A stretch of 64,000 bases of DNA, taken from the NCBI RefSeq assembly GCF_003933745.1, contig NZ_RSEB01000002.1, positions 496,001 through 560,000 of the forward strand, read 5' to 3'. The notes below the pieces were generated by a model. That model was not told the DNA's origin. It saw nothing but the letters and a program-made list of their open reading frames with translations, and ran no database searches. Made by a program: the position numbers and the translations under genes. Below are positions 1-64,000 of the stretch, in pieces (the first letter of the stretch is position 1; each line of letters begins with the position of its first letter). This stretch comes from Glycomyces terrestris (lineage in GTDB: Bacteria > Actinomycetota > Actinomycetes > Mycobacteriales > Micromonosporaceae).

Positions 1-996
1 GTCGCAGTAGTACGACAGGTCGGTCGCGTACCCGCGCCCGTCGGCCCGGTTGTCGTCGATGAGGCACTGCCCGCCGAGGGTCCGCCGGTCCTCGCTGGAG
101 ATCCGCAGCGGCTTCCCGCCCGGGTGCCCGGGGATGAAGACCTTCTCGCCGACCTCGGCGTGCCGCGGGTCGATGACCAGGTGCGGCAGGTGCGCGATGG
201 CCGCGTAGTCGTCCACGGTGAACAGCGTGAAGTCGAGCGTGTAGTGCGTCGCGAGCACGTCCGCGCCGCGCACCTTCAGGGGCGTGCGGGTGTCGCCGCC
301 CGCGCATTCGACGCACTCGTACCCGAACTGCACCTCGGTGGCCCGCGCCTCGGCCTGCGAGCCCACGCAGTGGTTGTTCGTCATGATCCGGTTCGAGTCG
401 TCGGCGATCCACGCCGTGCAGTAGTACTCGTCCTCGATGATGAGCCGCGCGACCGAGCGGCTCGCGTCCCACGCGGCCGGATCGGTCTCCCGGTAGCAGG
501 CGGCGTTCTCCGAGTCGTCGCGCCCGCAGACGCTCTCGGGGCCGGCCCCGCCGGGCCGGGACGCGAGCTCGTCCTCGTTCAGGCCCCGCGCGTACGCGGC
601 GAGCCGGGCGGTCGCGGCCACGCCGTCGGCGGCGTCCCACAGCCGGATCTCGGCGGTGTCGCCCTCGATCGACAGGGCCCGCAGGACGCCGTCCGCGACG
701 TCGGCGGCGCCGAACTCGTGGGACTCGGACCCGTCCGGGCTCGCGACGGTGATCCGGTCGCGCCCGCCGAGCACGACGCCGTCGAAGCGGGCCTTGATGA
801 ACGCGGCGTCCTCGTGCGCGACGGTCTCGGTCTCGCCGGCCGCGAGCGGCACGTCCGCGGTCTCGAGCTGCGCGATCTGGTCGGCCCGGTACCGCGGGGC
901 CTCGGTCGCGGCCGCGGGTGCCGCGGTCAGCGCGGCCCCGGCGAGGACGCCCGCGGCGAGCGCGGTGACCGTCCTCTTCGTCCTGTCTGATCCCAT
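1..996 (-). CDS. Secreted trypsin-like serine protease, 3' end outside the window
   Basis: The first 332 residues of an exported endopeptidase are visible. An Ala-rich signal peptide follows a basic start (about residues 1-31), then a pro-region of about 130 residues. The chymotrypsin-fold core carries the catalytic His in MTNNHC (His209) and the catalytic Asp in YTLDFTLF (Asp255). The window edge falls at SYYCD, just where the Ser motif (T-x-GGSSGSP in related enzymes) would be expected. Cys-rich spacing (Cys193, Cys210, Cys228, Cys231) suggests disulfides, as in extracellular lysyl/glutamyl-endopeptidase-like enzymes. The ATG at 994-996 gives a normal signal peptide. Substrate specificity cannot be read because the S1 pocket lies outside the window. 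Confidence 0.85.
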   Translation of the reverse strand, partial: MGSDRTKRTVTALAAGVLAGAALTAAPAAATEAPRYRADQIAQLETADVPLAAGETETVAHEDAAFIKARFDGVVLGGRDRITVASPDGSESHEFGAADVADGVLRALSIEGDTAEIRLWDAADGVAATARLAAYARGLNEDELASRPGGAGPESVCGRDDSENAACYRETDPAAWDASRSVARLIIEDEYYCTAWIADDSNRIMTNNHCVGSQAEARATEVQFGYECVECAGGDTRTPLKVRGADVLATHYTLDFTLFTVDDYAAIAHLPHLVIDPRHAEVGEKVFIPGHPGGKPLRISSEDRRTLGGQCLIDDNRADGRGYATDLSYYCD

Positions 997-1081
997 GGCC
1001 CCGAAGCGTAGGTGACGGTCGGGGCGCGGGCGGGGGATCGGCCGAATTCGGGGGCGGGGCCGGCGGCCCCGCCCTGCCGGC

Positions 1082-1399
1082 CTAGTTGTACTGGTCCTTC
1101 CAGTCGTCGCGCCACTGGTCCCAGTCGGTGAAGACGCCGGCGGCGACGCCCAGCACGACGAGGAGGATGAACGCGATGATCGAGATCCAGCCGAGGATGA
1201 TCGCGGCCCGCGCGAGCCCCTCGCCGGAGTTGTTGCGCCGCGCGATCTGGCCCTTGGCGACGTAGCCGAGGATGAGCCCGAGGATGCCGATCGGGCTGCA
1301 CCATCCGACGATGGCGAGCACGAACGCGGCGATCGCGAGCCCGTTCATCTCCCGGGGCAGCCTCGCCGGGGCCCCGGCCTGGTCGTATTCCTGCGTCAT
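1082..1399 (-). CDS. DUF4190-type small membrane protein
   Basis: A protein of 105 residues with two hydrophobic helices (about 24-48 and 62-92). They flank a basic loop containing GYVAKGQIARRN, the signature arrangement of the DUF4190 family found in actinobacteria. The Gly-Glu-Gly-Leu-Ala-Arg-Ala stretch before the second helix is also typical. A GGAGGG ribosome binding site precedes the ATG. The acidic, Trp-rich C terminus (DWDQWRDDWKDQYN) is probably extracellular. No biochemical function is established for the family. The gene stands alone and is transcribed in the same direction as both neighbours. Confidence 0.8.
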   Translation of the reverse strand: MTQEYDQAGAPARLPREMNGLAIAAFVLAIVGWCSPIGILGLILGYVAKGQIARRNNSGEGLARAAIILGWISIIAFILLVVLGVAAGVFTDWDQWRDDWKDQYN

Positions 1400-1472
1400 G
1401 TGCCCTCCAATGGAGACGGAAATGTGCGCAGTGTACGAAGCCCGGGGGCCCGGGAGGCGCGTTTTCGCCGAA

Positions 1473-2393
1473 TCAGGCCCGCGCGCGGAACCAGGCGAGG
1501 GTGGCGGCCACGGCGTCCTCGTGCGGGGTCAGGCGCGGCTCGCCGAAGGCCGCGCGGAACGCGGTGTCGTCCACGACCCAGTCGCGGTCGCGCTGGTACC
1601 AGGTCTCGCCGAGCTCCTTGACGACCGGGCTGAACAGGCCGAGGAGCCGCTGCGTGCCGCGCCCGAGCGCGGCGGTCTTCAGGCGTCCGCCGGCGGCGTC
1701 ACGCACCATGTCGAGGAATTCGCGGCCGGTCGGCGCGGGGAGCACCGGCAGGTGCCAGGCGCTGCCGTCCGCCTCGGGGCGCTCCCCGAGGGTGACCAGG
1801 CCCGCGGCGATGTCGGGCAGGTACGAGACGGTGTGGAGGACGTCGAGGTCGCCGACCCAGCGGGCGGTCTTCCCGGCCGCGGCCGCTGCGAAGACCGTGG
1901 GCCCCAGGATGGTGTTGACGCCGCCGGGCCCGAAGTAGTCGGAGGCGCGGCCGAGCGCGGCGCGCACGCGGCCCTCGCGGTGGGCGTCGAGGACGAGCGT
2001 CGCGACCTCCGCGCGGGCCCGGCCCTTCGGGTTGGCCGCCGCGTACGGCAGGTTCTCGGTCATGGGGCCCTTGACGGGCCCGTACATGTACAGGTTGTCG
2101 GCCATCACGAGGCGGGCCCCGGCCCGCTCGACGCCGCTGAGCACGGTGTCGGTGAACCCGGGGAACTCCGCGGCCCATTTCGCGTACGGCGGCTGCGCGC
2201 ACTGGTAGACGACGGCGGCGCCCTCGCACGCCGCGGCCGCGCCCTCGGGGGTGGTGACGTCGGCGGCGAACCCGTCGGGGCCCTGCGGGCGGCGGCTGAC
2301 GGCCCGCACCCGGTGCCCGCGCGCGGCCAGCTCGGCGGCGACGGCGGCGCCGACGGCCCCGGTGGCGCCGAGGACGACGTGGAGATCGGTCAT
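1473..2393 (-). CDS. NAD-dependent epimerase/dehydratase family protein
   Basis: A protein of 306 residues with an N-terminal Rossmann motif GATGAVGAAVAAEL, as in extended short-chain dehydrogenases. A central YMYGPVKG stretch resembles the active-site Tyr region. Extended SDRs of this length act on nucleotide sugars, flavonoid-like or steroid-like substrates; the actual substrate is not visible. An upstream in-frame ATG at 2477 is possible. The start at 2393 is preferred because GGAG lies just ahead of it and the Rossmann strand begins immediately. The GntR/TetR regulator gene lies upstream in the same orientation, 129 bp away, so co-regulation is possible but unproven. Confidence 0.85.
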   Translation of the reverse strand: MTDLHVVLGATGAVGAAVAAELAARGHRVRAVSRRPQGPDGFAADVTTPEGAAAACEGAAVVYQCAQPPYAKWAAEFPGFTDTVLSGVERAGARLVMADNLYMYGPVKGPMTENLPYAAANPKGRARAEVATLVLDAHREGRVRAALGRASDYFGPGGVNTILGPTVFAAAAAGKTARWVGDLDVLHTVSYLPDIAAGLVTLGERPEADGSAWHLPVLPAPTGREFLDMVRDAAGGRLKTAALGRGTQRLLGLFSPVVKELGETWYQRDRDWVVDDTAFRAAFGEPRLTPHEDAVAATLAWFRARA

Positions 2394-2522
2394 GGGGGTG
2401 CTCCGTACGTGAGTCGGGCGGTCCGGGAGGACCGGGGCGGCCGATGAGGGCTTGCGTCGGCTGGAACCGTTATACACCCCGGCCCCTTGCGCCCCAGCCG
2501 ATCAGGTGCCAGGCGGCCCGGC

Positions 2523-3464
2523 TCACCGTGCCGGTTCGGCCCGGCACCGGGCCGCGAGGGCCTCGACGCCGTCGAGCAGGAGGCCGAGGCCGAGGCGGAA
2601 CATCCCGTCGAGGTCCATGTCGTAGCCGTCGGGGAGGGACCCGAAGTGGCCGAACAGCTTCGCGAAGTGCGGGTAGCGGTTCATGATCCCGTCGTCGTTC
2701 ATCGTCGGCACGTACCGCAGGTCGGTCCACTCCTCCGCGGACAGGCCCGTGTCGGAGACGGCCTCGTCCTCGCGCTCGAAGTTCGCGGCCAGGCCGATGA
2801 TGTGGCTGTACAGGAGCACGTGCACGTCGAACTGGAGTCGCGGCGGCAGCCCGAGCCCTTCGAGCGCGCCCAGGAGGCTGTCGCCGATGCCGAGGAGGTT
2901 CGGCAGCGGCAGCGGCCGGGTGAGCGGGTGGACCTGCCCGAGCCACGGGTGCGCCCGGTGGACCCGCCACAGCTCGGTCGCGATCGCCTCGACGCGCTCC
3001 CGCCACGGCGCGCCCTCGTCGTCCTCATAGGACAGTTCGCCGTAGACGGCATCGGACATCGCCATGAGCAGGTCGTCCTTGTCCTCCACGAACCGGTACA
3101 GCGTCATCGGGGCCACGCCGCAGCGCCCGGCCACCGCCCGCATCGAGACCGCTTCCAGCCCTTCGGTGTCCGCGATCTCGACCGCCTCCGCGAGCACCCG
3201 CTCGCGGGTGAGCTCGGCCGGCTCCCCGGCCTTCCCCGCCCGCCGCGGCGCCACCACCGTGCCCGATCGCGGCCGCGTGATCACCAGGCCCCCGGCCCGC
3301 AGCACGTCCAACGCCTTCGCCGCTGTGGCGAGAGCCACACCGAATTCCTGGGCGACCTGCCGCGTGGACGGCACCCTGTCGCCCGGCGACAGCTCCCGGT
3401 CCGCGATGCGCCTGCTCAGCTCGGCGGCGATGCGCGCGTACGGCGGCTCGGTCGACTCGGCCAC
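2523..3464 (-). CDS. GntR/TetR hybrid transcriptional regulator
   Basis: A protein of 313 residues combining two DNA-binding domains. Residues about 8-72 form a GntR winged helix (IAAELSRRIADRELSPGDRV, then PSTRQVAQEFGV). Residues about 85-135 form a TetR-type helix-turn-helix (MRAVAGRCGVAPMTLYRFV). An all-helical TetR ligand-binding domain makes up the rest. Such fusions occur in actinomycetes, usually beside an oxidoreductase or efflux gene they control. Here the FAD monooxygenase is divergent across a 170-bp gap that holds two similar inverted repeats. GTG start with GAGGAGGGG upstream. The ligand is probably a small aromatic or antibiotic-like compound (inference from the neighbour). Confidence 0.88.
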   Translation of the reverse strand: MAESTEPPYARIAAELSRRIADRELSPGDRVPSTRQVAQEFGVALATAAKALDVLRAGGLVITRPRSGTVVAPRRAGKAGEPAELTRERVLAEAVEIADTEGLEAVSMRAVAGRCGVAPMTLYRFVEDKDDLLMAMSDAVYGELSYEDDEGAPWRERVEAIATELWRVHRAHPWLGQVHPLTRPLPLPNLLGIGDSLLGALEGLGLPPRLQFDVHVLLYSHIIGLAANFEREDEAVSDTGLSAEEWTDLRYVPTMNDDGIMNRYPHFAKLFGHFGSLPDGYDMDLDGMFRLGLGLLLDGVEALAARCRAEPAR

Positions 3465-3481
3465 GGCGGCCCCCTCCTCGG

Positions 3482-3543
3482 TCTGTCCTACGACAGATCC
3501 TAGTGCGAGCGGCCCTTCCCGCGCCCCGCTGTCCTAGACCAGT
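3482..3543. promoter_or_regulatory. Candidate operator pair for the GntR/TetR regulator
   Basis: At 3482-3497 a perfect inverted repeat TCTGTC-ctac-GACAGA lies 18 bp upstream of the regulator gene. A related sequence, CTGTCCTAGACCAG, lies at about 3529-3542, nearer the monooxygenase. Their position between divergent genes suggests autoregulation and control of the monooxygenase. Binding by the neighbouring regulator is inference. Confidence 0.55.
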
Positions 3544-3634
3544 TCCGGCGCGTATTTGCAGGTCAGAGGCATGTTTCCTACGGTGGTCTCGATCGAGGAA
3601 GTCCAGTCAAGGAAGTCCCCAGGGAGGAACCCCC

Positions 3635-4759
3635 GTGAAGAAGACCGTGCTCATCTCAGGCTCCAGCGTCGCCGGCACCGCACTCGCCTACTGGCTCCGC
3701 GAACAGGGCCACACCCCCGTCGTCCTCGAGCGCGCCCCCGCGCAGCGCCGCGGCGGCCAGGCCGTCGACGTCCGCGGCGCCGCCCTCACCGTCCTGCGCC
3801 GCATGGGACTCGAAGCCGAGGCCCGCGCCCTCGCCAACCACTGCGACGGCATGTCGGTCGTCGACCCCGCCGGCAACGAGCTGTTCCGCTCCGAGGAGTT
3901 CGCGCTCTCCTCCGGCAGCCTCGACTCCGACGACATCGAGATCCTCCGCGAAGACCTCGTCGACCTCATGCACGCGAAGAACGACGGCGTCGAGCACCTG
4001 TACGGCGACTCGATCGCCGCGATCCACCAGGAGGACGACGGCGTCACCGTCGAGTTCGAGCACGCCGCGCCGCGCCGCTTCGACCTCGTCGCCGGCGCCG
4101 ACGGCCTCCACTCCAACACCCGCCGCCTCGCCTTCGGCCCCGAGCAGGACTACATCAACCACCTCGGCACCTACCTCTCGGTGTTCAGCGAGGAGAACTA
4201 CCTCGGCCTCGACCGCTGGCAGACCTGGTTCAACGACGGCGTCAACGGCGGCGTCGTGATGACCGTGCGCGACAACGCCGAACTGCGCATCTTCCTCGGC
4301 TTCGCGTCCGAGCCCATCGAGTACGACCACCGCGACACCGCCGCCCAGAAGCGCCTCGTCGCCGAGCGCGTCACCGGCTTCGGCTGGGAGGTCCCGACCT
4401 TCATCGAACGCATGATGAAGGCCGAGGACTTCTACTTCGACTCCATGGCGCAGATCCGCATGGACGCCTGGTCGGCCGGGCGCGTCGTCCTCGTCGGCGA
4501 CGCCGCCCACTGCGCCGCCCCGCTCTCGGGCCAGGGCACCAGCCTCGCCCTCGTCGGCGCCTACGTCCTCGCCGACGAACTCGGCCGCACCGGCGACCAC
4601 GCGCTCGCCTTCGCCCGCTACGAGACCCGCATGCGCCCCTTCGCGGAGGCGAACCAGGAGCTCGCCTTCATCGACCGCCAGACCGTCGACCCGGAGGAGT
4701 CCGCCCGCCGCACCGACGCGGTCAAGGACCTCATCGACCTCGACGCCGAGATCGACTGA
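3635..4759 (+). CDS. FAD-dependent monooxygenase, PHBH/TetX-like
   Basis: A flavoprotein hydroxylase of 374 residues using NAD(P)H and O2 on an aromatic or polycyclic substrate. It has a variant dinucleotide-binding motif at the N terminus (ISGSSVAGTALAYWL), the DG motif GADGLHSNTR that contacts both FAD and NAD(P)H, and the GD motif LVGDAAHCAAPLSGQG that holds the FAD ribityl chain. The length matches the TetX/RdmE-like group. The GTG at 3635 was chosen because AGGGAGGA sits 6 bases upstream and the Rossmann strand follows at once. A divergent GntR/TetR repressor suggests substrate-induced expression, as for detoxifying or catabolic monooxygenases. A terminator hairpin lies directly downstream. 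Confidence 0.9.
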   Translation: MKKTVLISGSSVAGTALAYWLREQGHTPVVLERAPAQRRGGQAVDVRGAALTVLRRMGLEAEARALANHCDGMSVVDPAGNELFRSEEFALSSGSLDSDDIEILREDLVDLMHAKNDGVEHLYGDSIAAIHQEDDGVTVEFEHAAPRRFDLVAGADGLHSNTRRLAFGPEQDYINHLGTYLSVFSEENYLGLDRWQTWFNDGVNGGVVMTVRDNAELRIFLGFASEPIEYDHRDTAAQKRLVAERVTGFGWEVPTFIERMMKAEDFYFDSMAQIRMDAWSAGRVVLVGDAAHCAAPLSGQGTSLALVGAYVLADELGRTGDHALAFARYETRMRPFAEANQELAFIDRQTVDPEESARRTDAVKDLIDLDAEID

Positions 4760-4769
4760 GGACGGACGG

Positions 4770-4794
4770 GGCCGCGCTCCCGCGGAGCGCGGCC
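4770..4794. terminator. Bidirectional terminator hairpin
   Basis: Inverted repeat GGCCGCGCTCC / GGAGCGCGGCC (11-bp arms, 3-nt loop) in the 39-bp gap between the convergent monooxygenase and caspase-like genes. Confidence 0.75.
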
Positions 4795-4798
4795 GCCG

Positions 4799-5920
4799 TC
4801 ACGCCTTCCCGGTCTCCGGGGCCGTGATCGCTTGGCGCCGTTCGAACTCGGACTCGATCAGGTCGAGGAACGAGTCGACCTCCTCCATGTCGTAGCCCTC
4901 GCGCAGCCGCGTGGTCGTGAACAGCGAGGCCCGCACCTCCTCGGCGCTGAGCCGCTGCGGCCCCTCGGCCGGTTCGAGCAGCGCGAGCGCCACCTGGTCG
5001 AGGAACGCGTCCACCTCGTCCTCGTCGTAGCCCTCGGTCAGCCGCACCGTCTTGAACCGCACGTCCCGGACCGCCCCGGCCGAGATGAGCGCCTGGTCCG
5101 GGGGAGCGGGCACGACCGGCGGTTCCGGCTCCTCGGTCGCCGGGCGCGATCCGAGCCGCGAGGCGTGGTCGTCGATCGGACCGGAGCCCCTCGCCACCTG
5201 GTACCGGTTCTCGGCCAGCGCGAGCTTGTCGGCGGTGTGCGTGACGCACTTCTGCGGCCGCGGCAGGTCCCGTTCGACGGCCAGGCGCTCCAGCTCCAGG
5301 AAGACGTCGTCCAGCGTCAGGAGCGCGCCGGCCCGCCGGCTGCCGTGTTTGAGGACGTCGAGGAACGCCTGCGTGAACGCGGTGTGCCGCTTGCCCTCGA
5401 ACGCGTACGACGGCGAGTTCGCGGGCGAGGAGGTGAGCGTGACGTGCCCGGAGACGCGGATCTGCCCGAGGATCAGCGACTCCGCGTCGGCGAGGACCTG
5501 GGTCGCGATCCCCGAGAAGCAGCAGTCGAGGACGATCACCTTCGCCTCGGCCCGGGCCGTCTGGATCGCCCGGTGCAGGAACGCGAACGGGACCCCGCTC
5601 CAGGGCAGCAGCCCCTGCGAGGTCTGCGGCAGCGCGAGATGGAGCATCCCGGTGTCGTCCACGAGGCCGTGGCCGCTGAAGTACACCAGCAGCAGGTCCT
5701 TCGCCCCCTGGGCCGCCCGCTCGACCGCGGCGCCGACCTCGGTCAGGTCGTTCGCGTTGGTGAGCGCCTCGCAGTGCGCGGCCGGAATCCCGGTGCGCCG
5801 CACCAGCGCCTCGCGCATCGCCTCCACATTGTTCACCGCCGCCGGCACCGGGGCGAGGTGGTCGTACGCGGCGGTCCCCAGGAGCAGCGCCCGCGACCTC
5901 GCGCCGTCAGGAAGGCGCAT
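4799..5920 (-). CDS. Caspase-like protease with two C-terminal DivIVA-like repeats
   Basis: A protein of 373 residues. Residues about 8-240 are a C14 caspase/metacaspase fold with the catalytic His in VYFSGHG (His84) and the catalytic Cys in VLDCCFSG (Cys134). A Pro/Glu-rich linker (about 245-280) leads to two homologous segments of about 32 residues, at 284-315 and 329-360. They share the pattern F-x-T-x-R-L-x-E-G-Y-D-x-x-E-V-D-x-F-L-D, the signature of the N-terminal DivIVA domain that binds membrane and localises to poles in actinobacteria. Bacterial caspase-like proteins with added recruitment domains are suspected effectors of cell suicide or defence. Targeting to poles or septa by the tail is inference. 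The start overlaps the stop of a 45-codon upstream ORF. Confidence 0.88.
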   Translation of the reverse strand: MRLPDGARSRALLLGTAAYDHLAPVPAAVNNVEAMREALVRRTGIPAAHCEALTNANDLTEVGAAVERAAQGAKDLLLVYFSGHGLVDDTGMLHLALPQTSQGLLPWSGVPFAFLHRAIQTARAEAKVIVLDCCFSGIATQVLADAESLILGQIRVSGHVTLTSSPANSPSYAFEGKRHTAFTQAFLDVLKHGSRRAGALLTLDDVFLELERLAVERDLPRPQKCVTHTADKLALAENRYQVARGSGPIDDHASRLGSRPATEEPEPPVVPAPPDQALISAGAVRDVRFKTVRLTEGYDEDEVDAFLDQVALALLEPAEGPQRLSAEEVRASLFTTTRLREGYDMEEVDSFLDLIESEFERRQAITAPETGKA

Positions 5921-6057
5921 CAGCCGATCCCGCCGGCCACTCGGACACCCGCCACCGGAGCGGACGTGTCGGCGGGCGCCGCGCCGGCGCCGGCCCGTGC
6001 GGCCGCACCCGGCCGAGCGCCGTCGACATCAGCTTCGCCAGCGGATCGGTTCGCCAT
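5920..6057 (-). CDS. Possible 45-residue leader gene coupled to the caspase-like protease
   Basis: A short ORF, ATG at 6057, encodes 45 residues rich in Ala, Gly and Pro. It begins MANRSAGEADVDGARPG and ends VRVAGGIG. It has a good ribosome binding site (GGAGG, 6 bases upstream), and its TGA shares a base with the protease ATG (TGATG). That is classical translational coupling and makes real translation likely. No family is recognised, and the composition could also reflect non-coding GC-rich sequence. It could be a leader peptide, a small partner or merely a coupling device. Confidence 0.5.
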   Translation of the reverse strand: MANRSAGEADVDGARPGAAARAGAGAAPADTSAPVAGVRVAGGIG

Positions 6058-6230
6058 CGCGGCCTCCGTTCGAAAGGGGACTCCAATACTGGCAAACCCC
6101 CGCCACGGCCCCGGCCCGGCACCGTCCCCGGCGCCCCGGAGAAAAACCTCGGCGGGCGCGATGAATCCCCGCCGCCCGCCCCGTCTTCATGGACGTAAAC
6201 GAAACGCCCCGAACATAGGAGGACCGAGAC
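6058..6230. promoter_or_regulatory. Divergent promoter region between the caspase-like operon and the SRPBCC gene
   Basis: 173 bp without other genes. It includes a relatively A/T-containing stretch (GTAAACGAAACG near 6195) before the plus-strand gene and CAGTATTGG on the minus strand ahead of the small ORF. No clear repressor palindrome was found. Confidence 0.35.
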
Positions 6231-6656
6231 ATGACCGCCAACGAGAACGGCTACAGCTACACGCTCACCACCGAAGTCGACGTCCCCGTCGCCACCGTGT
6301 GGACCGCCTGGACCGAGAACCCCCACTACGAGGCGTGGAGCTACTCCAAGCCCGGCTCCGTCGCCCTCGACGTGACCCCCGGCGGCCGCTACACCGCCAC
6401 CGTCGTCACCCCCGACGGCCAGGAGTTCCCCATCACCGGCCGCTACATCGACGTGGTCGAGCACGAGACCCTGGTCATGGGCATGGACACCCCCGACGGC
6501 GAAGAGGTCATGCGCCTCGACCTCGCCGAACTCGACGGAGGCCGCACCCGCCTGGTCGTCTCGCAGACCCTCGCCACCCAGGAGCAGCACGACATGGCCA
6601 AAGAGGGCACCCAGATGCTCCTCGACTCCTGCGCCGCCTACGTCGGGAAAATCTGA
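6231..6656 (+). CDS. SRPBCC / AHSA1-like domain protein
   Basis: A protein of 141 residues spanning one START/Bet v1-like domain of the AHSA1 type. It opens with a strand containing VDVPVATVWTAWTENP, followed by GG(R)YTA and a C-terminal helix (MAKEGTQMLLDSCAAYV). Such domains form a hydrophobic cavity that binds small ligands. In bacteria many have unknown roles and often sit beside ArsR regulators, which are absent here. TAGGAGGACC provides a strong ribosome binding site, and a GC-rich hairpin ends the unit. Confidence 0.82.
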   Translation: MTANENGYSYTLTTEVDVPVATVWTAWTENPHYEAWSYSKPGSVALDVTPGGRYTATVVTPDGQEFPITGRYIDVVEHETLVMGMDTPDGEEVMRLDLAELDGGRTRLVVSQTLATQEQHDMAKEGTQMLLDSCAAYVGKI

Positions 6657-6666
6657 CCTCCCCTCC

Positions 6667-6696
6667 GCGGGGCCGGGCGGCAGGGCCCGGCCCCGC
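6667..6696 (+). terminator. Terminator hairpin after the SRPBCC gene
   Basis: GCGGGGCCGGGC / GCCCGGCCCCGC, 12-bp perfect arms with a 6-nt loop, 10 bp after the stop codon. Confidence 0.7.
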
Positions 6697-6768
6697 TCCC
6701 GTGCGGCCATCGACCCCATCGCGCCCGGACGCCGCGTTCCTGTCGGTCCCGGCGGATAGCCTCGCACC

Positions 6769-7914
6769 ATGCAGCTCACGACCCGGCGGCTGAATCGCGC
6801 CACCCTCGACCGCCAGTCGCTCCTGCGCCGGGCCGACATCGACGTGGTCGCCGCCGTCCGCGGCGCGGTCGCCCTTCAGTCCCAGACGCCGGTGTCGCCG
6901 TACATCGGCCTGTGGAACCGCGTCGCGGACTTCGACCCCGCCGACCTCGACGCCGCCTACGCCGACGGCCGCCTCCTGCGCGGCAACCCCGTCCGCATGA
7001 CCCTCCACACCGTCGCCGCCGCCGAGTACCGCACCTTCCGCGAGGCCACCGACCCGTCCCTGTACGCCGCCAAGCTCGGCGGCCGCATCGCCTCGGCCGG
7101 CCTCTCCGGCGCCGAGGCGTTCGCGCTCACCGAAGCGCTCATGGACGCCCTCTTCGCGCACGGCGAGGTCCGCACCGCCCGCGAATGCGAGGCCTGGCTC
7201 GCCGAGCGCCTCGACCCCGACACCGCCAAGCAGGTCTGGCCCGGCATCCGCCAGTACGCGCCGCTCCTGCGCGCCCCGAACGGCGGCCCGTGGGGCTTCG
7301 CCGACACCGTCGCCTACACCGCCCTCCCGGACCCGCCGGCCCTGCGCGACCAGGACGCCGCCGACCGCGCCCTCGCCGCGCTCGTCCTGCGCCACATCGA
7401 AGGCTTCGGGCCCGTGAGCATCGCCGACGTCGCCCAGTTCGCGATGGTCCAGCGCGGCCGCGTCAAGCAGGCGATCGCCGGCCTCGACCTCGTCGTCCAC
7501 GAGGGCCCGAACGGCGAAGTCCTCCACGACCTTCCCGGCGCGACCCTCCCCGACGAGGACGTGCCGGCCCCGCCGCGGCTGATGGCCATGTGGGACAACG
7601 TGTTCCTCGCCTTCCATGACCGCGCCCGCACCGTCCCGCCCGACTACCGGACCACGCTCATCCGCAACAACGGCGACGTCCTCCCGATCCTCTTCGTCGA
7701 CGGCTTCGCCGCGGGCGTCTGGCGCACCGTCGAAGGCGGCGTGGAGGCCACCGCCTTCCACCCGCTCCCCGACGACGCCTGGGACGCCCTCGCCGCCGAA
7801 GCGAAGGGCCTCACCGCGCTGCTCGCCGGCCGCGAACCCGACGTGTACCGCCGCCACCGCCACTGGTGGGACAAGCTCCCCGACCACGAGACCGTCCTCC
7901 TCTCCGGAGCATGA
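6769..7914 (+). CDS. Winged-helix DNA-binding protein of the AlkZ-like (HTH_42) family
   Basis: A protein of 381 residues covering the tandem winged-helix fold of the HTH_42 superfamily. It starts with RRLNRATLD and carries ALQSQTP near residue 37. The Q-x-Q element (Gln37, Gln39) matches the catalytic motif of AlkZ, the glycosylase that unhooks interstrand crosslinks. The following LWNRV and RMTLH segments are also typical. Most actinobacterial homologues are uncharacterised; some protect against genotoxic natural products. No antibiotic biosynthesis genes are adjacent, so a housekeeping repair role is equally possible. The ATG follows only a weak ribosome binding site. Confidence 0.8.
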   Translation: MQLTTRRLNRATLDRQSLLRRADIDVVAAVRGAVALQSQTPVSPYIGLWNRVADFDPADLDAAYADGRLLRGNPVRMTLHTVAAAEYRTFREATDPSLYAAKLGGRIASAGLSGAEAFALTEALMDALFAHGEVRTARECEAWLAERLDPDTAKQVWPGIRQYAPLLRAPNGGPWGFADTVAYTALPDPPALRDQDAADRALAALVLRHIEGFGPVSIADVAQFAMVQRGRVKQAIAGLDLVVHEGPNGEVLHDLPGATLPDEDVPAPPRLMAMWDNVFLAFHDRARTVPPDYRTTLIRNNGDVLPILFVDGFAAGVWRTVEGGVEATAFHPLPDDAWDALAAEAKGLTALLAGREPDVYRRHRHWWDKLPDHETVLLSGA

Positions 7915-7975
7915 CCCGGCCGCCCGGCCCCCGCCCCGGCTACGATTCGGGCAACCCGATCGGAAGGAGCCCCGC

Positions 7976-8458
7976 ATGAGCGGCCGCGAGCACCACTACG
8001 AGGTCACCGTCGACTGGACCGGCAACACCGGCAAGGGCACCGCCTCGTACCTCTCCTACGGGCGCGACCACGACATCACTGCGCCCGGCAAGCCCCTCCT
8101 CCAGGGCAGCGCCGACCCCGCGTTCCGGGGCCAGAAGGACCGCTGGAACCCCGAGGAGCTCCTCGTCGCCTCGCTCTCCGAATGCCACATGCTCACGTTC
8201 CTGTCGCTGTGCGCGCGGGAGCGGATCGTTGTCACCGCCTACCGGGACGCCGCCACCGGCACCATGACCGAGGACGGCGGCTACTCCGGCCGCATCACCG
8301 AGGTCGTCCTCAACCCCGTCGTCACCGTCGCCGACCCGGAGCGCGCCGAGCGGGCCGCCGAGCTCCACCACGACGCCAACAAGACCTGCTTCATCGCGAA
8401 CTCGGTGAACTTCCCCGTCCTCCACCGCCCCACCACCCTCGTCGAGGGCGGCGCCTAA
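7976..8458 (+). CDS. OsmC-family peroxidase-like protein
   Basis: A protein of 160 residues with the two redox Cys positions of OsmC/Ohr proteins. Cys70 lies in SLSECHMLTF and Cys138 in NKTCFIANS. The family reduces organic hydroperoxides in the cytoplasm using thiol pairs. The spacing and the N-terminal HHYEVTVDWTGN segment fit the OsmC/YhfA subgroup rather than Ohr. A GGAAGGAGC ribosome binding site supports the ATG. Its last four bases overlap the stop region of the convergent CBM2-like gene. Confidence 0.88.
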   Translation: MSGREHHYEVTVDWTGNTGKGTASYLSYGRDHDITAPGKPLLQGSADPAFRGQKDRWNPEELLVASLSECHMLTFLSLCARERIVVTAYRDAATGTMTEDGGYSGRITEVVLNPVVTVADPERAERAAELHHDANKTCFIANSVNFPVLHRPTTLVEGGA

Positions 8459-9066
8459 CCGGCCGGGGTGCACGGCACGGTCGCCGGCAGCTCCCACGCG
8501 CCCTGCGTGTCGGCCTGGAAGCTCGGCTCGACGCTGTCGCCGGGCTCGATCGCCGCGTTGAACAGGATGTCGCCGTAGCGGTCGCCGTCGATGTGCTGGA
8601 GGCCCCACGTGGTGGTCACCTCCAGGTGCTTGAGGTCGAGCACGACCTCCCAGCCGTCGATCGGCTCCGTCCCGGTGTTCGCGACCTCCACGGTCACCGA
8701 GACCGAGTCGTCCGACTCGCTGTCCAGGCGCAGGGAGGCGGTGCACGGCGGCACGGTCTCGGCCGGGTCCGCCTCGCTCGTCTCGGCCTCGGCCGTGGTC
8801 GGCTCGGCGCTCGTGGGCGCGGCCGACGACGGGGGCGTCTCGGACGGCGAGGCCGACGGGCTCGGGGTCGCGCTCTCGCCGGCCCCGGTGAACTGCGGGC
8901 CCGCAGGCAGCTGGGCCTCGGCCAGGTCGGGGTCGTGGTCGTCGCGCAGGCTCCCGAACTGCCACACGGCGGCGGCCGAGGCGATCGCGGCGACCGCGAC
9001 GAGGACCAGGAGCAGGCGGCCGTGGATCCTTCCGCGCAGCACGCCGCGGTGCGACCAAGCACGCAT
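8455..9066 (-). CDS. Exported or membrane-anchored protein with a CBM2-like domain
   Basis: A protein of 203 residues: basic N terminus, one hydrophobic helix (about 17-38), a Ser/Thr/Pro/Glu linker (about 60-105) and a C-terminal beta-sandwich resembling carbohydrate-binding module 2. The two terminal Cys residues (CTASLRL and VPCTPAG) would form the usual disulfide. VEVANTGTEPIDGWEVVLDL matches the CBM2 N-x-G...GW pattern. Only one or two of the surface Trp residues used for cellulose binding seem present, so binding may be weak or altered. No catalytic domain is attached. GGAGGAG precedes the ATG. Confidence 0.72.
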   Translation of the reverse strand: MRAWSHRGVLRGRIHGRLLLVLVAVAAIASAAAVWQFGSLRDDHDPDLAEAQLPAGPQFTGAGESATPSPSASPSETPPSSAAPTSAEPTTAEAETSEADPAETVPPCTASLRLDSESDDSVSVTVEVANTGTEPIDGWEVVLDLKHLEVTTTWGLQHIDGDRYGDILFNAAIEPGDSVEPSFQADTQGAWELPATVPCTPAG

Positions 9067-9474
9067 GGGTCTCCTCCGAGGGGTCGGCAGGGCAGGGCGG
9101 ACGCGTTCGCGCGCAAGGGACCGCGGAAGAGGGGGTCGTGTCCACGTTGAAGCGTACAAGGCCCTGATGCGCTGGCGAAACGCCCCGATTGGCCTGTCTC
9201 GGTCCGGTTGGGGCGCTGTGATTCCGGTTTCGAGCGGGTCCCGCGTCCGGGTGCCGTTCGCGGGAGGGCCCGGTCGCCGCCGGACCCGCCGGCGGCCGTG
9301 CGCCTCACCGGCTCGCGAGCGTCGCCGAGGCCGGCCCCTCAGAGGCGGGCGGGGGTTCGGGACGGCATTCCGCGCTCCCCGCATTCGAACCGCCTCCGGT
9401 GGGTACGCACCGGTGTAGATTCAGGCCGGGCGCAGCCGGGCGCCCGCCGGGCGAGACCGAAGGGGACCCCTGAG
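9067..9474. other. Intergenic region, 408 bp
   Basis: GC-rich sequence between divergent genes, holding the promoters of the CBM2-like gene and the quinone oxidoreductase. A stretch near 9225-9260 (GGTTTCGAGCGGG) superficially resembles a tRNA T-arm, but no cloverleaf can be drawn. I see no supported gene here. Confidence 0.4.
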
Positions 9475-10449
9475 ATGCGCGCTGTCGTCGTCACCGACTT
9501 CCACACCGAGCCGAGCCTCGCGGACCTCCCCGTCCCCGAACCCGGCCCGGGGGAGGTCCTGGTCAAGATCGCCGCCGCGGGCGTGAACCCCTTCGACTGG
9601 AAGGTCGTCGAGGGCGCCATGCGCGACGCGGTCGACCACCTGTTCCCGCTCGTCCTCGGCTCCGACGGCGCCGGCACGGTCATCAGCGCCGGCGAGCCCG
9701 GCCTCACCGACCCGCGCTTCGAGCCCGGGGAGCGCGTCTTCGGCCAGTTCATGGACGTCCAGCGCGGGCGCGGCTCCTATGCCGAGTACGCGATCGCGCC
9801 CGCCGCGAAGCTCGCCCGCCTGCCCGACAAGCTCGACTTCGCCACCGCCGCGGCCCTGCCGACCGCGGGCGCCGCCGCTCACGACTTCGTGGAGGGCACC
9901 GGGGCCGGGCCGGGCCAGTGCCTCCTCGTGAACGGCGCCTCCGGCGGGGTCGGCCAGGCCGCGGTGCAGCTCGCCGCCGGCCAGGGCATCCGCGTCATCG
10001 CCACCACCGACCCCGACACGGCCGCGCTGCTGCGCGAGCTCGGCGCCGCCGAGACCGTCGACTTCACCGCCGGGCCCACCGACGAGCAGGTCCGCGAGGC
10101 CCACCCGGACGGCATCGACGCCGTGATCGACCTCGTCTCCACGGCCGTGGAGATCGACGCGATCGCCTCGCTCCTGAAGCCGAACGGCGCCATCGTGTCC
10201 GCGAACGGCGCCGTCGACCTCGAGCGCTTCGCCGCCCGCGGCCTGCGCGGCTCGAACCTGTACGCGAACGCCAGGCCCGCGACCCTCGCCTCCCTCGCCG
10301 AGTCAGTCCAGAGAGGACAGCTGCGGTTGCGGATCGACCACGAGGTCCCGCTGGAGGAGGCCGCCGCCGCGCTCGATCGCATCAAGGCCGGCCGATCCCG
10401 CGGCAAGACCGTCCTCGTGGTCGACGCCGATCAGGGCCGCCAGATGTAG
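9475..10449 (+). CDS. NADP-dependent quinone oxidoreductase, zinc-free MDR family
   Basis: A protein of 324 residues of the medium-chain dehydrogenase/reductase superfamily. The N-terminal GroES-like half includes GEVLVKIAAAGVNPFDWK. The Rossmann half carries VNGASGGVGQAAVQLA, the AxxGGVG motif of NADPH-binding quinone reductases. The Cys/His ligands of zinc alcohol dehydrogenases are absent. It likely transfers electrons from NADPH to quinones or enals. An AAGGGGA ribosome binding site lies upstream. The 3' end overlaps the convergent methyltransferase gene by 19 bp. Confidence 0.88.
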   Translation: MRAVVVTDFHTEPSLADLPVPEPGPGEVLVKIAAAGVNPFDWKVVEGAMRDAVDHLFPLVLGSDGAGTVISAGEPGLTDPRFEPGERVFGQFMDVQRGRGSYAEYAIAPAAKLARLPDKLDFATAAALPTAGAAAHDFVEGTGAGPGQCLLVNGASGGVGQAAVQLAAGQGIRVIATTDPDTAALLRELGAAETVDFTAGPTDEQVREAHPDGIDAVIDLVSTAVEIDAIASLLKPNGAIVSANGAVDLERFAARGLRGSNLYANARPATLASLAESVQRGQLRLRIDHEVPLEEAAAALDRIKAGRSRGKTVLVVDADQGRQM

Positions 10450-11246
10450 ATCCCGACGTCGCGGAAGCGCTCGGCAAAGCGGCCGTCCGGGGCCGCCTCC
10501 CGCAGGACCTGGCGCAGGTCGGATTCGAACGCGGCGAGCCGGTCGCCGAACAGGTGCGGGGCCGAGCTCGACAGCGAGAGCACCGCGGCCACGACCTCGT
10601 CCTCACTGCGCGTCTCGACCCGGCCCGCGCCGACGCTGACGACCTCCGGGCCGGCGTACCCGGCGCGGCGCATCACCTCCTCCTCGCCCCAGGCGGTGCC
10701 CTCGGGCAGGAAGCCCTGCCCGGCGCGGCGCACCGGGCCGAGGTAGTCGGCGACGAGCGCCTCGACGGCGTCCCACGGGGGCGCGGGGTGCGGCAGCGGC
10801 CCGCCGCCGTCGATCCCGCGGTGCGTCGTCGCTCCGATGTGGACCCAGGCGCCGCCGGGCGCGATCATGCCGCGCACCCGCTCGGCCACGAGCTCGCGGT
10901 CCATCCAGTGGAAGGACTGCGCGAACGACACCACCCGGAACGTCCCCAGGTCCGCGGGGAGCTCCTCGGCCCGCATCCGCTCCCAGCGGATGCCGGGCGC
11001 CCTGAGCCGGGCCTCGGCGATCATGCCGGGATCGGCGTCGACCCCCACGGCCTCGGCGAACAGGGGCGCGAGGAGGACGGTCAGCGACCCGGGCCCGCAG
11101 CCCACGTCCAGCAGCCGGCCGGCGCCGTCCAGGCCGAGCGCGTCGCGCACGGCGTCGGCCAGGTCCGCGGGGTACGGGACGCGGCCCAGTCCGTAGTGGA
11201 CGGCCGCGCCCGCGAACAGCGTCTCGTCCCATTCCCAAGAGGTCAT
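10431..11246 (-). CDS. Class I SAM-dependent methyltransferase
   Basis: A protein of 271 residues with the SAM-binding glycine motif LLDVGCGPGSLT (about residues 45-56), the acidic end of strand 2 (AVGVDAD) and the post-motif RMRAEELP. SFHWMDRE resembles the UbiE/trans-aconitate methyltransferase-like group (Methyltransf_11). The substrate is unknown. The ATG at 11246 lacks a clear ribosome binding site; TAGCAT about 12 bases upstream could be a -10 element for a near-leaderless transcript. Confidence 0.85.
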   Translation of the reverse strand: MTSWEWDETLFAGAAVHYGLGRVPYPADLADAVRDALGLDGAGRLLDVGCGPGSLTVLLAPLFAEAVGVDADPGMIAEARLRAPGIRWERMRAEELPADLGTFRVVSFAQSFHWMDRELVAERVRGMIAPGGAWVHIGATTHRGIDGGGPLPHPAPPWDAVEALVADYLGPVRRAGQGFLPEGTAWGEEEVMRRAGYAGPEVVSVGAGRVETRSEDEVVAAVLSLSSSAPHLFGDRLAAFESDLRQVLREAAPDGRFAERFRDVGIYIWRP

Positions 11247-11348
11247 CCGCAGGATGCTACCGGCGCCCGGTCCGCGGACCGAGCGCATTTCCCCCGTGCG
11301 GGTGCCAGGGGCGGCGCCGGCGCTCGCGGTCGCGGCGGCCGACGCGCA

Positions 11349-11416
11349 CGAACCGCGGCCCGCTACCGCGGCACATGGCCCGCGCGAACCGCGGGCCGCT
11401 ACCGCGGCACGTGGCC
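11349..11416. repeat. Tandem duplication of the 3' end of the following gene
   Basis: Two copies of a 32-bp sequence (11349-11380 and 11385-11416), 30 of 32 bases identical, at a period of 36. The second copy contains the last codons and TAG stop of the gene ending at 11399. The first copy reproduces that gene end outside the ORF. Confidence 0.8.
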
Positions 11417-11944
11417 GGTGAACGCCGTCTCGAAGCTCGCGTGCTTCCCCATGTGCGCCAGGTACCTCGGGTCGGTGACCTGGATCGTGAACTCGGCGTG
11501 CTCGCCGTCGCCCTCGGGCTCGATCGCGAACGAGGCGATGATGGCCTCGGTGCGCTTGAGGAACTCCTCGCCCCGCGGCTTGGTCGTCAGGATCGTGTAC
11601 TTCCCCCAGGCGCCCGCGCTGCCGTCGAGCTGGCCCTCGTACGCCTTGTACGCGTTGACCTTCGGCTCGACCGGCTCCTTCGTGTGCTCGTCGAGCACGT
11701 TGCCCTTGGCGTCGATCCACACCCGCTTGCCGAGGAACAGCTCGAAGCACTCCTCGAACTCCTTGGCGGTGCCGTCGTCGATGTCGACGGCGCCGAAGCC
11801 CTGGAACCACGCGTCCATGAGGAGCTGGAGCCCGAACTCGGGCCCGCGGTAGAACCTGGCGTCTCTGCCGATGAGGCTGGTCAGTCGCCCGTCGAGCGTG
11901 TTCCCGTCCCGGCCCCAGGTGATGACATCGAAGATGTACGTCAT
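11399..11944 (-). CDS. Conserved-looking hypothetical protein
   Basis: A protein of 181 residues starting MTYIFDVITWGRDGN. It is acidic, with no signal peptide, membrane helix or recognised catalytic motif. It alternates predicted strands and helices (FELFLGKRVWIDAKGNVLDE, KYTILTTKPRGEEFLKRTEA) and has balanced, protein-like composition and codon use. The ATG at 11944 lacks a strong ribosome binding site. The 3' end lies inside a tandem duplication. It is transcribed in the same direction as the methyltransferase downstream. Function unknown. Confidence 0.7.
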   Translation of the reverse strand: MTYIFDVITWGRDGNTLDGRLTSLIGRDARFYRGPEFGLQLLMDAWFQGFGAVDIDDGTAKEFEECFELFLGKRVWIDAKGNVLDEHTKEPVEPKVNAYKAYEGQLDGSAGAWGKYTILTTKPRGEEFLKRTEAIIASFAIEPEGDGEHAEFTIQVTDPRYLAHMGKHASFETAFTGHVPR

Positions 11945-12013
11945 GGCCGTGAATCATAACCAGTACGGGCAATTCAGGCGAAGGTAGTGGTTCATCACAC
12001 CGTGCCCCCGGCG

Positions 12014-12865
12014 TCAGCCGCGCTGGGCCGCCGGGGCTGTCCAGGAGTCGAGGAGGCGCAGGGCCTCGGCGCTCGGCGAGTCGGGCTGGACGTTGTAGAC
12101 GCACAGCGTCTGGTCGGGGTCGTCGGGGAGCTCGAAGCCCTCGTACGCGAACTCGATCTCGCCGGCCACCGGGTGCCGGTACCCCTTGGTGCCGTGCGTG
12201 CGCCGCAGCACCTGGTGGTCGTTCCACCAGCCGCTGAACTCCGGGCAGCCGAGCGTCAGCTCGCCGATGAGGTCGGCGAGCTGCCGGTCGTCCGGGTGCC
12301 GGCCCGCGTCGAAGCGCAGCACCGCGACCGAGTCGCGGGCGATCGTCTCCCAGTCCACGACCCGCTCGCGCGCCTCCGGGTCGAGCAGGTACCAGCGCGC
12401 CAGGTTCCGCTTGCGCGCCGGGAGCGCGTCGAAGTCCGTGAGGACCGCCTTCGCGAGCCGGTTCGACGCGAGCACGTCCATGCGCCTGCCGATGATGAAC
12501 GCCGGCACCGAGTCCAGGCTCTGGAGCGTCAGCAGCAGCCCCGGCCGCACCCGCTGCGCCGCGATCGGCCCGCGGCGCTTCGGGGCGCGCCGGCCCGCCA
12601 GGTCCACGAGGTGGTCGCGCTCGGAGCGGTCGAGCCGCAGCGCCTCCGCGAGCGCCTCCAGGACCTCCGGCGACGGGTTCCCGGCCCGGCCCTGCTCCAG
12701 GCGCGTGTAGTACTCCACGCTCATGTTCGCCAGCCGCGCCACCTCGTCGCGGCGCAGCCCCGGCACCCGCCGCACCCTGCCGTCGTCGGCGACGCCCGCG
12801 TCCCGCGGGTGCACGCGGGCGCGGCGGCTCCGCAGGAAGTCCGAGATCTCAGCGCGCTGGTCCAT
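12014..12865 (-). CDS. XRE-family regulator with MmyB-like ligand-binding domain
   Basis: A protein of 283 residues. An N-terminal helix-turn-helix (VRRVPGLRRDEVARLANM, then SVEYYTRLEQGRAGNPS) is followed by the MmyB-like PAS-type domain from about residue 95. PAFIIGRRMDVLASNRLA and ARWYLLDPEAR are family hallmarks. MmyB-type regulators are thought to sense fatty-acid-like ligands and frequently lie divergent to an SDR gene they control, as here. A 9-bp-arm palindrome lies between the two genes. The two genes probably form a self-contained sensing and reduction module. Confidence 0.9.
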   Translation of the reverse strand: MDQRAEISDFLRSRRARVHPRDAGVADDGRVRRVPGLRRDEVARLANMSVEYYTRLEQGRAGNPSPEVLEALAEALRLDRSERDHLVDLAGRRAPKRRGPIAAQRVRPGLLLTLQSLDSVPAFIIGRRMDVLASNRLAKAVLTDFDALPARKRNLARWYLLDPEARERVVDWETIARDSVAVLRFDAGRHPDDRQLADLIGELTLGCPEFSGWWNDHQVLRRTHGTKGYRHPVAGEIEFAYEGFELPDDPDQTLCVYNVQPDSPSAEALRLLDSWTAPAAQRG

Positions 12866-12907
12866 GCCCTCAATTCTGCCCCGCGCCCGCGGTCCGGGGC
12901 GGCGCTC

Positions 12908-12930
12908 GACTGGTACTGCCGGTACCAGTC
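12908..12930. promoter_or_regulatory. Operator palindrome between the MmyB-type regulator and the SDR
   Basis: Perfect inverted repeat GACTGGTAC / GTACCAGTC with a 5-nt spacer, 42 bp upstream of the regulator ATG and about 100 bp upstream of the SDR. It is placed to control both genes; the likely ligand-responsive repressor is the adjacent MmyB-type protein (inference). Confidence 0.7.
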
Positions 12931-13033
12931 ACGAGAGGGGATTCCTGGGCCCCTTTTCGGGCCCGATCCGGTGCTGTACTCGATTGCAGGGCGAGCGAAC
13001 GCCCTGGACGTCAACGACACCGAAGGAACCAGC

Positions 13034-13810
13034 ATGTCTACTGTGAACACCTTTCTGCCGCTCGCGGGCCGCGTCGCCGTCGTCACCGGGGCCTCCAGCG
13101 GCCTCGGCGAGGCCGCCGCCGAGCTCCTCGCCGCCCGCGGCGCGAAGGTCGCCGTCATCGCCCGCCGCACCGACCGCCTCGACGCCCTCGTCGAGCGCGT
13201 CGCGGCGAACGGCGGCACCGCCCTGGCACTCCAAGCCGACGTCACCGACGCCGACGCCGTCAAGGCCGCCGCCGCCCGCGTCGAGGCCGAACTCGGCACC
13301 GCCGATCTCCTGTTCAACAACGCCGGCGTCATGCTCCCCGCCAAGATCGGCGAGGTCCGCGAGGACCTGTGGCGGCGCCAGGTCGACGTCAACATCCAGG
13401 GCCTGCTCAACGCCGTCGCCGCGTTCACCCCGCAGCTGCTGCGGGCGGCCGCCGAGCGCGGCGTCGCCGACCTGGTGAACACCTCTTCGATCGCCGCCCA
13501 GAACCTCTTCCCGACCTTCGAGGTCTACAGCGGCACGAAGGCGTTCGTCAGCCACTACTCGCGGACCCTCCGCGCCGAGCTCGGCGCCCAGGGCGTGCGC
13601 GTCGCCGTCATCGAGCCCGGCATCGTCCGCACCGAGCTCCAGGCCCACGTCACCGAGCCCGACGCGGTCGACTGGCTCACCGACACCTTCAAGACCATGG
13701 AGGTCCTCGAAGCCGGGGACGTCGCCGAGGCGCTCGCCCACCTCGCCGCACTCCCGCCGCGTGTCAACCTCCAGCAGGTCGTCATCATGCCGACGACGCA
13801 GGCGAGCTAG
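13034..13810 (+). CDS. Classical short-chain dehydrogenase/reductase
   Basis: A protein of 258 residues with the cofactor motif VVTGASSGLGEAAAEL, the NNAG motif (LLFNNAGVM), a catalytic Ser in VNTSSIAAQ and YSGTKAF carrying the catalytic Tyr/Lys pair. Arg residues after strand 2 (IARRTDR) favour NADP(H). The substrate is unknown; partners of MmyB-type regulators are usually unassigned oxidoreductases. GAAGGAA precedes the ATG at 13034. Confidence 0.92.
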   Translation: MSTVNTFLPLAGRVAVVTGASSGLGEAAAELLAARGAKVAVIARRTDRLDALVERVAANGGTALALQADVTDADAVKAAAARVEAELGTADLLFNNAGVMLPAKIGEVREDLWRRQVDVNIQGLLNAVAAFTPQLLRAAAERGVADLVNTSSIAAQNLFPTFEVYSGTKAFVSHYSRTLRAELGAQGVRVAVIEPGIVRTELQAHVTEPDAVDWLTDTFKTMEVLEAGDVAEALAHLAALPPRVNLQQVVIMPTTQAS

Positions 13811-13950
13811 GCCGCTCGCACAGTCGTCCGGATTCCGTCGCGGCGTTCCCGGGGTGTATGAAAGAATCGCTTCAGAAATCGGCCCGGCTTCCGCCGGACC
13901 GCAGCGGCGCAGCACCGTGCGCCCCGGGAAACGACCCTGGAGGTCACCAC

Positions 13951-14892
13951 ATGGCCAAGCTCGGCAGGACCGGCATCGAGATCCACCCGCTCGTCCTCGG
14001 CACCAACACCTTCGGCTGGACCACTCCGGAAGCCGAGGCCCACCGCATCCTCGACGCCTTCGCCGACGCCGGCGGCACCCTCGTCGACACCGCCGACTCC
14101 TACTCGGCCTGGGCCCCCGGCAACGCCGGCGGCGAGTCCGAGACCGTCATCGGCACCTGGCTCGCCAGGAACCGCGACCGCCTCCTCATCGCCACCAAGG
14201 TGTCCCAGCACCCCGAGTACAAGGGCCTCTCGGCCGCGAACGTCAAGGCCGCCGCCGACGCCTCCCTCAAGCGCCTCGGCGCCGACGCCATCGACGTCTA
14301 CTACGCCCACTTCGACGACCCCGCCACCCCGCTGGAGGAGACCGTCGCCGCCTTCGACGCGCTCGTCACCGAAGGCAAGGTGCGCCACATCGCCGTCTCC
14401 AACTACAGCCCCGAGCGCCTGCGCGAATGGCTCGACATCACCGAGCGCACCGGCGCCGCCCGCCCGGTCGCCCTCCAGCCCAAGTACAGCCTCGTCAGCC
14501 GCGAGACCTTCGAGCCCGGCCTGCGCGACATCGCCGTCGCCGCCGACCTCAGCGTGTTCCCCTACCACGCGCTCGCCAGCGGCTTCCTCACCGGCAAGTA
14601 CCGCACCGAGGCCGACCTGGAGCGGTCCGTGCGCGGCGCCGCCGCCGGGAAGAACCTGAACGCCGCCGGCCTCGCGATCATCGACCGCCTCGCCGAGATC
14701 GCCCGCGACCGCGGCGCCGCGATCGCCTCGGTCGCCCTCGCCTGGACGCGCACGCGCCCCGGCATCGCGGCCCCGATCGCCGGGGCCCGCGAGCTCGACC
14801 AGCTCGCCCCGCTCCTCGCCTCGGCCGAGATCGAGCTGACCCGGGACGAGGCCGAGGGCCTGACCGCGCTCTCGGACGCCTACGGCGCCTAG
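13951..14892 (+). CDS. Aldo/keto reductase
   Basis: A protein of 313 residues forming a complete AKR barrel. The catalytic tetrad is visible as Asp46 and Tyr51 (VDTADSY), Lys83 (ATKVSQ) and His120 (YYAHFDD). The C-terminal segment AWTRTRPGIAAPIAGAREL is the usual NADPH-binding region. It reduces aldehydes or ketones; the substrate is not evident. CTGGAGGT supports the ATG at 13951. The 140 bp after the SDR could hold its own promoter or be part of a read-through unit. A strong terminator follows. Confidence 0.92.
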   Translation: MAKLGRTGIEIHPLVLGTNTFGWTTPEAEAHRILDAFADAGGTLVDTADSYSAWAPGNAGGESETVIGTWLARNRDRLLIATKVSQHPEYKGLSAANVKAAADASLKRLGADAIDVYYAHFDDPATPLEETVAAFDALVTEGKVRHIAVSNYSPERLREWLDITERTGAARPVALQPKYSLVSRETFEPGLRDIAVAADLSVFPYHALASGFLTGKYRTEADLERSVRGAAAGKNLNAAGLAIIDRLAEIARDRGAAIASVALAWTRTRPGIAAPIAGARELDQLAPLLASAEIELTRDEAEGLTALSDAYGA

Positions 14893-14908
14893 CGGAACCG
14901 AACGCGTT

Positions 14909-14942
14909 GGGGCCCCCACCGCCGACCTGCGGTGGGGGCCCC
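14909..14942. terminator. Bidirectional terminator between the AKR and GH30 genes
   Basis: GGGGCCCCCACCGC / GCGGTGGGGGCCCC, 14-bp perfect arms with a 6-nt loop, in the gap between convergent genes. Confidence 0.85.
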
Positions 14943-14961
14943 GACGTGTTCCACCCGGACG

Positions 14962-17934
14962 CTAAGCGGCCGGGGCCTTCGCGTAGACCTCGATCTCGCT
15001 CAGGATGATCCACCCCGCGGTCCCGCCGGAACCGGCGGTCATGACCAACCGCACGGCGGACGTCTTCGCGTTCACCTCCACGTCGATCACCGGGACCTCG
15101 TCGGTCGGCACGTCCACGAAGCCCGCGTCGACCCAGTTCCCGTCCGCGTCGAGGTACTGCACCGTCAACGTGTCCGCATAGGACGGGCGGCCGCCGTCGC
15201 TCCAGAAGTGGGACACGACCCGCGTCACGTCCCGCGCCTCCGGCAGCTCCACCGTGATCGCCTCCTCGGTGTTGAACGGCCCCGACTTCCAGTTCGACCA
15301 CGCCTTGTCCGTCAGGACCCCGTTGCGCAGCCCGGCCGTCGAGTAGCCCGGCTCGGTGTACGTCGCCGAGATCGCGACCCCCTCGCCGAGCGCCACGTTC
15401 GCCTCGACCGGATCGGTGACCTCCACGTTCACCACCGCCGGCAGCTCCGTGCCGTCCACGAGCACCGCGGTGCCCGCGACCTGCACGGTCCCGTAGTCGT
15501 CGAAGGCGCCCTCGGCGGGCTCCTCCCACACCACCGGCACCGACGCCTCGGTCCCGTTGTCGCCCAAGGCCGTCACCGTCGCCGGCAGCGGCGGCGTGAA
15601 GCCCGGGTACGTCACCGCCGACGCCGGCGCCGTCTCCGAGAACGTGTCCACGGCGACCTTCGCCTTGGCGCGGAACGTGTTCCCGAGCGCGTCGACCGCC
15701 TCGCCCCACACCGTCACCGTCCTGACCCGGTCCCACGTGGACTCGCTCGGCAGCTCCCACTCCACCGGCAGCGCGCCGCGCGCGCCGTCCCGGTACACGC
15801 CCGGCACCGTCGCCGGCAGCTCCGGCACGTACCCCGGCACCGTGTACGAGCGCACCTGCTGCGCCCGCAGCACCGTCTCGTCCACCACGCCCCAGCGCTG
15901 GTTGGCCGCCGACGTCGGCGTGTACGTCTGCACCGGCGAACCGTCCGCCGTCGCCTCGCCCCACACGTCCAGGACCAGGCCCGTGCCGACGTTCACCGGC
16001 ACGAACGTGCCGTCGCCGGTGGACGACAGGTACCACTGCGCCGCCTCCGACGGATCGCCCCCACCGGGTTCGAGCACCGCCAGCCCGTCGCCGATCGCCA
16101 GCCGCGCCCCCGTGGCCGCGTTGACGATCGCGTACCGCTCCGTGTTCGTGTAGCCCCCGGTCAGCTTCTCGACCCGCCACAGCTGCTCGCCGTCGTACTG
16201 GTCGTCGGTCTCGATGACGATCCCGGTGCCCTCGGCGTTCGGCGCGATCGACTTCCCGCTCTGCACGCCGTCGAACCGGTACACGTGCCCGTCCTGGAAC
16301 AGTGCCGCGTCACATGCCACACCCGACACGCCCGTGATCACGAACGTCGTCACCGACTTCGCCGGGACCGTCAGCGTCGCCTGCCCGCCGCGCACCCGCA
16401 CCGGGTCGCCCTCGACGAGCGCGCCGTCCGCGCTGGTCACCACCGGCGTCACGGTCGCGCCGCGCGCGATGCGCTCGAACTTCGACAGGTCGAGCGTCAC
16501 GTCCACGGCCGCGTCGGCGCTGTTGGTGTACACCGCGTTCGCGCCCGAGCCGTCGCCCTCGACCGCCGCGGTCGTCGCCGCGCTGTCGGTGGCGATCACG
16601 TGGTCGCCCGGCTCGATGTAGTGCGTGAAGTTCTGGATCGTGTAGAACTTCGTGTTCACCTTGATCGGGCACGTCTCGAGCGTGTCCTCGGCGGTGCAGT
16701 CGAACGGCACGTGGATCGAGCCCCAGCTGTGGCCCCCGGCCACGTCCTCGATCGGCTGCCACAGCACCCACGCCGTGGACTCCAGCTCCCGCAGGTCGTC
16801 GGTGATCCGCGACGCGATGCCGATGCCGTTCTCCATGGACTCGTAGTCCTGGCCCGACGTCCACGAGCCCTCGACCTCGCTCATCCACAGCGGCAGCCCG
16901 GCGGCCTTCGCGAGGTCGCGGGCGCTGGTGCGCTGGCCGGTGCCGTAGGTGTGGACGTTGAGCTGGTCGACGTTCGCTCGGGACTCCTCGGTGTACGCGT
17001 TCCAGTTGCGCACGAACGTGCCCGGGTTCGTCTCGTCCATCGCCGAGACCACGGCGTCGAGCTCGGACTCCGAGAGCCGCTCGGCGAGCGCGTTGATGAC
17101 GAGCTGCTGGAGCTCGGGGCCGGCGTGGGCGCCCTCCTGGCGGCCGCCGGTCGGCTGCACGCCGTCCGGGCCGAGCTGGGTGCCCCAGTAGTTCGTGTTC
17201 GGCTCGTTCAGCGGGTCCACGGTGTCGAACCGGATGCCGTGCTCGGCCTCGACGCGCTCCATGACCTCGGTGAGGTACACGGCGAACTCGTCCACCGAGT
17301 CGGCGCGGATCTGGTCCTGGTTGGCGTCGAAGCCGCCCGAGACGTAGCCGGAGACGGTCTGGAAGTACGGCGGCGAGTTGGCGAACGCCTCCCAGTGGGT
17401 GACGTCCTCCTTGACGCGGTCGATCCACCAGCGCTGGTTCGCGTCGGCGTCCCAGTTCCAGTGGTCGGGGTTCTCCGGGTCCCACCAGTCCTTGTCCTCG
17501 TGGGTGGTGCCCTCGGGGGCGGCCCACCAGCCGGGGACGGCCGAGGCGCCGCCGCGCAGGTACTCGTTGTCGATGTTCGGGGCGTTGCCGCCGCCGATGT
17601 TGTACCTGGCGATGTTCAGGTTCAGGCCCTCGTCGCCGAAGACCATGTCGGCGAGCTCGTTGCGGATCTCGTCCGGGTAGCCGCCGGTGGCGTTCGCGAA
17701 CCAGACGAGGCTCGTGCCCCAGCCCTCGAACTCCGCCTGCTGGTAGGACGGGTCGAGCGCGACGGTGACCGCGTTCGCGGCGGCCTCTTCGGCGTTCGCG
17801 GCGCCGCCGGTGAGGGCCGGCAGGGCGGACGCGGCGACGACCGCCGCGAGCCCGGCTGCGGCCGCCGCGGCCGGGCCGCGTCTGAAGCCGTTGCGGCGCA
17901 ATGGAAGCGCGCGCTGGGGACGGGGGGATGACAT
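14962..17934 (-). CDS. Secreted modular GH30 glycanase (endo-beta-1,6-galactanase-like)
   Basis: A protein of 990 residues. An Arg-rich, Ala-rich signal peptide (1-48) precedes a GH30 (beta/alpha)8 and beta-sandwich unit (about 55-540). The acid/base is Glu244 in DPLNEPNTNYW and the nucleophile is probably Glu353 in LWMSEVEGSW. A ricin-type trefoil follows (about 545-680), ending AANQRWGVV. Two Ig-like domains, each introduced by Y-x-G-x-x-P-x-LPATV (about 685-850), come next. A C-terminal F5/8-type sugar-binding sandwich (about 860-985) includes SHFWSDGGRPSYADTL. The active-site context resembles actinobacterial beta-1,6-galactanases that cut arabinogalactan side chains; xylanase or glucanase activity cannot be excluded. 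GAAGGAGA precedes the ATG. Confidence 0.88.
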   Translation of the reverse strand: MSSPRPQRALPLRRNGFRRGPAAAAAAGLAAVVAASALPALTGGAANAEEAAANAVTVALDPSYQQAEFEGWGTSLVWFANATGGYPDEIRNELADMVFGDEGLNLNIARYNIGGGNAPNIDNEYLRGGASAVPGWWAAPEGTTHEDKDWWDPENPDHWNWDADANQRWWIDRVKEDVTHWEAFANSPPYFQTVSGYVSGGFDANQDQIRADSVDEFAVYLTEVMERVEAEHGIRFDTVDPLNEPNTNYWGTQLGPDGVQPTGGRQEGAHAGPELQQLVINALAERLSESELDAVVSAMDETNPGTFVRNWNAYTEESRANVDQLNVHTYGTGQRTSARDLAKAAGLPLWMSEVEGSWTSGQDYESMENGIGIASRITDDLRELESTAWVLWQPIEDVAGGHSWGSIHVPFDCTAEDTLETCPIKVNTKFYTIQNFTHYIEPGDHVIATDSAATTAAVEGDGSGANAVYTNSADAAVDVTLDLSKFERIARGATVTPVVTSADGALVEGDPVRVRGGQATLTVPAKSVTTFVITGVSGVACDAALFQDGHVYRFDGVQSGKSIAPNAEGTGIVIETDDQYDGEQLWRVEKLTGGYTNTERYAIVNAATGARLAIGDGLAVLEPGGGDPSEAAQWYLSSTGDGTFVPVNVGTGLVLDVWGEATADGSPVQTYTPTSAANQRWGVVDETVLRAQQVRSYTVPGYVPELPATVPGVYRDGARGALPVEWELPSESTWDRVRTVTVWGEAVDALGNTFRAKAKVAVDTFSETAPASAVTYPGFTPPLPATVTALGDNGTEASVPVVWEEPAEGAFDDYGTVQVAGTAVLVDGTELPAVVNVEVTDPVEANVALGEGVAISATYTEPGYSTAGLRNGVLTDKAWSNWKSGPFNTEEAITVELPEARDVTRVVSHFWSDGGRPSYADTLTVQYLDADGNWVDAGFVDVPTDEVPVIDVEVNAKTSAVRLVMTAGSGGTAGWIILSEIEVYAKAPAA

Positions 17935-17976
17935 CGTCGTCTCCTTCAGGGGGTCTTGATCGATTCATTTGGATGT

Positions 17977-19125
17977 TCACACAGAATCGAACGCTTGTAA
18001 ACACCCTTCGTCTAACGGATTGAAAAACTCCGCGCTGGGACCGCTTCCCTCGACCCTGGTCACCGCCAGGATCGAGACGTCGTCGTCCATGCGCGCGGCG
18101 AACCGCGACGCGTCCTCCCACACGAACTCGACCAGCCGCTGCGGCGAGGGCGTCACGAGCCCTTCGAGGTGCTCGGCGAGCGGGTAGTAGTGCCCGTCCT
18201 CGTCGCGGGCCTCGACCAGGCCGTCCGAGAACGCGAGCAGGGTCTCGTCCACGCCGAACGGCAGCGCGGTCGCGGCCCCGGCCCGCGTCGGCTCCGCCAG
18301 GCGCAGGCCGAGCACGGGGTGGGGCTTGAGGTCGACCTCCTCGACCTCCTCGCCGCGCAGCAGCAGCGGCGAGGGGTGCCCGCACGACAGCAGCCGCACC
18401 TCGTCGCACTCCTCGGAGAACTCGGCGAGGAGCACTGAGGCGAACAGCTCGGGCACGTACCCGTCCGAGGCGTCGGCGAGGATGCGCCGCTCCAGGCGCC
18501 AGGCGATCCCGCTCAGCTCCCGCTCGTCGAGGATCGCCTCGTGGAACACCGACAGCAGCATGGAGGCGGTGCCGACGGCGTCGAGGCCGTGGCCCTGCAC
18601 GTCGCCGAGGATGAGCCGTGTGCCGAACGGGCTGGGCCGCACGTCGAACAGGTCGCCGCCGATGCGCGCGCCGCGCTGGGCCGAGCGGTAGACGCCGGCG
18701 CAGGCGAGGCCGCCGACGCGTGCGGGCAGCTCGGGCAGGACCGCGCGCTGGGCGGCCTCGGAGACGCTGATCATGGTGACCAGGCCGGCCTCGAAGCGGG
18801 CGCGGAACCAGGAGATGCCCACGGCCGTGAGGAAGACCGTGCCGATGACGATGAGGTCGGCGAGGTCGAAGCGGCCCGTGAACGGCAGCGGCGCGGCGAT
18901 GAGAACCAGGGCCACCGCGGCGATGACCGCGGTCCACGCCGGTCCGAGCACGAACGCGGCCATGAGCGGGACGGCGGCCATGGCGATGCCGACGTGCAGC
19001 GGGTCGTTCTCGAAGATCTGGATGAGCGAGGCGAGGACCAGGCCCGCCAGGGGCAGCAGCCGGACCCACATCGGTATCGCCGTGCCCGGCCGCAGCCCTC
19101 CCAGTCCGGGAACGTGCGCAGCCAT
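17977..19125 (-). CDS. Membrane-bound SpoIIE/PP2C-type Ser/Thr phosphatase
   Basis: A protein of 382 residues. About four hydrophobic helices (residues 20-110) anchor a cytoplasmic PP2C domain of the SpoIIE/RsbU type. The manganese-binding acidic residues are in IGGDLFD, LGDVQGHGLDA, AFSDGLVEARD and MDDDVSIL. Such enzymes dephosphorylate anti-anti-sigma factors or act on unknown partners in actinomycetes. No anti-sigma or STAS gene is adjacent. No PAS or GAF sensor precedes the catalytic domain, so the membrane part probably receives the signal. It reads toward the GH30 gene, but a separate promoter is likely there. Confidence 0.9.
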   Translation of the reverse strand: MAAHVPGLGGLRPGTAIPMWVRLLPLAGLVLASLIQIFENDPLHVGIAMAAVPLMAAFVLGPAWTAVIAAVALVLIAAPLPFTGRFDLADLIVIGTVFLTAVGISWFRARFEAGLVTMISVSEAAQRAVLPELPARVGGLACAGVYRSAQRGARIGGDLFDVRPSPFGTRLILGDVQGHGLDAVGTASMLLSVFHEAILDERELSGIAWRLERRILADASDGYVPELFASVLLAEFSEECDEVRLLSCGHPSPLLLRGEEVEEVDLKPHPVLGLRLAEPTRAGAATALPFGVDETLLAFSDGLVEARDEDGHYYPLAEHLEGLVTPSPQRLVEFVWEDASRFAARMDDDVSILAVTRVEGSGPSAEFFNPLDEGCLQAFDSV

Positions 19126-19214
19126 GGCCTGAGTCTAGGCCGCCGCGGGGCCGTCACCTGCGGTTTTCCGCCGGTCCGGCCGAATGGGCGGGAGGCTCCG
19201 GGCCCGCGCGCCCG

Positions 19215-19637
19215 CTAGGACGGGGCGGGGTGCTCCGCGTCGTACCCGGTCTGGGCCTCGAGGACGACCGGCATCTGCTCGTAGAGGTACCGCACCATCT
19301 CGCGCAGCCGGGCCTCCATGCCGGCGCCGACCTCGGTGAGCCGGTACTCGACGCGGGAGGGGAAGCCGTCTGAGGCGTGGCGGGAGACCAGGCCGTCGCG
19401 TTCGAGGTGCCGCAGGCCCTGCGACAGGGCCTTGTCGTTGATGCCGCCGACCGCGCGGCGGATCTCGCTGAACCGCTTCGGCCCGCTGTGCAGCGACAGC
19501 ACGATGAGCGTGCCCCAGCGCCCGGTCACGTGGTCGAGGACGGGGCGCGACGGGCAGCCGTCGGCGAGCACCTGGAACTCGCGGAGGACGTGGTGCGCGC
19601 TGAACTCGGCGGCGGGATCGACGGGACGGGAGGTCAT
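19215..19637 (-). CDS. HxlR-family transcriptional regulator
   Basis: A protein of 140 residues consisting of one winged helix. CPSRPVLDHVTGRWGTLIVL, KRFSEIRRAVGGINDKALSQ and LRHLERDGLVSR are typical of HxlR. The usual N-terminal redox Cys is present (Cys28). HxlR proteins bind as dimers and often respond to electrophiles or quinones. It is divergent from an NmrA-family oxidoreductase across a gap with a perfect palindrome. An equivalent HxlR/NmrA pair occurs at 35.4-36.7 kb. Confidence 0.9.
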   Translation of the reverse strand: MTSRPVDPAAEFSAHHVLREFQVLADGCPSRPVLDHVTGRWGTLIVLSLHSGPKRFSEIRRAVGGINDKALSQGLRHLERDGLVSRHASDGFPSRVEYRLTEVGAGMEARLREMVRYLYEQMPVVLEAQTGYDAEHPAPS

Positions 19638-19678
19638 CCCGCAATGTTACCTCCACGATAGTGCTTTCGTTTGGATTG

Positions 19679-19697
19679 CACTTTCATTTTGAAAGTG
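19679..19697. promoter_or_regulatory. HxlR-type operator palindrome
   Basis: Perfect inverted repeat CACTTTCA-ttt-TGAAAGTG in an unusually A/T-rich stretch between the divergent genes. A further half-site GTGCTTTC lies at about 19661. The ACTTTC/GAAAGT arms resemble operators of other HxlR regulators. Confidence 0.72.
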
Positions 19698-19732
19698 AAA
19701 TGATCGACGCAACCGACTTGAAGGAGCAGCAG

Positions 19733-20593
<861 letters not shown>

Positions 20594-20619
20594 CCCCGAC
20601 CGGCACTCCGCAACGGGGG

Positions 20620-20653
20620 GAAGCGGCCCGCAGGAACACCTGCGGGCCGCTTC
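20620..20653 (+). terminator. Terminator hairpin after the NmrA-family gene
   Basis: GAAGCGGCCCGCAGG / CCTGCGGGCCGCTTC, 15-bp perfect arms with AACA loop, 26 bp past the stop codon. Confidence 0.85.
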
Positions 20654-20776
20654 GCCGCAGGGGCGGGGGAGTGCCGTCCCCGCCGCGGTAGGAAAAGCCT
20701 CAGCCGAACACCGAAACCGGGTCGGCCTGCGCCGCGCGGGCGCGGAGCGCCCGCAGCGGACTGTCGGACCTCGCTG

Positions 20777-20989
20777 GCACTATCGAAGCCGGGGGCGGCT
20801 CGATTCGGCCTCGTGCGGCGCACGAGGCTGCCCGCGCGAAACCCGAGCGCTCCTAGTGAAACGGGCCCGATCGCGGAGCCCGCGGATTGTCACACCCTGC
20901 GGGCACTATCGAAGCCGGGGGCGGCTCGATCCGGCCCCGCGCGGCGCACGAGGCTGCCCGCACGAAACCCGAAAGCCCCTAACGAAACG
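20777..20989. repeat. 126-bp-period tandem duplication including a gene 3' end
   Basis: Two highly similar copies of 87 bp (20777-20863 and 20903-20989), each starting GCACTATCGAAGCCGGGG. The second copy runs into the stop codon and last codons of the gene ending at 20979; the first repeats that gene end upstream. CTCGTGCG/CGCACGAG in the first copy can form a hairpin. The rest of 20594-20978 holds no gene. Confidence 0.85.
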
Positions 20990-21791
20990 CGTCCGCGTGC
21001 TCCCGGGCCCAGTCTGCGAAGGTGCGGGCCGGGCGGCCCGTCAGGCGTTCGACCGTGTCGGAGGCGCGCTGGGTCCATGCCGGCGGGTCGGCGCGCCAGC
21101 CCAGGACGTAGTCGATGGCCGCCTCGTCGTACCCGAGCGCCTGCATCCGCAGCCGCCCCTGGTCCTCGTCCAGCGCCTCGAACCGCACATTCCGCCCGGT
21201 GGCGTCGTTGATCGCGCCGATCTGGTCCGGCACGTTGAGCACCTCCGGCCCGGTGAGCGGAATCTGCCGCCCCGCGAGGTCGTCCGTGGTGAGCGCGACC
21301 GCCGCGACGGCCGCGATGTCGCCCTCGTGGACCGGCGCGTGCCCCACGTGGCCGAACGCCTCGCGCACCACGCCCTCGGTCCGGATCTCCTCGGCCCACG
21401 TCAGCGCGTTCGACATGAACTCGCCCGGCTGGAGCTCGACCGGGTTCAGCGCCGCGAACGCCTCCTCGACCGGCCCCCGGTACCCGTTCCACAGCAGCGT
21501 CACCCGCTTGACGCCGGCCTCGATCGCGGCCGAGGCGAGCTGCGCGCTGTGCGGCACCGTCTCGTTCTTCGGCCCGAACGTCGTCATCAGATGCAGCCCG
21601 GTGACCCCCTCCAGCGCCCGCTCCAGGCTCGCGAGGTCCGTGAAGTCGCCCGCGACCGCCTCCACCCCTTGCGGAAGCCGCGCCCTGGCGGGGTCGCGCG
21701 TGAGCGCCCGCACGGGGCGCCCCTCGGCCGCCAGCAGCTCGACCAGGTGGCGGCCGACATTGCCCGTAGCACCGGTGACCAGGATGGTCAT
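20979..21791 (-). CDS. NmrA-family NAD(P)-binding protein
   Basis: A protein of 270 residues beginning MTILVTGATGNVGRHLVELL. It is an atypical SDR with the glycine motif but no classical catalytic Tyr. The C-terminal segment ALGYDEAAIDYVL resembles proteins annotated as NmrA-like or ergot-alkaloid-type reductases in actinomycetes. A GAGGAGAAC ribosome binding site precedes the ATG. It shares fold and length with the proteins at 19733 and 35412, but has no divergent regulator. Its 3' end is part of a duplicated segment. Confidence 0.87.
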   Translation of the reverse strand: MTILVTGATGNVGRHLVELLAAEGRPVRALTRDPARARLPQGVEAVAGDFTDLASLERALEGVTGLHLMTTFGPKNETVPHSAQLASAAIEAGVKRVTLLWNGYRGPVEEAFAALNPVELQPGEFMSNALTWAEEIRTEGVVREAFGHVGHAPVHEGDIAAVAAVALTTDDLAGRQIPLTGPEVLNVPDQIGAINDATGRNVRFEALDEDQGRLRMQALGYDEAAIDYVLGWRADPPAWTQRASDTVERLTGRPARTFADWAREHADAFR

Positions 21792-21916
21792 GTTCTCCTC
21801 CTTGGACTTCCCGGACCGGGTCCGGTCCGCGGAAGTCCAAGGCTAGGAACGGGAACGCCGGCCGCCATCGGTCTCGCGTCCCCGTTCCGCCTCCACCGGA
21901 GGTCTTAAGACCAGGC

Positions 21917-22876
21917 TCACTCGGCCTCGAACCAGACCTCGAACGCGTCGTACACGTGCTTCCCCGGCGCGCCGCCGATCTCCCGCACCGCCCGCTGGAG
22001 CTCATGCAGCTGCTCCACGGTCATCGGCAGCGGCGCCTCGTCGGGTTGGTACGTCCACCCGCGCGGGTACGAGAGGCCCGGCTGGACCGACATCTCGACG
22101 TGGCAACCGACCACATGCGACACCGGGTGCGCCTCGCTCCACGCCACCAGCCGGTCCACAGTGGCCTCGAAGGCGTCCCAGTCCTGCACGTACAGCCGCC
22201 CCGGGTACATCGTGTCGCCCGTCAGCAGCATCCGCGTCCACCGGTCGTAGAACACCGTGGCCGCCTTGTGGTGACCGGGGCCGGGGATCACGTCCACGAT
22301 CCGCCCGCCCAGGTCGACCTGGCGCGGCGTCGCCGGCCAGTCGTCGAACCCGTAGTGCGCCACGACCTCCTCCAGGCTCGGGCCCACCACCGTCGTGCGC
22401 CGCCGGCCCGCGAACTGGCCGTCGCCCGCCTTGTGGTCGCCGTGCCCGTGGGTGTGCGCCACCAGCAGCTCGTACCCGCGGCGCGGATGCCGCGACAGCC
22501 ACTCCTCGACGTGCTCGTCCACCGTGTCCCGCAGCGGGAAGTACTCGGGCTCGGGCGTGGCGCCCGTGTCGATCAGGAGCGCCCGCTCGTTCCCGAACAG
22601 CAGGAACATGAACGGCGCCTCGTAGTTCACGGACTTGTTCTGGCGCATGATGATCGTGTGCTCGTCGGCGGCGTGCGACTGGATCTCCGGCGCCGGGTCG
22701 TGCTTCGCCGAGGGCCACCCGGCGTGCCAGTCGACCTCCAGGTCGGGCACGCAGCCCTCCGCGCCGAACGCGACCGGTCGCGGCGGCTCGGCGGCCGCCG
22801 CCTCGAATGATGCTGCGCTGATGGTGATTCCTCCCAGAGTTCCTGCGATGAGCGTACGACGACGGGTGCTTGCCAC
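21917..22876 (-). CDS. Tat-exported metallo-beta-lactamase-fold hydrolase
   Basis: A protein of 319 residues. A twin-arginine signal (ASTRRRTLIAGTLGG) indicates export of a folded, metal-loaded enzyme. The metal motif HGHGDH (residues 143-148) is complete, and further ligands are in IPGPGHHKA and LTGDTMY. The substrate is unknown: this superfamily includes lactonases, phosphodiesterases, glyoxalase II-like and sulfatase-type enzymes. The GTG at 22876 is supported by GAAGGGA 8 bases upstream and by the signal peptide directly after it. Confidence 0.87.
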   Translation of the reverse strand: MASTRRRTLIAGTLGGITISAASFEAAAAEPPRPVAFGAEGCVPDLEVDWHAGWPSAKHDPAPEIQSHAADEHTIIMRQNKSVNYEAPFMFLLFGNERALLIDTGATPEPEYFPLRDTVDEHVEEWLSRHPRRGYELLVAHTHGHGDHKAGDGQFAGRRRTTVVGPSLEEVVAHYGFDDWPATPRQVDLGGRIVDVIPGPGHHKAATVFYDRWTRMLLTGDTMYPGRLYVQDWDAFEATVDRLVAWSEAHPVSHVVGCHVEMSVQPGLSYPRGWTYQPDEAPLPMTVEQLHELQRAVREIGGAPGKHVYDAFEVWFEAE

Positions 22877-23332
22877 GGGGGTTCCCTTCTTGAGACGGCC
22901 TCCAGCCTCGCCGCCCGCCCCGCCCCACGCCTCGCCCGCGCGAACGACATTGCACCCCAACGCGGTGCGACGAAAGCAGGAGCACCGCTGCGGCGAAGGT
23001 CGCAGTCCGGAGGGAGTCGCACCGAGCCGCACCGGGCCGAGCCGCGGCAAGCCGCACCGGGCCGCACCGAGCCGCGGCAAGCCGCACCGGGCCTGCCGCG
23101 ACTCGCCCTGGCCTCGCCCGCTGGCCCCGCCCTGGGCCCCCGGCCTCGCCCTGGCCCGCGCGTCGCAGCCGCACGGAGCCGCAGCGGCCCCCGCCCCGGC
23201 TCCGCCTCCCAGTTTTTGAAACGGTTGGACAAACCACTGGACGAATCCCCGGCGAGGGGGAATACTGGGCGGCGGGCTCCGGGGGCACCTCGTCTCGTCC
23301 CCGGAGGCCCACCCCGCGCCGAGAGGACCCCC
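22877..23332. repeat. Intergenic GC-rich direct repeats
   Basis: About 450 bp between divergent genes. At about 23020-23095, GAGCCGCGGCAAGCCGCACC recurs at a 31-bp period among variants of GCACCGGGCC. CCTCGCCC-type repeats follow at 23100-23165. The end nearest the MFS gene (23211-23245) is less GC-rich (TTTTTGAAACGGTTGGACAA) and probably holds its promoter. No gene was found. Confidence 0.6.
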
Positions 23333-24532
23333 GTGCCGACCACCACCGCGCCCCGGCCCGCACCGGACGCCGCCACCCGCAGCCGCCGCGCCCTCGCCAT
23401 CGGCGCACTCGCCCTGGGCGCCTTCGGCATCGGCCTCACCGAATTCGTGGTCGTCGGCCTCCTCGGCCCCCTTGGAGAGGACCTCAAGGTCTCCCTCCCC
23501 ACCGCCGGCCTCCTCGTCACCGGCTACGCCGCCTCCGTCGCCGTCGGCGCCCCGATCATGACCGCGCTCGGCGCGAACCTCCCGCGCAAGACCATGCTCG
23601 CGGTCCTCATGGCCCTCTTCATCGCCGGCAACGTCATCGCCGCCGTCGCCACCACCTACGGCCTCCTCATGGCCGGCCGCATCGTCTCGGCCCTCTGCCA
23701 CGGCGCCTACATGGGCATCGGCCCCATCATGGCCGCCAGCCTCGTCGCGCCCGAGAAGCGCTCGCGCGCCATCGCCCTCATGATGACCGGCCTGACCCTC
23801 GCCAACGTCATCGGCGTGCCCTTCGGCACCGCCCTCGGCCAGCGCCTCGGCTGGCGCGCCGCCTTCTGGGCCATCGTCGTCATCGGCGCCCTCGCGCTCG
23901 CCGCCATCCTGCTGTTCGTCCCCGCCCGCCCGAACGACGCCGGCGAGGGCCTGCGCGGCGAACTCGCCGTCTTCCGCCGCCCGCAGGTGTGGCTCGTCCT
24001 GACGGTCACCATGCTCGGCTGGGGCGCCGCGTACGCCGCGATCACTTTCCTCGAACCGATCCTCACCGAGGTCGCCGGCTTCGAGACGTCCACGGTCCCT
24101 TGGCTCATGCTCCTGTTCGGCGTCGGCCTCACCGCCGGGAACCTCCTCGGCGGCCGCCTCGCCGACCGCGCCGTCATGCCGGCCCTCTTCGGCACCATCA
24201 GCGCCGCCACGGCCGCCCTCGTCGTGTTCGCCTTCGCCGCGCACTCCCCGGTCCCGGCCGCGATCATGGTCTTCGTCATCGGCGCGGCCGGCTTCGCCAT
24301 GGTCCCGGTCCTCCAGACCCGCGTGCTCGACGCCGCCGCCGGCGCGCCCTCCCTCGCTTCCTCGGTCAACGCCTCCGCCTTCAACGTGGGCATCGCCCTC
24401 TCCGCCTGGTTCGGCGGCCTCGCCATCGACGCCCACTGGGGCCTCACCGCCCCGATCTGGATCGGCGTCGCCATGGGCCTCGCCGCCCTCGCGGTCGCGG
24501 CCGCCGCCTCGCGCCGCCCTGCGGACCGCTGA
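23333..24532 (+). CDS. MFS transporter, drug/sugar efflux (DHA1) type
   Basis: A protein of 399 residues with 12 predicted transmembrane helices. The first contains FGIGLTEFVVVGLLGPLGEDL, typical of the AraJ/chloramphenicol-resistance-like DHA1 exporters. A loop 2-3 motif is weak (GANLPRKTML). It likely exports a small hydrophobic compound or sugar using proton motive force; the substrate is not evident. The GTG at 23333 is supported by GAGAGGACC. An in-frame ATG at 23216 would add an unlikely Arg/Pro-rich tail. Confidence 0.88.
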   Translation: MPTTTAPRPAPDAATRSRRALAIGALALGAFGIGLTEFVVVGLLGPLGEDLKVSLPTAGLLVTGYAASVAVGAPIMTALGANLPRKTMLAVLMALFIAGNVIAAVATTYGLLMAGRIVSALCHGAYMGIGPIMAASLVAPEKRSRAIALMMTGLTLANVIGVPFGTALGQRLGWRAAFWAIVVIGALALAAILLFVPARPNDAGEGLRGELAVFRRPQVWLVLTVTMLGWGAAYAAITFLEPILTEVAGFETSTVPWLMLLFGVGLTAGNLLGGRLADRAVMPALFGTISAATAALVVFAFAAHSPVPAAIMVFVIGAAGFAMVPVLQTRVLDAAAGAPSLASSVNASAFNVGIALSAWFGGLAIDAHWGLTAPIWIGVAMGLAALAVAAAASRRPADR

Positions 24533-24539
24533 TCCGAGG

Positions 24540-24870
24540 AACGCGCCCGGCAGACCGGTTCACCGCACCTAGCTCGGTTCACCGCGCCCGGCTGATCGGT
24601 TCACGGCACCTCAAACGGCTCACCGCGCCCGGCAGACCGGTTCACGGCACCTCAAACGGCTCACCGCGCCCGGCAGACCGGTTCACTGCCCGCCGCTCGG
24701 TTTCCCGCACCCGGTTCACTGCCCGCCGCTCGGCTTACCGCGCAGGCTGACAGGTTCGCCGCACGCCGCTCGGTTCACCGCGCCGGGCTGACGGGTTCAC
24801 CGCACGCCGCTCGGTTCACCGCGCCGGGCAGACCGGTCCACCGCCCGCCCTCGGTTTACCGAGCTTCGCA
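24540..24870. repeat. Degenerate tandem repeat array (about 20-bp unit)
   Basis: The whole 355-bp gap between the MFS and hydrolase genes is built from variants of CGGTTCACCGCGCCCGGC and CGGTTCACCGCACGCC, more than twelve copies. A near-perfect duplication of about 57 bp (CGGTTCACGGCACCTCAAAC onward) lies at about 24597-24710. It lacks the uniform repeat/unique-spacer layout of CRISPR and reads as an intergenic minisatellite. Confidence 0.75.
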
Positions 24871-24887
24871 ACGGGCATGTTGCACCG

Positions 24888-25790
24888 ATGCGCGACCACA
24901 CCGCACCCGTCGAGCACCGGACCGTCGACGTCGACGGCACCGAGGTCTTCTACCGCACCGCCGGGCCGCCCGACGCGCCCGTGCTGCTCCTGCCGCACGG
25001 CTACCCGTGCTCCTCGTTCCAGTACCGGCACTTCATCCCCGCGCTCGCCGACCGCTGGCGCCTCGTCGCCCCCGACTACCCCGGCTTCGGCTACAGCGGC
25101 ACACCCGACCCGCGCCGCTTCGACCACACCTTCGACGCCTACGCGCGGTTCCTCGAACAGTTCGTGGACGTCCTCGGCCTCACCCGCTACGCCATCTACC
25201 TGCACGACTACGGCTCCCAGTTCGGCCTGCGCCTGGCGATGGCCGCCCCCGAGCGCGTCGCGGCCCTCATCATCCAGAACGGCGACATCTACGAGGACGA
25301 GCACGGCCCGAAGTACGCCCCGCTCAAGGAATACTGGGCGAACCCGACTCCCGAAGGGCGCGAACGCATCCGCGAGGCCGTCTCCGAAGAGGGCTTCCGC
25401 GGCGAGTTCGTCGGGGAGGTCCCCGACCGCCTCGTGCCCCGCATCAGCCCCGACCTGTGGCGGCTCTCCTGGGCGCAGGTGCGCGACCCCGAACGGCGCG
25501 AACGCATCGTGGACCTCCTCGCCGACCAGGGCAGCACCCTCGCCTGGTTCCCGCGCCAGCAGGCGTACCTGCGCGAGCACCGCCCGCCGACTCTCATCGC
25601 CTGGGGCCCGCACGACGGCTACATGCCCGAAGCCGCCGCCCGCGCCTACCTTCGCGACCTCCCCGACGCCGAACTCCACCTCCTCGACGCCGGCCACTGG
25701 GCCCTGGAGACCCACCTTGACGAGATCGTCGCGCTGACCAGGGACTTCCTCTGCCGGATCGGTCACGCCGGCCCGGAGGTCGGCCGCTAG
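24888..25790 (+). CDS. Alpha/beta hydrolase, epoxide-hydrolase/dehalogenase-like
   Basis: A protein of 300 residues. An HG motif (LLPHGYPCSS) forms the oxyanion region. The nucleophile elbow is LHDYGSQFG with Asp107, an aspartate as in epoxide hydrolases and haloalkane dehalogenases rather than serine. The acid is likely in WGPHDGYMP and the base is His270 in DAGHWALE. The halide-binding Trp that follows the nucleophile in dehalogenases is Tyr here, so an epoxide hydrolase or related activity is more likely. No ribosome binding site is obvious before the ATG. Confidence 0.85.
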   Translation: MRDHTAPVEHRTVDVDGTEVFYRTAGPPDAPVLLLPHGYPCSSFQYRHFIPALADRWRLVAPDYPGFGYSGTPDPRRFDHTFDAYARFLEQFVDVLGLTRYAIYLHDYGSQFGLRLAMAAPERVAALIIQNGDIYEDEHGPKYAPLKEYWANPTPEGRERIREAVSEEGFRGEFVGEVPDRLVPRISPDLWRLSWAQVRDPERRERIVDLLADQGSTLAWFPRQQAYLREHRPPTLIAWGPHDGYMPEAAARAYLRDLPDAELHLLDAGHWALETHLDEIVALTRDFLCRIGHAGPEVGR

Positions 25791-25893
25791 CGGCCGGAGT
25801 CCGCAGGCCGCGCGCTGAGCAGGGACTTCCTCGACCGAACCGGGCACGCCGGCCCGGAGCCCGACCGCTAGCGGCCGGAGTCCGCAAGCCGCG
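25731..25893. repeat. Tandem duplication of the hydrolase gene end
   Basis: Two copies of about 81 bp (25731-25811 and 25812-25893). The first holds the last 20 codons and TAG of the hydrolase gene; the second is a diverged copy in the intergenic DNA ending CCGCAAGCCGCGC. Both contain CCGCTAGCGG, a palindrome spanning the stop codon. Confidence 0.85.
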
Positions 25894-26037
25894 CGAGGTC
25901 GAACCCGGCCCCGTGCGGAGGCCCCTCTTCACCTTCTGCGCCGGACTCGGCTGGGACGCCTCGATAATCAAGAAGGTGGATTCGTACCGCAAGTAGCGCA
26001 ATCTCGGCGCGTCGCTTCCAGCTCACGCCCCCCGTGC

Positions 26038-26121
26038 GAACCGAACCCAGGCCCACTTCAGCTTCAGCTCGGGAGCCCGGTCTGAACCGAACCCAGGCCG
26101 CCTCAGCTCGGGAGCCCGGTC
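26038..26121. repeat. Tandem duplication of the AlkB-like gene end
   Basis: GAACCGAACCCAGGCC...CTCGGGAGCCCGGTC occurs at 26038-26082 and 26084-26121. The second copy includes the stop codon (26103) and last codons of the AlkB-like gene. Between this and the preceding duplication (25894-26037) lies a 27-codon open stretch ending IIKKVDSYRK; it has no supporting signals. Confidence 0.75.
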
Positions 26122-26753
26122 GCCCGGATCGTCAGGTTGAGGCGGCCGGTCAGGCCGAGCCATCTGGGAGCGGTGCCGGGAAGGATTCGCGGCACCCCGT
26201 GGAACGCGAAGCGCGAGGGGCCGCCGAACACGAACAGGTCCCCGCTGCGCAGCTCCATGTCGGTGTATGGCCGCGAGCGCGATTCGGTGTTCCCGAAGCG
26301 GAAGACGCATGTGTCGCCCAGGCTGAGCGAGATGACCGGGGCCTTCGACAGTTCGTCTTTGTCCTGGTGCATGCCCATGTGCGCCTTGGCGTCGTAGAAG
26401 TTGAGCAGTGCCATGTCATATGCCAGGCCCTCCTCCGGCGCCCGGCCGAAGGCGTCGGCGAGCGCCCGGCCGGCGAGTTCGCCGAGCTCGGGCGGGAACG
26501 GCTTCACCGGCGTACCGTCGTCGGCCGTCTTCGAGAAGTAGTAGGGGCGCCACTGCCAGCCGAGGCCGACCACCTTGGCGGACATGACGCCGCCGCCCGG
26601 CGTGCGCACGGTGCGCATGCCCGCCGGAGGCCGCGCCCATTCGCGGCACGCCGCGACCAGCTCGCGCTGCTCCTGCTCGCCGAGCCAATCCGGCAGCAGC
26701 ACCGCACCGGGCGCGACCTCAGTGCGCGTCCTCGGGAACAGCTCGCCGTCCAC
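26103..26753 (-). CDS. AlkB-like Fe(II)/2-oxoglutarate dioxygenase
   Basis: A protein of 216 residues of the AlkB family, which removes alkyl lesions from DNA or RNA by oxidation. Iron ligands are the HxD pair (His129 and Asp131 in GMHQDKDEL) and a distal His185 (FAFHGVPRI). Two Arg residues in GRLNLTIR (204, 210) contact 2-oxoglutarate and the substrate region. NFYDAKAHMGMH and SLSLGDTCVFRFG match the E. coli AlkB-type core. The GTG at 26753 has no ribosome binding site. TAGACT 8-13 bases upstream would fit a -10 box for leaderless expression. No Ada gene is nearby. Confidence 0.9.
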   Translation of the reverse strand: MDGELFPRTRTEVAPGAVLLPDWLGEQEQRELVAACREWARPPAGMRTVRTPGGGVMSAKVVGLGWQWRPYYFSKTADDGTPVKPFPPELGELAGRALADAFGRAPEEGLAYDMALLNFYDAKAHMGMHQDKDELSKAPVISLSLGDTCVFRFGNTESRSRPYTDMELRSGDLFVFGGPSRFAFHGVPRILPGTAPRWLGLTGRLNLTIRATGLPS

Positions 26754-26816
26754 AGCCCGAAGTCTAGATCCGGGACGACTCGCACGCTCCGCCTTGCGGC
26801 GACCGGATACTCCGGA

Positions 26817-27440
26817 GCTGGGGAACTGGGGAGGTGGGGAGCTGGGGATTTGGGCGCGGGCGCGGATGCGGGCGCGGAGGGGGAGAGGAGGAGTGGCGCA
26901 GCGGGGAGCGGGGGAATCGCGGTGCGGGGAGTGGCGCAGCGCGGGAGTAGGAAGCGGGGAATCGCGGTGCGGGGGAGTGGCGCGGAGCGGGAGCCGGGTT
27001 TGGGTGCGGGGGAGCGGGGGCTCGATCGGGACGCCGGTGGGGAGTCGGCGATCCGGGTTCGGGTGCGGGAGAGCGGGGGGCGAAGGGGCCGGGAAGTGGG
27101 GGAGGGGGTATCTGAGTGTGGGTGCGGGGGACGAGGAACCGGGAAGTAGGGGAGCGCGGGAATCCGGGTGCGGGTGCGGGTGCGGGTGCGGGTTCGGGGG
27201 AGTGGCGCGGCGTGGAAGTAGGGAGCGGGGGGAGTGGCGCAGCGGGGAGCAGGGGGATCGCGGTGCGGGGAGTAGTGCGGCGCGGGAGCAGGGAGCGGGG
27301 GATCGGGAGCGGGGAGTGGCGCGGCGGGGAGTGGCGGGAATGGCACAGCGGGGGGCGGGGAGTAGCGCGGAGCAGGGAGCGGGGAGTGGCGGGAATGGCA
27401 CAGCGGGGAGCGGGGAGTGGCGCAGCGGGGGAGTGGCTTC
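26817..27440. repeat. G-rich, purine-biased repeat tract
   Basis: About 620 bp on the plus strand built of variants of GGGGAGTGGCGCAGCGGGGAG, GGGGGATCGCGGTGCGGGGA and GGGTGCGGGTGCGGGT. The many runs of four or more G could form G-quadruplexes; the minus strand is correspondingly C-rich. Open frames through it encode only repetitive Arg/Gly/Ser or Pro-rich sequence and are not treated as genes. It separates the AlkB-like gene from the terminator of the two-gene operon. Confidence 0.8.
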
Positions 27441-27463
27441 GTGGGCGGTGGCGCAGACGAAGA

Positions 27464-27543
27464 GGGCCGGTCGATCCCCACCAAGATCGACCGGCCCGGG
27501 GGCCCCGGCGGCCCGCCCGAAGTTGGATGACCGGGCCGCCGGG
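27464..27543 (-). terminator. Double terminator hairpin
   Basis: Two hairpins follow the two-gene operon: CCCGGCGGCCCG / CGGGCCGCCGGG (27504-27515 and 27532-27543), then GGGCCGGTCGAT / ATCGACCGGCCC (27464-27475 and 27486-27497). The second shares its arm sequence with the terminator at 31980-32017. Confidence 0.8.
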
Positions 27544-27554
27544 AGGATTCAGGT

Positions 27555-27866
27555 TCAGGTGTCGTCCGGCTCGGCGATGAGCGCCCGGGACTGTTCGAGG
27601 ATCCAGGGGCACCATGCGTCACCGCGCCAGGCGATGGACCACTCCGGAACGTCTTCGGAGTCGTCGGTGAACCGGCAGCACTCGCGCGGACCGGCGCCGT
27701 CATCGACATCGACGAGGTACACGGTGATCCGATTCGGCCGCGCGGGATGGTCCGCGCCGAGGTGATAGAGCGTGAAGACCGCCGGGCCGCGCCGGAAGTC
27801 GCCGAGGTAGCCGTCCACGCCAGGCCGGCCGTCGGACCGGAGGCTGTACGGGTCCCGCTCACCCAT
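27555..27866 (-). CDS. Hypothetical protein, second gene of a two-gene operon
   Basis: A protein of 103 residues starting MGERDPYSLRSDGRPG. It is acidic, with two adjacent Cys (ECCRF) and a Trp-rich C-terminal part (WSIAWRGDAWCPWILEQ). It has no signal peptide or membrane helix. Its ATG lies inside the 3' end of the preceding gene (8-bp overlap), so the two are translated together. The family is not recognised. It could be a small partner or immunity-type protein of its neighbour, but nothing proves this. Confidence 0.65.
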   Translation of the reverse strand: MGERDPYSLRSDGRPGVDGYLGDFRRGPAVFTLYHLGADHPARPNRITVYLVDVDDGAGPRECCRFTDDSEDVPEWSIAWRGDAWCPWILEQSRALIAEPDDT

Positions 27867-28188
27867 CGCAGAACCTCGTCTGCGCCTGCGGCTGCGGACT
27901 GCCGTTGTAGAAGACGTGGAAGGCCGTCGCCCGCGCCCACTCGCGCCACTCGGCGGTGCGGTTCCGCCACTCGTCGCCCCAGGTGGCGTGGAGGTTCTGA
28001 GACGTGAGGCCCGAGACGATCAGGACCAGGTCGGCTCGATTCCCGTTGGCGCACACCTGGAACGAATCCGGCACCTCGGCACTTGACGCGTAGACGGTAT
28101 AGCGGTTCGACCCGTCGCCGAACCCGCCGCGCTCCAACGGGTCGGGCGCCGCTGCATTCGGTCTCGGGCGAGTGTTCTGATACGCCAT
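27859..28188 (-). CDS. Hypothetical protein, first gene of a two-gene operon
   Basis: A protein of 109 residues starting MAYQNTRPRPNAAAPDPL, with a predicted alpha/beta C-terminal two-thirds (SNRYTVYASSAEVPDSFQV, ADLVLIVSGL, WREWARATAFHVFYNG). The ATG at 28188 has GGAGGAAGCG ahead of it, while the ATG at 28200 would lack one. An inverted repeat lies 20 bp upstream. No known family is recognised. GC content here is slightly below the window average, as in the adjacent XRE/DUF397 pair. Confidence 0.68.
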   Translation of the reverse strand: MAYQNTRPRPNAAAPDPLERGGFGDGSNRYTVYASSAEVPDSFQVCANGNRADLVLIVSGLTSQNLHATWGDEWRNRTAEWREWARATAFHVFYNGSPQPQAQTRFCDG

Positions 28189-28207
28189 CGCTTCCTCCAT
28201 TAGAGAG

Positions 28208-28223
28208 TGTCGGATACCCGACA
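28208..28223. promoter_or_regulatory. Inverted repeat upstream of the two-gene operon
   Basis: TGTCGG-atac-CCGACA, 6-bp perfect arms, 20 bp before the start codon. It is suitably placed for a repressor site. Confidence 0.45.
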
Positions 28224-28379
28224 GTTCTGGGTGCCGGGGAGCCGCAGTAGGTCGTTGGGAGGCAAGGCTCCCCGGTCTTCCACCGATCGCGGATCGGGCG
28301 ACCGTCCGCGATGACACCACTCTAATCGACGTTTTGCCAGGTCAATGCCCATGTCACCCTTGAAGTTCCGGTGTTCAGG

Positions 28380-28433
28380 AACGGGGTTCCATGGTGGGTG
28401 TTCAATTCCGGGACGCCGAAATGGAACCCCGTT
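28380..28433. promoter_or_regulatory. Long-spacer inverted repeat upstream of the XRE regulator
   Basis: AACGGGGTTCCAT (28380-28392) and ATGGAACCCCGTT (28421-28433) are perfect 13-bp arms separated by 28 bp, about 100 bp ahead of the XRE gene. The half-sites are within two to three helical turns of each other and could bind a dimer of dimers or loop. The rest of 28189-28532 is intergenic with divergent promoters. Confidence 0.6.
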
Positions 28434-28532
28434 GCGGGTACCCGAAACTGCATCGAGTCGTGATGAAAGCCGATGGGCTGCTTTGTGCGATCATCGCTAC
28501 TACACGTGATTCGCGCAGCTAGGGAGGCCGCG

Positions 28533-29396
28533 ATGGCAGGAACGGTCTTGTACCAGAAGTTCGCACGGGCATACTTGTTCGCAGAGGTCAACATCATCTC
28601 GCAGGAAGCCGGATGGACCCCGAACCAGTTCGCGAAGGTGATGGGCAAGAGCGGCAACACGATTCGAGCCTGGCTCGACCGCGAGCGGCTTCCGGACCTC
28701 GGCAATCTCTCGCTGATCTGCGACCGCGGAGGAGTAGCGGAGGCACGAAAGCGGTTCATCCTCCATGTCGGCGAGCAGTTGCTCACCGGCTCCGAGCTGA
28801 TCTCGAACCTCGAGCAGCGCAACATGTACGTGGTCGAAAGCGCCGAGCGAACCTATGGCTCATTCGTGAAATGGGACCCGGTTCTGCCGTCGGCGCTGGT
28901 GCAGACCGAAGCGTTTCACATGGTGTTGCAGCCCGAGCCGCTTGAAGGCCGGGCCAGCAAGGTCAAGCACTGGCTGCGGAAGAAGCAACGCCAGGAGAAC
29001 TTCTTCAGCCGAATCGCGACAGCAGAGTCTCCTACAGCGGAGATCTACATTCCTTCAAGTATCTTCGCTGTCCTCGATCGGCTGTCGGCGAAGGACAAGC
29101 GAGCGCAAATCGATAGGATGATCGAGGTGAACGCGATGCCGGGGTGTGAGGTGCTTGTAGTGCGATCGCCGTTGGTTGTGCCGTTCTCATTCGAAGGGTT
29201 CAAAGCGGCTGGTCAGAGCGCTGCCGGGCCGGATTTCGTGTATGTGGAAACGTTCGACCAGAGCCGCCACGTGGTCGAGCCGAGAAATCTTGCCGTGTAT
29301 GATCAAGCCCGCAGCCTTCTGCGGGCTGACTCGCAAGGGATTGAAGGGTTTCTAGATGGTGGAATACACCGGCTGGCGGAAGAGCACCCGGAGTAG
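28533..29396 (+). CDS. XRE-family regulator, Scr1/DUF5753 type
   Basis: A protein of 287 residues. An N-terminal helix-turn-helix (QEAGWTPNQFAKVMGKSGNT, then IRAWLDRERLPDL) is followed by a DUF5753-like domain. Features of that domain include YGSFVKWDPVLPSALVQTEA, the IYIPSSIFAVLDRL stretch and a C-terminal VEPRNLAVYDQARSLL. In actinomycetes such regulators are encoded next to small DUF397 proteins that modulate them; the DUF397 gene follows with a 41-bp overlap. The first helix-turn-helix is somewhat divergent. AGGGAGG precedes the ATG. GC content is lower than neighbouring genes, as often seen for this family. Confidence 0.85.
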   Translation: MAGTVLYQKFARAYLFAEVNIISQEAGWTPNQFAKVMGKSGNTIRAWLDRERLPDLGNLSLICDRGGVAEARKRFILHVGEQLLTGSELISNLEQRNMYVVESAERTYGSFVKWDPVLPSALVQTEAFHMVLQPEPLEGRASKVKHWLRKKQRQENFFSRIATAESPTAEIYIPSSIFAVLDRLSAKDKRAQIDRMIEVNAMPGCEVLVVRSPLVVPFSFEGFKAAGQSAAGPDFVYVETFDQSRHVVEPRNLAVYDQARSLLRADSQGIEGFLDGGIHRLAEEHPE

Positions 29397-29607
29397 CAAC
29401 ACATCCAACGCTGACTGTGTTGAGTGCCGCCAGACCTGGCGGAAGAGCACCCGCAGCAATAACACTGCGAACTCGGACTGTGTCGAAGCCAGGAACACCG
29501 CTGCGGGGTTCCAGGTGCGGGACTCCAAGCTCGGGCACGACTCCCCGGTCTTCGACCTCGGCGCCGCCGACTTCACGAGCCTCCTGCGGGCGACCCGCCG
29601 CAGCTAG
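29356..29607 (+). CDS. DUF397 protein with a duplicated N-terminal motif
   Basis: A protein of 83 residues. The DUF397 hallmark W-R-K-S-T-R-S-x-N-T-x-N-x-D-C-V-E occurs twice, 21 residues apart, followed by one copy of the rest (VRDSKLGHDSPVFDL, then ADFTSLLRA). Normal DUF397 proteins of about 60-65 residues have it once. The 63-bp direct repeat (29373 and 29436) is in frame and clearly a recent internal duplication. The gene overlaps the XRE gene, and a terminator follows, so this is the end of the operon. DUF397 proteins act with their XRE partner in developmental control. Confidence 0.88.
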   Translation: MVEYTGWRKSTRSSNTSNADCVECRQTWRKSTRSNNTANSDCVEARNTAAGFQVRDSKLGHDSPVFDLGAADFTSLLRATRRS

Positions 29608-29623
29608 GCTCCTCCGAACCCAC

Positions 29624-29651
29624 AGGCCCCCTCGCTCGCGAGGGGGCCTGC
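29624..29651 (+). terminator. Terminator after the XRE/DUF397 operon
   Basis: CAGGCCCCCTCG / CGAGGGGGCCTG, 12-bp arms, 4-nt loop, 16 bp after the DUF397 stop. Confidence 0.85.
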
Positions 29652-29689
29652 TGCTTTCCCTCGACACGACATGATCACCGTTCTGGGGC

Positions 29690-29799
29690 TCATCGCCGAA
29701 AAAATATGAATTATCAGTATGCAACTACCGAGGATGCTCGAAGCGCTCATATGTCGTGCGGCCCAAGTGAAGCCGCGACTCCGATCAGAAGGAGAGACG
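29690..29799 (+). promoter_or_regulatory. A/T-rich promoter region of the exported protein gene
   Basis: CCGAAAAAATATGAATTATC at 29697-29716 is exceptionally A/T-rich for this window and probably includes promoter elements. AGAAGGAGAG just before the ATG at 29800 is a near-consensus ribosome binding site. Confidence 0.45.
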
Positions 29800-31743
29800 A
29801 TGCGCAGACAACATACGCTCGGTGCGGCGGTGGTGATCTCGGCGTTGGCAGGGGTCATCGTCAGCGGCGCAGCCGCGAGCGCCGAGGTGAACGATGCCGA
29901 AGCGACGGACCCGACCGCGGGCGGCGCGACCGCGTCTGAGGACACCGCAGCCGACTCGGTCGTGCTCCCGACCGGCGACACGGTCCGCCTGACGCCCGGC
30001 GGCGGCGTCGACGTGACCCCGGCACCGGGCCGGGAAGACATCGAGTTCGTCGGGCAGACCTCCACCGGCGGTTCCGCGGACGTGATCGTGGTGCCGGTAG
30101 ACATGCTCGAAGCGATCAGGTCCGGCGAGGCCGACCCGCGGCGCTACAACGTCTCCCAGCTCCTCGCGGGCGGGCACACCGACGCCGGTGCAGTCCCGGA
30201 GTCCGAACTGGACTCCCGCGAGTATGCCGGGCTGTTCCCGGTCGAGGCAGGGGCGTCGGTGACGGCGTCGGCCGCGGCGCAGGAGCTGACCGTCAGCGTC
30301 AAGGACCGCTCAGGCGGTACGCCGGAGGATTCGATCGTCGGATGGGTGCATGCCGGCACCGGCGAGACCGGTGAGATCGAGATCGGTGAGGACGGCACCG
30401 GCACGGTCGCGCTCGAACCCGGCGAGTACATGATCATGACGACGCTCTTCGACCGCTCCGACACCACCGGCCGGAGCGAGGCCGTCTTCGGCTTCACCGC
30501 GGCGACCGTGGGCGAGGAACCGACGAAGCTCGAAGTCGACGCCGCCGCGGCCGCGCCCGTGACCGCCGAGGTCGAGCGCGAGGACGCGGTCCTCACGGAC
30601 CACCTCCTCTACCTGGAGACCACCTACGAGAGCGGAAGCTTCGGCACGTTCGACTTCCTGGACCCCGACGCCGACGTCTTCGTGCTGCCCCAGCCCGAGA
30701 CCGGTGAGTTCGGGTTCAACTTCATCTATCAGCCGGTGTTCGCCGGTGCGGAGGACGGGGGCGTGCCGTACACGTACACCCTCGCGTTCCCCGAAGCCGG
30801 GTCGATCCCGGCCGACCCGGCCTACACCGTCGCCGACGCCGATCTCGTCGAGGAGGAGACCGACTTCCAGGACCTCGGCGTCGAACTCGAAGGGATGCAA
30901 TGCGATTACCCGATCGGCTGGGAGGACCAGTTCTTCCTGTTCTCGCAGTGCACGGACCGCGTGTTCCCGTCGAAGGCGACGACGCTCCTCACCGCCGAAT
31001 CGGTCCGGTGGGACCGGCACACCGAGGGGGTCGTGCTCGATGAGCAGGGCGAGTTCCTCGACGGGTTCTACACCACGCAGCAGGACGTCGCCTTCGAGCC
31101 GGGTTCGGCCAAGCGGGCGATCGGGGACGGCCCGCTGGCCGCGGGCGTGCCGTATGCCGAGCGCGAGGGGGATCGCATTTCCGGCGGGGTCACGCCGGTC
31201 GCCAGCCATGGGGGCGAAGTGCTGCGGATGTTCGACTTCGCGAGCGGCGAGGTGACGCTCAGCCGCGGCGGCGAGCTGATCGGCACCAGCGACTCCTGGG
31301 GTGAGTTCAGCTTCAAGCTGCCGTACGGCGACGAGGGCCGCTACACGCTGACCTCCGAGGCCGCCCGAGGTAGTGTGGCCACGCCGCTGGCCGTGTCGGC
31401 GACCGCGACCTGGGAGTTCGACTCCGCCACTGCGGAACTCGAACTCCTGGACCTGCCGGTCGTGGTCGTGGAGGCCGCCGGCGTGCAGCACGGCTGGGCC
31501 GAGGGCGACGAGCCGTTGGAGCTGGAGCTGTCGCTCTCCTCCGGCGAGCAGGAGGCCGAGTCGATCGGCCTGGAGGTCTCCTATGACGACGGTGCGACCT
31601 GGACTGAGGTCGAGGTCGACTGCGGCACTGCGGAGCTCGTGCACCCGGAGGGCGCCGAGTATGCTTCGCTCCGCTTGACCGCCACCGACGCGGCGGGAAC
31701 CGAGGTCACCCACACCACGATTCGCTCCTTCGGACTGCGCTAG
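29800..31743 (+). CDS. Exported protein resembling a subtilase propeptide and C-terminal region without a protease domain
   Basis: A protein of 647 residues. The signal peptide (1-28, ending SGAAASA) is followed by an acidic segment. Residues about 54-125 (LPTGDTVRLTPGGGVDVTPA, VIVVPVDMLEAIRSGEADPR, YNVSQLLAGG) closely resemble the propeptide of large actinobacterial S8 proteases. The next residues should be the Asp/His/Ser subtilisin core of about 300 residues. Instead the chain goes directly to beta-rich repeats such as LTVSVKDRSGG and LEPGEYMIMT, which in those proteases lie after the core. No DTG, HGTH or GTSM motif is present. It could be a secreted inhibitor or decoy derived from a protease gene, or an ancient non-enzymatic relative. 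The alternative start at 29719 has no signal peptide. Confidence 0.75.
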   Translation: MRRQHTLGAAVVISALAGVIVSGAAASAEVNDAEATDPTAGGATASEDTAADSVVLPTGDTVRLTPGGGVDVTPAPGREDIEFVGQTSTGGSADVIVVPVDMLEAIRSGEADPRRYNVSQLLAGGHTDAGAVPESELDSREYAGLFPVEAGASVTASAAAQELTVSVKDRSGGTPEDSIVGWVHAGTGETGEIEIGEDGTGTVALEPGEYMIMTTLFDRSDTTGRSEAVFGFTAATVGEEPTKLEVDAAAAAPVTAEVEREDAVLTDHLLYLETTYESGSFGTFDFLDPDADVFVLPQPETGEFGFNFIYQPVFAGAEDGGVPYTYTLAFPEAGSIPADPAYTVADADLVEEETDFQDLGVELEGMQCDYPIGWEDQFFLFSQCTDRVFPSKATTLLTAESVRWDRHTEGVVLDEQGEFLDGFYTTQQDVAFEPGSAKRAIGDGPLAAGVPYAEREGDRISGGVTPVASHGGEVLRMFDFASGEVTLSRGGELIGTSDSWGEFSFKLPYGDEGRYTLTSEAARGSVATPLAVSATATWEFDSATAELELLDLPVVVVEAAGVQHGWAEGDEPLELELSLSSGEQEAESIGLEVSYDDGATWTEVEVDCGTAELVHPEGAEYASLRLTATDAAGTEVTHTTIRSFGLR

Positions 31744-31748
31744 CGTCC

Positions 31749-31922
31749 GGACCGGGCGGGGTGTTCGACCTGTGAGTCGAGCCGGGCGGTCGCGCTCGTG
31801 ACCCGTACCGGGCGGGGTGTTCGGTCTGTGCGCCGGGGCGGGCGTTCGCGTTCGAGACCGGCACCGGGCGGGGCGTTCCGACCGTGAGCCGAGCCGGAGT
31901 TCGCGCTTGAGACCGGCACTCG
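31749..31922. repeat. Tandem repeat of about 62 bp downstream of the exported protein gene
   Basis: Three diverged copies starting ACCGGGCGGGGTGTTCG or close variants at about 31750, 31809 and 31863. Each continues with a GTGAG(T/C)CGAGCCGG-like segment and GAGACCGGCAC. No gene is seen in 31744-32033. Confidence 0.7.
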
Positions 31923-31979
31923 GGCATCCGGTTCCATGGCCGCACAAGCGAACAGCGCGGAGCGTCCGCGTTCATGAAG

Positions 31980-32017
31980 CGGGCCGGTCGATTCTCTAAC
32001 CGAGATCGACCGGCCCG
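31980..32017. terminator. Terminator for the GH43 operon and possibly the exported protein gene
   Basis: CGGGCCGGTCGAT / ATCGACCGGCCCG, 13-bp perfect arms with a 12-nt loop, between convergent units and 16 bp beyond the GH43 stop at 32034. Confidence 0.85.
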
Positions 32018-32033
32018 TTGTCGCGCCGGACCG

Positions 32034-33509
32034 CTACTCGCCCGACGGGGCGGCGATCACGACGCCGCTCGGGAGCGGGGTGCCGAAGTCCGGGGTGCCG
32101 TCGGCGTTCCACGTGATCGGCTGGACGCGGGTCTCGCGGGTCGAGCCGCAGCCCTGGGCCGCAGTGGTGTTGGCGTGGTAGACCAGCCACTCCTCCGTGC
32201 CGTCAGGCGAGGTGAAGAAGCCGTTGTGGCCCGGGCCGAACGCCCCGCCGCCCCGCTGGAGGACCGGCGTCGAGGTCTTCGTCCACGACGAGGCCGACAG
32301 CGGGTTCGAGCCGGTCAGTTCGAGCAGGCCCAGCTTGTAGTCGGGCGTGTTGCACGAGGAGGCCGAGAAGGTCACGAACGTGCGCCCGCCGTGCTGGAGC
32401 ACCGCCGGGGCCTCGTTCGTCCTGCCGCCCTGGATCTCCCAGCCGTAGGTGGGCTTGGAGATGGTGACGTGCGAGCCGGTCACCGTCCACGGGTTCGACA
32501 TCAGGGCGATGCGGATGGACTGGTCGGCGCCGACCCACTCCGACCACATCAGGTACAGACTCCCGTTGACCTGGAGGTAGGAGCCGTCGATGTTCCACTG
32601 GTTGGGGAGCGGCGTGGACATGAACTCGTACGGGCCCATCGGGGTCGAGGAGGTCGACCGCAGCACGTGGAGCTTCTGGCCGTCGAAGTTCGTCTGCGAG
32701 TTCCCGGAGGTGTACATGAGGTACCAGACGCCGCCGATGCGGTGGAACTCCGGCGCCCAGTGCGAGCAGCAGCGGCTCGGGGTGCCCGAGTCGTTCCACA
32801 CCACCGTGTCGGCGGCCGTCTTGAGGCCGTTCAGGGTCGTGGCGCGGCGCATCGTGACCGTGGAGTCCCAGGTCGTCGTCGCCATGTAGTAGTAGCCGTC
32901 CCAATACTCGATCCACGGGTCGGCTCCGTTGGCGCGCAGGGGGTTCGAGACGGTCGGCTCGCCGCTCGCGGGGACCGCGTCGAGGCGCCAGCGCTGGGCG
33001 TTCAGGCCGTTGTAGGTGTACTGGGAGATGCGGGCGCCCGCGCTGGTGGACCACTCCCAGAGGTCGAGGGCCTTGCCGGAGAAGCGGTTGACGAAGGAGT
33101 AGGTGCCGTCGGCGTGCTCGGTGACCGACCATTGCTGGTTGGTGCCGCCGAGGTCGGTCCACTGGGCGATGGTGGCGCCGTCGGCGGCGTTCCACTCGTA
33201 GACCTCCAGGACCTGGTTCGAGTGCCGGGCCTGGATCTTGTAGTAGCCGCCGCCCGCGTCCACGAAGCGGAACTGCTGGCAGGTGCACTGGTTCGGCGTG
33301 TACTGGTTGAGGACCGCGCCGGCCGTGGTGGAGGCGTTGAGGATGTCGAGCGCCAGGCCCGAGTGGGCGCTCGTGATGGTGAACCAGGTGCCGGTCGTGA
33401 CCGCGGCCTTCGCTGGCTTCGCGGTCGCGATCGACAGGCCGAAGGCCGCGAGGGCGGCGATGAGGGCGAACACGACGAGTGCGCGCCCGCGGGTGAGGGT
33501 TGTGGACAT
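32034..33509 (-). CDS. Secreted GH43 arabinofuranosidase-type enzyme with N-terminal ricin/CBM13 domain
   Basis: A protein of 491 residues: signal peptide (1-36), ricin-type trefoil (about 38-180, with three Q-x-F/W ends: CQQFRF, NQQWSV and AQRWRL) and a GH43 five-bladed propeller (190-491). The catalytic base is Asp197 (GADPWIEY), the pKa modulator Asp308 (NIDGSYL) and the acid Glu366 (TNEAPAV). The closest-looking group is exo-alpha-1,5-L-arabinofuranosidases of GH43_26. The ATG at 33509 with GGAG upstream is preferred over the TTG at 33521. It lies 192 bp downstream of an endo-arabinanase gene, so together they would convert arabinan to arabinose. Confidence 0.88.
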   Translation of the reverse strand: MSTTLTRGRALVVFALIAALAAFGLSIATAKPAKAAVTTGTWFTITSAHSGLALDILNASTTAGAVLNQYTPNQCTCQQFRFVDAGGGYYKIQARHSNQVLEVYEWNAADGATIAQWTDLGGTNQQWSVTEHADGTYSFVNRFSGKALDLWEWSTSAGARISQYTYNGLNAQRWRLDAVPASGEPTVSNPLRANGADPWIEYWDGYYYMATTTWDSTVTMRRATTLNGLKTAADTVVWNDSGTPSRCCSHWAPEFHRIGGVWYLMYTSGNSQTNFDGQKLHVLRSTSSTPMGPYEFMSTPLPNQWNIDGSYLQVNGSLYLMWSEWVGADQSIRIALMSNPWTVTGSHVTISKPTYGWEIQGGRTNEAPAVLQHGGRTFVTFSASSCNTPDYKLGLLELTGSNPLSASSWTKTSTPVLQRGGGAFGPGHNGFFTSPDGTEEWLVYHANTTAAQGCGSTRETRVQPITWNADGTPDFGTPLPSGVVIAAPSGE

Positions 33510-33576
33510 GTTGCGCTCCAAGCGGAGTGATTGCAGGTGTGAGGGAGGGACGCACCGGCTGGGGTGCGCCCCGGGC

Positions 33577-33701
33577 GGCGGCTCTGGTCAGCCGCCGTTC
33601 GAGCGGTCAGGCGGTCGCGGCGGGTCGCCGCGGCCGGTGGGACCCGTCGGCGGCCGAGGCCGTGTCCGGCCCTCGGCCGCTGACGCGGCCCCGCCTCCTC
33701 G
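33577..33701 (-). terminator. Inter-operonic hairpins between the two GH43 genes
   Basis: CGGCCGAGGCC / GGCCCTCGGCCG near 33651-33679 and GGCGGCT / AGCCGCC at 33577-33596 lie after the endo-arabinanase stop. They could terminate or attenuate transcription into the downstream GH43 gene. Confidence 0.45.
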
Positions 33702-34766
33702 TCAACTGCCGTTGAGCACGGGCCAGCCCGCCGAATTCCATTCGATCCGCTCGATGTCGAGCGTGAAGCCGCCGTTCGAGCCGTATGCGTGATAGGAGAT
33801 CAGTCCCCTGTGGATGGACTGCCCGCCGGAGGCGACGTTGCTCCCATACGCGCCCAGGACGACCGTGCCGCCGCCGTTGCGCATGTCGACGCCGTTCGCG
33901 TCGAGGAACGGCCCGGTCGGCGAGGTGGAGCGGCCGACGGTGATCTTGTAGGTGGAGTTCGCCCCCGCGCAGCAGGTGCCGATCGAGGTGAACAGGTAGT
34001 AGTAGTTCCCGCGCTTCGTCATCGACGGCCCTTCGATGCCGCCGCTCTTGGTGGCGAGGCGGATCGGGACGGCCCCCGCGGCCGGCTTGCCGGAGGGCCA
34101 GTCGAGTTTGAGGATGTGGATGCCCTGCCACCAGGAGCCGAAGACCATCCAGTGGACGCCGGCGTCGTCGACGACGATGTTCGGGTCGATGGCGTTGTAG
34201 GCGTTGCCTTCGTACGACTGGAAGACCGGGCCCCGGTCGGTCCAGCCGTAGCCGGGGGCGGCCGGGTCGAGCGTCGGGCTGGTGGCGAGGCCGATCGCCG
34301 AGCGCTGCGACCCGAACGTCGAGGCCGAGTAGTAGAGGTAGTAGAGGCCCTGCGCGGCGTCGTAGTGGATCTCGGGCGCCCACAGGTTCGAGACGCCGGG
34401 GATCTGCTGGGTGATCCAGGCGGGCTTGGCGTTCCAGATGGTGCCGAGGCTCGACCAGGTCTGGCCTCCGTCGGTGGAGCGGCGGATCGGGATGGTCCCG
34501 CCGCCGAACCGGGCGTCGCCGGTGGCGAACACGTACCACGGCTGGCCGGAGCACCCGGCCCACAGCGCGGGGTCGTGCGCGCCGAGGCTGCCGCGGATCG
34601 AGCCCGGCTGCGCGGGCGCGCACTCCTGCTGGGCGGTGATCTCTGCGCCGGCGTCGGCGGTGACGAGCATGAACGTGGCGGCGGTCGTCAGCGCCGCCAC
34701 GAGCACGGCGAGGGCGGTCGTCAGGCGCCGCCTCGGGCCGGTGCGGTCTGCGGTCTCGGTGGTCAT
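33702..34766 (-). CDS. Secreted GH43 endo-1,5-alpha-L-arabinanase
   Basis: A protein of 354 residues. A long basic N terminus and hydrophobic helix (about 14-40) form a signal peptide. The single-domain GH43 propeller carries base Asp65 (GAHDPALW), Asp194 (AIDPNIV) and acid Glu245 (GGIEGPSM), matching endo-arabinanases in motif and length. NLWAPEIHYD is also typical. It cuts internal alpha-1,5 bonds of plant arabinan outside the cell. AGAAGGAG precedes the ATG. Operator-like palindromes lie upstream. Confidence 0.9.
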   Translation of the reverse strand: MTTETADRTGPRRRLTTALAVLVAALTTAATFMLVTADAGAEITAQQECAPAQPGSIRGSLGAHDPALWAGCSGQPWYVFATGDARFGGGTIPIRRSTDGGQTWSSLGTIWNAKPAWITQQIPGVSNLWAPEIHYDAAQGLYYLYYSASTFGSQRSAIGLATSPTLDPAAPGYGWTDRGPVFQSYEGNAYNAIDPNIVVDDAGVHWMVFGSWWQGIHILKLDWPSGKPAAGAVPIRLATKSGGIEGPSMTKRGNYYYLFTSIGTCCAGANSTYKITVGRSTSPTGPFLDANGVDMRNGGGTVVLGAYGSNVASGGQSIHRGLISYHAYGSNGGFTLDIERIEWNSAGWPVLNGS

Positions 34767-34904
34767 GGGTGGACTCCTTCTGCCCCTCGGCGGTGAGGAG
34801 CGGTCGGGAATGGGAGCCGGGAGCGGTGCCGGGCGGCCCTCGGCTGTGGGATGAAATCGGGATATTTGTGGATGTCTATGGGCTTGAAACCGTAGCCTAA
34901 CCGA

Positions 34905-34941
34905 GTTTTACCGCTAACACAATGCTGATCCACAACGTTGT
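34905..34941. promoter_or_regulatory. LacI-type operator candidates upstream of the arabinanase
   Basis: GTTTTACCGCTAACAC (34905-34920; complement GTGTTAGCGGTAAAAC) has the CG-centred inverted layout of LacI-family sites for arabinose or xylose genes. ACAACGTTGT (34932-34941) is a perfect second palindrome. Both lie about 140-175 bp upstream of the arabinanase ATG in an A/T-richer island. No LacI gene is in the window. Confidence 0.55.
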
Positions 34942-35000
34942 ACAAAAAACTTTCGTAGCGCCGACGATGGCCGGGGCCCGCCCGCGCCGGGGAACGCCAC

Positions 35001-35040
35001 AGGGGCGCGGGTGGAGCCGATCGGCTCCACCCGCGCCCCT
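35001..35040. terminator. Perfect 40-bp palindromic hairpin (duplicated terminator)
   Basis: AGGGGCGCGGGTGGAGCCGA and its exact complement abut with no spacer, so the stem can pair up to a small loop. It is the perfected counterpart of the hairpin at 35362-35401. Confidence 0.85.
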
Positions 35041-35361
35041 GCGCCACAGATCAGCGGAAGCCAGCGGTGTTGCGCTTTTGCCATGCCGCGAACGGGGTCG
35101 CGGGGCGGCCGAGGATGTGCTCGATGTCTGGGCTGACCGCCTGCTCGGCGGGGGAGGAGCTGTCGAGCACGCCGAGCGTGGCCTCTACGACCCGCTCGGG
35201 CATGAAGCCGAGCATCCGGGCGCGGGCGCAGTGTTGCACTCCGCCCACGCCGCGAACCAGGTGCGGGGGGTTAGCGGAAGCCTGCGCCACCACGAACGGC
35301 GTGCGCCCCGGGGCAGTGGAAGGCGGCGGCGTTGGGGTTCGCCCGCGGCGGGGAACGCCGC

Positions 35362-35401
35362 AGGGGCGCGGCCGGAGCCAATTGGCTCCGCCCGCGCCCC
35401 T
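35362..35401 (-). terminator. Terminator hairpin of the NmrA-family gene
   Basis: AGGGGCGCGG-c-CGGAGCCA / TGGCTCCG-c-CCGCGCCCCT, with one internal mismatch, 10 bp after the stop at 35412. Confidence 0.82.
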
Positions 35402-35411
35402 GTGCCCTGGT

Positions 35412-36230
35412 TCAGCGGAAGGCGGCGGCGTTGCGCTTGGCCCACTCGGCGAAAGGCGTCGCGGGCCGGCCGAGGACTCGCTCGACGTCTGGGCTGACCG
35501 CCTGCTCGGCGGGGGAGGGGGTGCCGAGCACGCCGAGGGTGGCCTCCACGACCCGCTCGGGCATGAAGCCGAGCATCCGGGCGCGGGCCTCGTCGCGGGT
35601 GAGTTCGGCGAAGGCGACCGGTTCGCCCACCGCCTCGCCGATGGCCGCGGCCTGCTCGCGCGGGGAGATCGCGGCCGGGCCGGTGAGCGTGTACGCCCGG
35701 CCCGCGTGGCCCGGTTCGAGCAGCGCGGCGGCGGCGACCGCGGCGATGTCGGCGGGGTCGATCGCGGGGAGCGCGATGTCGCCGAACGGGGCCTCGACGG
35801 TGCGGCGGGTGCGCACCGACTCGGCCCAGCCGAAGGCGTTGGAGTCGAAGTTCCCCGGCCGCAGCATCGTCCACTCCAGACCCGACTGCATGACGGCCTC
35901 CTCGAAGTCCGCGAGGTGGCGCCCAGTCGCGACCCCCTGCGAGGAGAGCAGCACGACGCGGCGGACGCCGCTCGCCTTCGCGGTCGCCATGACCGCGCTC
36001 ATGTCGCCGTGCACGATGAAGTCGGCGGCGGTGACGACGAAGAGCGCCTCCGCGCCTTCGAGGGCCGGCTTCAGGCTTTCGGGCTCGGACAGGTCGGCTC
36101 GGTAATGTGTCACATACTGCCCGGTCGCGGCCGCGCCGCGGGTGACCGTGTTGACGCGCTCCCCGGCGGCGGTGAGGGCCTCCACGAGCGGGCGGCCGAC
36201 GTTCCCGGTGGCTCCGGTGACAGTGATCAT
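35412..36230 (-). CDS. NmrA-family NAD(P)H-binding oxidoreductase
   Basis: A protein of 272 residues: MITVTGATGNVGRPLVEAL at the N terminus, LRPGNFDSNAFGW in the middle and a C-terminal DEARARMLGFMPERVVEATL. It belongs to the same group as the proteins at 19733 and 20979. It is divergent from an HxlR regulator gene across 89 bp containing ACTTCGAAGT. AAGGAGAACC precedes the ATG. The 3' third has been duplicated downstream. The likely role is NADPH-dependent reduction of a quinone or reactive carbonyl. Confidence 0.9.
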   Translation of the reverse strand: MITVTGATGNVGRPLVEALTAAGERVNTVTRGAAATGQYVTHYRADLSEPESLKPALEGAEALFVVTAADFIVHGDMSAVMATAKASGVRRVVLLSSQGVATGRHLADFEEAVMQSGLEWTMLRPGNFDSNAFGWAESVRTRRTVEAPFGDIALPAIDPADIAAVAAAALLEPGHAGRAYTLTGPAAISPREQAAAIGEAVGEPVAFAELTRDEARARMLGFMPERVVEATLGVLGTPSPAEQAVSPDVERVLGRPATPFAEWAKRNAAAFR

Positions 36231-36298
36231 GACTTGGTTCTCCTTGTGTCGGTGGTGAACCCAAAGCTAGGAGGCCCGACGCGGTTTCGGAAGGACGC

Positions 36299-36308
36299 AC
36301 TTCGAAGT
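36299..36308. promoter_or_regulatory. HxlR-type operator candidate
   Basis: Perfect palindrome ACTTCGAAGT immediately upstream of the HxlR gene start, in the gap between the divergent genes. Its ACTT half-site matches that of the palindrome at 19679-19697 in the other HxlR/NmrA pair. Confidence 0.5.
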
Positions 36309-36319
36309 AAGCTCATGTC

Positions 36320-36721
36320 GTGTTCGTAGGAAATCAGGTGCCCTGGCCCGTCCGCGAAGGCGGCAGTGAGGTGTTTCACCGCCAGTGCCCGGCGGTGCAG
36401 GTGCTCGACCACATCACCAGCCGCTGGGGGATCTGGGTTCTGCTCGCGCTCCGCGGCGAGGACCTGCGCTTCTTCGAGCTGCGCGAGCGCATCGACGGCG
36501 TCAGCGAGAAGATGCTCTCCCAGACGCTCAAGCACCTGGTCGCCGACGGCCTCGTCTGGCGGCGCGTCGAGCCGACCGTCCCGCCGCAGGTCACCTACGG
36601 CCTCACCGACCTCGGCACCGGCACCGCCGACCGGCTCGGCGGCATCTTCGACTGGATCAAGGACAACGCCGAGACCGTCCTCGACGCCCGGGCGAAGGCC
36701 GGAACCGTCGAGTCCCGGTAG
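36320..36721 (+). CDS. HxlR-family transcriptional regulator
   Basis: A protein of up to 133 residues. A single winged helix has Cys at the usual redox position (FHRQCPAVQVLDHITSRWG), LRFFELRERIDGVSEKMLSQ and LKHLVADGLVWRR. The GTG at 36320 is the longest frame. The GTG at 36338 with AGGAAA upstream is an equally good start and removes six residues. Divergent from the NmrA-family gene it presumably controls. Confidence 0.88.
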   Translation: MFVGNQVPWPVREGGSEVFHRQCPAVQVLDHITSRWGIWVLLALRGEDLRFFELRERIDGVSEKMLSQTLKHLVADGLVWRRVEPTVPPQVTYGLTDLGTGTADRLGGIFDWIKDNAETVLDARAKAGTVESR

Positions 36722-36905
36722 CCCCGGTCCAGGCCCCTTCGGTGCCGCAGTGAAGTGCCGCCGAGGGCGGCCAAGTCCCGGTAGCCCGGCCGCTTCGGGT
36801 GCCGCCCGGAGGCCAAGCCCCGATAGCCCCGCCCGCCTCCGTGCCGCCAGTCGGTGCCGTCCAGCGGCCACAGACTCGCGTGGCCCCGGCCGCCTCGGTG
36901 CCGCC
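36705..36905. repeat. Tandem copies of the HxlR gene end
   Basis: Four diverged copies of (A/C)AGTCCCGGTAGCCC...TTCGGTGCCGC at about 36712, 36770, 36817 and 36868. The first holds the stop codon of the HxlR gene (TAG in CCCGGTAGCCC), and two later copies retain the same TAG context. 36722-36958 holds nothing else. Confidence 0.75.
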
Positions 36906-36958
36906 CGCCGGTAGGCGCCGCCCAACGGCCACAGGCCGCGTCGCCGCGCTGCGGCGGA

Positions 36959-37795
36959 TCAGATCAGGCGGAACCGCTGGCCCGCGTCACCCGAGTCGCA
37001 GCTGTTGGTCGCCAAGGGCTGCCCGTGGTCGTTCCAGCGGCCGTCGAGGATGCCCATGCACAGCCCGGACGAGCTGGTCGCGATCGAGTAGAGGCCGTCG
37101 CCCAGCGGTTCGAGCTCCCAGAACTGGGTCTCGGTGAACTCGCACCCGTACGCGGCCATGAGATAGCCCTCCTGGTCGGCCGGCGCGTCGGCGCCCATGC
37201 AGGCGCTCCAGTCGGGGAAGTGCATGTTGAACACGTACACGCCCTCGTCCCAGGCGACGACCTGGAGCGTGTCGGGATTCGGGGCGTCGCAGTGGGCCAG
37301 CACGACGACCGTGCGGCCCTCGTTGCCCGGCTCCGGCCCGGTGCTCAGGCACAGGCCGCTCGCCTCCTGCTGCACCCGGTACCAGCCGTCGGCCGGATAG
37401 TCCGGTTCCGGTTCGGGCGCTTCGGACTCGCGCTCCTCGGCGGTGTCCGCGGGCGGGTCCGCCTCTTCGCTCGCCGACTCGGAGGGCGACGGGGACGGGC
37501 TCGGTGAGGGCGAGGGGGAGGCCGGGGGCGACACGGGCGCGGACGGCGAGGCGCTCGCGGTCGCGTCGTTCGCCGCGGCCTCCGGTTCGTCGCCGCCGGT
37601 GGCCGCCATGACGGCCGAGATCACGGCGATGGTGAGCACGAGCGCCACCACGGCGGCGACGCCGGCCATGGTCTGGCTGGTGCCCAAGCGCATCCGGGCG
37701 CGTTCGAGGAACTCGCGGAGGCGCGCGGGCAGGTCGTTCGGCGAGTGGTGACGGTGCCGGGGTCCGTGCGGAGTGGAGGGCGGCCTGGGTTCCAC
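36959..37795 (-). CDS. Membrane-anchored ricin-type lectin protein (ESX locus), paralogue 2
   Basis: A protein of 278 residues. A basic cytoplasmic N terminus of about 40 residues, one transmembrane helix (about 43-66), a Ser/Pro/Glu linker (about 70-130, including SPSPSPSPSPS) and an extracellular trefoil (about 135-278) with GLCLSTGPEPGNEGRTVVV and a final GQRFRLI. Paired Cys (GLC...AHC, SAC...YGC, GLC...NSC) fit three disulfide-stabilised subdomains. GTG start with GAAGGACC. It is the last gene of the minus-strand ESX-associated operon and 25 bp from its paralogue. It could bind cell-wall glycans near the secretion machine (inference). Confidence 0.75.
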   Translation of the reverse strand: MEPRPPSTPHGPRHRHHSPNDLPARLREFLERARMRLGTSQTMAGVAAVVALVLTIAVISAVMAATGGDEPEAAANDATASASPSAPVSPPASPSPSPSPSPSPSESASEEADPPADTAEERESEAPEPEPDYPADGWYRVQQEASGLCLSTGPEPGNEGRTVVVLAHCDAPNPDTLQVVAWDEGVYVFNMHFPDWSACMGADAPADQEGYLMAAYGCEFTETQFWELEPLGDGLYSIATSSSGLCMGILDGRWNDHGQPLATNSCDSGDAGQRFRLI

Positions 37796-37820
37796 GGAGG
37801 GGTCCTTCGGAGACGGTCGT

Positions 37821-38537
37821 TCAGGGGACCAGCAGCGCGAAGCGCTGGTGCGGGTCTGCGTCGTCGCAGTCGGTGGTGCCGATCGCTTCTCCCGCCACGC
37901 CTTCGGCCTGCCACAGCAGGCTCAGGCACAGGCCGGTCGCGGTCACCGCGACGGCGTAGGTGTCGTCGCCGCGCTCGGTGAGCTGGAAGCGCTGGAGGTC
38001 GTCGTCCGCGCACTCGTATGCGGCCGTGAGATAGCCGTCGCCGTCGCCGGGCGCGTCCACGCCGAGGCAGGCGCTCCAGTCCGGGAGCTCCATGCCGACG
38101 GTGTAGACGCCGGCGCCCTGCGCGGCGAACGCGAAGGCCGCCGGCTCGGTGGCGGCGCAGTCGCCGATGACGACGACGGTGCGCGTCTCGTTGCCGATCT
38201 CCGGACCGAGGGTCAGGCAGAGCCCGGTGGACTCCTGCCGGACCAGGTACGCCCCGTCGGCGGGCAGCGCCGGCGCGTGCTCTCCGGGCGCGGCCTCGGG
38301 TGCCGTCCCGGATTCCGTTGCGGCCGAAGCACTCGCGTCGTCACCGGCCTGCGGGGCGGGGCCGCCGCCGGAGGCGATGACGGCGGCGACGATCGCCACG
38401 AGGAGGACCACCGCGACGACGGCCGCGGTGGCCGCGACGGCGCGGTTCGCGCCGATGCGGTCGCGCATGCCCGTCAGCGCGTCCTGGATCCGGTCGGGCA
38501 GGTCCCGCTGGGGCGGGCGCGGATCGGTCTGGGTCAC
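37821..38537 (-). CDS. Membrane-anchored ricin-type lectin protein (ESX locus), paralogue 1
   Basis: A protein of 238 residues with the same plan as its downstream neighbour: cytoplasmic segment, one transmembrane helix (about 34-56), short linker and trefoil (about 90-238). GLCLTLGPEIGNETRTVVV, DWSACLGVDAPG and HQRFALLVP align with the paralogue, so this pair arose by tandem duplication. Cys pairs are conserved. GTG start. It is positioned 44 bp after the large putative ESX substrate gene in the same operon, which ties the lectins to type VII secretion. Confidence 0.75.
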   Translation of the reverse strand: MTQTDPRPPQRDLPDRIQDALTGMRDRIGANRAVAATAAVVAVVLLVAIVAAVIASGGGPAPQAGDDASASAATESGTAPEAAPGEHAPALPADGAYLVRQESTGLCLTLGPEIGNETRTVVVIGDCAATEPAAFAFAAQGAGVYTVGMELPDWSACLGVDAPGDGDGYLTAAYECADDDLQRFQLTERGDDTYAVAVTATGLCLSLLWQAEGVAGEAIGTTDCDDADPHQRFALLVP

Positions 38538-38581
38538 AGTGGAGGTTTCCTAGCTCGGGGGAGGGGCGGGGACCGGCCGGA

Positions 38582-41053
38582 TCACTGGTCTTTGCGCTGG
38601 TCGTCAAAGGTGCTGAGGTACGTCTTGAGCTTGTCGCTCAGCTTGTCTCCGAACAGGCGGTGCAGCTCCTCGGTGGCGAGGCGGTGGTCCAGGTTCTTGT
38701 CGACGCTGCCCTTGACCGGGGGCTCGTTGGCGGCCAGGATCTCCTCGACCGGGCGGAGCCTGCCGCCCTCGACCAGCCGCGGGTCGGCCTTCTGGACGTC
38801 GGCGATCGTGATCCCCGAGTCGGGGTCCTTGAGCGCCTGCTGCACGACCGCGTGGTTGACGGCGAGATCCCACTGCTCCTTGCTGCGGTCCCAGGTCTGC
38901 TTGTAGTCGGCGGGGTCGGGGGTGACGCCCTTGTCCCAGATGAAGTCGTGCGACTGGGCGACGCCGGGCGTCCACTTGAAGAACTCGGTGAGCTGCCGGA
39001 CCCCCTGCTGCCCCAGCCGTCCGAGGGACCTGGTCCCCGGGAGTTCGAGGATGAGCTCCTTCGCGGCGGCGGCGCCGGCCCGCGACCAGTTGGAGTGCTG
39101 GGTGGCGAGCGCGGTGGCGCGGTCGGCGTCGGTCTGCGCCTCCGTGAAGACCTTGTTGAACCCGTGGTCGAGCAGGCCCATGAGCATGCCCGACTCGTTC
39201 GCCTGCGACTGGGCCTCCTCGGGGTCCTTCCAGCCGTCGGCGTAGGCGGCCTCGGCGAGGGCGTGCGCGTACGCGGCCTGGCCGAACTTCTCGCCGGCAT
39301 CGGGGCTGCCCATGATCATCTCGATGAAGTTCCGCCGGGTGTCCATGGACAGGTACATCTGCGAGGCCGGGTTGCCGAAGGTCGCCTGGTCGTCCCCGCC
39401 GTTGTCGGCGGCGCTGAAGTAGTCGAGGTACGCCGCGGCGGTCTTGCCCATGGCGAAGGCGATCTCGGGGTTGGCCTGGCCGATCGGGGCGTTCTCGAAG
39501 CTCCCGATCTTCCCGTAGGAGTCGGTGAAGAAGTCGTACGCCGACTGGTCCCAGTGGCTCGCGGGCTTCTCGTTGGTCATGGTCGTGAACAGGGCGTAAG
39601 CGGACTCGACGGCGCGGTCGCGTACGGCGGGGTCCTTCGAGGACGCGTCGTCGCCGATCCAGTCGATGAGGCCGGACGCGGCCTTCCCGTCGTCCTTCCA
39701 CTGAGGACCGAACAGGCCGCGGAGCACGTGCTCGGGGCTGTCCTTGCCGTAGTCGGGGTGCTGGAGCACCCCGGTGAGCAGGGCCGCGTTCGCGTCCCGG
39801 CTGCGGGTGGAGACCTCGAGGACGTCGAGCAGCCGGTCCTCGGAGCCGATCCGGAACGAGGAGTCCGCGTCGGCGACCGCGAGCGTCAGCGCGGCCGAGT
39901 ATTCCCTGCCGCCTTCGAGGTCGTCGAGGCCGCGGCCCTTCATGGCGCTGAAGAACTCGCCGAGGCCGCGCAGTTCGGCGGCGGTCTCGCGCGAGTACGG
40001 CGGCCGGTCGCCGGTGCCGAAGAAGTGGTCCACGAGGGTCTTCATCGACTGCGGCATGCGGGAGCCGCCGCCGCCGATCCGCGGGTCGGACAGGGCGAGG
40101 AGGCCGCCGCCCATGGCCGCCATGATGAGCGCCCGGTCCGCTTCCGGTGTCTTGGAGCCGTCGAGGATGTCCGGGATCAGGTAGAGCACGCTGGTCTGGA
40201 TCGGGTTCTGCGCGGTCCAGGGCTGGTCCATGCCCTTGAAGAACTGCTCCAGGAAGTCGAGCTGCCCGGTGGTGAGCGTGCCGCCGTCCTGCTGCTTGTC
40301 GCGGGCCTCGCCCGCGAGCGCCAGGAGCGCTTCGAGCATCTTGCGCTTGTCGGCGGGGAGCGCCTCGTCCTCGTTGATGAACTCGCGCAGCCACTCCGCG
40401 AACGCCTTGCCGTCCGCGCCGGTGAGCGGGGGCACCCCGGCCGCCGCCCCGAAGAGGTTGAACATCGCCCAGGTGCCGCCGCCCCCGGCCGCGAGGGACT
40501 TGAGGTTCGCGGGGGTCGGGCCGGCCTTGAGGCGGGACCCGGCGGTCTTCGCGTCCCGCTTGTACTGCTCGTACGCCGCGTTGACGATCCCCTGGAAGTT
40601 CGCGAGGGCCCCGGCGCCGGCGTCGGCGATGGCGTTGTCCATGACCTTGGACTGCACGTCGCCGGGCATCCCGGCGGTGACCCCGGCGGACTCGGCGGTG
40701 ACGCCGAAGTCGTTCGCGACCTGCTCGGCCCACAGGCCCTGGTACTTCGCGGCGAGCTTCTGGTAGGTCTCGGCGTCGTCGGCCCAGCGGCCGGTGACGG
40801 TGCTGCCCCACACCGAGCCCTGCATGGCCTTGCGGGCGGCCTCGATCGACTCGGCGCCGCGGCGGCGCAGCGGCTCGGCGACGAGTTCGGAGAACTCGAC
40901 GGCGGTGGAGTTCATCTGCTCCATGACGTCGGCGCCGCGCCCGATGATGCTGCCGGACTTGGCGTCCAGCTCGGTCGCGAGTTCGCGGAGGGTGTCCACG
41001 ACGGCGTTGGAGACCGGGATGTTCAGGCTGCCCAGGGTGGGAATGCTCGGCAT
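38582..41053 (-). CDS. Large ESX-associated protein, putative type VII substrate
   Basis: A protein of 823 residues, acidic and almost wholly helical, without signal peptide or membrane helix. The first 130 residues form long amphipathic helices like a WXG100 module (LRELATELDAKSGSIIGRG, then WADDAETYQKLAAKYQGLWA). The remainder is helical repeats (LLDVLEVSTRSRDANAALLT, ALFTTMTNEKPASHWDQSAY, MGKTAAAYLDYF), reminiscent of TPR-region proteins (DUF6571-like) encoded beside actinobacterial ESX genes. No toxin motif is recognised at the C terminus. GAAGGAGAA precedes the ATG. It lies 22 bp after an EspC-like gene, a pairing typical of co-secreted partners. Confidence 0.72.
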   Translation of the reverse strand: MPSIPTLGSLNIPVSNAVVDTLRELATELDAKSGSIIGRGADVMEQMNSTAVEFSELVAEPLRRRGAESIEAARKAMQGSVWGSTVTGRWADDAETYQKLAAKYQGLWAEQVANDFGVTAESAGVTAGMPGDVQSKVMDNAIADAGAGALANFQGIVNAAYEQYKRDAKTAGSRLKAGPTPANLKSLAAGGGGTWAMFNLFGAAAGVPPLTGADGKAFAEWLREFINEDEALPADKRKMLEALLALAGEARDKQQDGGTLTTGQLDFLEQFFKGMDQPWTAQNPIQTSVLYLIPDILDGSKTPEADRALIMAAMGGGLLALSDPRIGGGGSRMPQSMKTLVDHFFGTGDRPPYSRETAAELRGLGEFFSAMKGRGLDDLEGGREYSAALTLAVADADSSFRIGSEDRLLDVLEVSTRSRDANAALLTGVLQHPDYGKDSPEHVLRGLFGPQWKDDGKAASGLIDWIGDDASSKDPAVRDRAVESAYALFTTMTNEKPASHWDQSAYDFFTDSYGKIGSFENAPIGQANPEIAFAMGKTAAAYLDYFSAADNGGDDQATFGNPASQMYLSMDTRRNFIEMIMGSPDAGEKFGQAAYAHALAEAAYADGWKDPEEAQSQANESGMLMGLLDHGFNKVFTEAQTDADRATALATQHSNWSRAGAAAAKELILELPGTRSLGRLGQQGVRQLTEFFKWTPGVAQSHDFIWDKGVTPDPADYKQTWDRSKEQWDLAVNHAVVQQALKDPDSGITIADVQKADPRLVEGGRLRPVEEILAANEPPVKGSVDKNLDHRLATEELHRLFGDKLSDKLKTYLSTFDDQRKDQ

Positions 41054-41075
41054 GGGGGGTTCTCCTTCGAGCGGG

Positions 41076-41408
41076 TCAGACCGGTTTGATGCTCGGGGCG
41101 CTGGGCAGCGGCGCGTCGACGCTCTGGAGCCCGGCGTTGTCCGTGTCGGTGCCGACGCCCTCGCCGACGGTGGCGTGGGTGGTGCCGCCGACGCTGACGC
41201 CGTGGTCGGCGGTCTTGGCGAGGTCGGTCGACCAGGTGGCGCCGAACTCGTCGTAGCCCTCGACGACCTCGGGTTCGCCGGCGGCGGCGACGCACTGGTT
41301 GACGATGCCGAGGAGTTCGCCCTTCAGCGCTCCGAACCGGTCGGCGCTGTCGATCGTCAGTCCGCCTTTGGCGCTGGCCTGATCGGGATTCATGCCGACG
41401 TAGTCCAT
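41076..41408 (-). CDS. EspC-like ESX secretion-associated protein
   Basis: A protein of 110 residues starting MDYVGMNPDQASAKGG, with a helical first half and a flexible Gly/Thr-rich tail ending SAPSIKPV. Size, helical hairpin and the DEFGATWSTDL stretch fit the EspC/DUF2580-type small partners of ESX systems. The C-terminal A-x-x-IKP motif is also found in the plus-strand Esx-like protein at 41663 (MPAIKPINIGIA), which suggests a common export or recognition tag. GGAGGACC precedes the ATG; the longer frame from 41507 lacks this. First gene of the minus operon. Confidence 0.7.
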   Translation of the reverse strand: MDYVGMNPDQASAKGGLTIDSADRFGALKGELLGIVNQCVAAAGEPEVVEGYDEFGATWSTDLAKTADHGVSVGGTTHATVGEGVGTDTDNAGLQSVDAPLPSAPSIKPV

Positions 41409-41662
41409 CGGTCCTCCAGGGGGGTGCAGGCGCGGAATGCGGTCAGCGTATCGGGAAACCGTGAGGATCGGAAGAACTTCGGATGAACTGTCTCGCTTGC
41501 GCCCCAACGGAAGTGAAAGGAGGTGCAGAAGTCGCGCAACCGGTTCCCGAGGGTCCGGAGTGGTTCCGTCCGCTCTTTACTTCCGCTTCACGCCCGTGTC
41601 AACATGTACCGATACGCTCCCCAGCACGGGCCATTCGCATCCTGCTCAAAGGAGGAACCCCC
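41409..41662. promoter_or_regulatory. Divergent promoter region of the ESX locus
   Basis: 254 bp between the two ESX operons, the natural control point for both. An A/T-containing stretch at 41600-41625 (GTCAACATGTACCGATACG) ahead of the plus operon is the best promoter candidate. The plus-side ribosome binding site AAAGGAGGAAC is close to ideal. No clear operator palindrome was seen. Confidence 0.45.
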
Positions 41663-42010
41663 ATGGCCGGAAACGAATTCGGTCTCACTGAGGCCAATGC
41701 GCTCAACGTCAGCGCCAACGACCACTCCGTCTCCGTCGAAGAGCTCTTCGGTCAGCTCCAGTCCCTCATCCAGGAGATGGAGAACGACGTCAACGCCCAG
41801 GGCGGCAACGCGCTCACCGCCTTCCGCACCGCCAAGGCCGAGTTCGTGACCGCGTACAACGCCCTCGCCGACAAGTACGGCGTCAGCGCCATGACCCAGG
41901 GCTCCACCAGCACCGAGGGCTTCACCACCGACGACGCCAACGAGGCCGGCTTCGCCGCCGTCCCCGGCGCCATGCCCGCCATCAAGCCGATCAACATCGG
42001 CATCGCCTAG
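41663..42010 (+). CDS. WXG100/Esx-like secreted protein (without Trp-x-Gly)
   Basis: A protein of 115 residues of the size and helix-turn-helix shape of Esx proteins. Helix 1 is VSVEELFGQLQSLIQEMEND and helix 2 is ALTAFRTAKAEFVTAYNALA. The turn reads NDVNAQGGNAL, so the Trp-x-Gly is replaced by Gln-Gly-Gly, as in one partner of some Esx heterodimers. The tail ends MPAIKPINIGIA. It is followed 15 bp later by the WXG-containing partner, so the two likely form the exported heterodimer. Confidence 0.82.
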   Translation: MAGNEFGLTEANALNVSANDHSVSVEELFGQLQSLIQEMENDVNAQGGNALTAFRTAKAEFVTAYNALADKYGVSAMTQGSTSTEGFTTDDANEAGFAAVPGAMPAIKPINIGIA

Positions 42011-42025
42011 AAGGGAGCGTCCACA

Positions 42026-42328
42026 ATGCCTGGACAAGGATACGAACTGTACGGCAACGTCGGCGAGCTCGAGAACCTCGCGGGCGTCCAGCACACCTAC
42101 CGCGGCCGCTTCGAGGCCATCCTCGGCCAGATCCAGGGCGCCGTCGGCACCGTCACCCCCAAGTGGACCGGCGCCGGCCTCGACGGCTTCACCACCTTCA
42201 ACCAGACCAGCGAGACCGAGTTCACCGACGTGCAGGCCGCGTTCAACAAGCTCGCGACCGCCACCGAGGACGCCGGATCCAACTGGAACGGCTCCATCGC
42301 CCGCATCAACGGAATGTGGGGCGCTTGA
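42026..42328 (+). CDS. WXG100 family protein (Esx partner)
   Basis: A protein of 100 residues, the canonical length. Helix 1 (ENLAGVQHTYRGRFEAILGQ) ends at PKWTGAGLDGF, which holds the Trp-x-Gly turn, and helix 2 (ETEFTDVQAAFNKLATATED) follows. These small proteins leave the cell as dimers through the EccC-powered channel and often carry the C-terminal signal. GAAGGGAG precedes the ATG. Its stop overlaps the TTG start of the next gene. Confidence 0.88.
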   Translation: MPGQGYELYGNVGELENLAGVQHTYRGRFEAILGQIQGAVGTVTPKWTGAGLDGFTTFNQTSETEFTDVQAAFNKLATATEDAGSNWNGSIARINGMWGA

Positions 42329-42660
42329 CCGAGCCCCAGGCGCAGTCCAAGCCGGCCGAGGCCGGCGCCGACCTCGCGCCCCTGGTCATGCGGCGCACCG
42401 GCCAGAGCGAGCGCTACGTGCTCCAAGCCGCCGCGCTCCGCCGCCGCCAGCTCCGCGCCGCCGTCCTCTACGGCTCGGCGCGAAGCTGGCGGCAGCGCCA
42501 ACCCCTGTGGCCCGCCGCGCTCATCGGCGTGATCGCGGTGGCCCTCATCGTCGCCGCGATCGCCGTCGCCGGCGCCTTCGAGAAGCAGCGGCAGCGCGAG
42601 GCCGAGGAAGAGGCCGAGCGCGAAGCCACCGTATCCGCCCCGTACGCCAGCCCGGACTGA
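42325..42660 (+). CDS. Small single-span membrane protein of the ESX operon
   Basis: A protein of 111 residues. The first 57 residues are basic and cytoplasmic (QSERYVLQAAALRRRQLRAA). One transmembrane helix (about 58-80; LWPAALIGVIAVALIVAAIA) is followed by a charged helix (EKQRQREAEEEAEREA). The TTG at 42325 overlaps the preceding stop (TTGA), giving tight coupling; the ATG at about 42388 is the alternative. It is too short to be EccB or EccE. It may be a local assembly factor; function unknown. Confidence 0.7.
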   Translation: MTEPQAQSKPAEAGADLAPLVMRRTGQSERYVLQAAALRRRQLRAAVLYGSARSWRQRQPLWPAALIGVIAVALIVAAIAVAGAFEKQRQREAEEEAEREATVSAPYASPD

Positions 42661-42671
42661 GAAGGCCCACC

Positions 42672-44003
42672 TTGCCCGGTCGATACAGCACCGTCACCGT
42701 CGTCGGCCCCCGCGCCACCCGCGACCTGGCGCTCCCCGACGACCTGCCCGTCGCCGAACTCCTCCCGCAGCTGCTGCGGCACACCGGACCCGACGAGCCG
42801 GAGGCGGACGGCACCGGCTGGGCGCTGTCCACCATGGACGGCACGACGTTCGCGCCCGGCGGGACCCTCGCCGAGGCCGGCGTCCCCGACGGCGGCGTGC
42901 TCCTCCTCCACGACGCCACCGCCGCCGCCCTCCCCGGCACCGTCGAGGACGTCCGCGACGCCGTCGAGGACGCGATCGACGCCGGCGGCGCCCGCTGGGA
43001 GTCCGGCACCGGCCGCCTCCTCGCCGTCGCCACCGCCGGGCTCCTCGTCGCCGCCGCCGCGTTCAGCCCCGGCGCCGACTCCGCCGTCCTCCTCACCGGC
43101 GGCCTCGTCTGCCTCCTCGCCGTCCTCATGTCCTGGTGGTCCGCCCGCCAGCACGACCTCATGACCCACCTCGCCCTCACCGGCGGCGCCCTGTGGGCCG
43201 GCCGCGTCGGCCACACCGCCGTCGAGGTCCTCGCCGCCGACGGCGCGGCCCACCAGTCCACGCGCATGATCGGCGCCGGCATCGCCGCCCTCGCGTTCGT
43301 CGTCGTCGCCCGCGCCGGCGCCCGCCTCGCCACCGCCTACGCCGTCGGCATCGCCGCCGTCCTCGCCCTCGGCGCCCTCGCCTGGGCCCTGTGGGCCCGC
43401 CTCGGCCTCTCGGCCGTCCGCGCCGAGACCCTCGTCCTCTTCATCGCGCTCTTCGCGATCGCCCTCGTGCCCCGCCTCGCGATGTCCTCCGCCGGGCTCT
43501 TCGCCCTCGACCGCGACGTCCGCGCCGGCGAGCCCACGAGCGACGAGCACCTCGCCCGCCGCCTCCAGGCCACCGACGCCCGCCTCACCGGCGCCGTCTG
43601 CGGCCTCGCCGCCACCGCCGGCGCGGCCTCGGCCCTCCTTGCGGCCCAACCCGACCCGTGGGCCTCCCTCATGGGCGCGGGCGGCGCGCTGGCGCTCCTG
43701 ACCCGTTCCCGGATCTTCGAGCTCGTCCGCCACGTCGCCCCGCTGCGCCTCGCCGGCATGGCCGCGCTCGCGTGGTCGGCATGGCTGTGGATCGGCCACT
43801 CCGCGCCGCTCCTCGCCTGGCTGCCCGCGCTCGCGGTCCTCGCCGGACTCGCGTACGTCTCGGTCGCCTCCATCTCGCGCTCGGCGGTCTCGGCCGCGTG
43901 GTGGCGGCGCGTGGTCGCCGTCGCCGAGACCCTCCTCGTCGCGGGCATGATCACCCTCGCCGGGCACCTGTCGGGCCTGTACGCGATGATCGGCGGCATC
44001 TGA
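42672..44003 (+). CDS. eccD: EccD-like type VII secretion membrane protein
   Basis: A protein of 443 residues. An N-terminal ubiquitin-like (YukD) domain of about 90 residues (YSTVTVVGPRATRDLALPDD, GTTFAPGGTLAEAGVPDGG) precedes a linker and about ten to eleven hydrophobic helices from residue 117 on. This is the architecture of EccD, which forms the membrane barrel of ESX channels. TTG start, with GAGAAGG upstream. It stands directly before EccC with one base between stop and start. Confidence 0.85.
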   Translation: MPGRYSTVTVVGPRATRDLALPDDLPVAELLPQLLRHTGPDEPEADGTGWALSTMDGTTFAPGGTLAEAGVPDGGVLLLHDATAAALPGTVEDVRDAVEDAIDAGGARWESGTGRLLAVATAGLLVAAAAFSPGADSAVLLTGGLVCLLAVLMSWWSARQHDLMTHLALTGGALWAGRVGHTAVEVLAADGAAHQSTRMIGAGIAALAFVVVARAGARLATAYAVGIAAVLALGALAWALWARLGLSAVRAETLVLFIALFAIALVPRLAMSSAGLFALDRDVRAGEPTSDEHLARRLQATDARLTGAVCGLAATAGAASALLAAQPDPWASLMGAGGALALLTRSRIFELVRHVAPLRLAGMAALAWSAWLWIGHSAPLLAWLPALAVLAGLAYVSVASISRSAVSAAWWRRVVAVAETLLVAGMITLAGHLSGLYAMIGGI

Positions 44004-44004
44004 C

Positions 44005-47000
44005 ATGGGGACCGCCGTCGTCCGCCGCCCGGCCCGGCGCCCCGCCCCCGAGGTCTCCACCGAGCCGATCACGCTCGCCTCGCCGCCGGCCCTGGGCGAC
44101 CCGCCCTCGGCGGTCATGGGCGCGCCGATGCTCATGATGCCGCTCATGTCCGGCTCGGGCGCGATGGTCATGGTCCTGTCGAACCTCGAACGGCCCCTGT
44201 ACGCGACGGCGGGCCTGCTCATGCTCGTCGCCAGCGTCGCCATGGGCGTCGTCCTGTTCGCCGCCATGCGGTCCGGGCCGCGCCGCAAGCTCCGGCAGGA
44301 GCGCGAGCGGTACCTCGACTACCTCGAGGACGCCCGGCACACCATCCGCGAGGCCGTCAAGGCCCAGCGCGACCACGCCGCCCGCCGCCACCCGCACCCC
44401 GGGCTGCTCCTCGGCCTCGCGTGCGACCCGGGCCGCCGCTGGGAGCGGCGCAACACCGACCCCGACCTGCTGCACGTCAGGTGCGGCCTCGCGTCGGTGC
44501 CGCTGAGCCGGGCCCTGTCGCTCAAGATCGACGAGCAGAGCCCGCTCGTCGTCTACGACCCCGTATGCCATTCGGGCGCAGAGGAACTCGTCGACCAGTA
44601 CGCGAACCTCGCCGACCAGCCGCTCACCCTCGCCGTCGGCGAGGTCGGCGAGACCGCGATCATCGGCGAGTTCGCGCGCACCCGCGCCACCGCGCAGGCG
44701 ATGCTCGCCCAGCTCGCGGTCCTCGTCGCCCCCGAGGACCTGCGGATCGCGATCGTCGCCCACCCCACGGTCGCTCCCCAGTGGACGAAGCTGTCGTGGC
44801 TGCCGCACCTCCTCGCCGACCCCACCGCCGCCGAGGCCCCCGTCCCGCTCATCGCCCCGACCACCGCCGAACTCGCCGAGCTCCTCGCCGACGACCTCGC
44901 GGTGCGCGCCGGGGAGCTGCGCCGCCGCCGCGGCGGCCCGCCCGGCCCCGGCACCCGGCGCCTCCTCGTCGTCGTCGACGGCGAGCACCAGGTGTCCCTG
45001 CCCGGCGTCCTCCCCGACACGAGCGCGAACGAACTCCTCGGCGTGCACGTCTGGACCCTCGTCGCCGAGCAGCGCCAGGAGCCCGAGCACACCGCCGCGC
45101 GCATCGCCGTGGACGCCGACCAGATCGCGGTGACCCGCATCGAACGCGCCGACGGCGCCGTCGCCGAGACCACCCGCACCGGCCGCCCCGACCGCCTCGA
45201 CCCCGCCGACCTGGCCGCGATCGCCCGCGCCGTCAGCCCCTGGCGGCTCGCCCTCGACGACGTCTCGCACGCGCTCTCCGGCGTCCACGGCCTCGCCGAC
45301 ATCCTCGGCGTCGCCGATCCGGCCGAAGTGGACTGGCGCCGCACCTGGGCCCCGCGCGAGGAGTCCGCGCTCCTGCGCGTCCCCTTCGCCGTGGACGCCG
45401 ACGGCCGCCCCGTCGAGCTCGACCTCAAGGAGTCCGCGCTCGGCGGCATGGGCCCGCACGGACTCATCGTGGGCGCCACCGGCTCCGGCAAGTCCGAGGC
45501 GCTGCGCACCCTCGTGGCGGCGCTCGCGGTGCGCCACTCCCCGGAGCGGCTCGCGCTGCTCACCGTCGACTTCAAGGGCGGCGCCACGTTCGCCGACTGC
45601 GACGACCTGCCGCACAGCGCCGGCGCGATCACGAACCTCGCCGACGACCTCGGGCTCGTGGACCGCTTCGCCGAGGCCCTGTACGGCGAGATGGCCCGCC
45701 GCCAGCAGATCCTCAAGGACGCCGGGAACCTCCCGAACGTGCACGCCTACGCGCGGCTGCGCGAGGCGCGCCGCGCCGAGGGGCAGCCCGACCTGGAGCC
45801 CCTGCCGCACCTGCTCGTCATCATCGACGAGTTCTCCGAGCTGCTCACCGCCAAGCCCGACTTCTCGGACCTGTTCGTCGCGGTCGGCCGCATCGGCCGC
45901 TCCATCGGCGTGCACCTGCTCCTCGCGACCCAGCGCCTCGAGGCCGCGCACCTGCGCGGCCTCGAATCGCACCTGTCCTACCGGATCGGCCTGCGCACCT
46001 TCTCCGAAGCGGAGAGCCGCGAGGCGATCGGCGTCCCCGACGCCTACCGGCTCCCGCCCGAACCCGGCTCCGGCTACCTCAAAGTGGACACCACGATCTT
46101 CACGAGGTTCAAGGCCGCCATGGTCTCCGGCAAGTACACGCCGCCGCGCGAAGTCGAGCAGCGGAGCCTGCCGGTGCTGCCGTGGCCGGTGCCGCCGGTC
46201 GTGAACGTCCTCGACGCGCTCGTCAACTCCGCGGCCCTGCGACCCGGCGGCGAGCAGCCCGACCCCGAGCACTCCGTGCTCCGCGTCCTCGTCGCCTCCC
46301 TCGCCCGCGCCGCCCAGACCGACGGCATCCCGAACGTCCGTCCAGTGTGGCTCCCGCCGCTGCCGGAGTCCCTGCCGCTCTCCGCCCTCGACACCGACCC
46401 GGCCGAGCCCGGCGCCGGCCTGCGCGCCGTCCTCGGCCTCGCCGACCACCCGCGCGAGCAGCGCCAGGACGCCCTCGAATGGGACCTCGCCGGCGCGGAC
46501 GCGAACCTCGCCGTCCTCGGCGCGCCCACCTCCGGCAAGTCCACGCTCGTGCGCACCCTCGTCTCCGGCCTCGCCCTGCGCTACCCGCCGACCGCGTTCG
46601 CCGCCTACGTCATCGACTACGGCGGCGGCGCCCTCGGCGGCCTCGGCCGCCTCCCGCACGTCGCCGTCGCCGCCGGCCGCGCCGAGCCCGAACTCGTCGC
46701 CCGCACCCTCGCCGAAGTCCGGTCCCTCCTCGACGCCCGCGAGCACCTCATGCGCGCCAAGGGCATCGACTCAGCCGCCGGGCTCCGCCGGGCCGCCGCC
46801 GCAGGCACGGTCGACGTCCCCGGCGACGTCCTCCTCGCCATCGACGGCTGGGGCGGCCTCACCGAGGCCAAAGAGGACGCCAACGACCTCCTCATGGAGA
46901 TCGCCTCCCGCGGGCCCGCGCTCGGCGTCCACACCGTGCTCACCGCCGTGAACTCCGCGCAGATCCGCGCCCGCCTCGCCGCCGCGATCTCCGGCCGCAT

Positions 47001-47985
47001 CGAGCTGCGCCTCGCCGACGCCTTCGACTCCGGCATCGACCGCAAGCTCATCGAGGAGCTCCCCAAAGAGGTCCCCGGCCGGGTCCTCAACGCCGACAAG
47101 CACTTCGGGCACATCGCACTCCCGCGCGTCGACGGCTCCGGCGACACCGCCGACCTCGCCGACGGCTTCGCCGACCTCGTCGACGCCGTGCGCCGCCGCT
47201 GGCCCGGCCCCGGCGTCGCCGCCGTCAAGGCCCTCCCGGCCGACGTCGCCCTGAGCGAACTCGTGCCGCCCCTCCCCGCCCCGGCCCCCGGCGACCCGTT
47301 CGCGCTCGCGCCCGTCGTCGGCGTCGCCGAGAGCGACCTGCGGCCCGCCGCGATCGACTTCACCGCCGACCCGCACCTGGTCGTCTTCGGCGACACGCAG
47401 ACCGGCAAGACCACGCTCCTGCGCGCCATCATGCGCCAGATCGTGCGCCGCCCCAGCGACGAGGCCGGCATCTTCCTCGTGGACTACCGGCGCTCGCACC
47501 TCGAAGAGGTCCCCGAGGACCACCTCGTCACCTACTGCAACACCGGCCCGCACGCCGCCCAGAACGCCTTCGAGCTCGCCGAGGCCCTGAAGAAGCGCCT
47601 GCCCGGACCCGACGTCACCCCGCAGCAGCTGCGCGACCGCTCCTGGTGGACCGGCCCCGAGGTGTTCGTCGTCGTCGACGACTACGACCTCGTCCCCACC
47701 TCCGCCGGGAACCCCCTCGCGCCCCTCACCGAACTCGCCGCCCACGGCGCCGACCTCGGCCTCCACCTGATCCTCGCCCGCCGCACCGGCGGCGCGAGCC
47801 GCGCCGTCTACGAGCCCCTGCTGCGCCAGCTCTGCGACATGTCCAGCCCCGGCCTCCTCTTCTCCGGCGACCGCCTCGAGGGCCGGCTGATCAACGGCAC
47901 CGCCAGCCGCCAGCTCCCACCCGGCCGCGCCCTCCTCACCCGCCGCGGCCAGAACCCCGACCTCCTCCAGATCGCCAGGCCCTGA
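44005..47985 (+). CDS. eccC: EccC-type FtsK/SpoIIIE ATPase, three fused ATPase domains
   Basis: A protein of 1326 residues, the motor of the type VII secretion system. Two N-terminal membrane helices (about 38-95) and a DUF-type stalk precede three ATPase domains. Walker A motifs are at 490-497 (GATGSGKS), 839-846 (GAPTSGKS) and 1129-1136 (GDTQTGKT). The first Walker B (LVIIDEF, Asp608-Glu609) is complete. The second (LLAIDGW) lacks the Glu and the third (VVVDDYD) has Asp, matching other EccC proteins in which domain 1 is the main catalyst and domains 2 and 3 bind substrate. It is one polypeptide, unlike the split EccCa/EccCb of ESX-1. The gene ends 5 bp from the convergent Mth938-like gene. 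Confidence 0.95.
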   Translation: MGTAVVRRPARRPAPEVSTEPITLASPPALGDPPSAVMGAPMLMMPLMSGSGAMVMVLSNLERPLYATAGLLMLVASVAMGVVLFAAMRSGPRRKLRQERERYLDYLEDARHTIREAVKAQRDHAARRHPHPGLLLGLACDPGRRWERRNTDPDLLHVRCGLASVPLSRALSLKIDEQSPLVVYDPVCHSGAEELVDQYANLADQPLTLAVGEVGETAIIGEFARTRATAQAMLAQLAVLVAPEDLRIAIVAHPTVAPQWTKLSWLPHLLADPTAAEAPVPLIAPTTAELAELLADDLAVRAGELRRRRGGPPGPGTRRLLVVVDGEHQVSLPGVLPDTSANELLGVHVWTLVAEQRQEPEHTAARIAVDADQIAVTRIERADGAVAETTRTGRPDRLDPADLAAIARAVSPWRLALDDVSHALSGVHGLADILGVADPAEVDWRRTWAPREESALLRVPFAVDADGRPVELDLKESALGGMGPHGLIVGATGSGKSEALRTLVAALAVRHSPERLALLTVDFKGGATFADCDDLPHSAGAITNLADDLGLVDRFAEALYGEMARRQQILKDAGNLPNVHAYARLREARRAEGQPDLEPLPHLLVIIDEFSELLTAKPDFSDLFVAVGRIGRSIGVHLLLATQRLEAAHLRGLESHLSYRIGLRTFSEAESREAIGVPDAYRLPPEPGSGYLKVDTTIFTRFKAAMVSGKYTPPREVEQRSLPVLPWPVPPVVNVLDALVNSAALRPGGEQPDPEHSVLRVLVASLARAAQTDGIPNVRPVWLPPLPESLPLSALDTDPAEPGAGLRAVLGLADHPREQRQDALEWDLAGADANLAVLGAPTSGKSTLVRTLVSGLALRYPPTAFAAYVIDYGGGALGGLGRLPHVAVAAGRAEPELVARTLAEVRSLLDAREHLMRAKGIDSAAGLRRAAAAGTVDVPGDVLLAIDGWGGLTEAKEDANDLLMEIASRGPALGVHTVLTAVNSAQIRARLAAAISGRIELRLADAFDSGIDRKLIEELPKEVPGRVLNADKHFGHIALPRVDGSGDTADLADGFADLVDAVRRRWPGPGVAAVKALPADVALSELVPPLPAPAPGDPFALAPVVGVAESDLRPAAIDFTADPHLVVFGDTQTGKTTLLRAIMRQIVRRPSDEAGIFLVDYRRSHLEEVPEDHLVTYCNTGPHAAQNAFELAEALKKRLPGPDVTPQQLRDRSWWTGPEVFVVVDDYDLVPTSAGNPLAPLTELAAHGADLGLHLILARRTGGASRAVYEPLLRQLCDMSSPGLLFSGDRLEGRLINGTASRQLPPGRALLTRRGQNPDLLQIARP

Positions 47986-47989
47986 CCCG

Positions 47990-48370
47990 TCAGCAGGTCG
48001 AGTGGAACAGGCCCCCGACCCGCCCCGGGTCGGCGTTGTACAACTCCACGGCCTCGCGGGTCTCCGCGGTCCGGTACGGGACCCCGAGGCGCTCCAGCAG
48101 CGCGACCGTCGCGGGGTCGACCTCGAGCCGCCGCTCCATCCCGAGCGAGAGCACGATCGACTCGGCGCCGTTGTCGATCAGGTACTGCACGTCGGCGGGC
48201 TGGATGCCGGGGCTGTGCTCGGTGCCCGACTCCCGCCAGTCCCACGGCCTCCCGCCCCCCGGGTGGAGCATGAAGTCCTTCCCGGTGCCGAGCCCGTCCA
48301 CCTCCATCCGCCCCCAGGCGACTGAGAGGATCTTCGGGGACGCCGTGTCGTCATGCGCTGCATCACTCAT
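47990..48370 (-). CDS. Mth938 domain protein
   Basis: A protein of 126 residues. ILSVAWGRMEVDGLGTGKDF, LHPGGGRPWDWRESGTEHSP and VQYLIDNGAESIVLSLGMER define the Mth938/DUF498 fold shared with human AAMDC and NDUFAF3-type proteins. The bacterial function is not established. The start at 48370 is chosen because the fold begins just after it; longer in-frame starts would run into the duplicated promoter region. It faces the divergent membrane protein gene. Confidence 0.88.
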   Translation of the reverse strand: MSDAAHDDTASPKILSVAWGRMEVDGLGTGKDFMLHPGGGRPWDWRESGTEHSPGIQPADVQYLIDNGAESIVLSLGMERRLEVDPATVALLERLGVPYRTAETREAVELYNADPGRVGGLFHSTC

Positions 48371-48702
48371 GCCGCCATGATCTCGCGCCTGCCTCGGTAT
48401 CGCCATGCCGATACCTCCGACACCCGGCCCGATACCGTGGACCGATGCGGTGAAACTGCTGCGGCCCATAGCGTCGAGGGATGGACCAGACCGCTCCGCG
48501 CGAGCCCTTCGCGCGCCGCCTCGCCCCCGCGCTCGGGCCGCCATGATCCCGCACCTGCTTCGGTATCGCCATGCCGATACCTCCGACACGCCGCCCGATA
48601 CCGCGGACCGATGCGGTGAAACTGCTGCGGCCCATAGCGTCGAGGGATGGACCAGACCGCTCCGCGCGAGCCCTTCGTGCGCCGCCTCGCCCCCGCGCTC
48701 GG
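48371..48702. repeat. 166-bp tandem duplication of a promoter and gene 5' end
   Basis: Unit 1 (48371-48536) and unit 2 (48537-48702) are about 95 percent alike. Each contains the near-palindrome GGTATCG-ccatgc-CGATACC, a further CCGATACCG half-site, and the start of the membrane protein gene through MDQTAPREPF. In unit 1 that reading frame runs only a short way into the junction. The GGTATCG repeats resemble an operator and are present in both units. Confidence 0.85.
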
Positions 48703-49651
48703 GCTCGCCCTGCTCGCGCCCGTGTGCGCCGAAATGCTCTCCGGCTACGACGCCACCACCGGCGACCCGGCCGCCCTCCTCATGACCATCCTCTTCGGAG
48801 CCGCGCTATACGGCGCGCCGGCGCTCCTCATCCGCGAGACCGCCCGCCGCGCCGGACTCGGCTGGGCCGGCGTCCTGCTCCTGGCCGCCGCACTCGGGAC
48901 CGTCCAGGCCGGGATCATCGACCAGTCCCTGTTCTCCACCGACTACCGCGGCATCGACTACTGGGACGAGATGACCCGCCCCACCTGGATCGACCCGCTC
49001 GGCCTCAGCGCGTCCGCAGCCCTCACCTTCATCGGCGGGCACACCCTCTGGAGCTTCACCGCCCCGATCGCGATCGTCGAGGCCGTCGACGGACGCGAAC
49101 CGCCGCGGCCCTGGCTCCGCGCGCCCGGACTCGCCGTCACCGCCCTCCTCTACCTCGCCGCCGCCTGGCTCGTGCTCCGCGACCACCTCGCCAACGAGCG
49201 CGACCACGCCTCCGCCGCCCAGCTCACCGGCGCCGCCGCCACCGCCGCACTCCTCATCGCCCTGGCGTTCCTCCTGGGCCGCAAGCGGAAGCGCCCGGTG
49301 CCGCGGCGCGTCCCGCCGCCCGCCGCGCTCCTCCCGGCCGCCGCCGCGGCCCTCATCGCCGCGAACTGGACCCCCACCTGGACCGGCGTCGCCGTCACCG
49401 CGAGCCTCGCCATCGGCGGCGGCGCGGCCATCGCCCACTGGTCCCGCTCCGAAACCTGGACCCGCCGCCACCCGACCGCGCTCGCCGCGGGCGCACTCCT
49501 CGCCGTCGTCCTCCCCAGCTTCCTCACCGACCCGATCGGCGAGACCGACCCGGTCGCCAAGTACGCCAACAACACCGCCATGACGCTCCTCGTCGCGGCC
49601 CTCGCCTGGTGGGCACTGCGCCGCGCGGCCCGCACCGCGCCGCCGCGCTAG
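48647..49651 (+). CDS. Multi-pass membrane protein of unknown function
   Basis: A protein of 334 residues with about nine hydrophobic helices (first at about 16-34). The loop after helix 3 is acidic and aromatic (STDYRGIDYWDEMTRP). Basic RKRKRPVPRR marks a cytoplasmic loop at about 223. It has no recognised transporter or enzyme signature. Its upstream region and first 18-20 codons are duplicated in tandem, giving two promoter copies. The ATG at 48647 is retained with GTCGAGGG ahead of it. Confidence 0.75.
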   Translation: MDQTAPREPFVRRLAPALGLALLAPVCAEMLSGYDATTGDPAALLMTILFGAALYGAPALLIRETARRAGLGWAGVLLLAAALGTVQAGIIDQSLFSTDYRGIDYWDEMTRPTWIDPLGLSASAALTFIGGHTLWSFTAPIAIVEAVDGREPPRPWLRAPGLAVTALLYLAAAWLVLRDHLANERDHASAAQLTGAAATAALLIALAFLLGRKRKRPVPRRVPPPAALLPAAAAALIAANWTPTWTGVAVTASLAIGGGAAIAHWSRSETWTRRHPTALAAGALLAVVLPSFLTDPIGETDPVAKYANNTAMTLLVAALAWWALRRAARTAPPR

Positions 49652-49685
49652 AGTCGGACCGCACACGACCGAAGGGAGCACCACC

Positions 49686-50432
49686 ATGGCACGCACCGCA
49701 GTCGTCAGCGGCGGAGGCACCGGCATCGGCCGCGCCGTCGCCGAGCGCTTCGCCGCCCAAGGCGACGACGTGATCATCGTCGGCCGCCGCGAGGACGTCC
49801 TCGCCGAGGCCGCGGCCGGGATCGGCGAGCGCGCCACCCACGTCGCCGCCGACCTCGAAACCCCCGAAGGCGCCCTTGAAGTCCTCCAGCACGCCTCCGA
49901 GCGCGCCGGCCGCATCGACGTCATCGCCGCAGTCGCGGGCGGCAACGCCGCCAACAAGATCCCCGAAGAGATCCCCAAAGGACTCGAACGCGCCTCGTGG
50001 GCCTGGAACGCGAACCTGCGCCTCAACGTGATGACCGCCGTCCACCTCGTCGAAGGCCTCAAACCGATCCTCAACGACGGCGGCCGCATCGTCCTCTTCA
50101 GCTCCATCGCCGCCTACCGCGGCTCCGGCAGCGGCAGCTACGCCGGCTCCAAGGCCGCGCTCCACCCCTACGCGATCGACCTCTCCGCCGAACTCGGCGC
50201 CCGCGGCATCACCGCGAACGTCATCGCGCCCGGCTACATCGAGCAGACCGAGTTCTTCGGCTCCTCGATGACCGAGGAGCGCCGCGCGATGCTGGTCGGC
50301 CAGACCCACAACGGCCGCCCCGGCTCGCTCGACGACATGGCCGCCCTCACCGCCTGGCTCGCCTCGCCCGAGGCCGGGCACGTGACCGCCCAGATCATCC
50401 AGTCCAACGGCGGCGCCCTGGCCGGGCGCTGA
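49686..50432 (+). CDS. Short-chain dehydrogenase/reductase
   Basis: A protein of 248 residues with VVSGGGTGIGRAVAERF for cofactor binding, a Ser in LFSSIAAYRG and YAGSKAALHPY with the Tyr/Lys pair. The usual NNAG is replaced by AAVAGGNAANK. Its ending (SPEAGHVTAQIIQSNGGALA) is typical of FabG-like enzymes. GAAGGGAGC precedes the ATG. The TGA is followed at once by the GTG of the metallophosphoesterase gene, so the two are coupled. Confidence 0.92.
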   Translation: MARTAVVSGGGTGIGRAVAERFAAQGDDVIIVGRREDVLAEAAAGIGERATHVAADLETPEGALEVLQHASERAGRIDVIAAVAGGNAANKIPEEIPKGLERASWAWNANLRLNVMTAVHLVEGLKPILNDGGRIVLFSSIAAYRGSGSGSYAGSKAALHPYAIDLSAELGARGITANVIAPGYIEQTEFFGSSMTEERRAMLVGQTHNGRPGSLDDMAALTAWLASPEAGHVTAQIIQSNGGALAGR

Positions 50433-51866
50433 GTGGACGCGCTCTGGTCGATCGTCCCCGACATCGCGATCCCTGTCGGCTTCACCCTCCTCCACGCGTA
50501 CCTGTGGCTGCGGCTGTGCCGCGACTCGACCCGCCCCGGCTCGCGGTGGCGCCCGGCCGGCGCGGTCGTCCTCGGCGTCCTGGGCGCGACCGGGATGCTC
50601 GCCTGGTTCCTCACGCCCTCGACGTACGCGCCGATGTGGCTCCAACAGCAGGTCGGCTGGCCGGGCTGGATCTGGTTCGGTGTCCTGATGTACCTGGGCG
50701 GCATCCTGGTCCTGGCGGAGCCCTTGCGGTGGTTCCTGTTGCGGCGCAAGGAGGGCGGGGCATCATCGTCGGAGTCGGAGTCGGAGTCGGAGTCGGAGTC
50801 GGAGTCGGAGTCGGAGTCGGAGTCGGAGTCGGAGTCGGGGTCGGGGTCGGGGTCGGATCGTGAACCTGAACCCGTAGCCGTAGCCGAGCCTGAGCCCGAA
50901 CTAGAGCCCGAGGTCAAACCAGAACCCGAGGCCAAACCAGAGCCCGAGGCCGAACTCGGCCCCAAACCCGAACCCTCATCCGATCGCCGCGACGCGGCCT
51001 CTCCCGGCAATGCCATGTCACACAGCACCGGCCTGACCCGCCGCGTAGTCGTCTCGCGGGCCATCGGCATCGGCGCGGCCGCCGCCGCCCTCGGCACCGT
51101 CGGCCACGGTCTGTACGAGGGCTACCGGACACCGCGCCTCAAGCCCGTCACGGTGCCGCTCGCCCGCCTCGACCGGGCCTTCGACGGCTACCGGATCGCG
51201 ATCGTCGGCGACACGCACTTCTCCGCGATCCGCGGCCGCGGCTACTGCGAGCGCGTCGTCGACCGGATCAACGGCACCCAGCCCGATCTCATCGCGTTCG
51301 TGGGGGACCTCGCGAGCAACGAGGCCGACCAGCTGCGCCGCGAGACCGAGCCGCTGTCGCGCTTGAGCGCCAGCGAGGGCGCGTTCTTCGTCGCCGGGAA
51401 CGCCGAGCACTATGTGGGCGCCGACGCCTGGTACGACCGCGTCGCGGAGCTCGGCATGACCGGCCTGCCGAACCGACGTGTCGAGCTGCCCGGCTTCGAC
51501 CTGGCCGGCGTCAACGACCTCATCGTGGAGCAGCGCGGCATGCAGGACACCGAGATCGGCCCGGATTTCGAAGCGGCCCTTGGCGACCGCGACCCGGCGC
51601 GCCCGGTGGTCCTGCTGGCGCACCAGCCCTCGGCCGTCGAGCGGATCGCCGGCTACGGCGTCGACCTCCAGCTCTCCGGCCACACCCACGGCGGCCAGAT
51701 CTGGCCCGTCCACTACCTCTCGCGCCTACGCAGCGGCCAGCTCGCGGGCCTGGAGACCCACGGCGACACCCAGGTCTACGTCACCAGTGGCGCCGGCACG
51801 AACGGCCCCCCGATCCGCGTGGGCGCCGACGCCGACATCACCGTGATGACGCTCCGCGCCGCCTGA
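50433..51866 (+). CDS. Membrane metallophosphoesterase with a Ser-Glu repeat linker
   Basis: A protein of 477 residues. Three hydrophobic helices (about 8-27, 42-62, 74-98) precede a low-complexity linker (about 110-190). The linker is a Ser-Glu run from a TCGGAG hexanucleotide, then Ser-Gly and Glu-Pro repeats. Residues 200-230 are a twin-arginine-like, hydrophobic segment (TRRVVVSRAIGIGAAAAAL). The YkuE-type phosphoesterase follows, with VGDTHFS, VGDLASN, HQPSA and GHTHGGQ. The fourth motif is GNAEHY, where relatives have GNHEYY, so a normally catalytic His is Ala. The substrate may be lipid-linked. It starts directly after the SDR stop. Confidence 0.87.
   Translation: MDALWSIVPDIAIPVGFTLLHAYLWLRLCRDSTRPGSRWRPAGAVVLGVLGATGMLAWFLTPSTYAPMWLQQQVGWPGWIWFGVLMYLGGILVLAEPLRWFLLRRKEGGASSSESESESESESESESESESESESGSGSGSDREPEPVAVAEPEPELEPEVKPEPEAKPEPEAELGPKPEPSSDRRDAASPGNAMSHSTGLTRRVVVSRAIGIGAAAAALGTVGHGLYEGYRTPRLKPVTVPLARLDRAFDGYRIAIVGDTHFSAIRGRGYCERVVDRINGTQPDLIAFVGDLASNEADQLRRETEPLSRLSASEGAFFVAGNAEHYVGADAWYDRVAELGMTGLPNRRVELPGFDLAGVNDLIVEQRGMQDTEIGPDFEAALGDRDPARPVVLLAHQPSAVERIAGYGVDLQLSGHTHGGQIWPVHYLSRLRSGQLAGLETHGDTQVYVTSGAGTNGPPIRVGADADITVMTLRAA
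50769..50852 (+). repeat. Hexanucleotide microsatellite inside the metallophosphoesterase gene
   Basis: Eleven perfect TCGGAG units followed by three TCGGGG units, read as (Ser-Glu)n then (Ser-Gly)n. Because the unit is six bases, slippage would change linker length without a frameshift. Confidence 0.95.
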
Positions 51867-51945
51867 ACCGTGCCGTTCGCCCCGCTGACGCCGCGGGCGG
51901 CGGATCAGGTCCCGGGTGTCGGGCCCGGCCGCTAGGGTCGGGGCC

Positions 51946-52647
51946 ATGGACATCATCTTGATCCCCGGTTTCTGGCTCGACGCGTCCTCCTGGGACGACA
52001 TCACCCCCGCGCTCGAGAAGGCCGGGCATCGGACCCACCCGCTCACCTTGCCGGGCATGGAGTCCGTCGACGCCGACCGCTCCGGCATCGGCCTGCGCGA
52101 CCACATCGACTTCGTGGTCGCCAAGGTCGACGAGCTCGACGGCCCCGTCGTCCTCGTCGGCCACTCCGGCGGCGGCGCGGTCGCCCACGCCGTGGCCGAC
52201 GCTCGGCCCGATCGCATCGCCCGTGTCGTCTATGTGGACTCGGCCCCGCTCGGCCCCGGCGGCGTCATCAACGACGAACTGCCGGTCGTCAACGGCGAGA
52301 TCCCGCTCCCGGACTGGAACGTCTTCGAGGACGAGGACCTCGTGGACCTCACCCCCGAACTGCGCGAGGCGTTCCGCGCCCGCGCGATCCCCACTCCCAA
52401 GGACGTCGCGTTCGACAAGCAGGTCCTCCACGACGAGCGCCGCTTCGACGTGCCGATCACCATGATCTGCTGCGAGTTCCCCAGCGCCATGATCCTCGCC
52501 TGGATCGAGCAGGGGGTCCCCTTCGTCAAGGAGCCCGCCTCGGTCAAGGACGTCACCTACATCGACCTCCCCACCGGCCACTGGCCCCAGCTCACCAAGC
52601 CCGCCGAACTCGCCGAGGCCATCGTCTCCGCGGTCGGCAAGGCGTGA
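51946..52647 (+). CDS. Alpha/beta hydrolase
   Basis: A protein of 233 residues starting MDIILIPGFWLDASSWDDI. The nucleophile elbow is VLVGHSGGGAVAHA with the catalytic Ser, and the C-terminal base is in LPTGHWPQL. Size and IPGFWLDA resemble salicylate-esterase/MenH-like small hydrolases of actinomycetes. The substrate is unknown. No ribosome binding site is obvious, so the ATG could be near-leaderless. A hairpin follows. Confidence 0.88.
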   Translation: MDIILIPGFWLDASSWDDITPALEKAGHRTHPLTLPGMESVDADRSGIGLRDHIDFVVAKVDELDGPVVLVGHSGGGAVAHAVADARPDRIARVVYVDSAPLGPGGVINDELPVVNGEIPLPDWNVFEDEDLVDLTPELREAFRARAIPTPKDVAFDKQVLHDERRFDVPITMICCEFPSAMILAWIEQGVPFVKEPASVKDVTYIDLPTGHWPQLTKPAELAEAIVSAVGKA

Positions 52648-52653
52648 CCGTAC

Positions 52654-52683
52654 GCGCGCCAGCCCCACCCGGGGCCGGCGCGC
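52654..52683 (+). terminator. Terminator hairpin after the hydrolase gene
   Basis: GCGCGCC / GGCGCGC, 7-bp arms with an inner CCCC...GGGG pairing, 6 bp beyond the stop. Confidence 0.6.
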
Positions 52684-52889
52684 GGGCGCTGTGCCTTGAG
52701 TGATCTGAGTGGCCTGAGAGGACGGTGAAGCGGGTTTTCGAACAGGGCGCGCGGGAAGTGAAAAACCTTCGCTGAACTGCGGGAATTCATGGCGTTCAGA
52801 GGGCGGAAAATGTCGTACCCCGAACGTATGATCGAAGGCAGGACGGTCCTTGGAAGCCGCTGAGGACGCCCTCCCGAGAGGAGCCGAAC

Positions 52890-53540
52890 ATGCTCGAATC
52901 CGCCCCAGTTCAGCAGCCCGCCGCGCGGGACGCCATGCCGCACCTCGGATACCGCGCCTGGCAGCGCTACCAGGACGCCGCGCAGACGGCGGTGGTCCTG
53001 CGCGGGATCGCCGCCGACGTCGCCGTCGAGACCACGCCGATCGACGCCGACGACCTCGACGAGATCGAGGTGGCCCGCAGGTACCTGGCCGCGTTGGAAG
53101 CCAAGCGGCGCTTGCAGATCAAGCTCGCCGACCTCGCCCCGGCGGCCGCCTCGTGGGAGGTCCTCGCCTCCGGGCGCGGCGACTACTCGGTCGGCGACGC
53201 CGCGAAGATCCTCTCGCGCGACCCGTCCATCGACATCGGACAGAACCGGCTGTTCACGGCCCTCGCCGAGTTCGGCTGGACCTACCGGCAGCGCGGCGAC
53301 CAGGGCTGGCGCGTCTACCAGTCGTCGATCACCGCCGGCCGCCTGTCCGAGATCCCCCAATCCCACTCCCACCCCCGGACCGGGCGCCGGGTCATCGACC
53401 CGCCCCAGATCCGCGTCACCGCCAAGGGCCTCGCGGAACTGCGCGAACGCCTCGGCGGCGGCCGCACCGAGGTGATCGTGGAACTTCCGCGCCGCGTCCC
53501 GGGCGAGGCGCTCGCGGAGATCGAGGCCGCCCGCGAATGA
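52890..53540 (+). CDS. KilAC-domain (phage antirepressor-type) protein
   Basis: A protein of 216 residues. The C-terminal half is a KilAC winged helix (GDYSVGDAAKILSRDPSIDI, FTALAEFGWTYRQRGDQGWR, then PPQIRVTAKGLAELRERLGG), typical of phage antirepressors. The N-terminal half (ALEAKRRLQIKLADLAP) is short and lacks an evident Bro-N or KilA-N domain. No other phage gene, integrase or attachment site is near. Actinobacterial chromosomes often carry such lone genes. The ATG follows CCGAGAGGAGCC. Confidence 0.82.
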   Translation: MLESAPVQQPAARDAMPHLGYRAWQRYQDAAQTAVVLRGIAADVAVETTPIDADDLDEIEVARRYLAALEAKRRLQIKLADLAPAAASWEVLASGRGDYSVGDAAKILSRDPSIDIGQNRLFTALAEFGWTYRQRGDQGWRVYQSSITAGRLSEIPQSHSHPRTGRRVIDPPQIRVTAKGLAELRERLGGGRTEVIVELPRRVPGEALAEIEAARE

Positions 53541-53549
53541 ACCCCTTGG

Positions 53550-53577
53550 CCGGGCGGCCGCTGCTGCGGCCGCCCGG
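53550..53577 (+). terminator. Terminator hairpin after the KilAC gene
   Basis: CCGGGCGGCCGC / GCGGCCGCCCGG, 12-bp perfect arms with a TGCT loop, 9 bp after the stop. Confidence 0.8.
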
Positions 53578-53730
53578 TTGCGGGCCTCGGCGGTCGAGGT
53601 CGCTCGCAGCCTGGTTGCGGGCCTCGGCAGTCGAAGTCGCTCGCAGCCTGCGGCGAGGCCGCTTGCCGCCCGGTTGCGGGACTCGGCAGTCGAGGCTGCT
53701 CGCCTCCCGTGCGAAGGTCGTCGCGGCCAG
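53577..53730. repeat. Three-copy direct repeat of about 47 bp
   Basis: GGTTGCGGGCCTCGGCGGTC...GCTCGCAGCC occurs at about 53577, 53624 and 53674 with divergence; the copies contain pieces of the terminator arms. The region to 53815 has no gene. Confidence 0.75.
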
Positions 53731-53824
53731 GCCCGCAGGTGCAAACCTCGGCCAATCACGGGACGTGCGGAGGGCGCTTCAGCGTGTGCGGCAAGCGTTT
53801 TGCTGGCATTCGCCCCTTTAATCT

Positions 53825-53843
53825 ATTAACAAACCATGTTAAT
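53825..53843 (+). promoter_or_regulatory. Inverted repeat upstream of the GH64 gene
   Basis: ATTAAC-aaaccat-GTTAAT lies in an A/T-rich island (53815-53845), about 45 bp before the GH64 start. Its position and symmetry suit a sugar-responsive repressor site overlapping the promoter. Confidence 0.55.
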
Positions 53844-53886
53844 GTCTGCGAATTCCTCGATATCCGACAGATCCGGAGGTACCTCG

Positions 53887-55113
53887 ATGGTCTCCCGCAG
53901 ATCCATGATCACCCTGACCGCGGCCGCCGGCGCCGTGGCCGCGAGCTCGCCGTGGTGGCGATCCTTCGCCGCCCCCGAAGCCGAGGCCGCGCCCGCCACC
54001 TGCGAACTCGCGCTCGCCAACGACACCGACACCAGCGCCGTGTACGCCTACGTGACCGGCCGCGAGTTCGGCACCGGCCGCATGATGCTCCTGCGCGGCG
54101 GCGGCCAGGCCCCGTACTACATCGAGCAGCCCGGCGCGACCAACACGCCGCTCCCGGTCGACTGCGCCATCCCGCTGAACCCGCCCGGCGCGGCCCCGGC
54201 CGTGGTCACGCTGCCGCGCATGTACGGCGCCCGCGCCTACTTCGTGCGCGAGTCCAAACTCGACTTCTACGTCAACCCGGGCCCCGCGCTCGTCGAGCCC
54301 GCGCTCCACAACCCCGCCGACACCAACTACGGCAAGATCGTCTCCTTCTGCGAGTTCACGTTCAACGACGTGCAGCTGTTCGTGAACGTCAGCTACGTCG
54401 ACCTCGTCACCGCCCTCCCGATCGGCCTGCGCCTCCAAGGCGACGGCGACCACTCGGTGGCGGCGCTCGACAACGGGGCCGTCGAGGCGATCGCCGCCGA
54501 CCTCGAGGCGCAGGCCGCCGCCGACGGCCACCCGTGGGACTCGCTCGTCATGCGCGGCGGCGACGGCAGGATCCTCCGCGTCGTCTCGCCGCAGAACGTC
54601 ATGGCGCCCTACTTCGGGCGGCCCGACATGCCGTTCGCCGACTACTGGACCGGCTACGCCGACCAGGTCTGGAACCACTACCGCGCCAACGACCTCCGCA
54701 TCGACCTCCAGGGCGGGCGCGGGGTCCTCACCGGCCGCGTCCAAGGCGACCTCCTCGTCTTCGGCGACGGCTCGGCCTTCCCGAAGCCGACCTCCCAGGA
54801 CGTCTTCACCTGCAACCACGGGCCGTTCGCCAACAACCCGTCCGACCCGGACTCGAAGAAGGCCCTGCTCGCGCGCCTCGCCGCCGCCTTCAACCGCAGC
54901 ACGATCCACAGCCACGCCGACCAGCCGAACGGGCCGGCCGTCGCCGACTTCTACGCGCACGACGTCACCAACCACTACGCGCGCGCCGTCCACGACAACT
55001 CGCCGATCGGCTACGCCTTCCCGTACGACGACGTCACGCCCGACGGCGTCCCCGACCAGTCCGGCGTCGCCTTCGACGGCAACCCGACCCGCCTGACCCT
55101 CACGGTCACCTAA
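53887..55113 (+). CDS. Secreted GH64 beta-1,3-glucanase
   Basis: A protein of 408 residues. A twin-arginine-type signal (MVSRRSMITLTAAAG) is followed by a GH64 thaumatin-like beta-barrel. The catalytic pair matches FCEFTFN (Glu156) and NVSYVD (Asp172), as in the laminaripentaose-producing enzymes of streptomycetes. ALHNPADTNYGKIVSFCEF and QNVMAPYFGR are also characteristic. It would cleave fungal cell-wall and algal beta-1,3-glucan. No extra binding module is attached. The ATG at 53887 has GGAGGT ahead; the start at 53836 would add an unlikely N terminus. Confidence 0.92.
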   Translation: MVSRRSMITLTAAAGAVAASSPWWRSFAAPEAEAAPATCELALANDTDTSAVYAYVTGREFGTGRMMLLRGGGQAPYYIEQPGATNTPLPVDCAIPLNPPGAAPAVVTLPRMYGARAYFVRESKLDFYVNPGPALVEPALHNPADTNYGKIVSFCEFTFNDVQLFVNVSYVDLVTALPIGLRLQGDGDHSVAALDNGAVEAIAADLEAQAAADGHPWDSLVMRGGDGRILRVVSPQNVMAPYFGRPDMPFADYWTGYADQVWNHYRANDLRIDLQGGRGVLTGRVQGDLLVFGDGSAFPKPTSQDVFTCNHGPFANNPSDPDSKKALLARLAAAFNRSTIHSHADQPNGPAVADFYAHDVTNHYARAVHDNSPIGYAFPYDDVTPDGVPDQSGVAFDGNPTRLTLTVT

Positions 55114-55137
55114 GTAGACCCCCTGGGGAGGAGGAAC

Positions 55138-55190
55138 CCGTCCGGCCGGAGACCGCGCGCAACGAGAGAGCGCTCTCGCCGGTCGGACGG
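55138..55190. terminator. Nested hairpin between convergent genes
   Basis: Outer arms CCGTCCGGCCGG / CCGGTCGGACGG (one mismatch) enclose an inner CGAGAG-agcg-CTCTCG hairpin at 55163-55178. It lies between the GH64 stop and the response regulator stop and can serve both strands. Confidence 0.65.
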
Positions 55191-55254
55191 ACCGCCCTTC
55201 ACCGTGATCCGTTCGGTGCGCGCCGCCCTAGTACGCCGCGTCGGCCACGAAGAC

Positions 55255-55911
55255 TCACCGCCCCTTGGGCTGCAACAGGCCCCGCTCGTAGGCGACCGCG
55301 ACCGCCGCCGCGCGGTCGTTGACCTCCAGCTTCGCGTACACGTGCATCAGGTGCGTCTTCACAGTCGCCTCGCTGATGAACAGCTCCGCGGCCGTCTCCC
55401 TGTTGCTGCGCCCCTTCGCGATCAGGGCCAGCACCTCCAGCTCGCGCTCGCTCAGCGGCCCCTGCGTGCCCGCCGCCGCGGGCCGGCGCACCTGCGCCAT
55501 GAGCACCGACGCCACCGAGGGCGCGAGCACCGTGCCGCCCTCGTGCGCGGCCCGAATGGCCCGCCGCAGCTCCTCGGGCGAGGCGTCCTTGAGCAGGTAC
55601 CCGGCCGCGCCGGCCTCGATCGCCGGCAGCACGTCGGAGTCCGTGTCGTACGTGGTGAGCACCAGGACCTTCGCCGCCGCGCCGAGCGCCGCGAGCTCCC
55701 GGATCGCCGTCACCCCGTCCGTGCCCGGCATCCGCAGGTCCATGAGCACCACGTCGGGCCCGAGCGCGAGCGCCCGGTCGACGGCCTCCCGGCCGTCGGA
55801 CGCCTCGCCCACGACCTCGATGTCGCCGCCGCGCGCGAACATGCCGCGCAGCCCGTCCCGGACCACCGGATGGTCGTCCGCGATCAGCACCCGGATCGGC
55901 TCAGGCGGCAT
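55255..55911 (-). CDS. NarL/FixJ-type response regulator
   Basis: A protein of 218 residues. The receiver domain has acidic residues ADDHP, the phosphorylated Asp58 in VLMDLRMPG, Thr and Lys in LTTYD and LLKDAS. The LuxR-type helix-turn-helix has LSERELEVLALIAKGRSNRE and EATVKTHLMHVYAKL. Its start overlaps the histidine kinase end by 11 bp, so the two form a two-component pair, co-transcribed with the upstream ABC transporter genes. Confidence 0.94.
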   Translation of the reverse strand: MPPEPIRVLIADDHPVVRDGLRGMFARGGDIEVVGEASDGREAVDRALALGPDVVLMDLRMPGTDGVTAIRELAALGAAAKVLVLTTYDTDSDVLPAIEAGAAGYLLKDASPEELRRAIRAAHEGGTVLAPSVASVLMAQVRRPAAAGTQGPLSERELEVLALIAKGRSNRETAAELFISEATVKTHLMHVYAKLEVNDRAAAVAVAYERGLLQPKGR

Positions 55912-57157
55912 CGGCCACCCCCTGCGGCACCGCCGGGACGATCGCCGACACGACCGTGCCGCGGCCCGGCTCCGACTCGATCGACAGGCTCCCTGCGATC
56001 CGCGACACGCGCTGGCGCATCGCCGAGAGCCCGTACCCGCCTTTGCTCCCGGCCGTCGTCCGGGCCGGCTCGAAGCCGACCCCGTCGTCCCGCACGTCCA
56101 GCGCCAACTCGTCCTCCATGTACGACAGGGTGATCCCGATCCGGCCCGCGCCGGCGTGCTTGGCCGCGTTGGTGAGCGCCTCCTGCGTCACCCGCAGCAG
56201 CGTCACCTCCACCTCCGGGTGCATCGGCCGGGCCTCCCCGGTGGTCACCAGCTCCACCGGGACCGCATGGGCCGCAGACCACTTCGCGGACACCTCCGCG
56301 AGCGCCTCCGGCAGCTGTGCGGCGTCCAACGTGGGCGGACCGATCGCCTGTACGGTGCGCCGCGCCTCGGCCAGGCTGTCCCGCGCCAGCTCCACCGCGC
56401 TGTCGAGGTGGCGGCGTCGCTGCGCCTCGTCGTCGGTCGCGTCCACGGCCTGGAGCTGCGCGATGATCCCGGCCAGGCCCTGCGCGACGGTGTCGTGGAT
56501 CTCGCGGGCCATGCGCTGGCGCTCGTCGAGGACGCCGGCCTCGCGGGCCTGCGTCATGAGCTGCATGTGGAGGCCCGCGTTCTCCTCCATGGCCGCCTCG
56601 CGGGCCCGGAACGCCTCCTCGCGCTCGGCGCGGAGCTTCTCCATCCGGTCGTTGAGCAGGAACCCGAAGCTGATCGCCAGGGTCTGGACGCACACGATGA
56701 CCGCGTACCCCGAGTACGCCTGAACGCTCGGCACCTCCACGATCGTCGAGTTCACCACCACCGAGGTCGCCCCGATCCCCGTCACGATCATCCACAGGGG
56801 ACGCAGCAGGCCGGCGTGGAAGAAGCCGGTGACGACGAAGATGAAGTACAGCATGTCGTACCGCATGAGCGCGAACCCGAACGCGATGAAGCCGATGAAG
56901 TACACCGTCATCCGCACCGGGGAGAACGCCTCCTCCGTCATGCGCGTGAACCCGAAGTACACCCACACGGCCGCCGCGGCCGACAGGGCCACGGCGGTGG
57001 TCCGGTCGGCCGCGGTCAGCTCCGACAGCAGCGCGCTCAGGGCGGTCGCGACCGCCAGCGTCAGGTACGGCACCAGCTCCAGGAACCGGCTGTAGATCTT
57101 GTGGATGCCGGACGAGCGCTCGCCGATCAGCTCGGGGCTCCACGGCGCCGTCTGCAT
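55901..57157 (-). CDS. Membrane histidine kinase (HisKA_3 type)
   Basis: A protein of 418 residues. Five to six membrane helices (about 30-168) act as the sensor. A coiled-coil (about 170-215) leads to the dimerisation helix with phosphorylated His221 in REIHDTVAQGLAG. The ATPase part has N-box TQEALTNAAKHA, DDGVGFEP and GGYGLSAM. No large extracellular domain is present, so the stimulus is probably sensed in or at the membrane, like DesK/LiaS-type kinases. It lies 4 bp after an ABC permease, suggesting response to membrane-active compounds. Confidence 0.93.
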   Translation of the reverse strand: MQTAPWSPELIGERSSGIHKIYSRFLELVPYLTLAVATALSALLSELTAADRTTAVALSAAAAVWVYFGFTRMTEEAFSPVRMTVYFIGFIAFGFALMRYDMLYFIFVVTGFFHAGLLRPLWMIVTGIGATSVVVNSTIVEVPSVQAYSGYAVIVCVQTLAISFGFLLNDRMEKLRAEREEAFRAREAAMEENAGLHMQLMTQAREAGVLDERQRMAREIHDTVAQGLAGIIAQLQAVDATDDEAQRRRHLDSAVELARDSLAEARRTVQAIGPPTLDAAQLPEALAEVSAKWSAAHAVPVELVTTGEARPMHPEVEVTLLRVTQEALTNAAKHAGAGRIGITLSYMEDELALDVRDDGVGFEPARTTAGSKGGYGLSAMRQRVSRIAGSLSIESEPGRGTVVSAIVPAVPQGVADAA

Positions 57158-57161
57158 TTCA

Positions 57162-57896
57162 CTACTCCCACTTGAAGATCCGGGCCGAGGCGGTGCCCGC
57201 GGCCAGAGCGGTCGCCGCCATCACCAGGAGCGGCAGCGCGGCCGGGGTCTCGCCGTTCCAGCTGTCGAGCAGCGTCTGGACGCCCGGCGGCACGAAGTCG
57301 CCGATGCGGGCCACCGCGTCGGGGAGCATGAACCGGGGGAGGTACACGCCGCCGAAGAACATGGTCGACATGAACAGCACCGACGCGATCCCGGAGGCGG
57401 CGCGGGAGGTGGCTGCCGTGGCCGCCACCAGCATACCGAGCGCGAAGACCGCGGTGATGCCGAGGACGAACGCCAGTGCGAACCACAGCGGGCTCTCCGG
57501 CAGCGGCACGCCGTAGGCGATCCGGCCCGCGACGATCACGAGCAGCGAGGACACCAGGGCCGCCCCGACGTTGACGACGAGCTGCGCCGAGAGGAGCTTC
57601 GCGGGGTGGACGGGGGTGGTGCGCATGCGGCGGAGCACGCCGCGCTCGCGGTAGCCGGCCATGACCGTCGGCAGGTTCGTGAGGCCGACGACGCCGACCG
57701 ACATGACGATCATCGAGGGCGCGAAGTAGTCGATGAACCGGATGCCGCCCATCTCGGGAGAGGGCTCGCGCAGCATCGGGACCGCGCCGAGCCCGAGGAG
57801 GATGACCGCGGGGAGGAGCAGGCCGACGACGAGCGCGGTCGTGTCGCGGACGAACAGCCGGGCCTCGGCCTGGACGAGCTTCATGAAGGATGACAT
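57162..57896 (-). CDS. ABC-2 type transporter permease
   Basis: A protein of 244 residues with six predicted helices. GVVGLTNLPTVMAGYRERGV, LRRMRTTPVHP and FFGGVYLPRFMLPD are typical of DrrB/ABC-2 exporter permeases. It works with the ATPase encoded just upstream. The ATG at 57896 has no strong ribosome binding site but the gene is spaced 29 bp from the ATPase stop. Drug, lipid or peptide efflux is likely. Confidence 0.9.
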   Translation of the reverse strand: MSSFMKLVQAEARLFVRDTTALVVGLLLPAVILLGLGAVPMLREPSPEMGGIRFIDYFAPSMIVMSVGVVGLTNLPTVMAGYRERGVLRRMRTTPVHPAKLLSAQLVVNVGAALVSSLLVIVAGRIAYGVPLPESPLWFALAFVLGITAVFALGMLVAATAATSRAASGIASVLFMSTMFFGGVYLPRFMLPDAVARIGDFVPPGVQTLLDSWNGETPAALPLLVMAATALAAGTASARIFKWE

Positions 57897-57925
57897 CGGG
57901 GGACTCCTGTTTCCGTTGCTGGGGT

Positions 57926-58834
57926 TCAGTTCTCGATGGACTTGCCGGTGAGGGCGACGAACGCGTCGTCGAGGCTGACCTGCTCGACGCGCAGGTCGGC
58001 GGCCACGATGTGGTTGCGGGCCAGGACGGACGCGACGGCCTGGAGCAGGTTCCCGCTGCCGGAGACGACCACCTGGGGGCCGTTCCGCTCGACGCCGGCC
58101 ACTTCCGGCAGGTCGAGCAGGAGCGCGTCGGCGAACTCCGCGGAGGGCCGGAAGCGCACGCGCTGCTCGGCGCTGACGCGCGCGGTGAGCCCGGCCGGGG
58201 AGTCGACGGCGACGACCTTGCCGGAGTCGATGACGGCGAGGCGGTCGCAGAGCCGCTCGGCCTCGTCCATGAAGTGGGTGACCAGGATGATCGTGACGCC
58301 GGTGTCGCGGACCTGCTCGATGAGGTCCCACGTGTCGCGCCGGGCCTGCGGGTCGAGCCCGGTGGTGAGCTCGTCGAGCACGGCGATGCGCGGGTTCCCG
58401 ATGAGCGCCAGGGCGATCGAGAGGCGCTGCTGCTGGCCGCCGGAGAGCTTCCCGAACGGCGTCCGGCGCTTGGCGCCGAGCCCGAGCGACTCGATGAGCC
58501 GGTCCGGGTCGGCCGGGTTGGGGTAGAAGGACCGGTACAGGTCCAGGGCCTCGCCGACGCGCATCTTGTCGGGCAGGCGGCTCTCCTGGAGCTGGACGCC
58601 GAGGATCTGCTTGAGCTCCTTGGCGTCGCGCGCCGGGTCGAGGCCCATGACCGAGACGGTCCCGGCGTCGCGGTCGCGCAGCCCGGCGACGCACTCGACG
58701 GTGGTGGTCTTGCCCGCGCCGTTCGGGCCGAGGATGCCGAAGATCTCGCCTTCGTCCACTGTGAACGAGACGCCGTCGGCGGCCCGCTGCTCCCCGTAGT
58801 GCTTGACCAGGTCCTTGACCTCGATGATCGCCAT
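57926..58834 (-). CDS. ABC transporter ATP-binding protein (DrrA-like)
   Basis: A protein of 302 residues with Walker A GPNGAGKTTTV, signature LSGGQQQRLSIA, Walker B IAVLDELTTGLDP and switch His in LVTHFMDE. The extra C-terminal domain of about 85 residues (VRFRPSAEFADALLL, then VEQVSLDDAFVALTG) is typical of DrrA-like exporters. First gene of a four-gene unit: ATPase, permease, kinase, regulator. AGGAGGCCACC precedes the ATG. Three CGGTTGAT-type half-sites lie about 77-110 bp upstream. Confidence 0.93.
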   Translation of the reverse strand: MAIIEVKDLVKHYGEQRAADGVSFTVDEGEIFGILGPNGAGKTTTVECVAGLRDRDAGTVSVMGLDPARDAKELKQILGVQLQESRLPDKMRVGEALDLYRSFYPNPADPDRLIESLGLGAKRRTPFGKLSGGQQQRLSIALALIGNPRIAVLDELTTGLDPQARRDTWDLIEQVRDTGVTIILVTHFMDEAERLCDRLAVIDSGKVVAVDSPAGLTARVSAEQRVRFRPSAEFADALLLDLPEVAGVERNGPQVVVSGSGNLLQAVASVLARNHIVAADLRVEQVSLDDAFVALTGKSIEN

Positions 58835-58910
58835 GGTGGCCTCCTTGCTTCGTGTGAGACAAGATTCGCAAGGATCCGGGCCCGGGGCATCGACCGCGAA
58901 GCTGAAGGCG

Positions 58911-58943
58911 CGGTTGATCCCGGCGATCAACCGATCGGTTGAT
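58911..58943. promoter_or_regulatory. Operator-like repeats upstream of the ABC/two-component operon
   Basis: CGGTTGATC (58911-58919) and GATCAACCG (58925-58933) form a perfect inverted repeat with a 5-nt spacer; a third half-site CGGTTGAT follows at 58936-58943. The response regulator encoded in the operon is a good candidate to bind here (inference). Confidence 0.6.
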
Positions 58944-59029
58944 GCGGTCCACCGGGGGAGTGGGAGGCGGCCGATTCGCCGGAAAACCAAGGGTCGATTG
59001 AGTGGTATATCGAAGTCGAGGTTTCGGAG

Positions 59030-59215
59030 GTGACGATGCCCGGGGGCCGCCGCGCGCCGCGCGGCGGCCCCCGGGCGAAGGAAGGCAGACAGCGGGCGAG
59101 GGGCAGCGGCGCGGCGGCCCCCCGCGAAGCACGACGGATGGCTGGCGAGGGGCAGCGGCGCGGCGGCGGCCCTGCGAACGCGAATCGGTCCGGGCGCTTC
59201 GGCCGCGAATGGTGA
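59030..59215. repeat. Hairpin and direct repeats in the ABC/PEP-mutase intergenic gap
   Basis: CCCGGGGGCCGCCGCG / CGCGGCGGCCCCCGGG at about 59039-59077 can form a very stable hairpin. GCGAGGGGCAGCGGCGCGGCGG then occurs at about 59096 and 59145 (period about 49). No gene in 58835-59264. Confidence 0.65.
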
Positions 59216-59264
59216 TGTCGGATCCTGGCCAGACACGAAGCGACACGGCTGATTTGATTGCGGC

Positions 59265-60071
59265 ATGACGAACGAACTGGCGCAGCGCTTCCGCTCCCTC
59301 CACACCACCCCGCCCCTGCTCCTCCCGAACTGCTGGGACGCCGGCAGCGCTGCGGTCATCGCCGCCGCGGGGGCGCCCGCGATCGCCACCACCAGCGCGG
59401 GCGTCGCCTGGAGCCTCGGCCGCCCCGACGGTGACGCGCTCAAGCGCGACGAGGCCGTGGCGGTCGTCGAGCGCGTGGTGCGCGCGGTGGACCTGCCGGT
59501 CACCGCCGACGTCGAATCCGGGTTCGGCCGCACCCCGAAGGGGGTCCGCAAGACCCTGGCGGCCGTCGCCGCCGCGGGGGCGGTCGGTGTCAACATCGAG
59601 GACACCGTCGCCGAGGAGCCCGGTTCCCTGCGGCCGCTGACCGACCAGGCCGAGCGCCTGGCCGCGGCCCGCGAGGGCGCTGGGCCCGACCTGTTCATCA
59701 ACGCCCGCATCGACATCTACCTCGCCGGCATCGGCGAACCGGAGACCCGCCTGGCCGCCGTCATCGAGCGCGCCGCGGCTTATGCGGAAGCGGGCGCCGA
59801 CGGCATCTTCGTTCCCGGTGTCACGGACCCCGAGACGATCACCGCGCTCGTCAACGCGATCAGCCTGCCGCTCAACATCCTCGCGGGCCCCGGCGCCCCC
59901 GCGCCCTCCGCGCTGGCGAAGCTCGGCGTGGCCCGCATCAGCCTCGGCTCCCAAGTGGCCTCGGCCGCGTATGCGGCCGCCCGCCGCGCCGCCTTGGGCC
60001 TCTTCGACTCCGACACCTACGACACCGAAGGCGGCATCGACTACGGCACCATGCAGTCCCTGCTCGGATAA
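59265..60071 (+). CDS. Isocitrate lyase/PEP mutase superfamily protein
   Basis: A protein of 268 residues. PNCWDAGSAAVIAAAGAPAI and TADVESGFGR (metal-binding acidic cluster) plus VNIEDTV define the PEP mutase/ICL barrel. The Lys-Lys-Cys-Gly-His loop of true isocitrate lyases is missing. The length fits the actinobacterial group annotated as PEP mutase-like or oxaloacetate decarboxylase-like. The actual C-C or P-C reaction is unassigned; no phosphonate genes are near. No ribosome binding site is evident before the ATG. Confidence 0.87.
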   Translation: MTNELAQRFRSLHTTPPLLLPNCWDAGSAAVIAAAGAPAIATTSAGVAWSLGRPDGDALKRDEAVAVVERVVRAVDLPVTADVESGFGRTPKGVRKTLAAVAAAGAVGVNIEDTVAEEPGSLRPLTDQAERLAAAREGAGPDLFINARIDIYLAGIGEPETRLAAVIERAAAYAEAGADGIFVPGVTDPETITALVNAISLPLNILAGPGAPAPSALAKLGVARISLGSQVASAAYAAARRAALGLFDSDTYDTEGGIDYGTMQSLLG

Positions 60072-60148
60072 CACATGACATGTGACATGCCACCCGCGTT
60101 TGGCAAGCGGAAGCGGCGCAGCGACAGCCCCGGCGCGTCCGTGCGTTC

Positions 60149-60595
60149 CTATGCTGCCGGGGCGTCGCGGATCATGCAGGTGAGGCGGCCGGTGCAGATG
60201 CGGCGGCCGTCGTCGTCGCTGACGACGATCTCGTAGGTGGCCGTGGATCGTCCGCGGTGGATCGGGGTGGCGACGCCGGTGACCGTGCCGGCGCGGACCG
60301 CGCGGTGGTGGGTCACGTTCAGGTCCACGCCGACCGCGATCCGGCCGGGCCCGGCGTGGAGCATCGAGCCGACCGAGCCGAGCGTCTCGGCGAGCACCGC
60401 CGAGGCCCCGCCGTGGAGGAGACCATACGGCTGCCGGTTCCCTTCGACGGCCATCCGGGCCACGACCCGCTCCGGGGCGGCCTCCAGCACCTCGATGCCC
60501 ATGCGCGCGCCCAGCTCCCCGGCGGAGAACAGCTCCTGGAGGTCCATCCCCGCACCGGCGAACCGGTCGAGGACCTCGGGCGGAAACTCGGTCAT
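60149..60595 (-). CDS. PaaI-type hotdog thioesterase
   Basis: A protein of 148 residues. The hotdog active-site helix is preceded by YGLLHGGASAVLAETLGSVG, with the H-G-G and catalytic Glu typical of PaaI/MenI thioesterases. VGVDLNVTHHRAVRAG and GRSTATYEIVV are the following strands. It hydrolyses acyl-CoA, possibly DHNA-CoA in menaquinone synthesis or an aromatic-CoA; neighbours do not decide this. The ATG at 60595 is followed directly by the fold. Confidence 0.9.
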   Translation of the reverse strand: MTEFPPEVLDRFAGAGMDLQELFSAGELGARMGIEVLEAAPERVVARMAVEGNRQPYGLLHGGASAVLAETLGSVGSMLHAGPGRIAVGVDLNVTHHRAVRAGTVTGVATPIHRGRSTATYEIVVSDDDGRRICTGRLTCMIRDAPAA

Positions 60596-60779
60596 GTCCG
60601 GCGGCTCCAATCGTCGTCCCGCGGCCGGGCGGCACTGCCCGGCCCGCGCCCGCGGCCCCGCGGGCCGCGCGCCAGGACAGTCTAGGACCGGCCCCGGACC
60701 GCCCGGACCCGTCACCTCCACCGGCGCGGCAGCGCCCCCGCTTCCCCTGGGGTGCACGGCATCCAGGCCGGAACGAAAG

Positions 60780-60828
60780 GACGCGTTCGGGTGTCGGGCG
60801 GTCGATCCGCCCGGCACCCGAACGCGTC
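60780..60828. terminator. Long intergenic hairpin
   Basis: 22-bp arms (GACGCGTTCGGGTGTCGGGC onward, and its complement) with one mismatch and a 5-nt loop. It lies 190 bp beyond the LysE stop and just 11 bp after a short minus-strand ORF. Confidence 0.75.
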
Positions 60829-61019
60829 GGGGGTGCGGACTAAGCCGGTGCGCAGGTCATGTCGCGGCGACCCAGGGATCGGACCGCCGCGAGCCGCAAG
60901 AACGATATGGGATCGCGGTGAGGACCCACCGACCATACATCCATGAACATCTATGTGCAAGCGCTCCCAAACGGGTGCGGGACGCCGCATCCGCCCGCCG
61001 GAACCGGGCGGCCGAGGAC
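60829..61019 (-). other. Orphan promoter-like segment with LacI-type site and short ORF
   Basis: On the minus strand, TGGGAGCGCTTGCACA (60956-60971) resembles the CebR/LacI-type site TGGGAGCGCTCCCA found before glycan-utilisation genes. About 12 bases further is an ATG (60944) opening a 34-codon frame (MDVWSVGPHRDPISFLRL, ending MTCAPA) that stops at 60840, just before a strong terminator. No ribosome binding site is visible. It may be the scar of a deleted glycoside-hydrolase gene or a small regulated transcript. Confidence 0.4.
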
Positions 61020-61655
61020 TCAGGCGCGCTCGCCCGCCGCGGCCGCGATGCCCAGGCCGATGAGCGCCGTGCCGCCCGTGCGGGCCAGCACCAGCTTCGG
61101 CTTCGGCCGCCGGAACACGTCGCGCGCCGCCGCGGCCACCAGCCCCCACACCGTGTCGCACAGCGCCGCCAGCAGCGCGAACGTGCCGCCCAGCAGCAGC
61201 ATCTGCGCGGTCGCCGACCCCGTCGAGGGATCGACGAACTGCGGCAGGATCGCCAGATAGAACAGGATCGTCTTCGGGTTCAGCAGCCCGACCAGGAAGC
61301 CCTCGCCGATCGTCTGCACCGTCCGCTTCGGCGCCGCCCGCTCGCCCTCCGGCGGGGTGATCAGCCCCTGCCGGTCCCGGAGCGCCTTGACGCCCAAGTA
61401 GACCAGGTACGCCGCCCCCGCGTACTTCACGATCGCGAACGCCAGCGCCGACTCGCTGATGATCGCGCCCAGGCCGACCGCCACGAGCGCCGACGCGCAG
61501 AACGTGCCCGCCGCGTTCCCCCACGCCGTCAGCAGCGCCTGCCGCCGTCCGTAGATCAGCGCCCGGCTCACGGTGAACATGACCGAGGGCCCGGGGATGA
61601 TGATCAGGATGAGCGAGGCGGCGACGAACGCCAGGAAGTTCGCGGGATCCGACAT
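61020..61655 (-). CDS. LysE/RhtB-family exporter
   Basis: A protein of 211 residues with six hydrophobic helices. The family signature IIIPGPSVMFTVSRALIYGR lies near the N terminus, and GFLVGLLNPKTILFYLAILP is the central conserved stretch. Members export amino acids such as lysine, homoserine or threonine. The in-frame start at 61691 would add a polar tail; the ATG at 61655 gives the canonical MSDPANFLAF beginning. Confidence 0.92.
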   Translation of the reverse strand: MSDPANFLAFVAASLILIIIPGPSVMFTVSRALIYGRRQALLTAWGNAAGTFCASALVAVGLGAIISESALAFAIVKYAGAAYLVYLGVKALRDRQGLITPPEGERAAPKRTVQTIGEGFLVGLLNPKTILFYLAILPQFVDPSTGSATAQMLLLGGTFALLAALCDTVWGLVAAAARDVFRRPKPKLVLARTGGTALIGLGIAAAAGERA

Positions 61656-61856
61656 GAGCCCATCAAAGCACCGCCCGCCCGCGGCGGGCAACCCGATTCC
61701 GGCCCGCGACCGCGCCGAGGCCGAACCGACGCCTCACACGCGCCTCGCGGCACTCCGTCCACGGACGCCTCCGGAGTCACAAGACCGCAGGTAGGCACCG
61801 GATTCCCGCGTGATACAGAGTTCTCCTACCGCTCTCATCCCTCCGCAGGAGCCCCC

Positions 61857-63524
61857 ATGGTCCTTCCGCCCGGGGCGGGCGCGCCCCCGCCCCCCGACGA
61901 CCCCACCCTGACGTTCCAGCGCGCGCCGCGCTGGCCCCTGCCGCCCCCGCCCGCCACCCAGTTCCCGCCCCCGTCGGTCCAGCCGCGCAGCGACGCCTCG
62001 CGCGTCGCGGGCGGCCTCGCCCTCCTGGCCGTGCCCGTGGTCGCCCTCGTCGTCGCCTACGTCCTGCCGACGATCCGCACCTACGAGCTCAGCCGCCTCC
62101 AGGGCTTCGCCCTCGGCGAGACCGAGGACGCCGGCGGCGCGAACTACGACAGCGTGCTCGCCTCGGGCGAACTGTGGGACGGCATCGGCCACCTGCTCGG
62201 GCCGACCGGCCTCATGGTCCTCGGCGGGGCCGTCGTCGCCCCGCTCATCGCGCTCCTGGTCCACCGGGCCGGCGCGGGCGTCCGCGCCGTCGCGCGCGTC
62301 GCGTGGGCGCTGGCCGCGATCACGTTCGCGCCCGCGGCGCTCACCGTCGCCTGGCTCGTCGACCGGGTCGTCACCGAGAGCGAAGTCCAAGCGAGCCTGT
62401 ACGACTGGCCGTGCCTCGTCTCCGGCGTCGTCATCGGCACCGGCGTCCTCACCGGGCTCGCGGCCCTGCGCGGCGGGAACGCCGACGGCAGGACGGCGGG
62501 CACCGTCGCCGCCGCCGCGGGCCTGACCGCGCTCGCGCTGGCCGCGGCCGGGCTCCAGACGTTCGCGTTCGACACGATCAGCGGCCTGCCCGCCGACGTG
62601 CGCCTGCCCCTGCACCAGGTGTACGACGGCGTGCGCGCCGGCATGGACGTCGGCTCCGCGGCCGCGACCTCCGTGATCCTCCTCGGCATCCTCGCCGTCC
62701 TCGGCGTCGGCGCCGCCGTCCTGTTCGCGGCAGCCAAAGTTCGCATCGACGTCGACCCCGAACCGGCCGAGCCGGCCGGGACGCGCGCGGGCGCGGCCGT
62801 CGCGGCGTTCGCCGTCCTGCTCCTCGCTCTCGCCGCGGTCGGCTACTTCCTGCTGCCGTGGCTCGCCCGCGCCGGCGAGGTCTCCGATCCGCCGCAGGAC
62901 CTGTGGTTCACCATCCGCCGCACCTGGGTCCCGCCGCTGATCACCACCGGGGTCGCGGTCACCGCCGCCGCGGTCGGCGGCTTCGCGATCGGGGCGCTGC
63001 GGCCCTTCGGCGACGCCTCCCGCTGGGTCCTGCTCCTGTTCGCGCCCTGGCTGTTCGTCGGCACCGGGCCGCTCGCGGCCGCGCACCTCGAAGCGGTGGC
63101 CGAACCGGGCGAGTGGGTCGTCATCGGGTCGCTCCCGCCGCGGGCGTGGATCGCCGTGCCGCTGCTGTTCCTGTTCACGGCCCTGTGCTGGGGCCTCCAG
63201 GACCGCCGCCGCGCCCGCATCGCGCAGGGCCACCCGCGTGGCGCGGCGAACGCCGCGTTCGCCAAGGCCGCCTTGCCGTTCGCGCTCCTGGCCGTGCTGG
63301 CGCTGCTCCTCGTCCACGTCCAGGACCTGTTCTGGAACGAGCTGACGTACCAGGACATGCTCTCCGCGGGCGTCATGCGGTACGCGCTGGAGCACCTCGA
63401 CTTCGAGCACACCGGGATCGCCTACGGGTTCCCGCTGCCGGTCCTGATCCCGTACGCGCTGGCCGCGGCCGCCCTCGCGGTCTGGTACCTGCCGCGCGTC
63501 GCGGTGCGCACCGGCCGGGCCTGA
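61857..63524 (+). CDS. Multi-pass membrane protein of unknown function
   Basis: A protein of 555 residues. A Pro-rich cytoplasmic N terminus (about 1-45; PPPPATQFPPPSVQP) precedes about ten hydrophobic helices, the first at 50-70. Extracytoplasmic loops are acidic (LGETEDAGGANYDSVLASGE, EVSDPPQDLWFTIRRTW). No transporter, kinase or glycosyltransferase signature is recognised. CAGGAGC precedes the ATG. It lies divergent to LysE and before a terminator, so it is probably monocistronic. Confidence 0.78.
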   Translation: MVLPPGAGAPPPPDDPTLTFQRAPRWPLPPPPATQFPPPSVQPRSDASRVAGGLALLAVPVVALVVAYVLPTIRTYELSRLQGFALGETEDAGGANYDSVLASGELWDGIGHLLGPTGLMVLGGAVVAPLIALLVHRAGAGVRAVARVAWALAAITFAPAALTVAWLVDRVVTESEVQASLYDWPCLVSGVVIGTGVLTGLAALRGGNADGRTAGTVAAAAGLTALALAAAGLQTFAFDTISGLPADVRLPLHQVYDGVRAGMDVGSAAATSVILLGILAVLGVGAAVLFAAAKVRIDVDPEPAEPAGTRAGAAVAAFAVLLLALAAVGYFLLPWLARAGEVSDPPQDLWFTIRRTWVPPLITTGVAVTAAAVGGFAIGALRPFGDASRWVLLLFAPWLFVGTGPLAAAHLEAVAEPGEWVVIGSLPPRAWIAVPLLFLFTALCWGLQDRRRARIAQGHPRGAANAAFAKAALPFALLAVLALLLVHVQDLFWNELTYQDMLSAGVMRYALEHLDFEHTGIAYGFPLPVLIPYALAAAALAVWYLPRVAVRTGRA

Positions 63525-63528
63525 GGAC

Positions 63529-63566
63529 GCGGAACGGGGGCCGGCTTGCCTCGGCCCCCGCTCCGC
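63529..63566. terminator. Terminator between convergent genes
   Basis: GCGGA-a-CGGGGGCCG / CGGCCCCCG-c-TCCGC with an 8-nt loop, in the 52-bp gap between the membrane protein and the phosphatase. Confidence 0.8.
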
Positions 63567-63576
63567 CTCGCGCGCT

Positions 63577-64000
63577 TCAGTTCCTGACGAACTCGATGTC
63601 GTGGAAGCGGCCCGCCGCGGTGTCGTAGTGGAGCCGCGCGCCCTCCATGTACCCGAACAGCGGGCCCCAGTCGTCGTGGTCGGCGTCGGGGAAGAGCGCC
63701 ACGAGCCCGCACTCGATGTGGCCGCCGTGCCCGATGACCAGGGCCGCGTCGCCGGGGCCGAGGGGCGCGAGGAGTTCGGACCACTGCCGGGCGAGGGCGT
63801 GCGCGTAGTCGCTGACGGCGCTGCCGCGGCGCCCGACCAGGCGCGCGAGCCGCGTGAACGGGGCGCCGACGTCGAAGGAGGCCGCCTGCGACTCCTGGAG
63901 GAATGCGTTCACATTGTGGAGGGTCGGGAGCTCGACGGTGACCGCGAACCCCATGGCGATGGCCGTCTCGCGCGCCCGCGGGGCGACGCTCGTGGCGACG
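63577..64000 (-). CDS. Histidine phosphatase family protein, 5' end outside the window
   Basis: The last 141 codons of a phosphoglycerate-mutase-like phosphatase. SVAPRARETAIAMG at the window edge corresponds to the conserved S-x-x-x-R-A-x-E-T-A segment. VIGHGGHIECGL carries the second catalytic His. The N-terminal R-H-G motif with the phosphorylated His lies beyond position 64000. Such proteins dephosphorylate sugars, nucleotides or small metabolites; the substrate is unknown. An internal ATG at 63954 is not the true start. Confidence 0.82.
   Translation of the reverse strand, partial: VATSVAPRARETAIAMGFAVTVELPTLHNVNAFLQESQAASFDVGAPFTRLARLVGRRGSAVSDYAHALARQWSELLAPLGPGDAALVIGHGGHIECGLVALFPDADHDDWGPLFGYMEGARLHYDTAAGRFHDIEFVRN

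What the first reader, a model, noticed from the sequence alone, without database searches (positions are those of the whole stretch)
36959..47985. Compact type VII secretion locus with membrane lectins instead of EccB, EccE and mycosin
Two divergent operons hold EccC, EccD, two Esx proteins, a small membrane protein, an EspC-like protein, a large helical protein and two tandem single-span ricin-type lectins. EccB, EccE and MycP, usually linked, are not here. The lectins have the topology of EccB (short cytoplasmic tail, one helix, extracellular domain) but a sugar-binding fold. They might anchor the machine to wall glycans or replace a periplasmic part. The assignment of individual parts is solid; the joint role of the lectins is inference.
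Basis: partly seen in the sequence, partly recalled or inferred. Interest (0 to 1): 0.72.

Follow-up and report, generated by a model that had tools for sequence, protein, structure and literature searches.

The report
Secretion machine with shortened EccB
This bacterial locus encodes a pared-down type VII protein secretion machine in which one core part appears cut down to its membrane anchor, and beside it sit membrane proteins that share one anchor but carry exchangeable sugar-binding or sugar-cutting heads.

Summary
The locus (a Glycomyces; closest named EccC in G. artemisiae) encodes EccC, EccD, two Esx-type proteins, a 111-aa membrane protein, an EspA-like protein and two single-span ricin-type lectins; no full-length EccB, EccE or mycosin is linked. 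"Lectins instead of EccB" is not the best reading. The 111-aa protein is most likely EccB reduced to its N-terminal clamp helix plus transmembrane helix: its conserved core matches EccB N-termini (Prob 87.6; 0 of 300 permutations reach the score). The signal is short and partly weak: the whole protein gives Prob 14.5, and TIGR03919 does not match. EccC proteins beside such stubs form one clade (25 of 58 rows, SH-aLRT 97), inside an EccB-free clade (100). Two single-contig genomes carry EccC, EccD and a stub but no EccB and no EccE hit; mycosin is absent in one and far below cut-off in the other. So the type can probably work alone, although this genome also holds a complete ESX-type cluster elsewhere. 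The lectins are accessory: 8 of 9 Glycomyces loci have one, the same anchor also carries an alginate-lyase or an unknown head, and none was found at the more distant stub loci examined. Verdict: new variant of a known kind; secretion untested.

The parts
36959..37795 (-). single-span ricin-type lectin A: cytoplasmic tail, TM helix, Ser/Pro-rich linker, beta-trefoil
   Evidence: Pfam PF00652 34.8 bits over 29, PF14200 32.3 over 25.6; AlphaFold model and Foldseek
37821..38537 (-). single-span ricin-type lectin B, paralogue of A (42% identical)
   Evidence: PF14200 33.4 bits over 25.6; PF00652 26.7 under 29
38582..41053 (-). EspA-like all-helical protein, 823 aa, candidate substrate
   Evidence: PF23275 TPR_23 44.3 bits over 27; model mean pLDDT 72.3, no PDB match at E<=0.001
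41076..41408 (-). small conserved protein, EspC-like by size and position only, candidate co-substrate
   Evidence: found in 9 of 9 Glycomyces loci; no family hit
41409..41662 (.). spacer between the two divergent operons
41663..42010 (+). Esx-type protein 1
   Evidence: hhalign Prob 89.5 to WXG100 set; no WXG100 family hit
42026..42328 (+). Esx-type WXG100 protein 2 (WTG hinge)
   Evidence: PF06013 20.0 bits under 27.3; hhalign Prob 96.6
42325..42660 (+). EccB stub (mini-EccB): N-terminal clamp helix plus TM, no periplasmic domain; TTG start overlapping the esx2 stop (read by eye)
   Evidence: core to EccB N-termini Prob 87.6, 0 of 300 permutations reach it; extended family Prob 92.7, seven divergent members 94.1; controls. 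Weak points: whole protein Prob 14.5, no TIGR03919 match
42672..44003 (+). EccD: ubiquitin-like domain plus polytopic membrane domain
   Evidence: TIGR03920 96.4 bits over 94.95; PF08817, PF19053
44005..47985 (+). EccC: membrane-anchored FtsK-type motor with three Walker A motifs
   Evidence: TIGR03924 738.5 and TIGR03925 701 bits; motifs

Best explanation
The locus encodes a stripped-down actinobacterial T7SS. EccC is the motor and pore, EccD dimers are the membrane raft, and the small protein before eccD is EccB cut down to the part that in ESX-3 and ESX-5 lies under the membrane, couples neighbouring EccD barrels and surrounds the EccC helices. The dome-forming periplasmic part of EccB, which mycosin caps, is gone, and EccE and mycosin are not linked. 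It would secrete the Esx pair and probably the EspC-like/EspA-like pair into the wall space. The lectins are accessory surface proteins displayed on an anchor found almost only at this type of locus; they bind glycans and keep secreted proteins or the cell in contact with polysaccharide. Shown by computation: gene content, similarity of the stub core to the EccB N-terminus, the clade, no EccB or EccE hit in two single-contig genomes, head exchange on the anchor. Inferred: that it secretes, that the stub does what the EccB N-terminus does, and what the lectins do.
For: EccC and EccD pass curated cut-offs. Stub core (67 columns) against the N-termini of 30 EccBs: Prob 87.6, score 32.8; 300 column permutations within segments reach at most 27.0. 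Seven divergent stubs alone: Prob 94.1, P 1.3e-7. One sequence at a time, 19 of 22 stubs (near-copies included, one protein twice) score above all 99 unrelated anchor proteins (max 20.5). The EccB-N profile finds some stubs in small local gene sets: G054 7e-5, G776 3e-5, and G543 5e-5 in a six-frame set. A stub-profile search of 396 genomes gave weaker matches in 15 genomes besides the clear stubs; two of these, E 1.3e-5 and 9.5e-5, are the N-termini of full-length EccBs. EccC tree: all 25 stub rows on one side of a branch (97), joined at 100 by 5 EccB-less rows; 16 EccB rows all outside. G039 and G054, one contig each: EccB 0, EccE 0, mycosin none in G039 and one 88.8-bit subtilase in G054, yet EccC, EccD and stub are there. 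Structures give the EccB N-terminus this coupling role (PMC8131196, PMC6986878; passages). Anchor with swapped heads.
Against: No secretion data. The whole stub alignment gave only Prob 14.5 against EccB N-termini; Prob 87.6 came after I trimmed it to the conserved core. A profile of the window-type stubs alone gave EccBs E 0.08 at best, level with lectins and others. The window, G054 and G776 stubs do not match TIGR03919 at E<=1. 3 of 22 stubs (20.4, 20.0, 17.1) do not exceed the best control (20.5). In six-frame sets several stubs score only 0.0007-0.03 with the EccB-N profile, about the level also reached by places without T7SS genes (0.0018, 0.0028). Of the 15 weaker matches, 13 show no T7SS gene in the short loci, so the retrieval of two EccBs is modest evidence. 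All 12 genomes with window-type EccC also have another EccC and at least one EccB, so borrowing is not excluded for Glycomyces. In G040 two mycosin-like genes (250.8 and 248.1 bits, cut-off 278.75) sit beside the stub-type loci. Trees are quick searches without bootstrap; SH-aLRT for the stub clade was 86 before seven rows were added.
Confidence: 0.66

Rival explanations
1. The locus is an alternative motor and substrate set that borrows EccB, EccE and mycosin from the ESX cluster on contig C9.
For: This genome has such a cluster; all 12 genomes with window-type EccC among the 61 searched also have another EccC and an EccB.
Against: Same-clade systems in G039 and G054 exist with no EccB and no EccE hit in the genome and no mycosin near cut-off. 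The locus has its own stub, present in 25 of 25 clade rows. Window and C9 EccC are only 40% identical.
Confidence: 0.14
2. As first proposed, the membrane lectins structurally replace the periplasmic part of EccB and sit in the machine.
For: Same topology as EccB; linked in 8 of 9 Glycomyces loci, and present in G028 (A. filicis) and, weakly, in G025; anchor found almost only at these loci.
Against: Lectin anchors score like unrelated anchors against the EccB N-terminus. Heads are swapped for alginate lyase or an unknown domain. Copy number runs from 0 to 3. No lectin was found at the more distant stub loci examined. Lectins of the family also occur in stretches of 15-16 kb where no T7SS gene was found (L113, L115, L116).
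Confidence: 0.05
3. The small membrane protein is an unrelated anchor that resembles EccB by convergence (basic helix plus TM).
For: Not recognised by TIGR03919; whole-protein comparison weak (Prob 14.5); alignment of about 60 residues that include a TM; 13 of 15 weaker matches of the stub profile are probably chance.
Against: Permutation and background controls; divergent stubs match better than the window type does; two true EccBs among the weaker matches; one EccC clade that has stubs and no EccB.
Confidence: 0.12
4. The locus is a decaying remnant of an ESX cluster.
For: EccB, EccE and mycosin are not linked; Glycomyces genomes carry it patchily (9 of 22).
Against: Frames are intact, Walker A motifs are kept, EccC is 73-91% identical in eight other Glycomyces; the order esx1-esx2-stub-eccD-eccC is kept in all nine Glycomyces loci.
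Confidence: 0.03

Closest known systems
ESX / T7SSa of mycobacteria (ESX-3 PMC6986878, ESX-5 PMC8131196; passages read)
   Same: EccC motor with three Walker A motifs, EccD with ubiquitin-like domain, WXG100-type proteins, EspA-like protein
   Different: EccB reduced to its N-terminal helix and TM; EccE and mycosin not in the locus; accessory membrane lectins
ESX-4-type systems
   Same: small gene set; EccE missing in some variants (PMC11217815, passage)
   Different: ESX-4 has EccB and MycP according to the same passage
T7SSc to T7SSj (PMC11217815; abstract, outline and passages read)
   Same: EccC/EssC-type ATPase with WXG100 proteins and variable partners
   Different: most of those subtypes are in Bacillota; the window's EccC passes the EccC models and the locus has EccD; in the passages seen no subtype with a shortened EccB is described
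Ricin-type beta-trefoil lectins (CBM13 kind)
   Same: Pfam match and fold
   Different: displayed on a membrane anchor found almost only at these loci, exchangeable with PL7 alginate lyase

Membership tests
T7SSa (ESX) | EccC motor | tested here: met
   TIGR03924 and TIGR03925 over cut-off; three Walker A motifs
T7SSa (ESX) | EccD with ubiquitin-like domain and polytopic membrane domain | tested here: met
   TIGR03920 96.4 over 94.95; PF08817 and PF19053
T7SSa (ESX) | WXG100 substrate pair | tested here: inconclusive
   below family cut-offs; profile comparison Prob 96.6 and 89.5
T7SSa (ESX) | full-length EccB at the locus | tested here: not met
   the genome's one EccB hit is on C9; only a 111-aa stub here
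T7SSa (ESX) | EccE at the locus (missing in some ESX-4) | tested here: not met
   the one hit is at C9
T7SSa (ESX) | mycosin at the locus | tested here: not met
   nearest TIGR03921 hit on the contig is about 85 kb away
T7SSa (ESX) | secretes Esx proteins | not testable with these tools
   needs experiment
EccB | N-terminal cytoplasmic helix plus single TM | tested here: met
   core profile comparison with controls; weak when untrimmed
EccB | periplasmic repeat domain | tested here: not met
   the protein ends about 26 residues after the TM; TIGR03919 not matched
Ricin-type lectin | beta-trefoil ricin B domain | tested here: met
Ricin-type lectin | sugar binding | not testable with these tools
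   needs binding assay

The most novel reading that the evidence does not exclude
In this clade EccB has been split: its membrane clamp survives as a stub, while the extracytoplasmic side is handed to a modular set of anchored heads (ricin lectin, PL7 alginate lyase, others) that dock to the machine through their shared cytoplasmic tail and TM, so that Glycomyces runs a T7SS with exchangeable wall- or polysaccharide-facing tools and no mycosin-capped dome.
Probability: 0.12. Interest if true: 0.85.

Novelty: new variant of a known kind. Interest (0 to 1): 0.62.

Why it matters
The role of EccB's membrane part versus its periplasmic dome, and the need for EccE and mycosin, are hard to separate in mycobacteria because the parts depend on each other. 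A natural lineage that appears to run EccC and EccD with only the EccB membrane clamp would give a minimal, non-pathogenic model to test what the core translocon is, and suggests that dome and mycosin cap are additions rather than basic needs. The exchangeable glycan-directed heads hint at what such systems do in actinomycetes outside the mycobacteria.

Tried and rejected
Lectins as EccB replacements: rejected by anchor scoring, head swapping and patchy presence.

Dedicated mycosin elsewhere: a search with a G040 mycosin-like protein found nothing at E<=1e-45 in 20 of 22 Glycomyces genomes, the window's among them. The unlinked subtilase at C9:101632 (256 bits; gene list) was not pursued.

EspA-like fold search gave no PDB match at E<=0.001; the model is middling (pLDDT 72.3).

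First stub comparisons were weak: whole-protein hhalign Prob 14.5, and the window-type profile gave EccBs E 0.08 at best, mixed with lectins. I then trimmed to the conserved core and added divergent relatives.

EccC places without EccB within 25 kb: 41 of 101 in 61 genomes, contig ends included. I fetched 18 of them beyond the window-type ones, plus two EccB-linked controls. One had a stub by gene call (G054) and one more by six-frame search (G039); that search left out two of the 18 (L215, L222). So several EccB-less kinds exist, for example seven loci of the same family with EccC, EccD and mycosin but no stub found (L217, L220, L221, L224-L226, L230).

Rows left out of trees: loci in which my gene caller gave no EccC over 1000 aa (among them stub loci G068, G166, G120 and G065); 30 loci, most as near-copies; 8 long or distant rows (L208, L263, L267, L269, L275, L276, L281, L295) and 7 (the same without L208). 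In the first tree of 59 rows the stub label needed two changes because G039 was then scored as lacking a stub; one search found it. L109 (G025) was relabelled by hand, because the gene caller missed its stub.

My gene caller is a codon-usage script trained on window genes; it missed genes in some drafts such as G068 and G166.

Literature: six searches (listings only, apart from the three papers whose passages I read) showed no paper on T7SS-linked lectins or on a naturally shortened EccB; one listing with "truncated EccB" is a cloning study of M. tuberculosis EccB5 (PMC7133456, not opened). The library lacks most subscription journals.

Full report
WHAT IS THERE. Two divergent operons lie at 36959-47985. 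Rightward: an Esx-type protein, a WXG100-type protein, a 111-aa single-span protein, EccD, EccC, with gaps of 1-15 bases or an overlap. Leftward: a small EspC-like protein, an 823-aa EspA-like helical protein (Pfam TPR_23), two single-span ricin-type lectins. The host is a Glycomyces: the closest named EccC, 91% identical, is in G. artemisiae.

SECOND SYSTEM. The genome (5.24 Mb, 15 contigs, 99.46% complete) has one EccB hit, one EccE hit and one other EccC over the cut-off, together on contig C9 with an EccD homologue, two WXG100 proteins and two mycosin-like proteases. So EccB and EccE are encoded in the genome but not in the window locus.

THE SMALL MEMBRANE PROTEIN AS AN EccB STUB. It is the most widely kept small part: found at the loci of all 9 Glycomyces genomes that have window-type EccC (of 22 Glycomyces examined), at loci of two more genera of the family (G025, G028), and twice in G040. 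First comparisons were weak: the whole alignment gave Prob 14.5 against the N-termini of 30 EccBs, and a profile of it gave EccBs E 0.08 at best, among lectins and others. Trimmed to its conserved 67 columns it aligns, with a one-residue gap, to the clamp helix, basic stretch and TM of EccB: Prob 87.6, score 32.8, against a maximum of 27.0 in 300 within-segment column permutations. More distant relatives, found by a search of 397 genomes of the order (19 with a match at E<=0.001, several weak), match better: seven divergent ones alone give Prob 94.1, P 1.3e-7. Scored singly against the EccB N-terminal profile, 19 of 22 stubs (near-copies included, one protein counted twice) exceed all 99 unrelated N-terminal anchors (median 11.2, max 20.5); the window stub scores 27.5; 40 lectin anchors, many near-copies, reach 19.5 at most.

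A search of 396 genomes across the phylum gave 22 genomes with a match: the window's own, six clear stubs beside EccD, and 15 weaker ones. Two of the 15 are the N-termini of full-length EccBs (E 1.3e-5 and 9.5e-5; 188.9 and 202.1 bits with TIGR03919, cut-off 154). The other 13 show no T7SS gene in the short loci held and are probably chance. In small local sets the EccB N-terminal profile finds stubs of G054, G776 and G543 at 3e-5 to 7e-5; in six-frame sets several stubs score 0.0007-0.03, no better than some places without T7SS genes. The window, G054 and G776 stubs do not match TIGR03919 at E<=1.

ONE CLADE. In an EccC tree of 58 rows all 25 stub-associated EccCs lie on one side of a branch (SH-aLRT 97), joined at 100 by five EccB-less rows without a detected stub; the 16 EccB-linked rows and 12 others lie outside (earlier trees; rows left out are listed under Tried and rejected).

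STAND-ALONE CASES. G039 and G054, single-contig genomes 99-100% complete, have EccC, EccD and a stub but no EccB hit and no EccE hit; G039 has no mycosin-like match at E<=1e-20 and G054 one subtilase at 88.8 bits against a cut-off of 278.75. This speaks against borrowing as a general rule. For Glycomyces itself borrowing stays possible, since all 12 genomes with window-type EccC also hold another EccC and an EccB. In G040 two mycosin-like genes lie beside the stub-type loci.

LECTINS. Of nine Glycomyces loci, six have two lectins; G. tenuis has one lectin plus a PL7 alginate lyase on the same anchor; Glycomyces sp. TRM65418 has one lectin; G. salinus has the anchor with an unknown head. Actinorhabdospora filicis (G028) has three lectin-like proteins, one over a Pfam cut-off, and two with sub-threshold Fn3 matches. 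G025 has one weak match. No lectin was found at the other stub loci examined, where gene calling was poor in some drafts. A profile of the shared anchor hits, among the genes called in the loci held, only proteins of these loci, the alginate lyase of an orphan cassette in the window genome on contig C10 (EspC-like, EspA-like, lectin and alginate-lyase genes side by side), and weakly one lectin elsewhere. Sequences used to build the profile match by construction. So the heads travel with the EspC/EspA cassette and are exchangeable.

MECHANISM. In ESX-5 the N-terminal loop and helix of EccB couple neighbouring EccD barrels and its TM helices form a basket around the EccC helices, while the periplasmic parts form a dome capped by mycosin (PMC8131196, passages). 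In ESX-3 the same N-terminal parts contact EccC and EccD, and the periplasmic parts help hold the dimer (PMC6986878, passages). The stub keeps just the first set. Loss of dome and cap would fit a cell without a mycomembrane; that Glycomyces lacks one is recalled, not tested.

STATUS. Shown by computation: content, similarity of the stub core to EccB, clade, absence of EccB and EccE hits in two genomes, head swap. Inferred: secretion, stub function, lectin role.

Noticed in passing
L227:9312-13658 and L228:9131-13483 (Glycomyces G015 and G012): EccC-like FtsK-type protein of about 1450 aa without a predicted TM; in L227 the N-terminus is a caspase domain (Peptidase_C14, 44 bits; L228 not scanned). 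Both group with the canonical Glycomyces EccC.
   Followed up: partly
L112:6788-11567 (window genome, contig C10): Orphan cassette of EspC-like, EspA-like, lectin, and an alginate lyase on the same anchor, with no EccC or EccD found in the 19 kb fetched.
   Followed up: partly
L114:7261-8940 (G004): Protein kinase fused to a ricin-type lectin domain, one gene apart from a canonical EccC.
   Followed up: partly
L217, L220, L221, L224, L225, L226, L230: Loci of the same family with EccC, EccD and mycosin but neither EccB nor a stub detected within the stretch: another EccB-less kind, outside the stub clade.
   Followed up: partly
window 32034-34766: Two glycosyl hydrolase family 43 enzymes next to the locus, one with its own ricin-type domain.
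   Followed up: partly
L337:2694-3342 and 6756-7405 (G627): Two WXG100 genes that appear twice, with the same lengths and the same first 40 residues, within one ESX cluster.
   Followed up: no
window 50433-51866: A protein with a long Ser-Glu repeat stretch before its C-terminal half.
   Followed up: no
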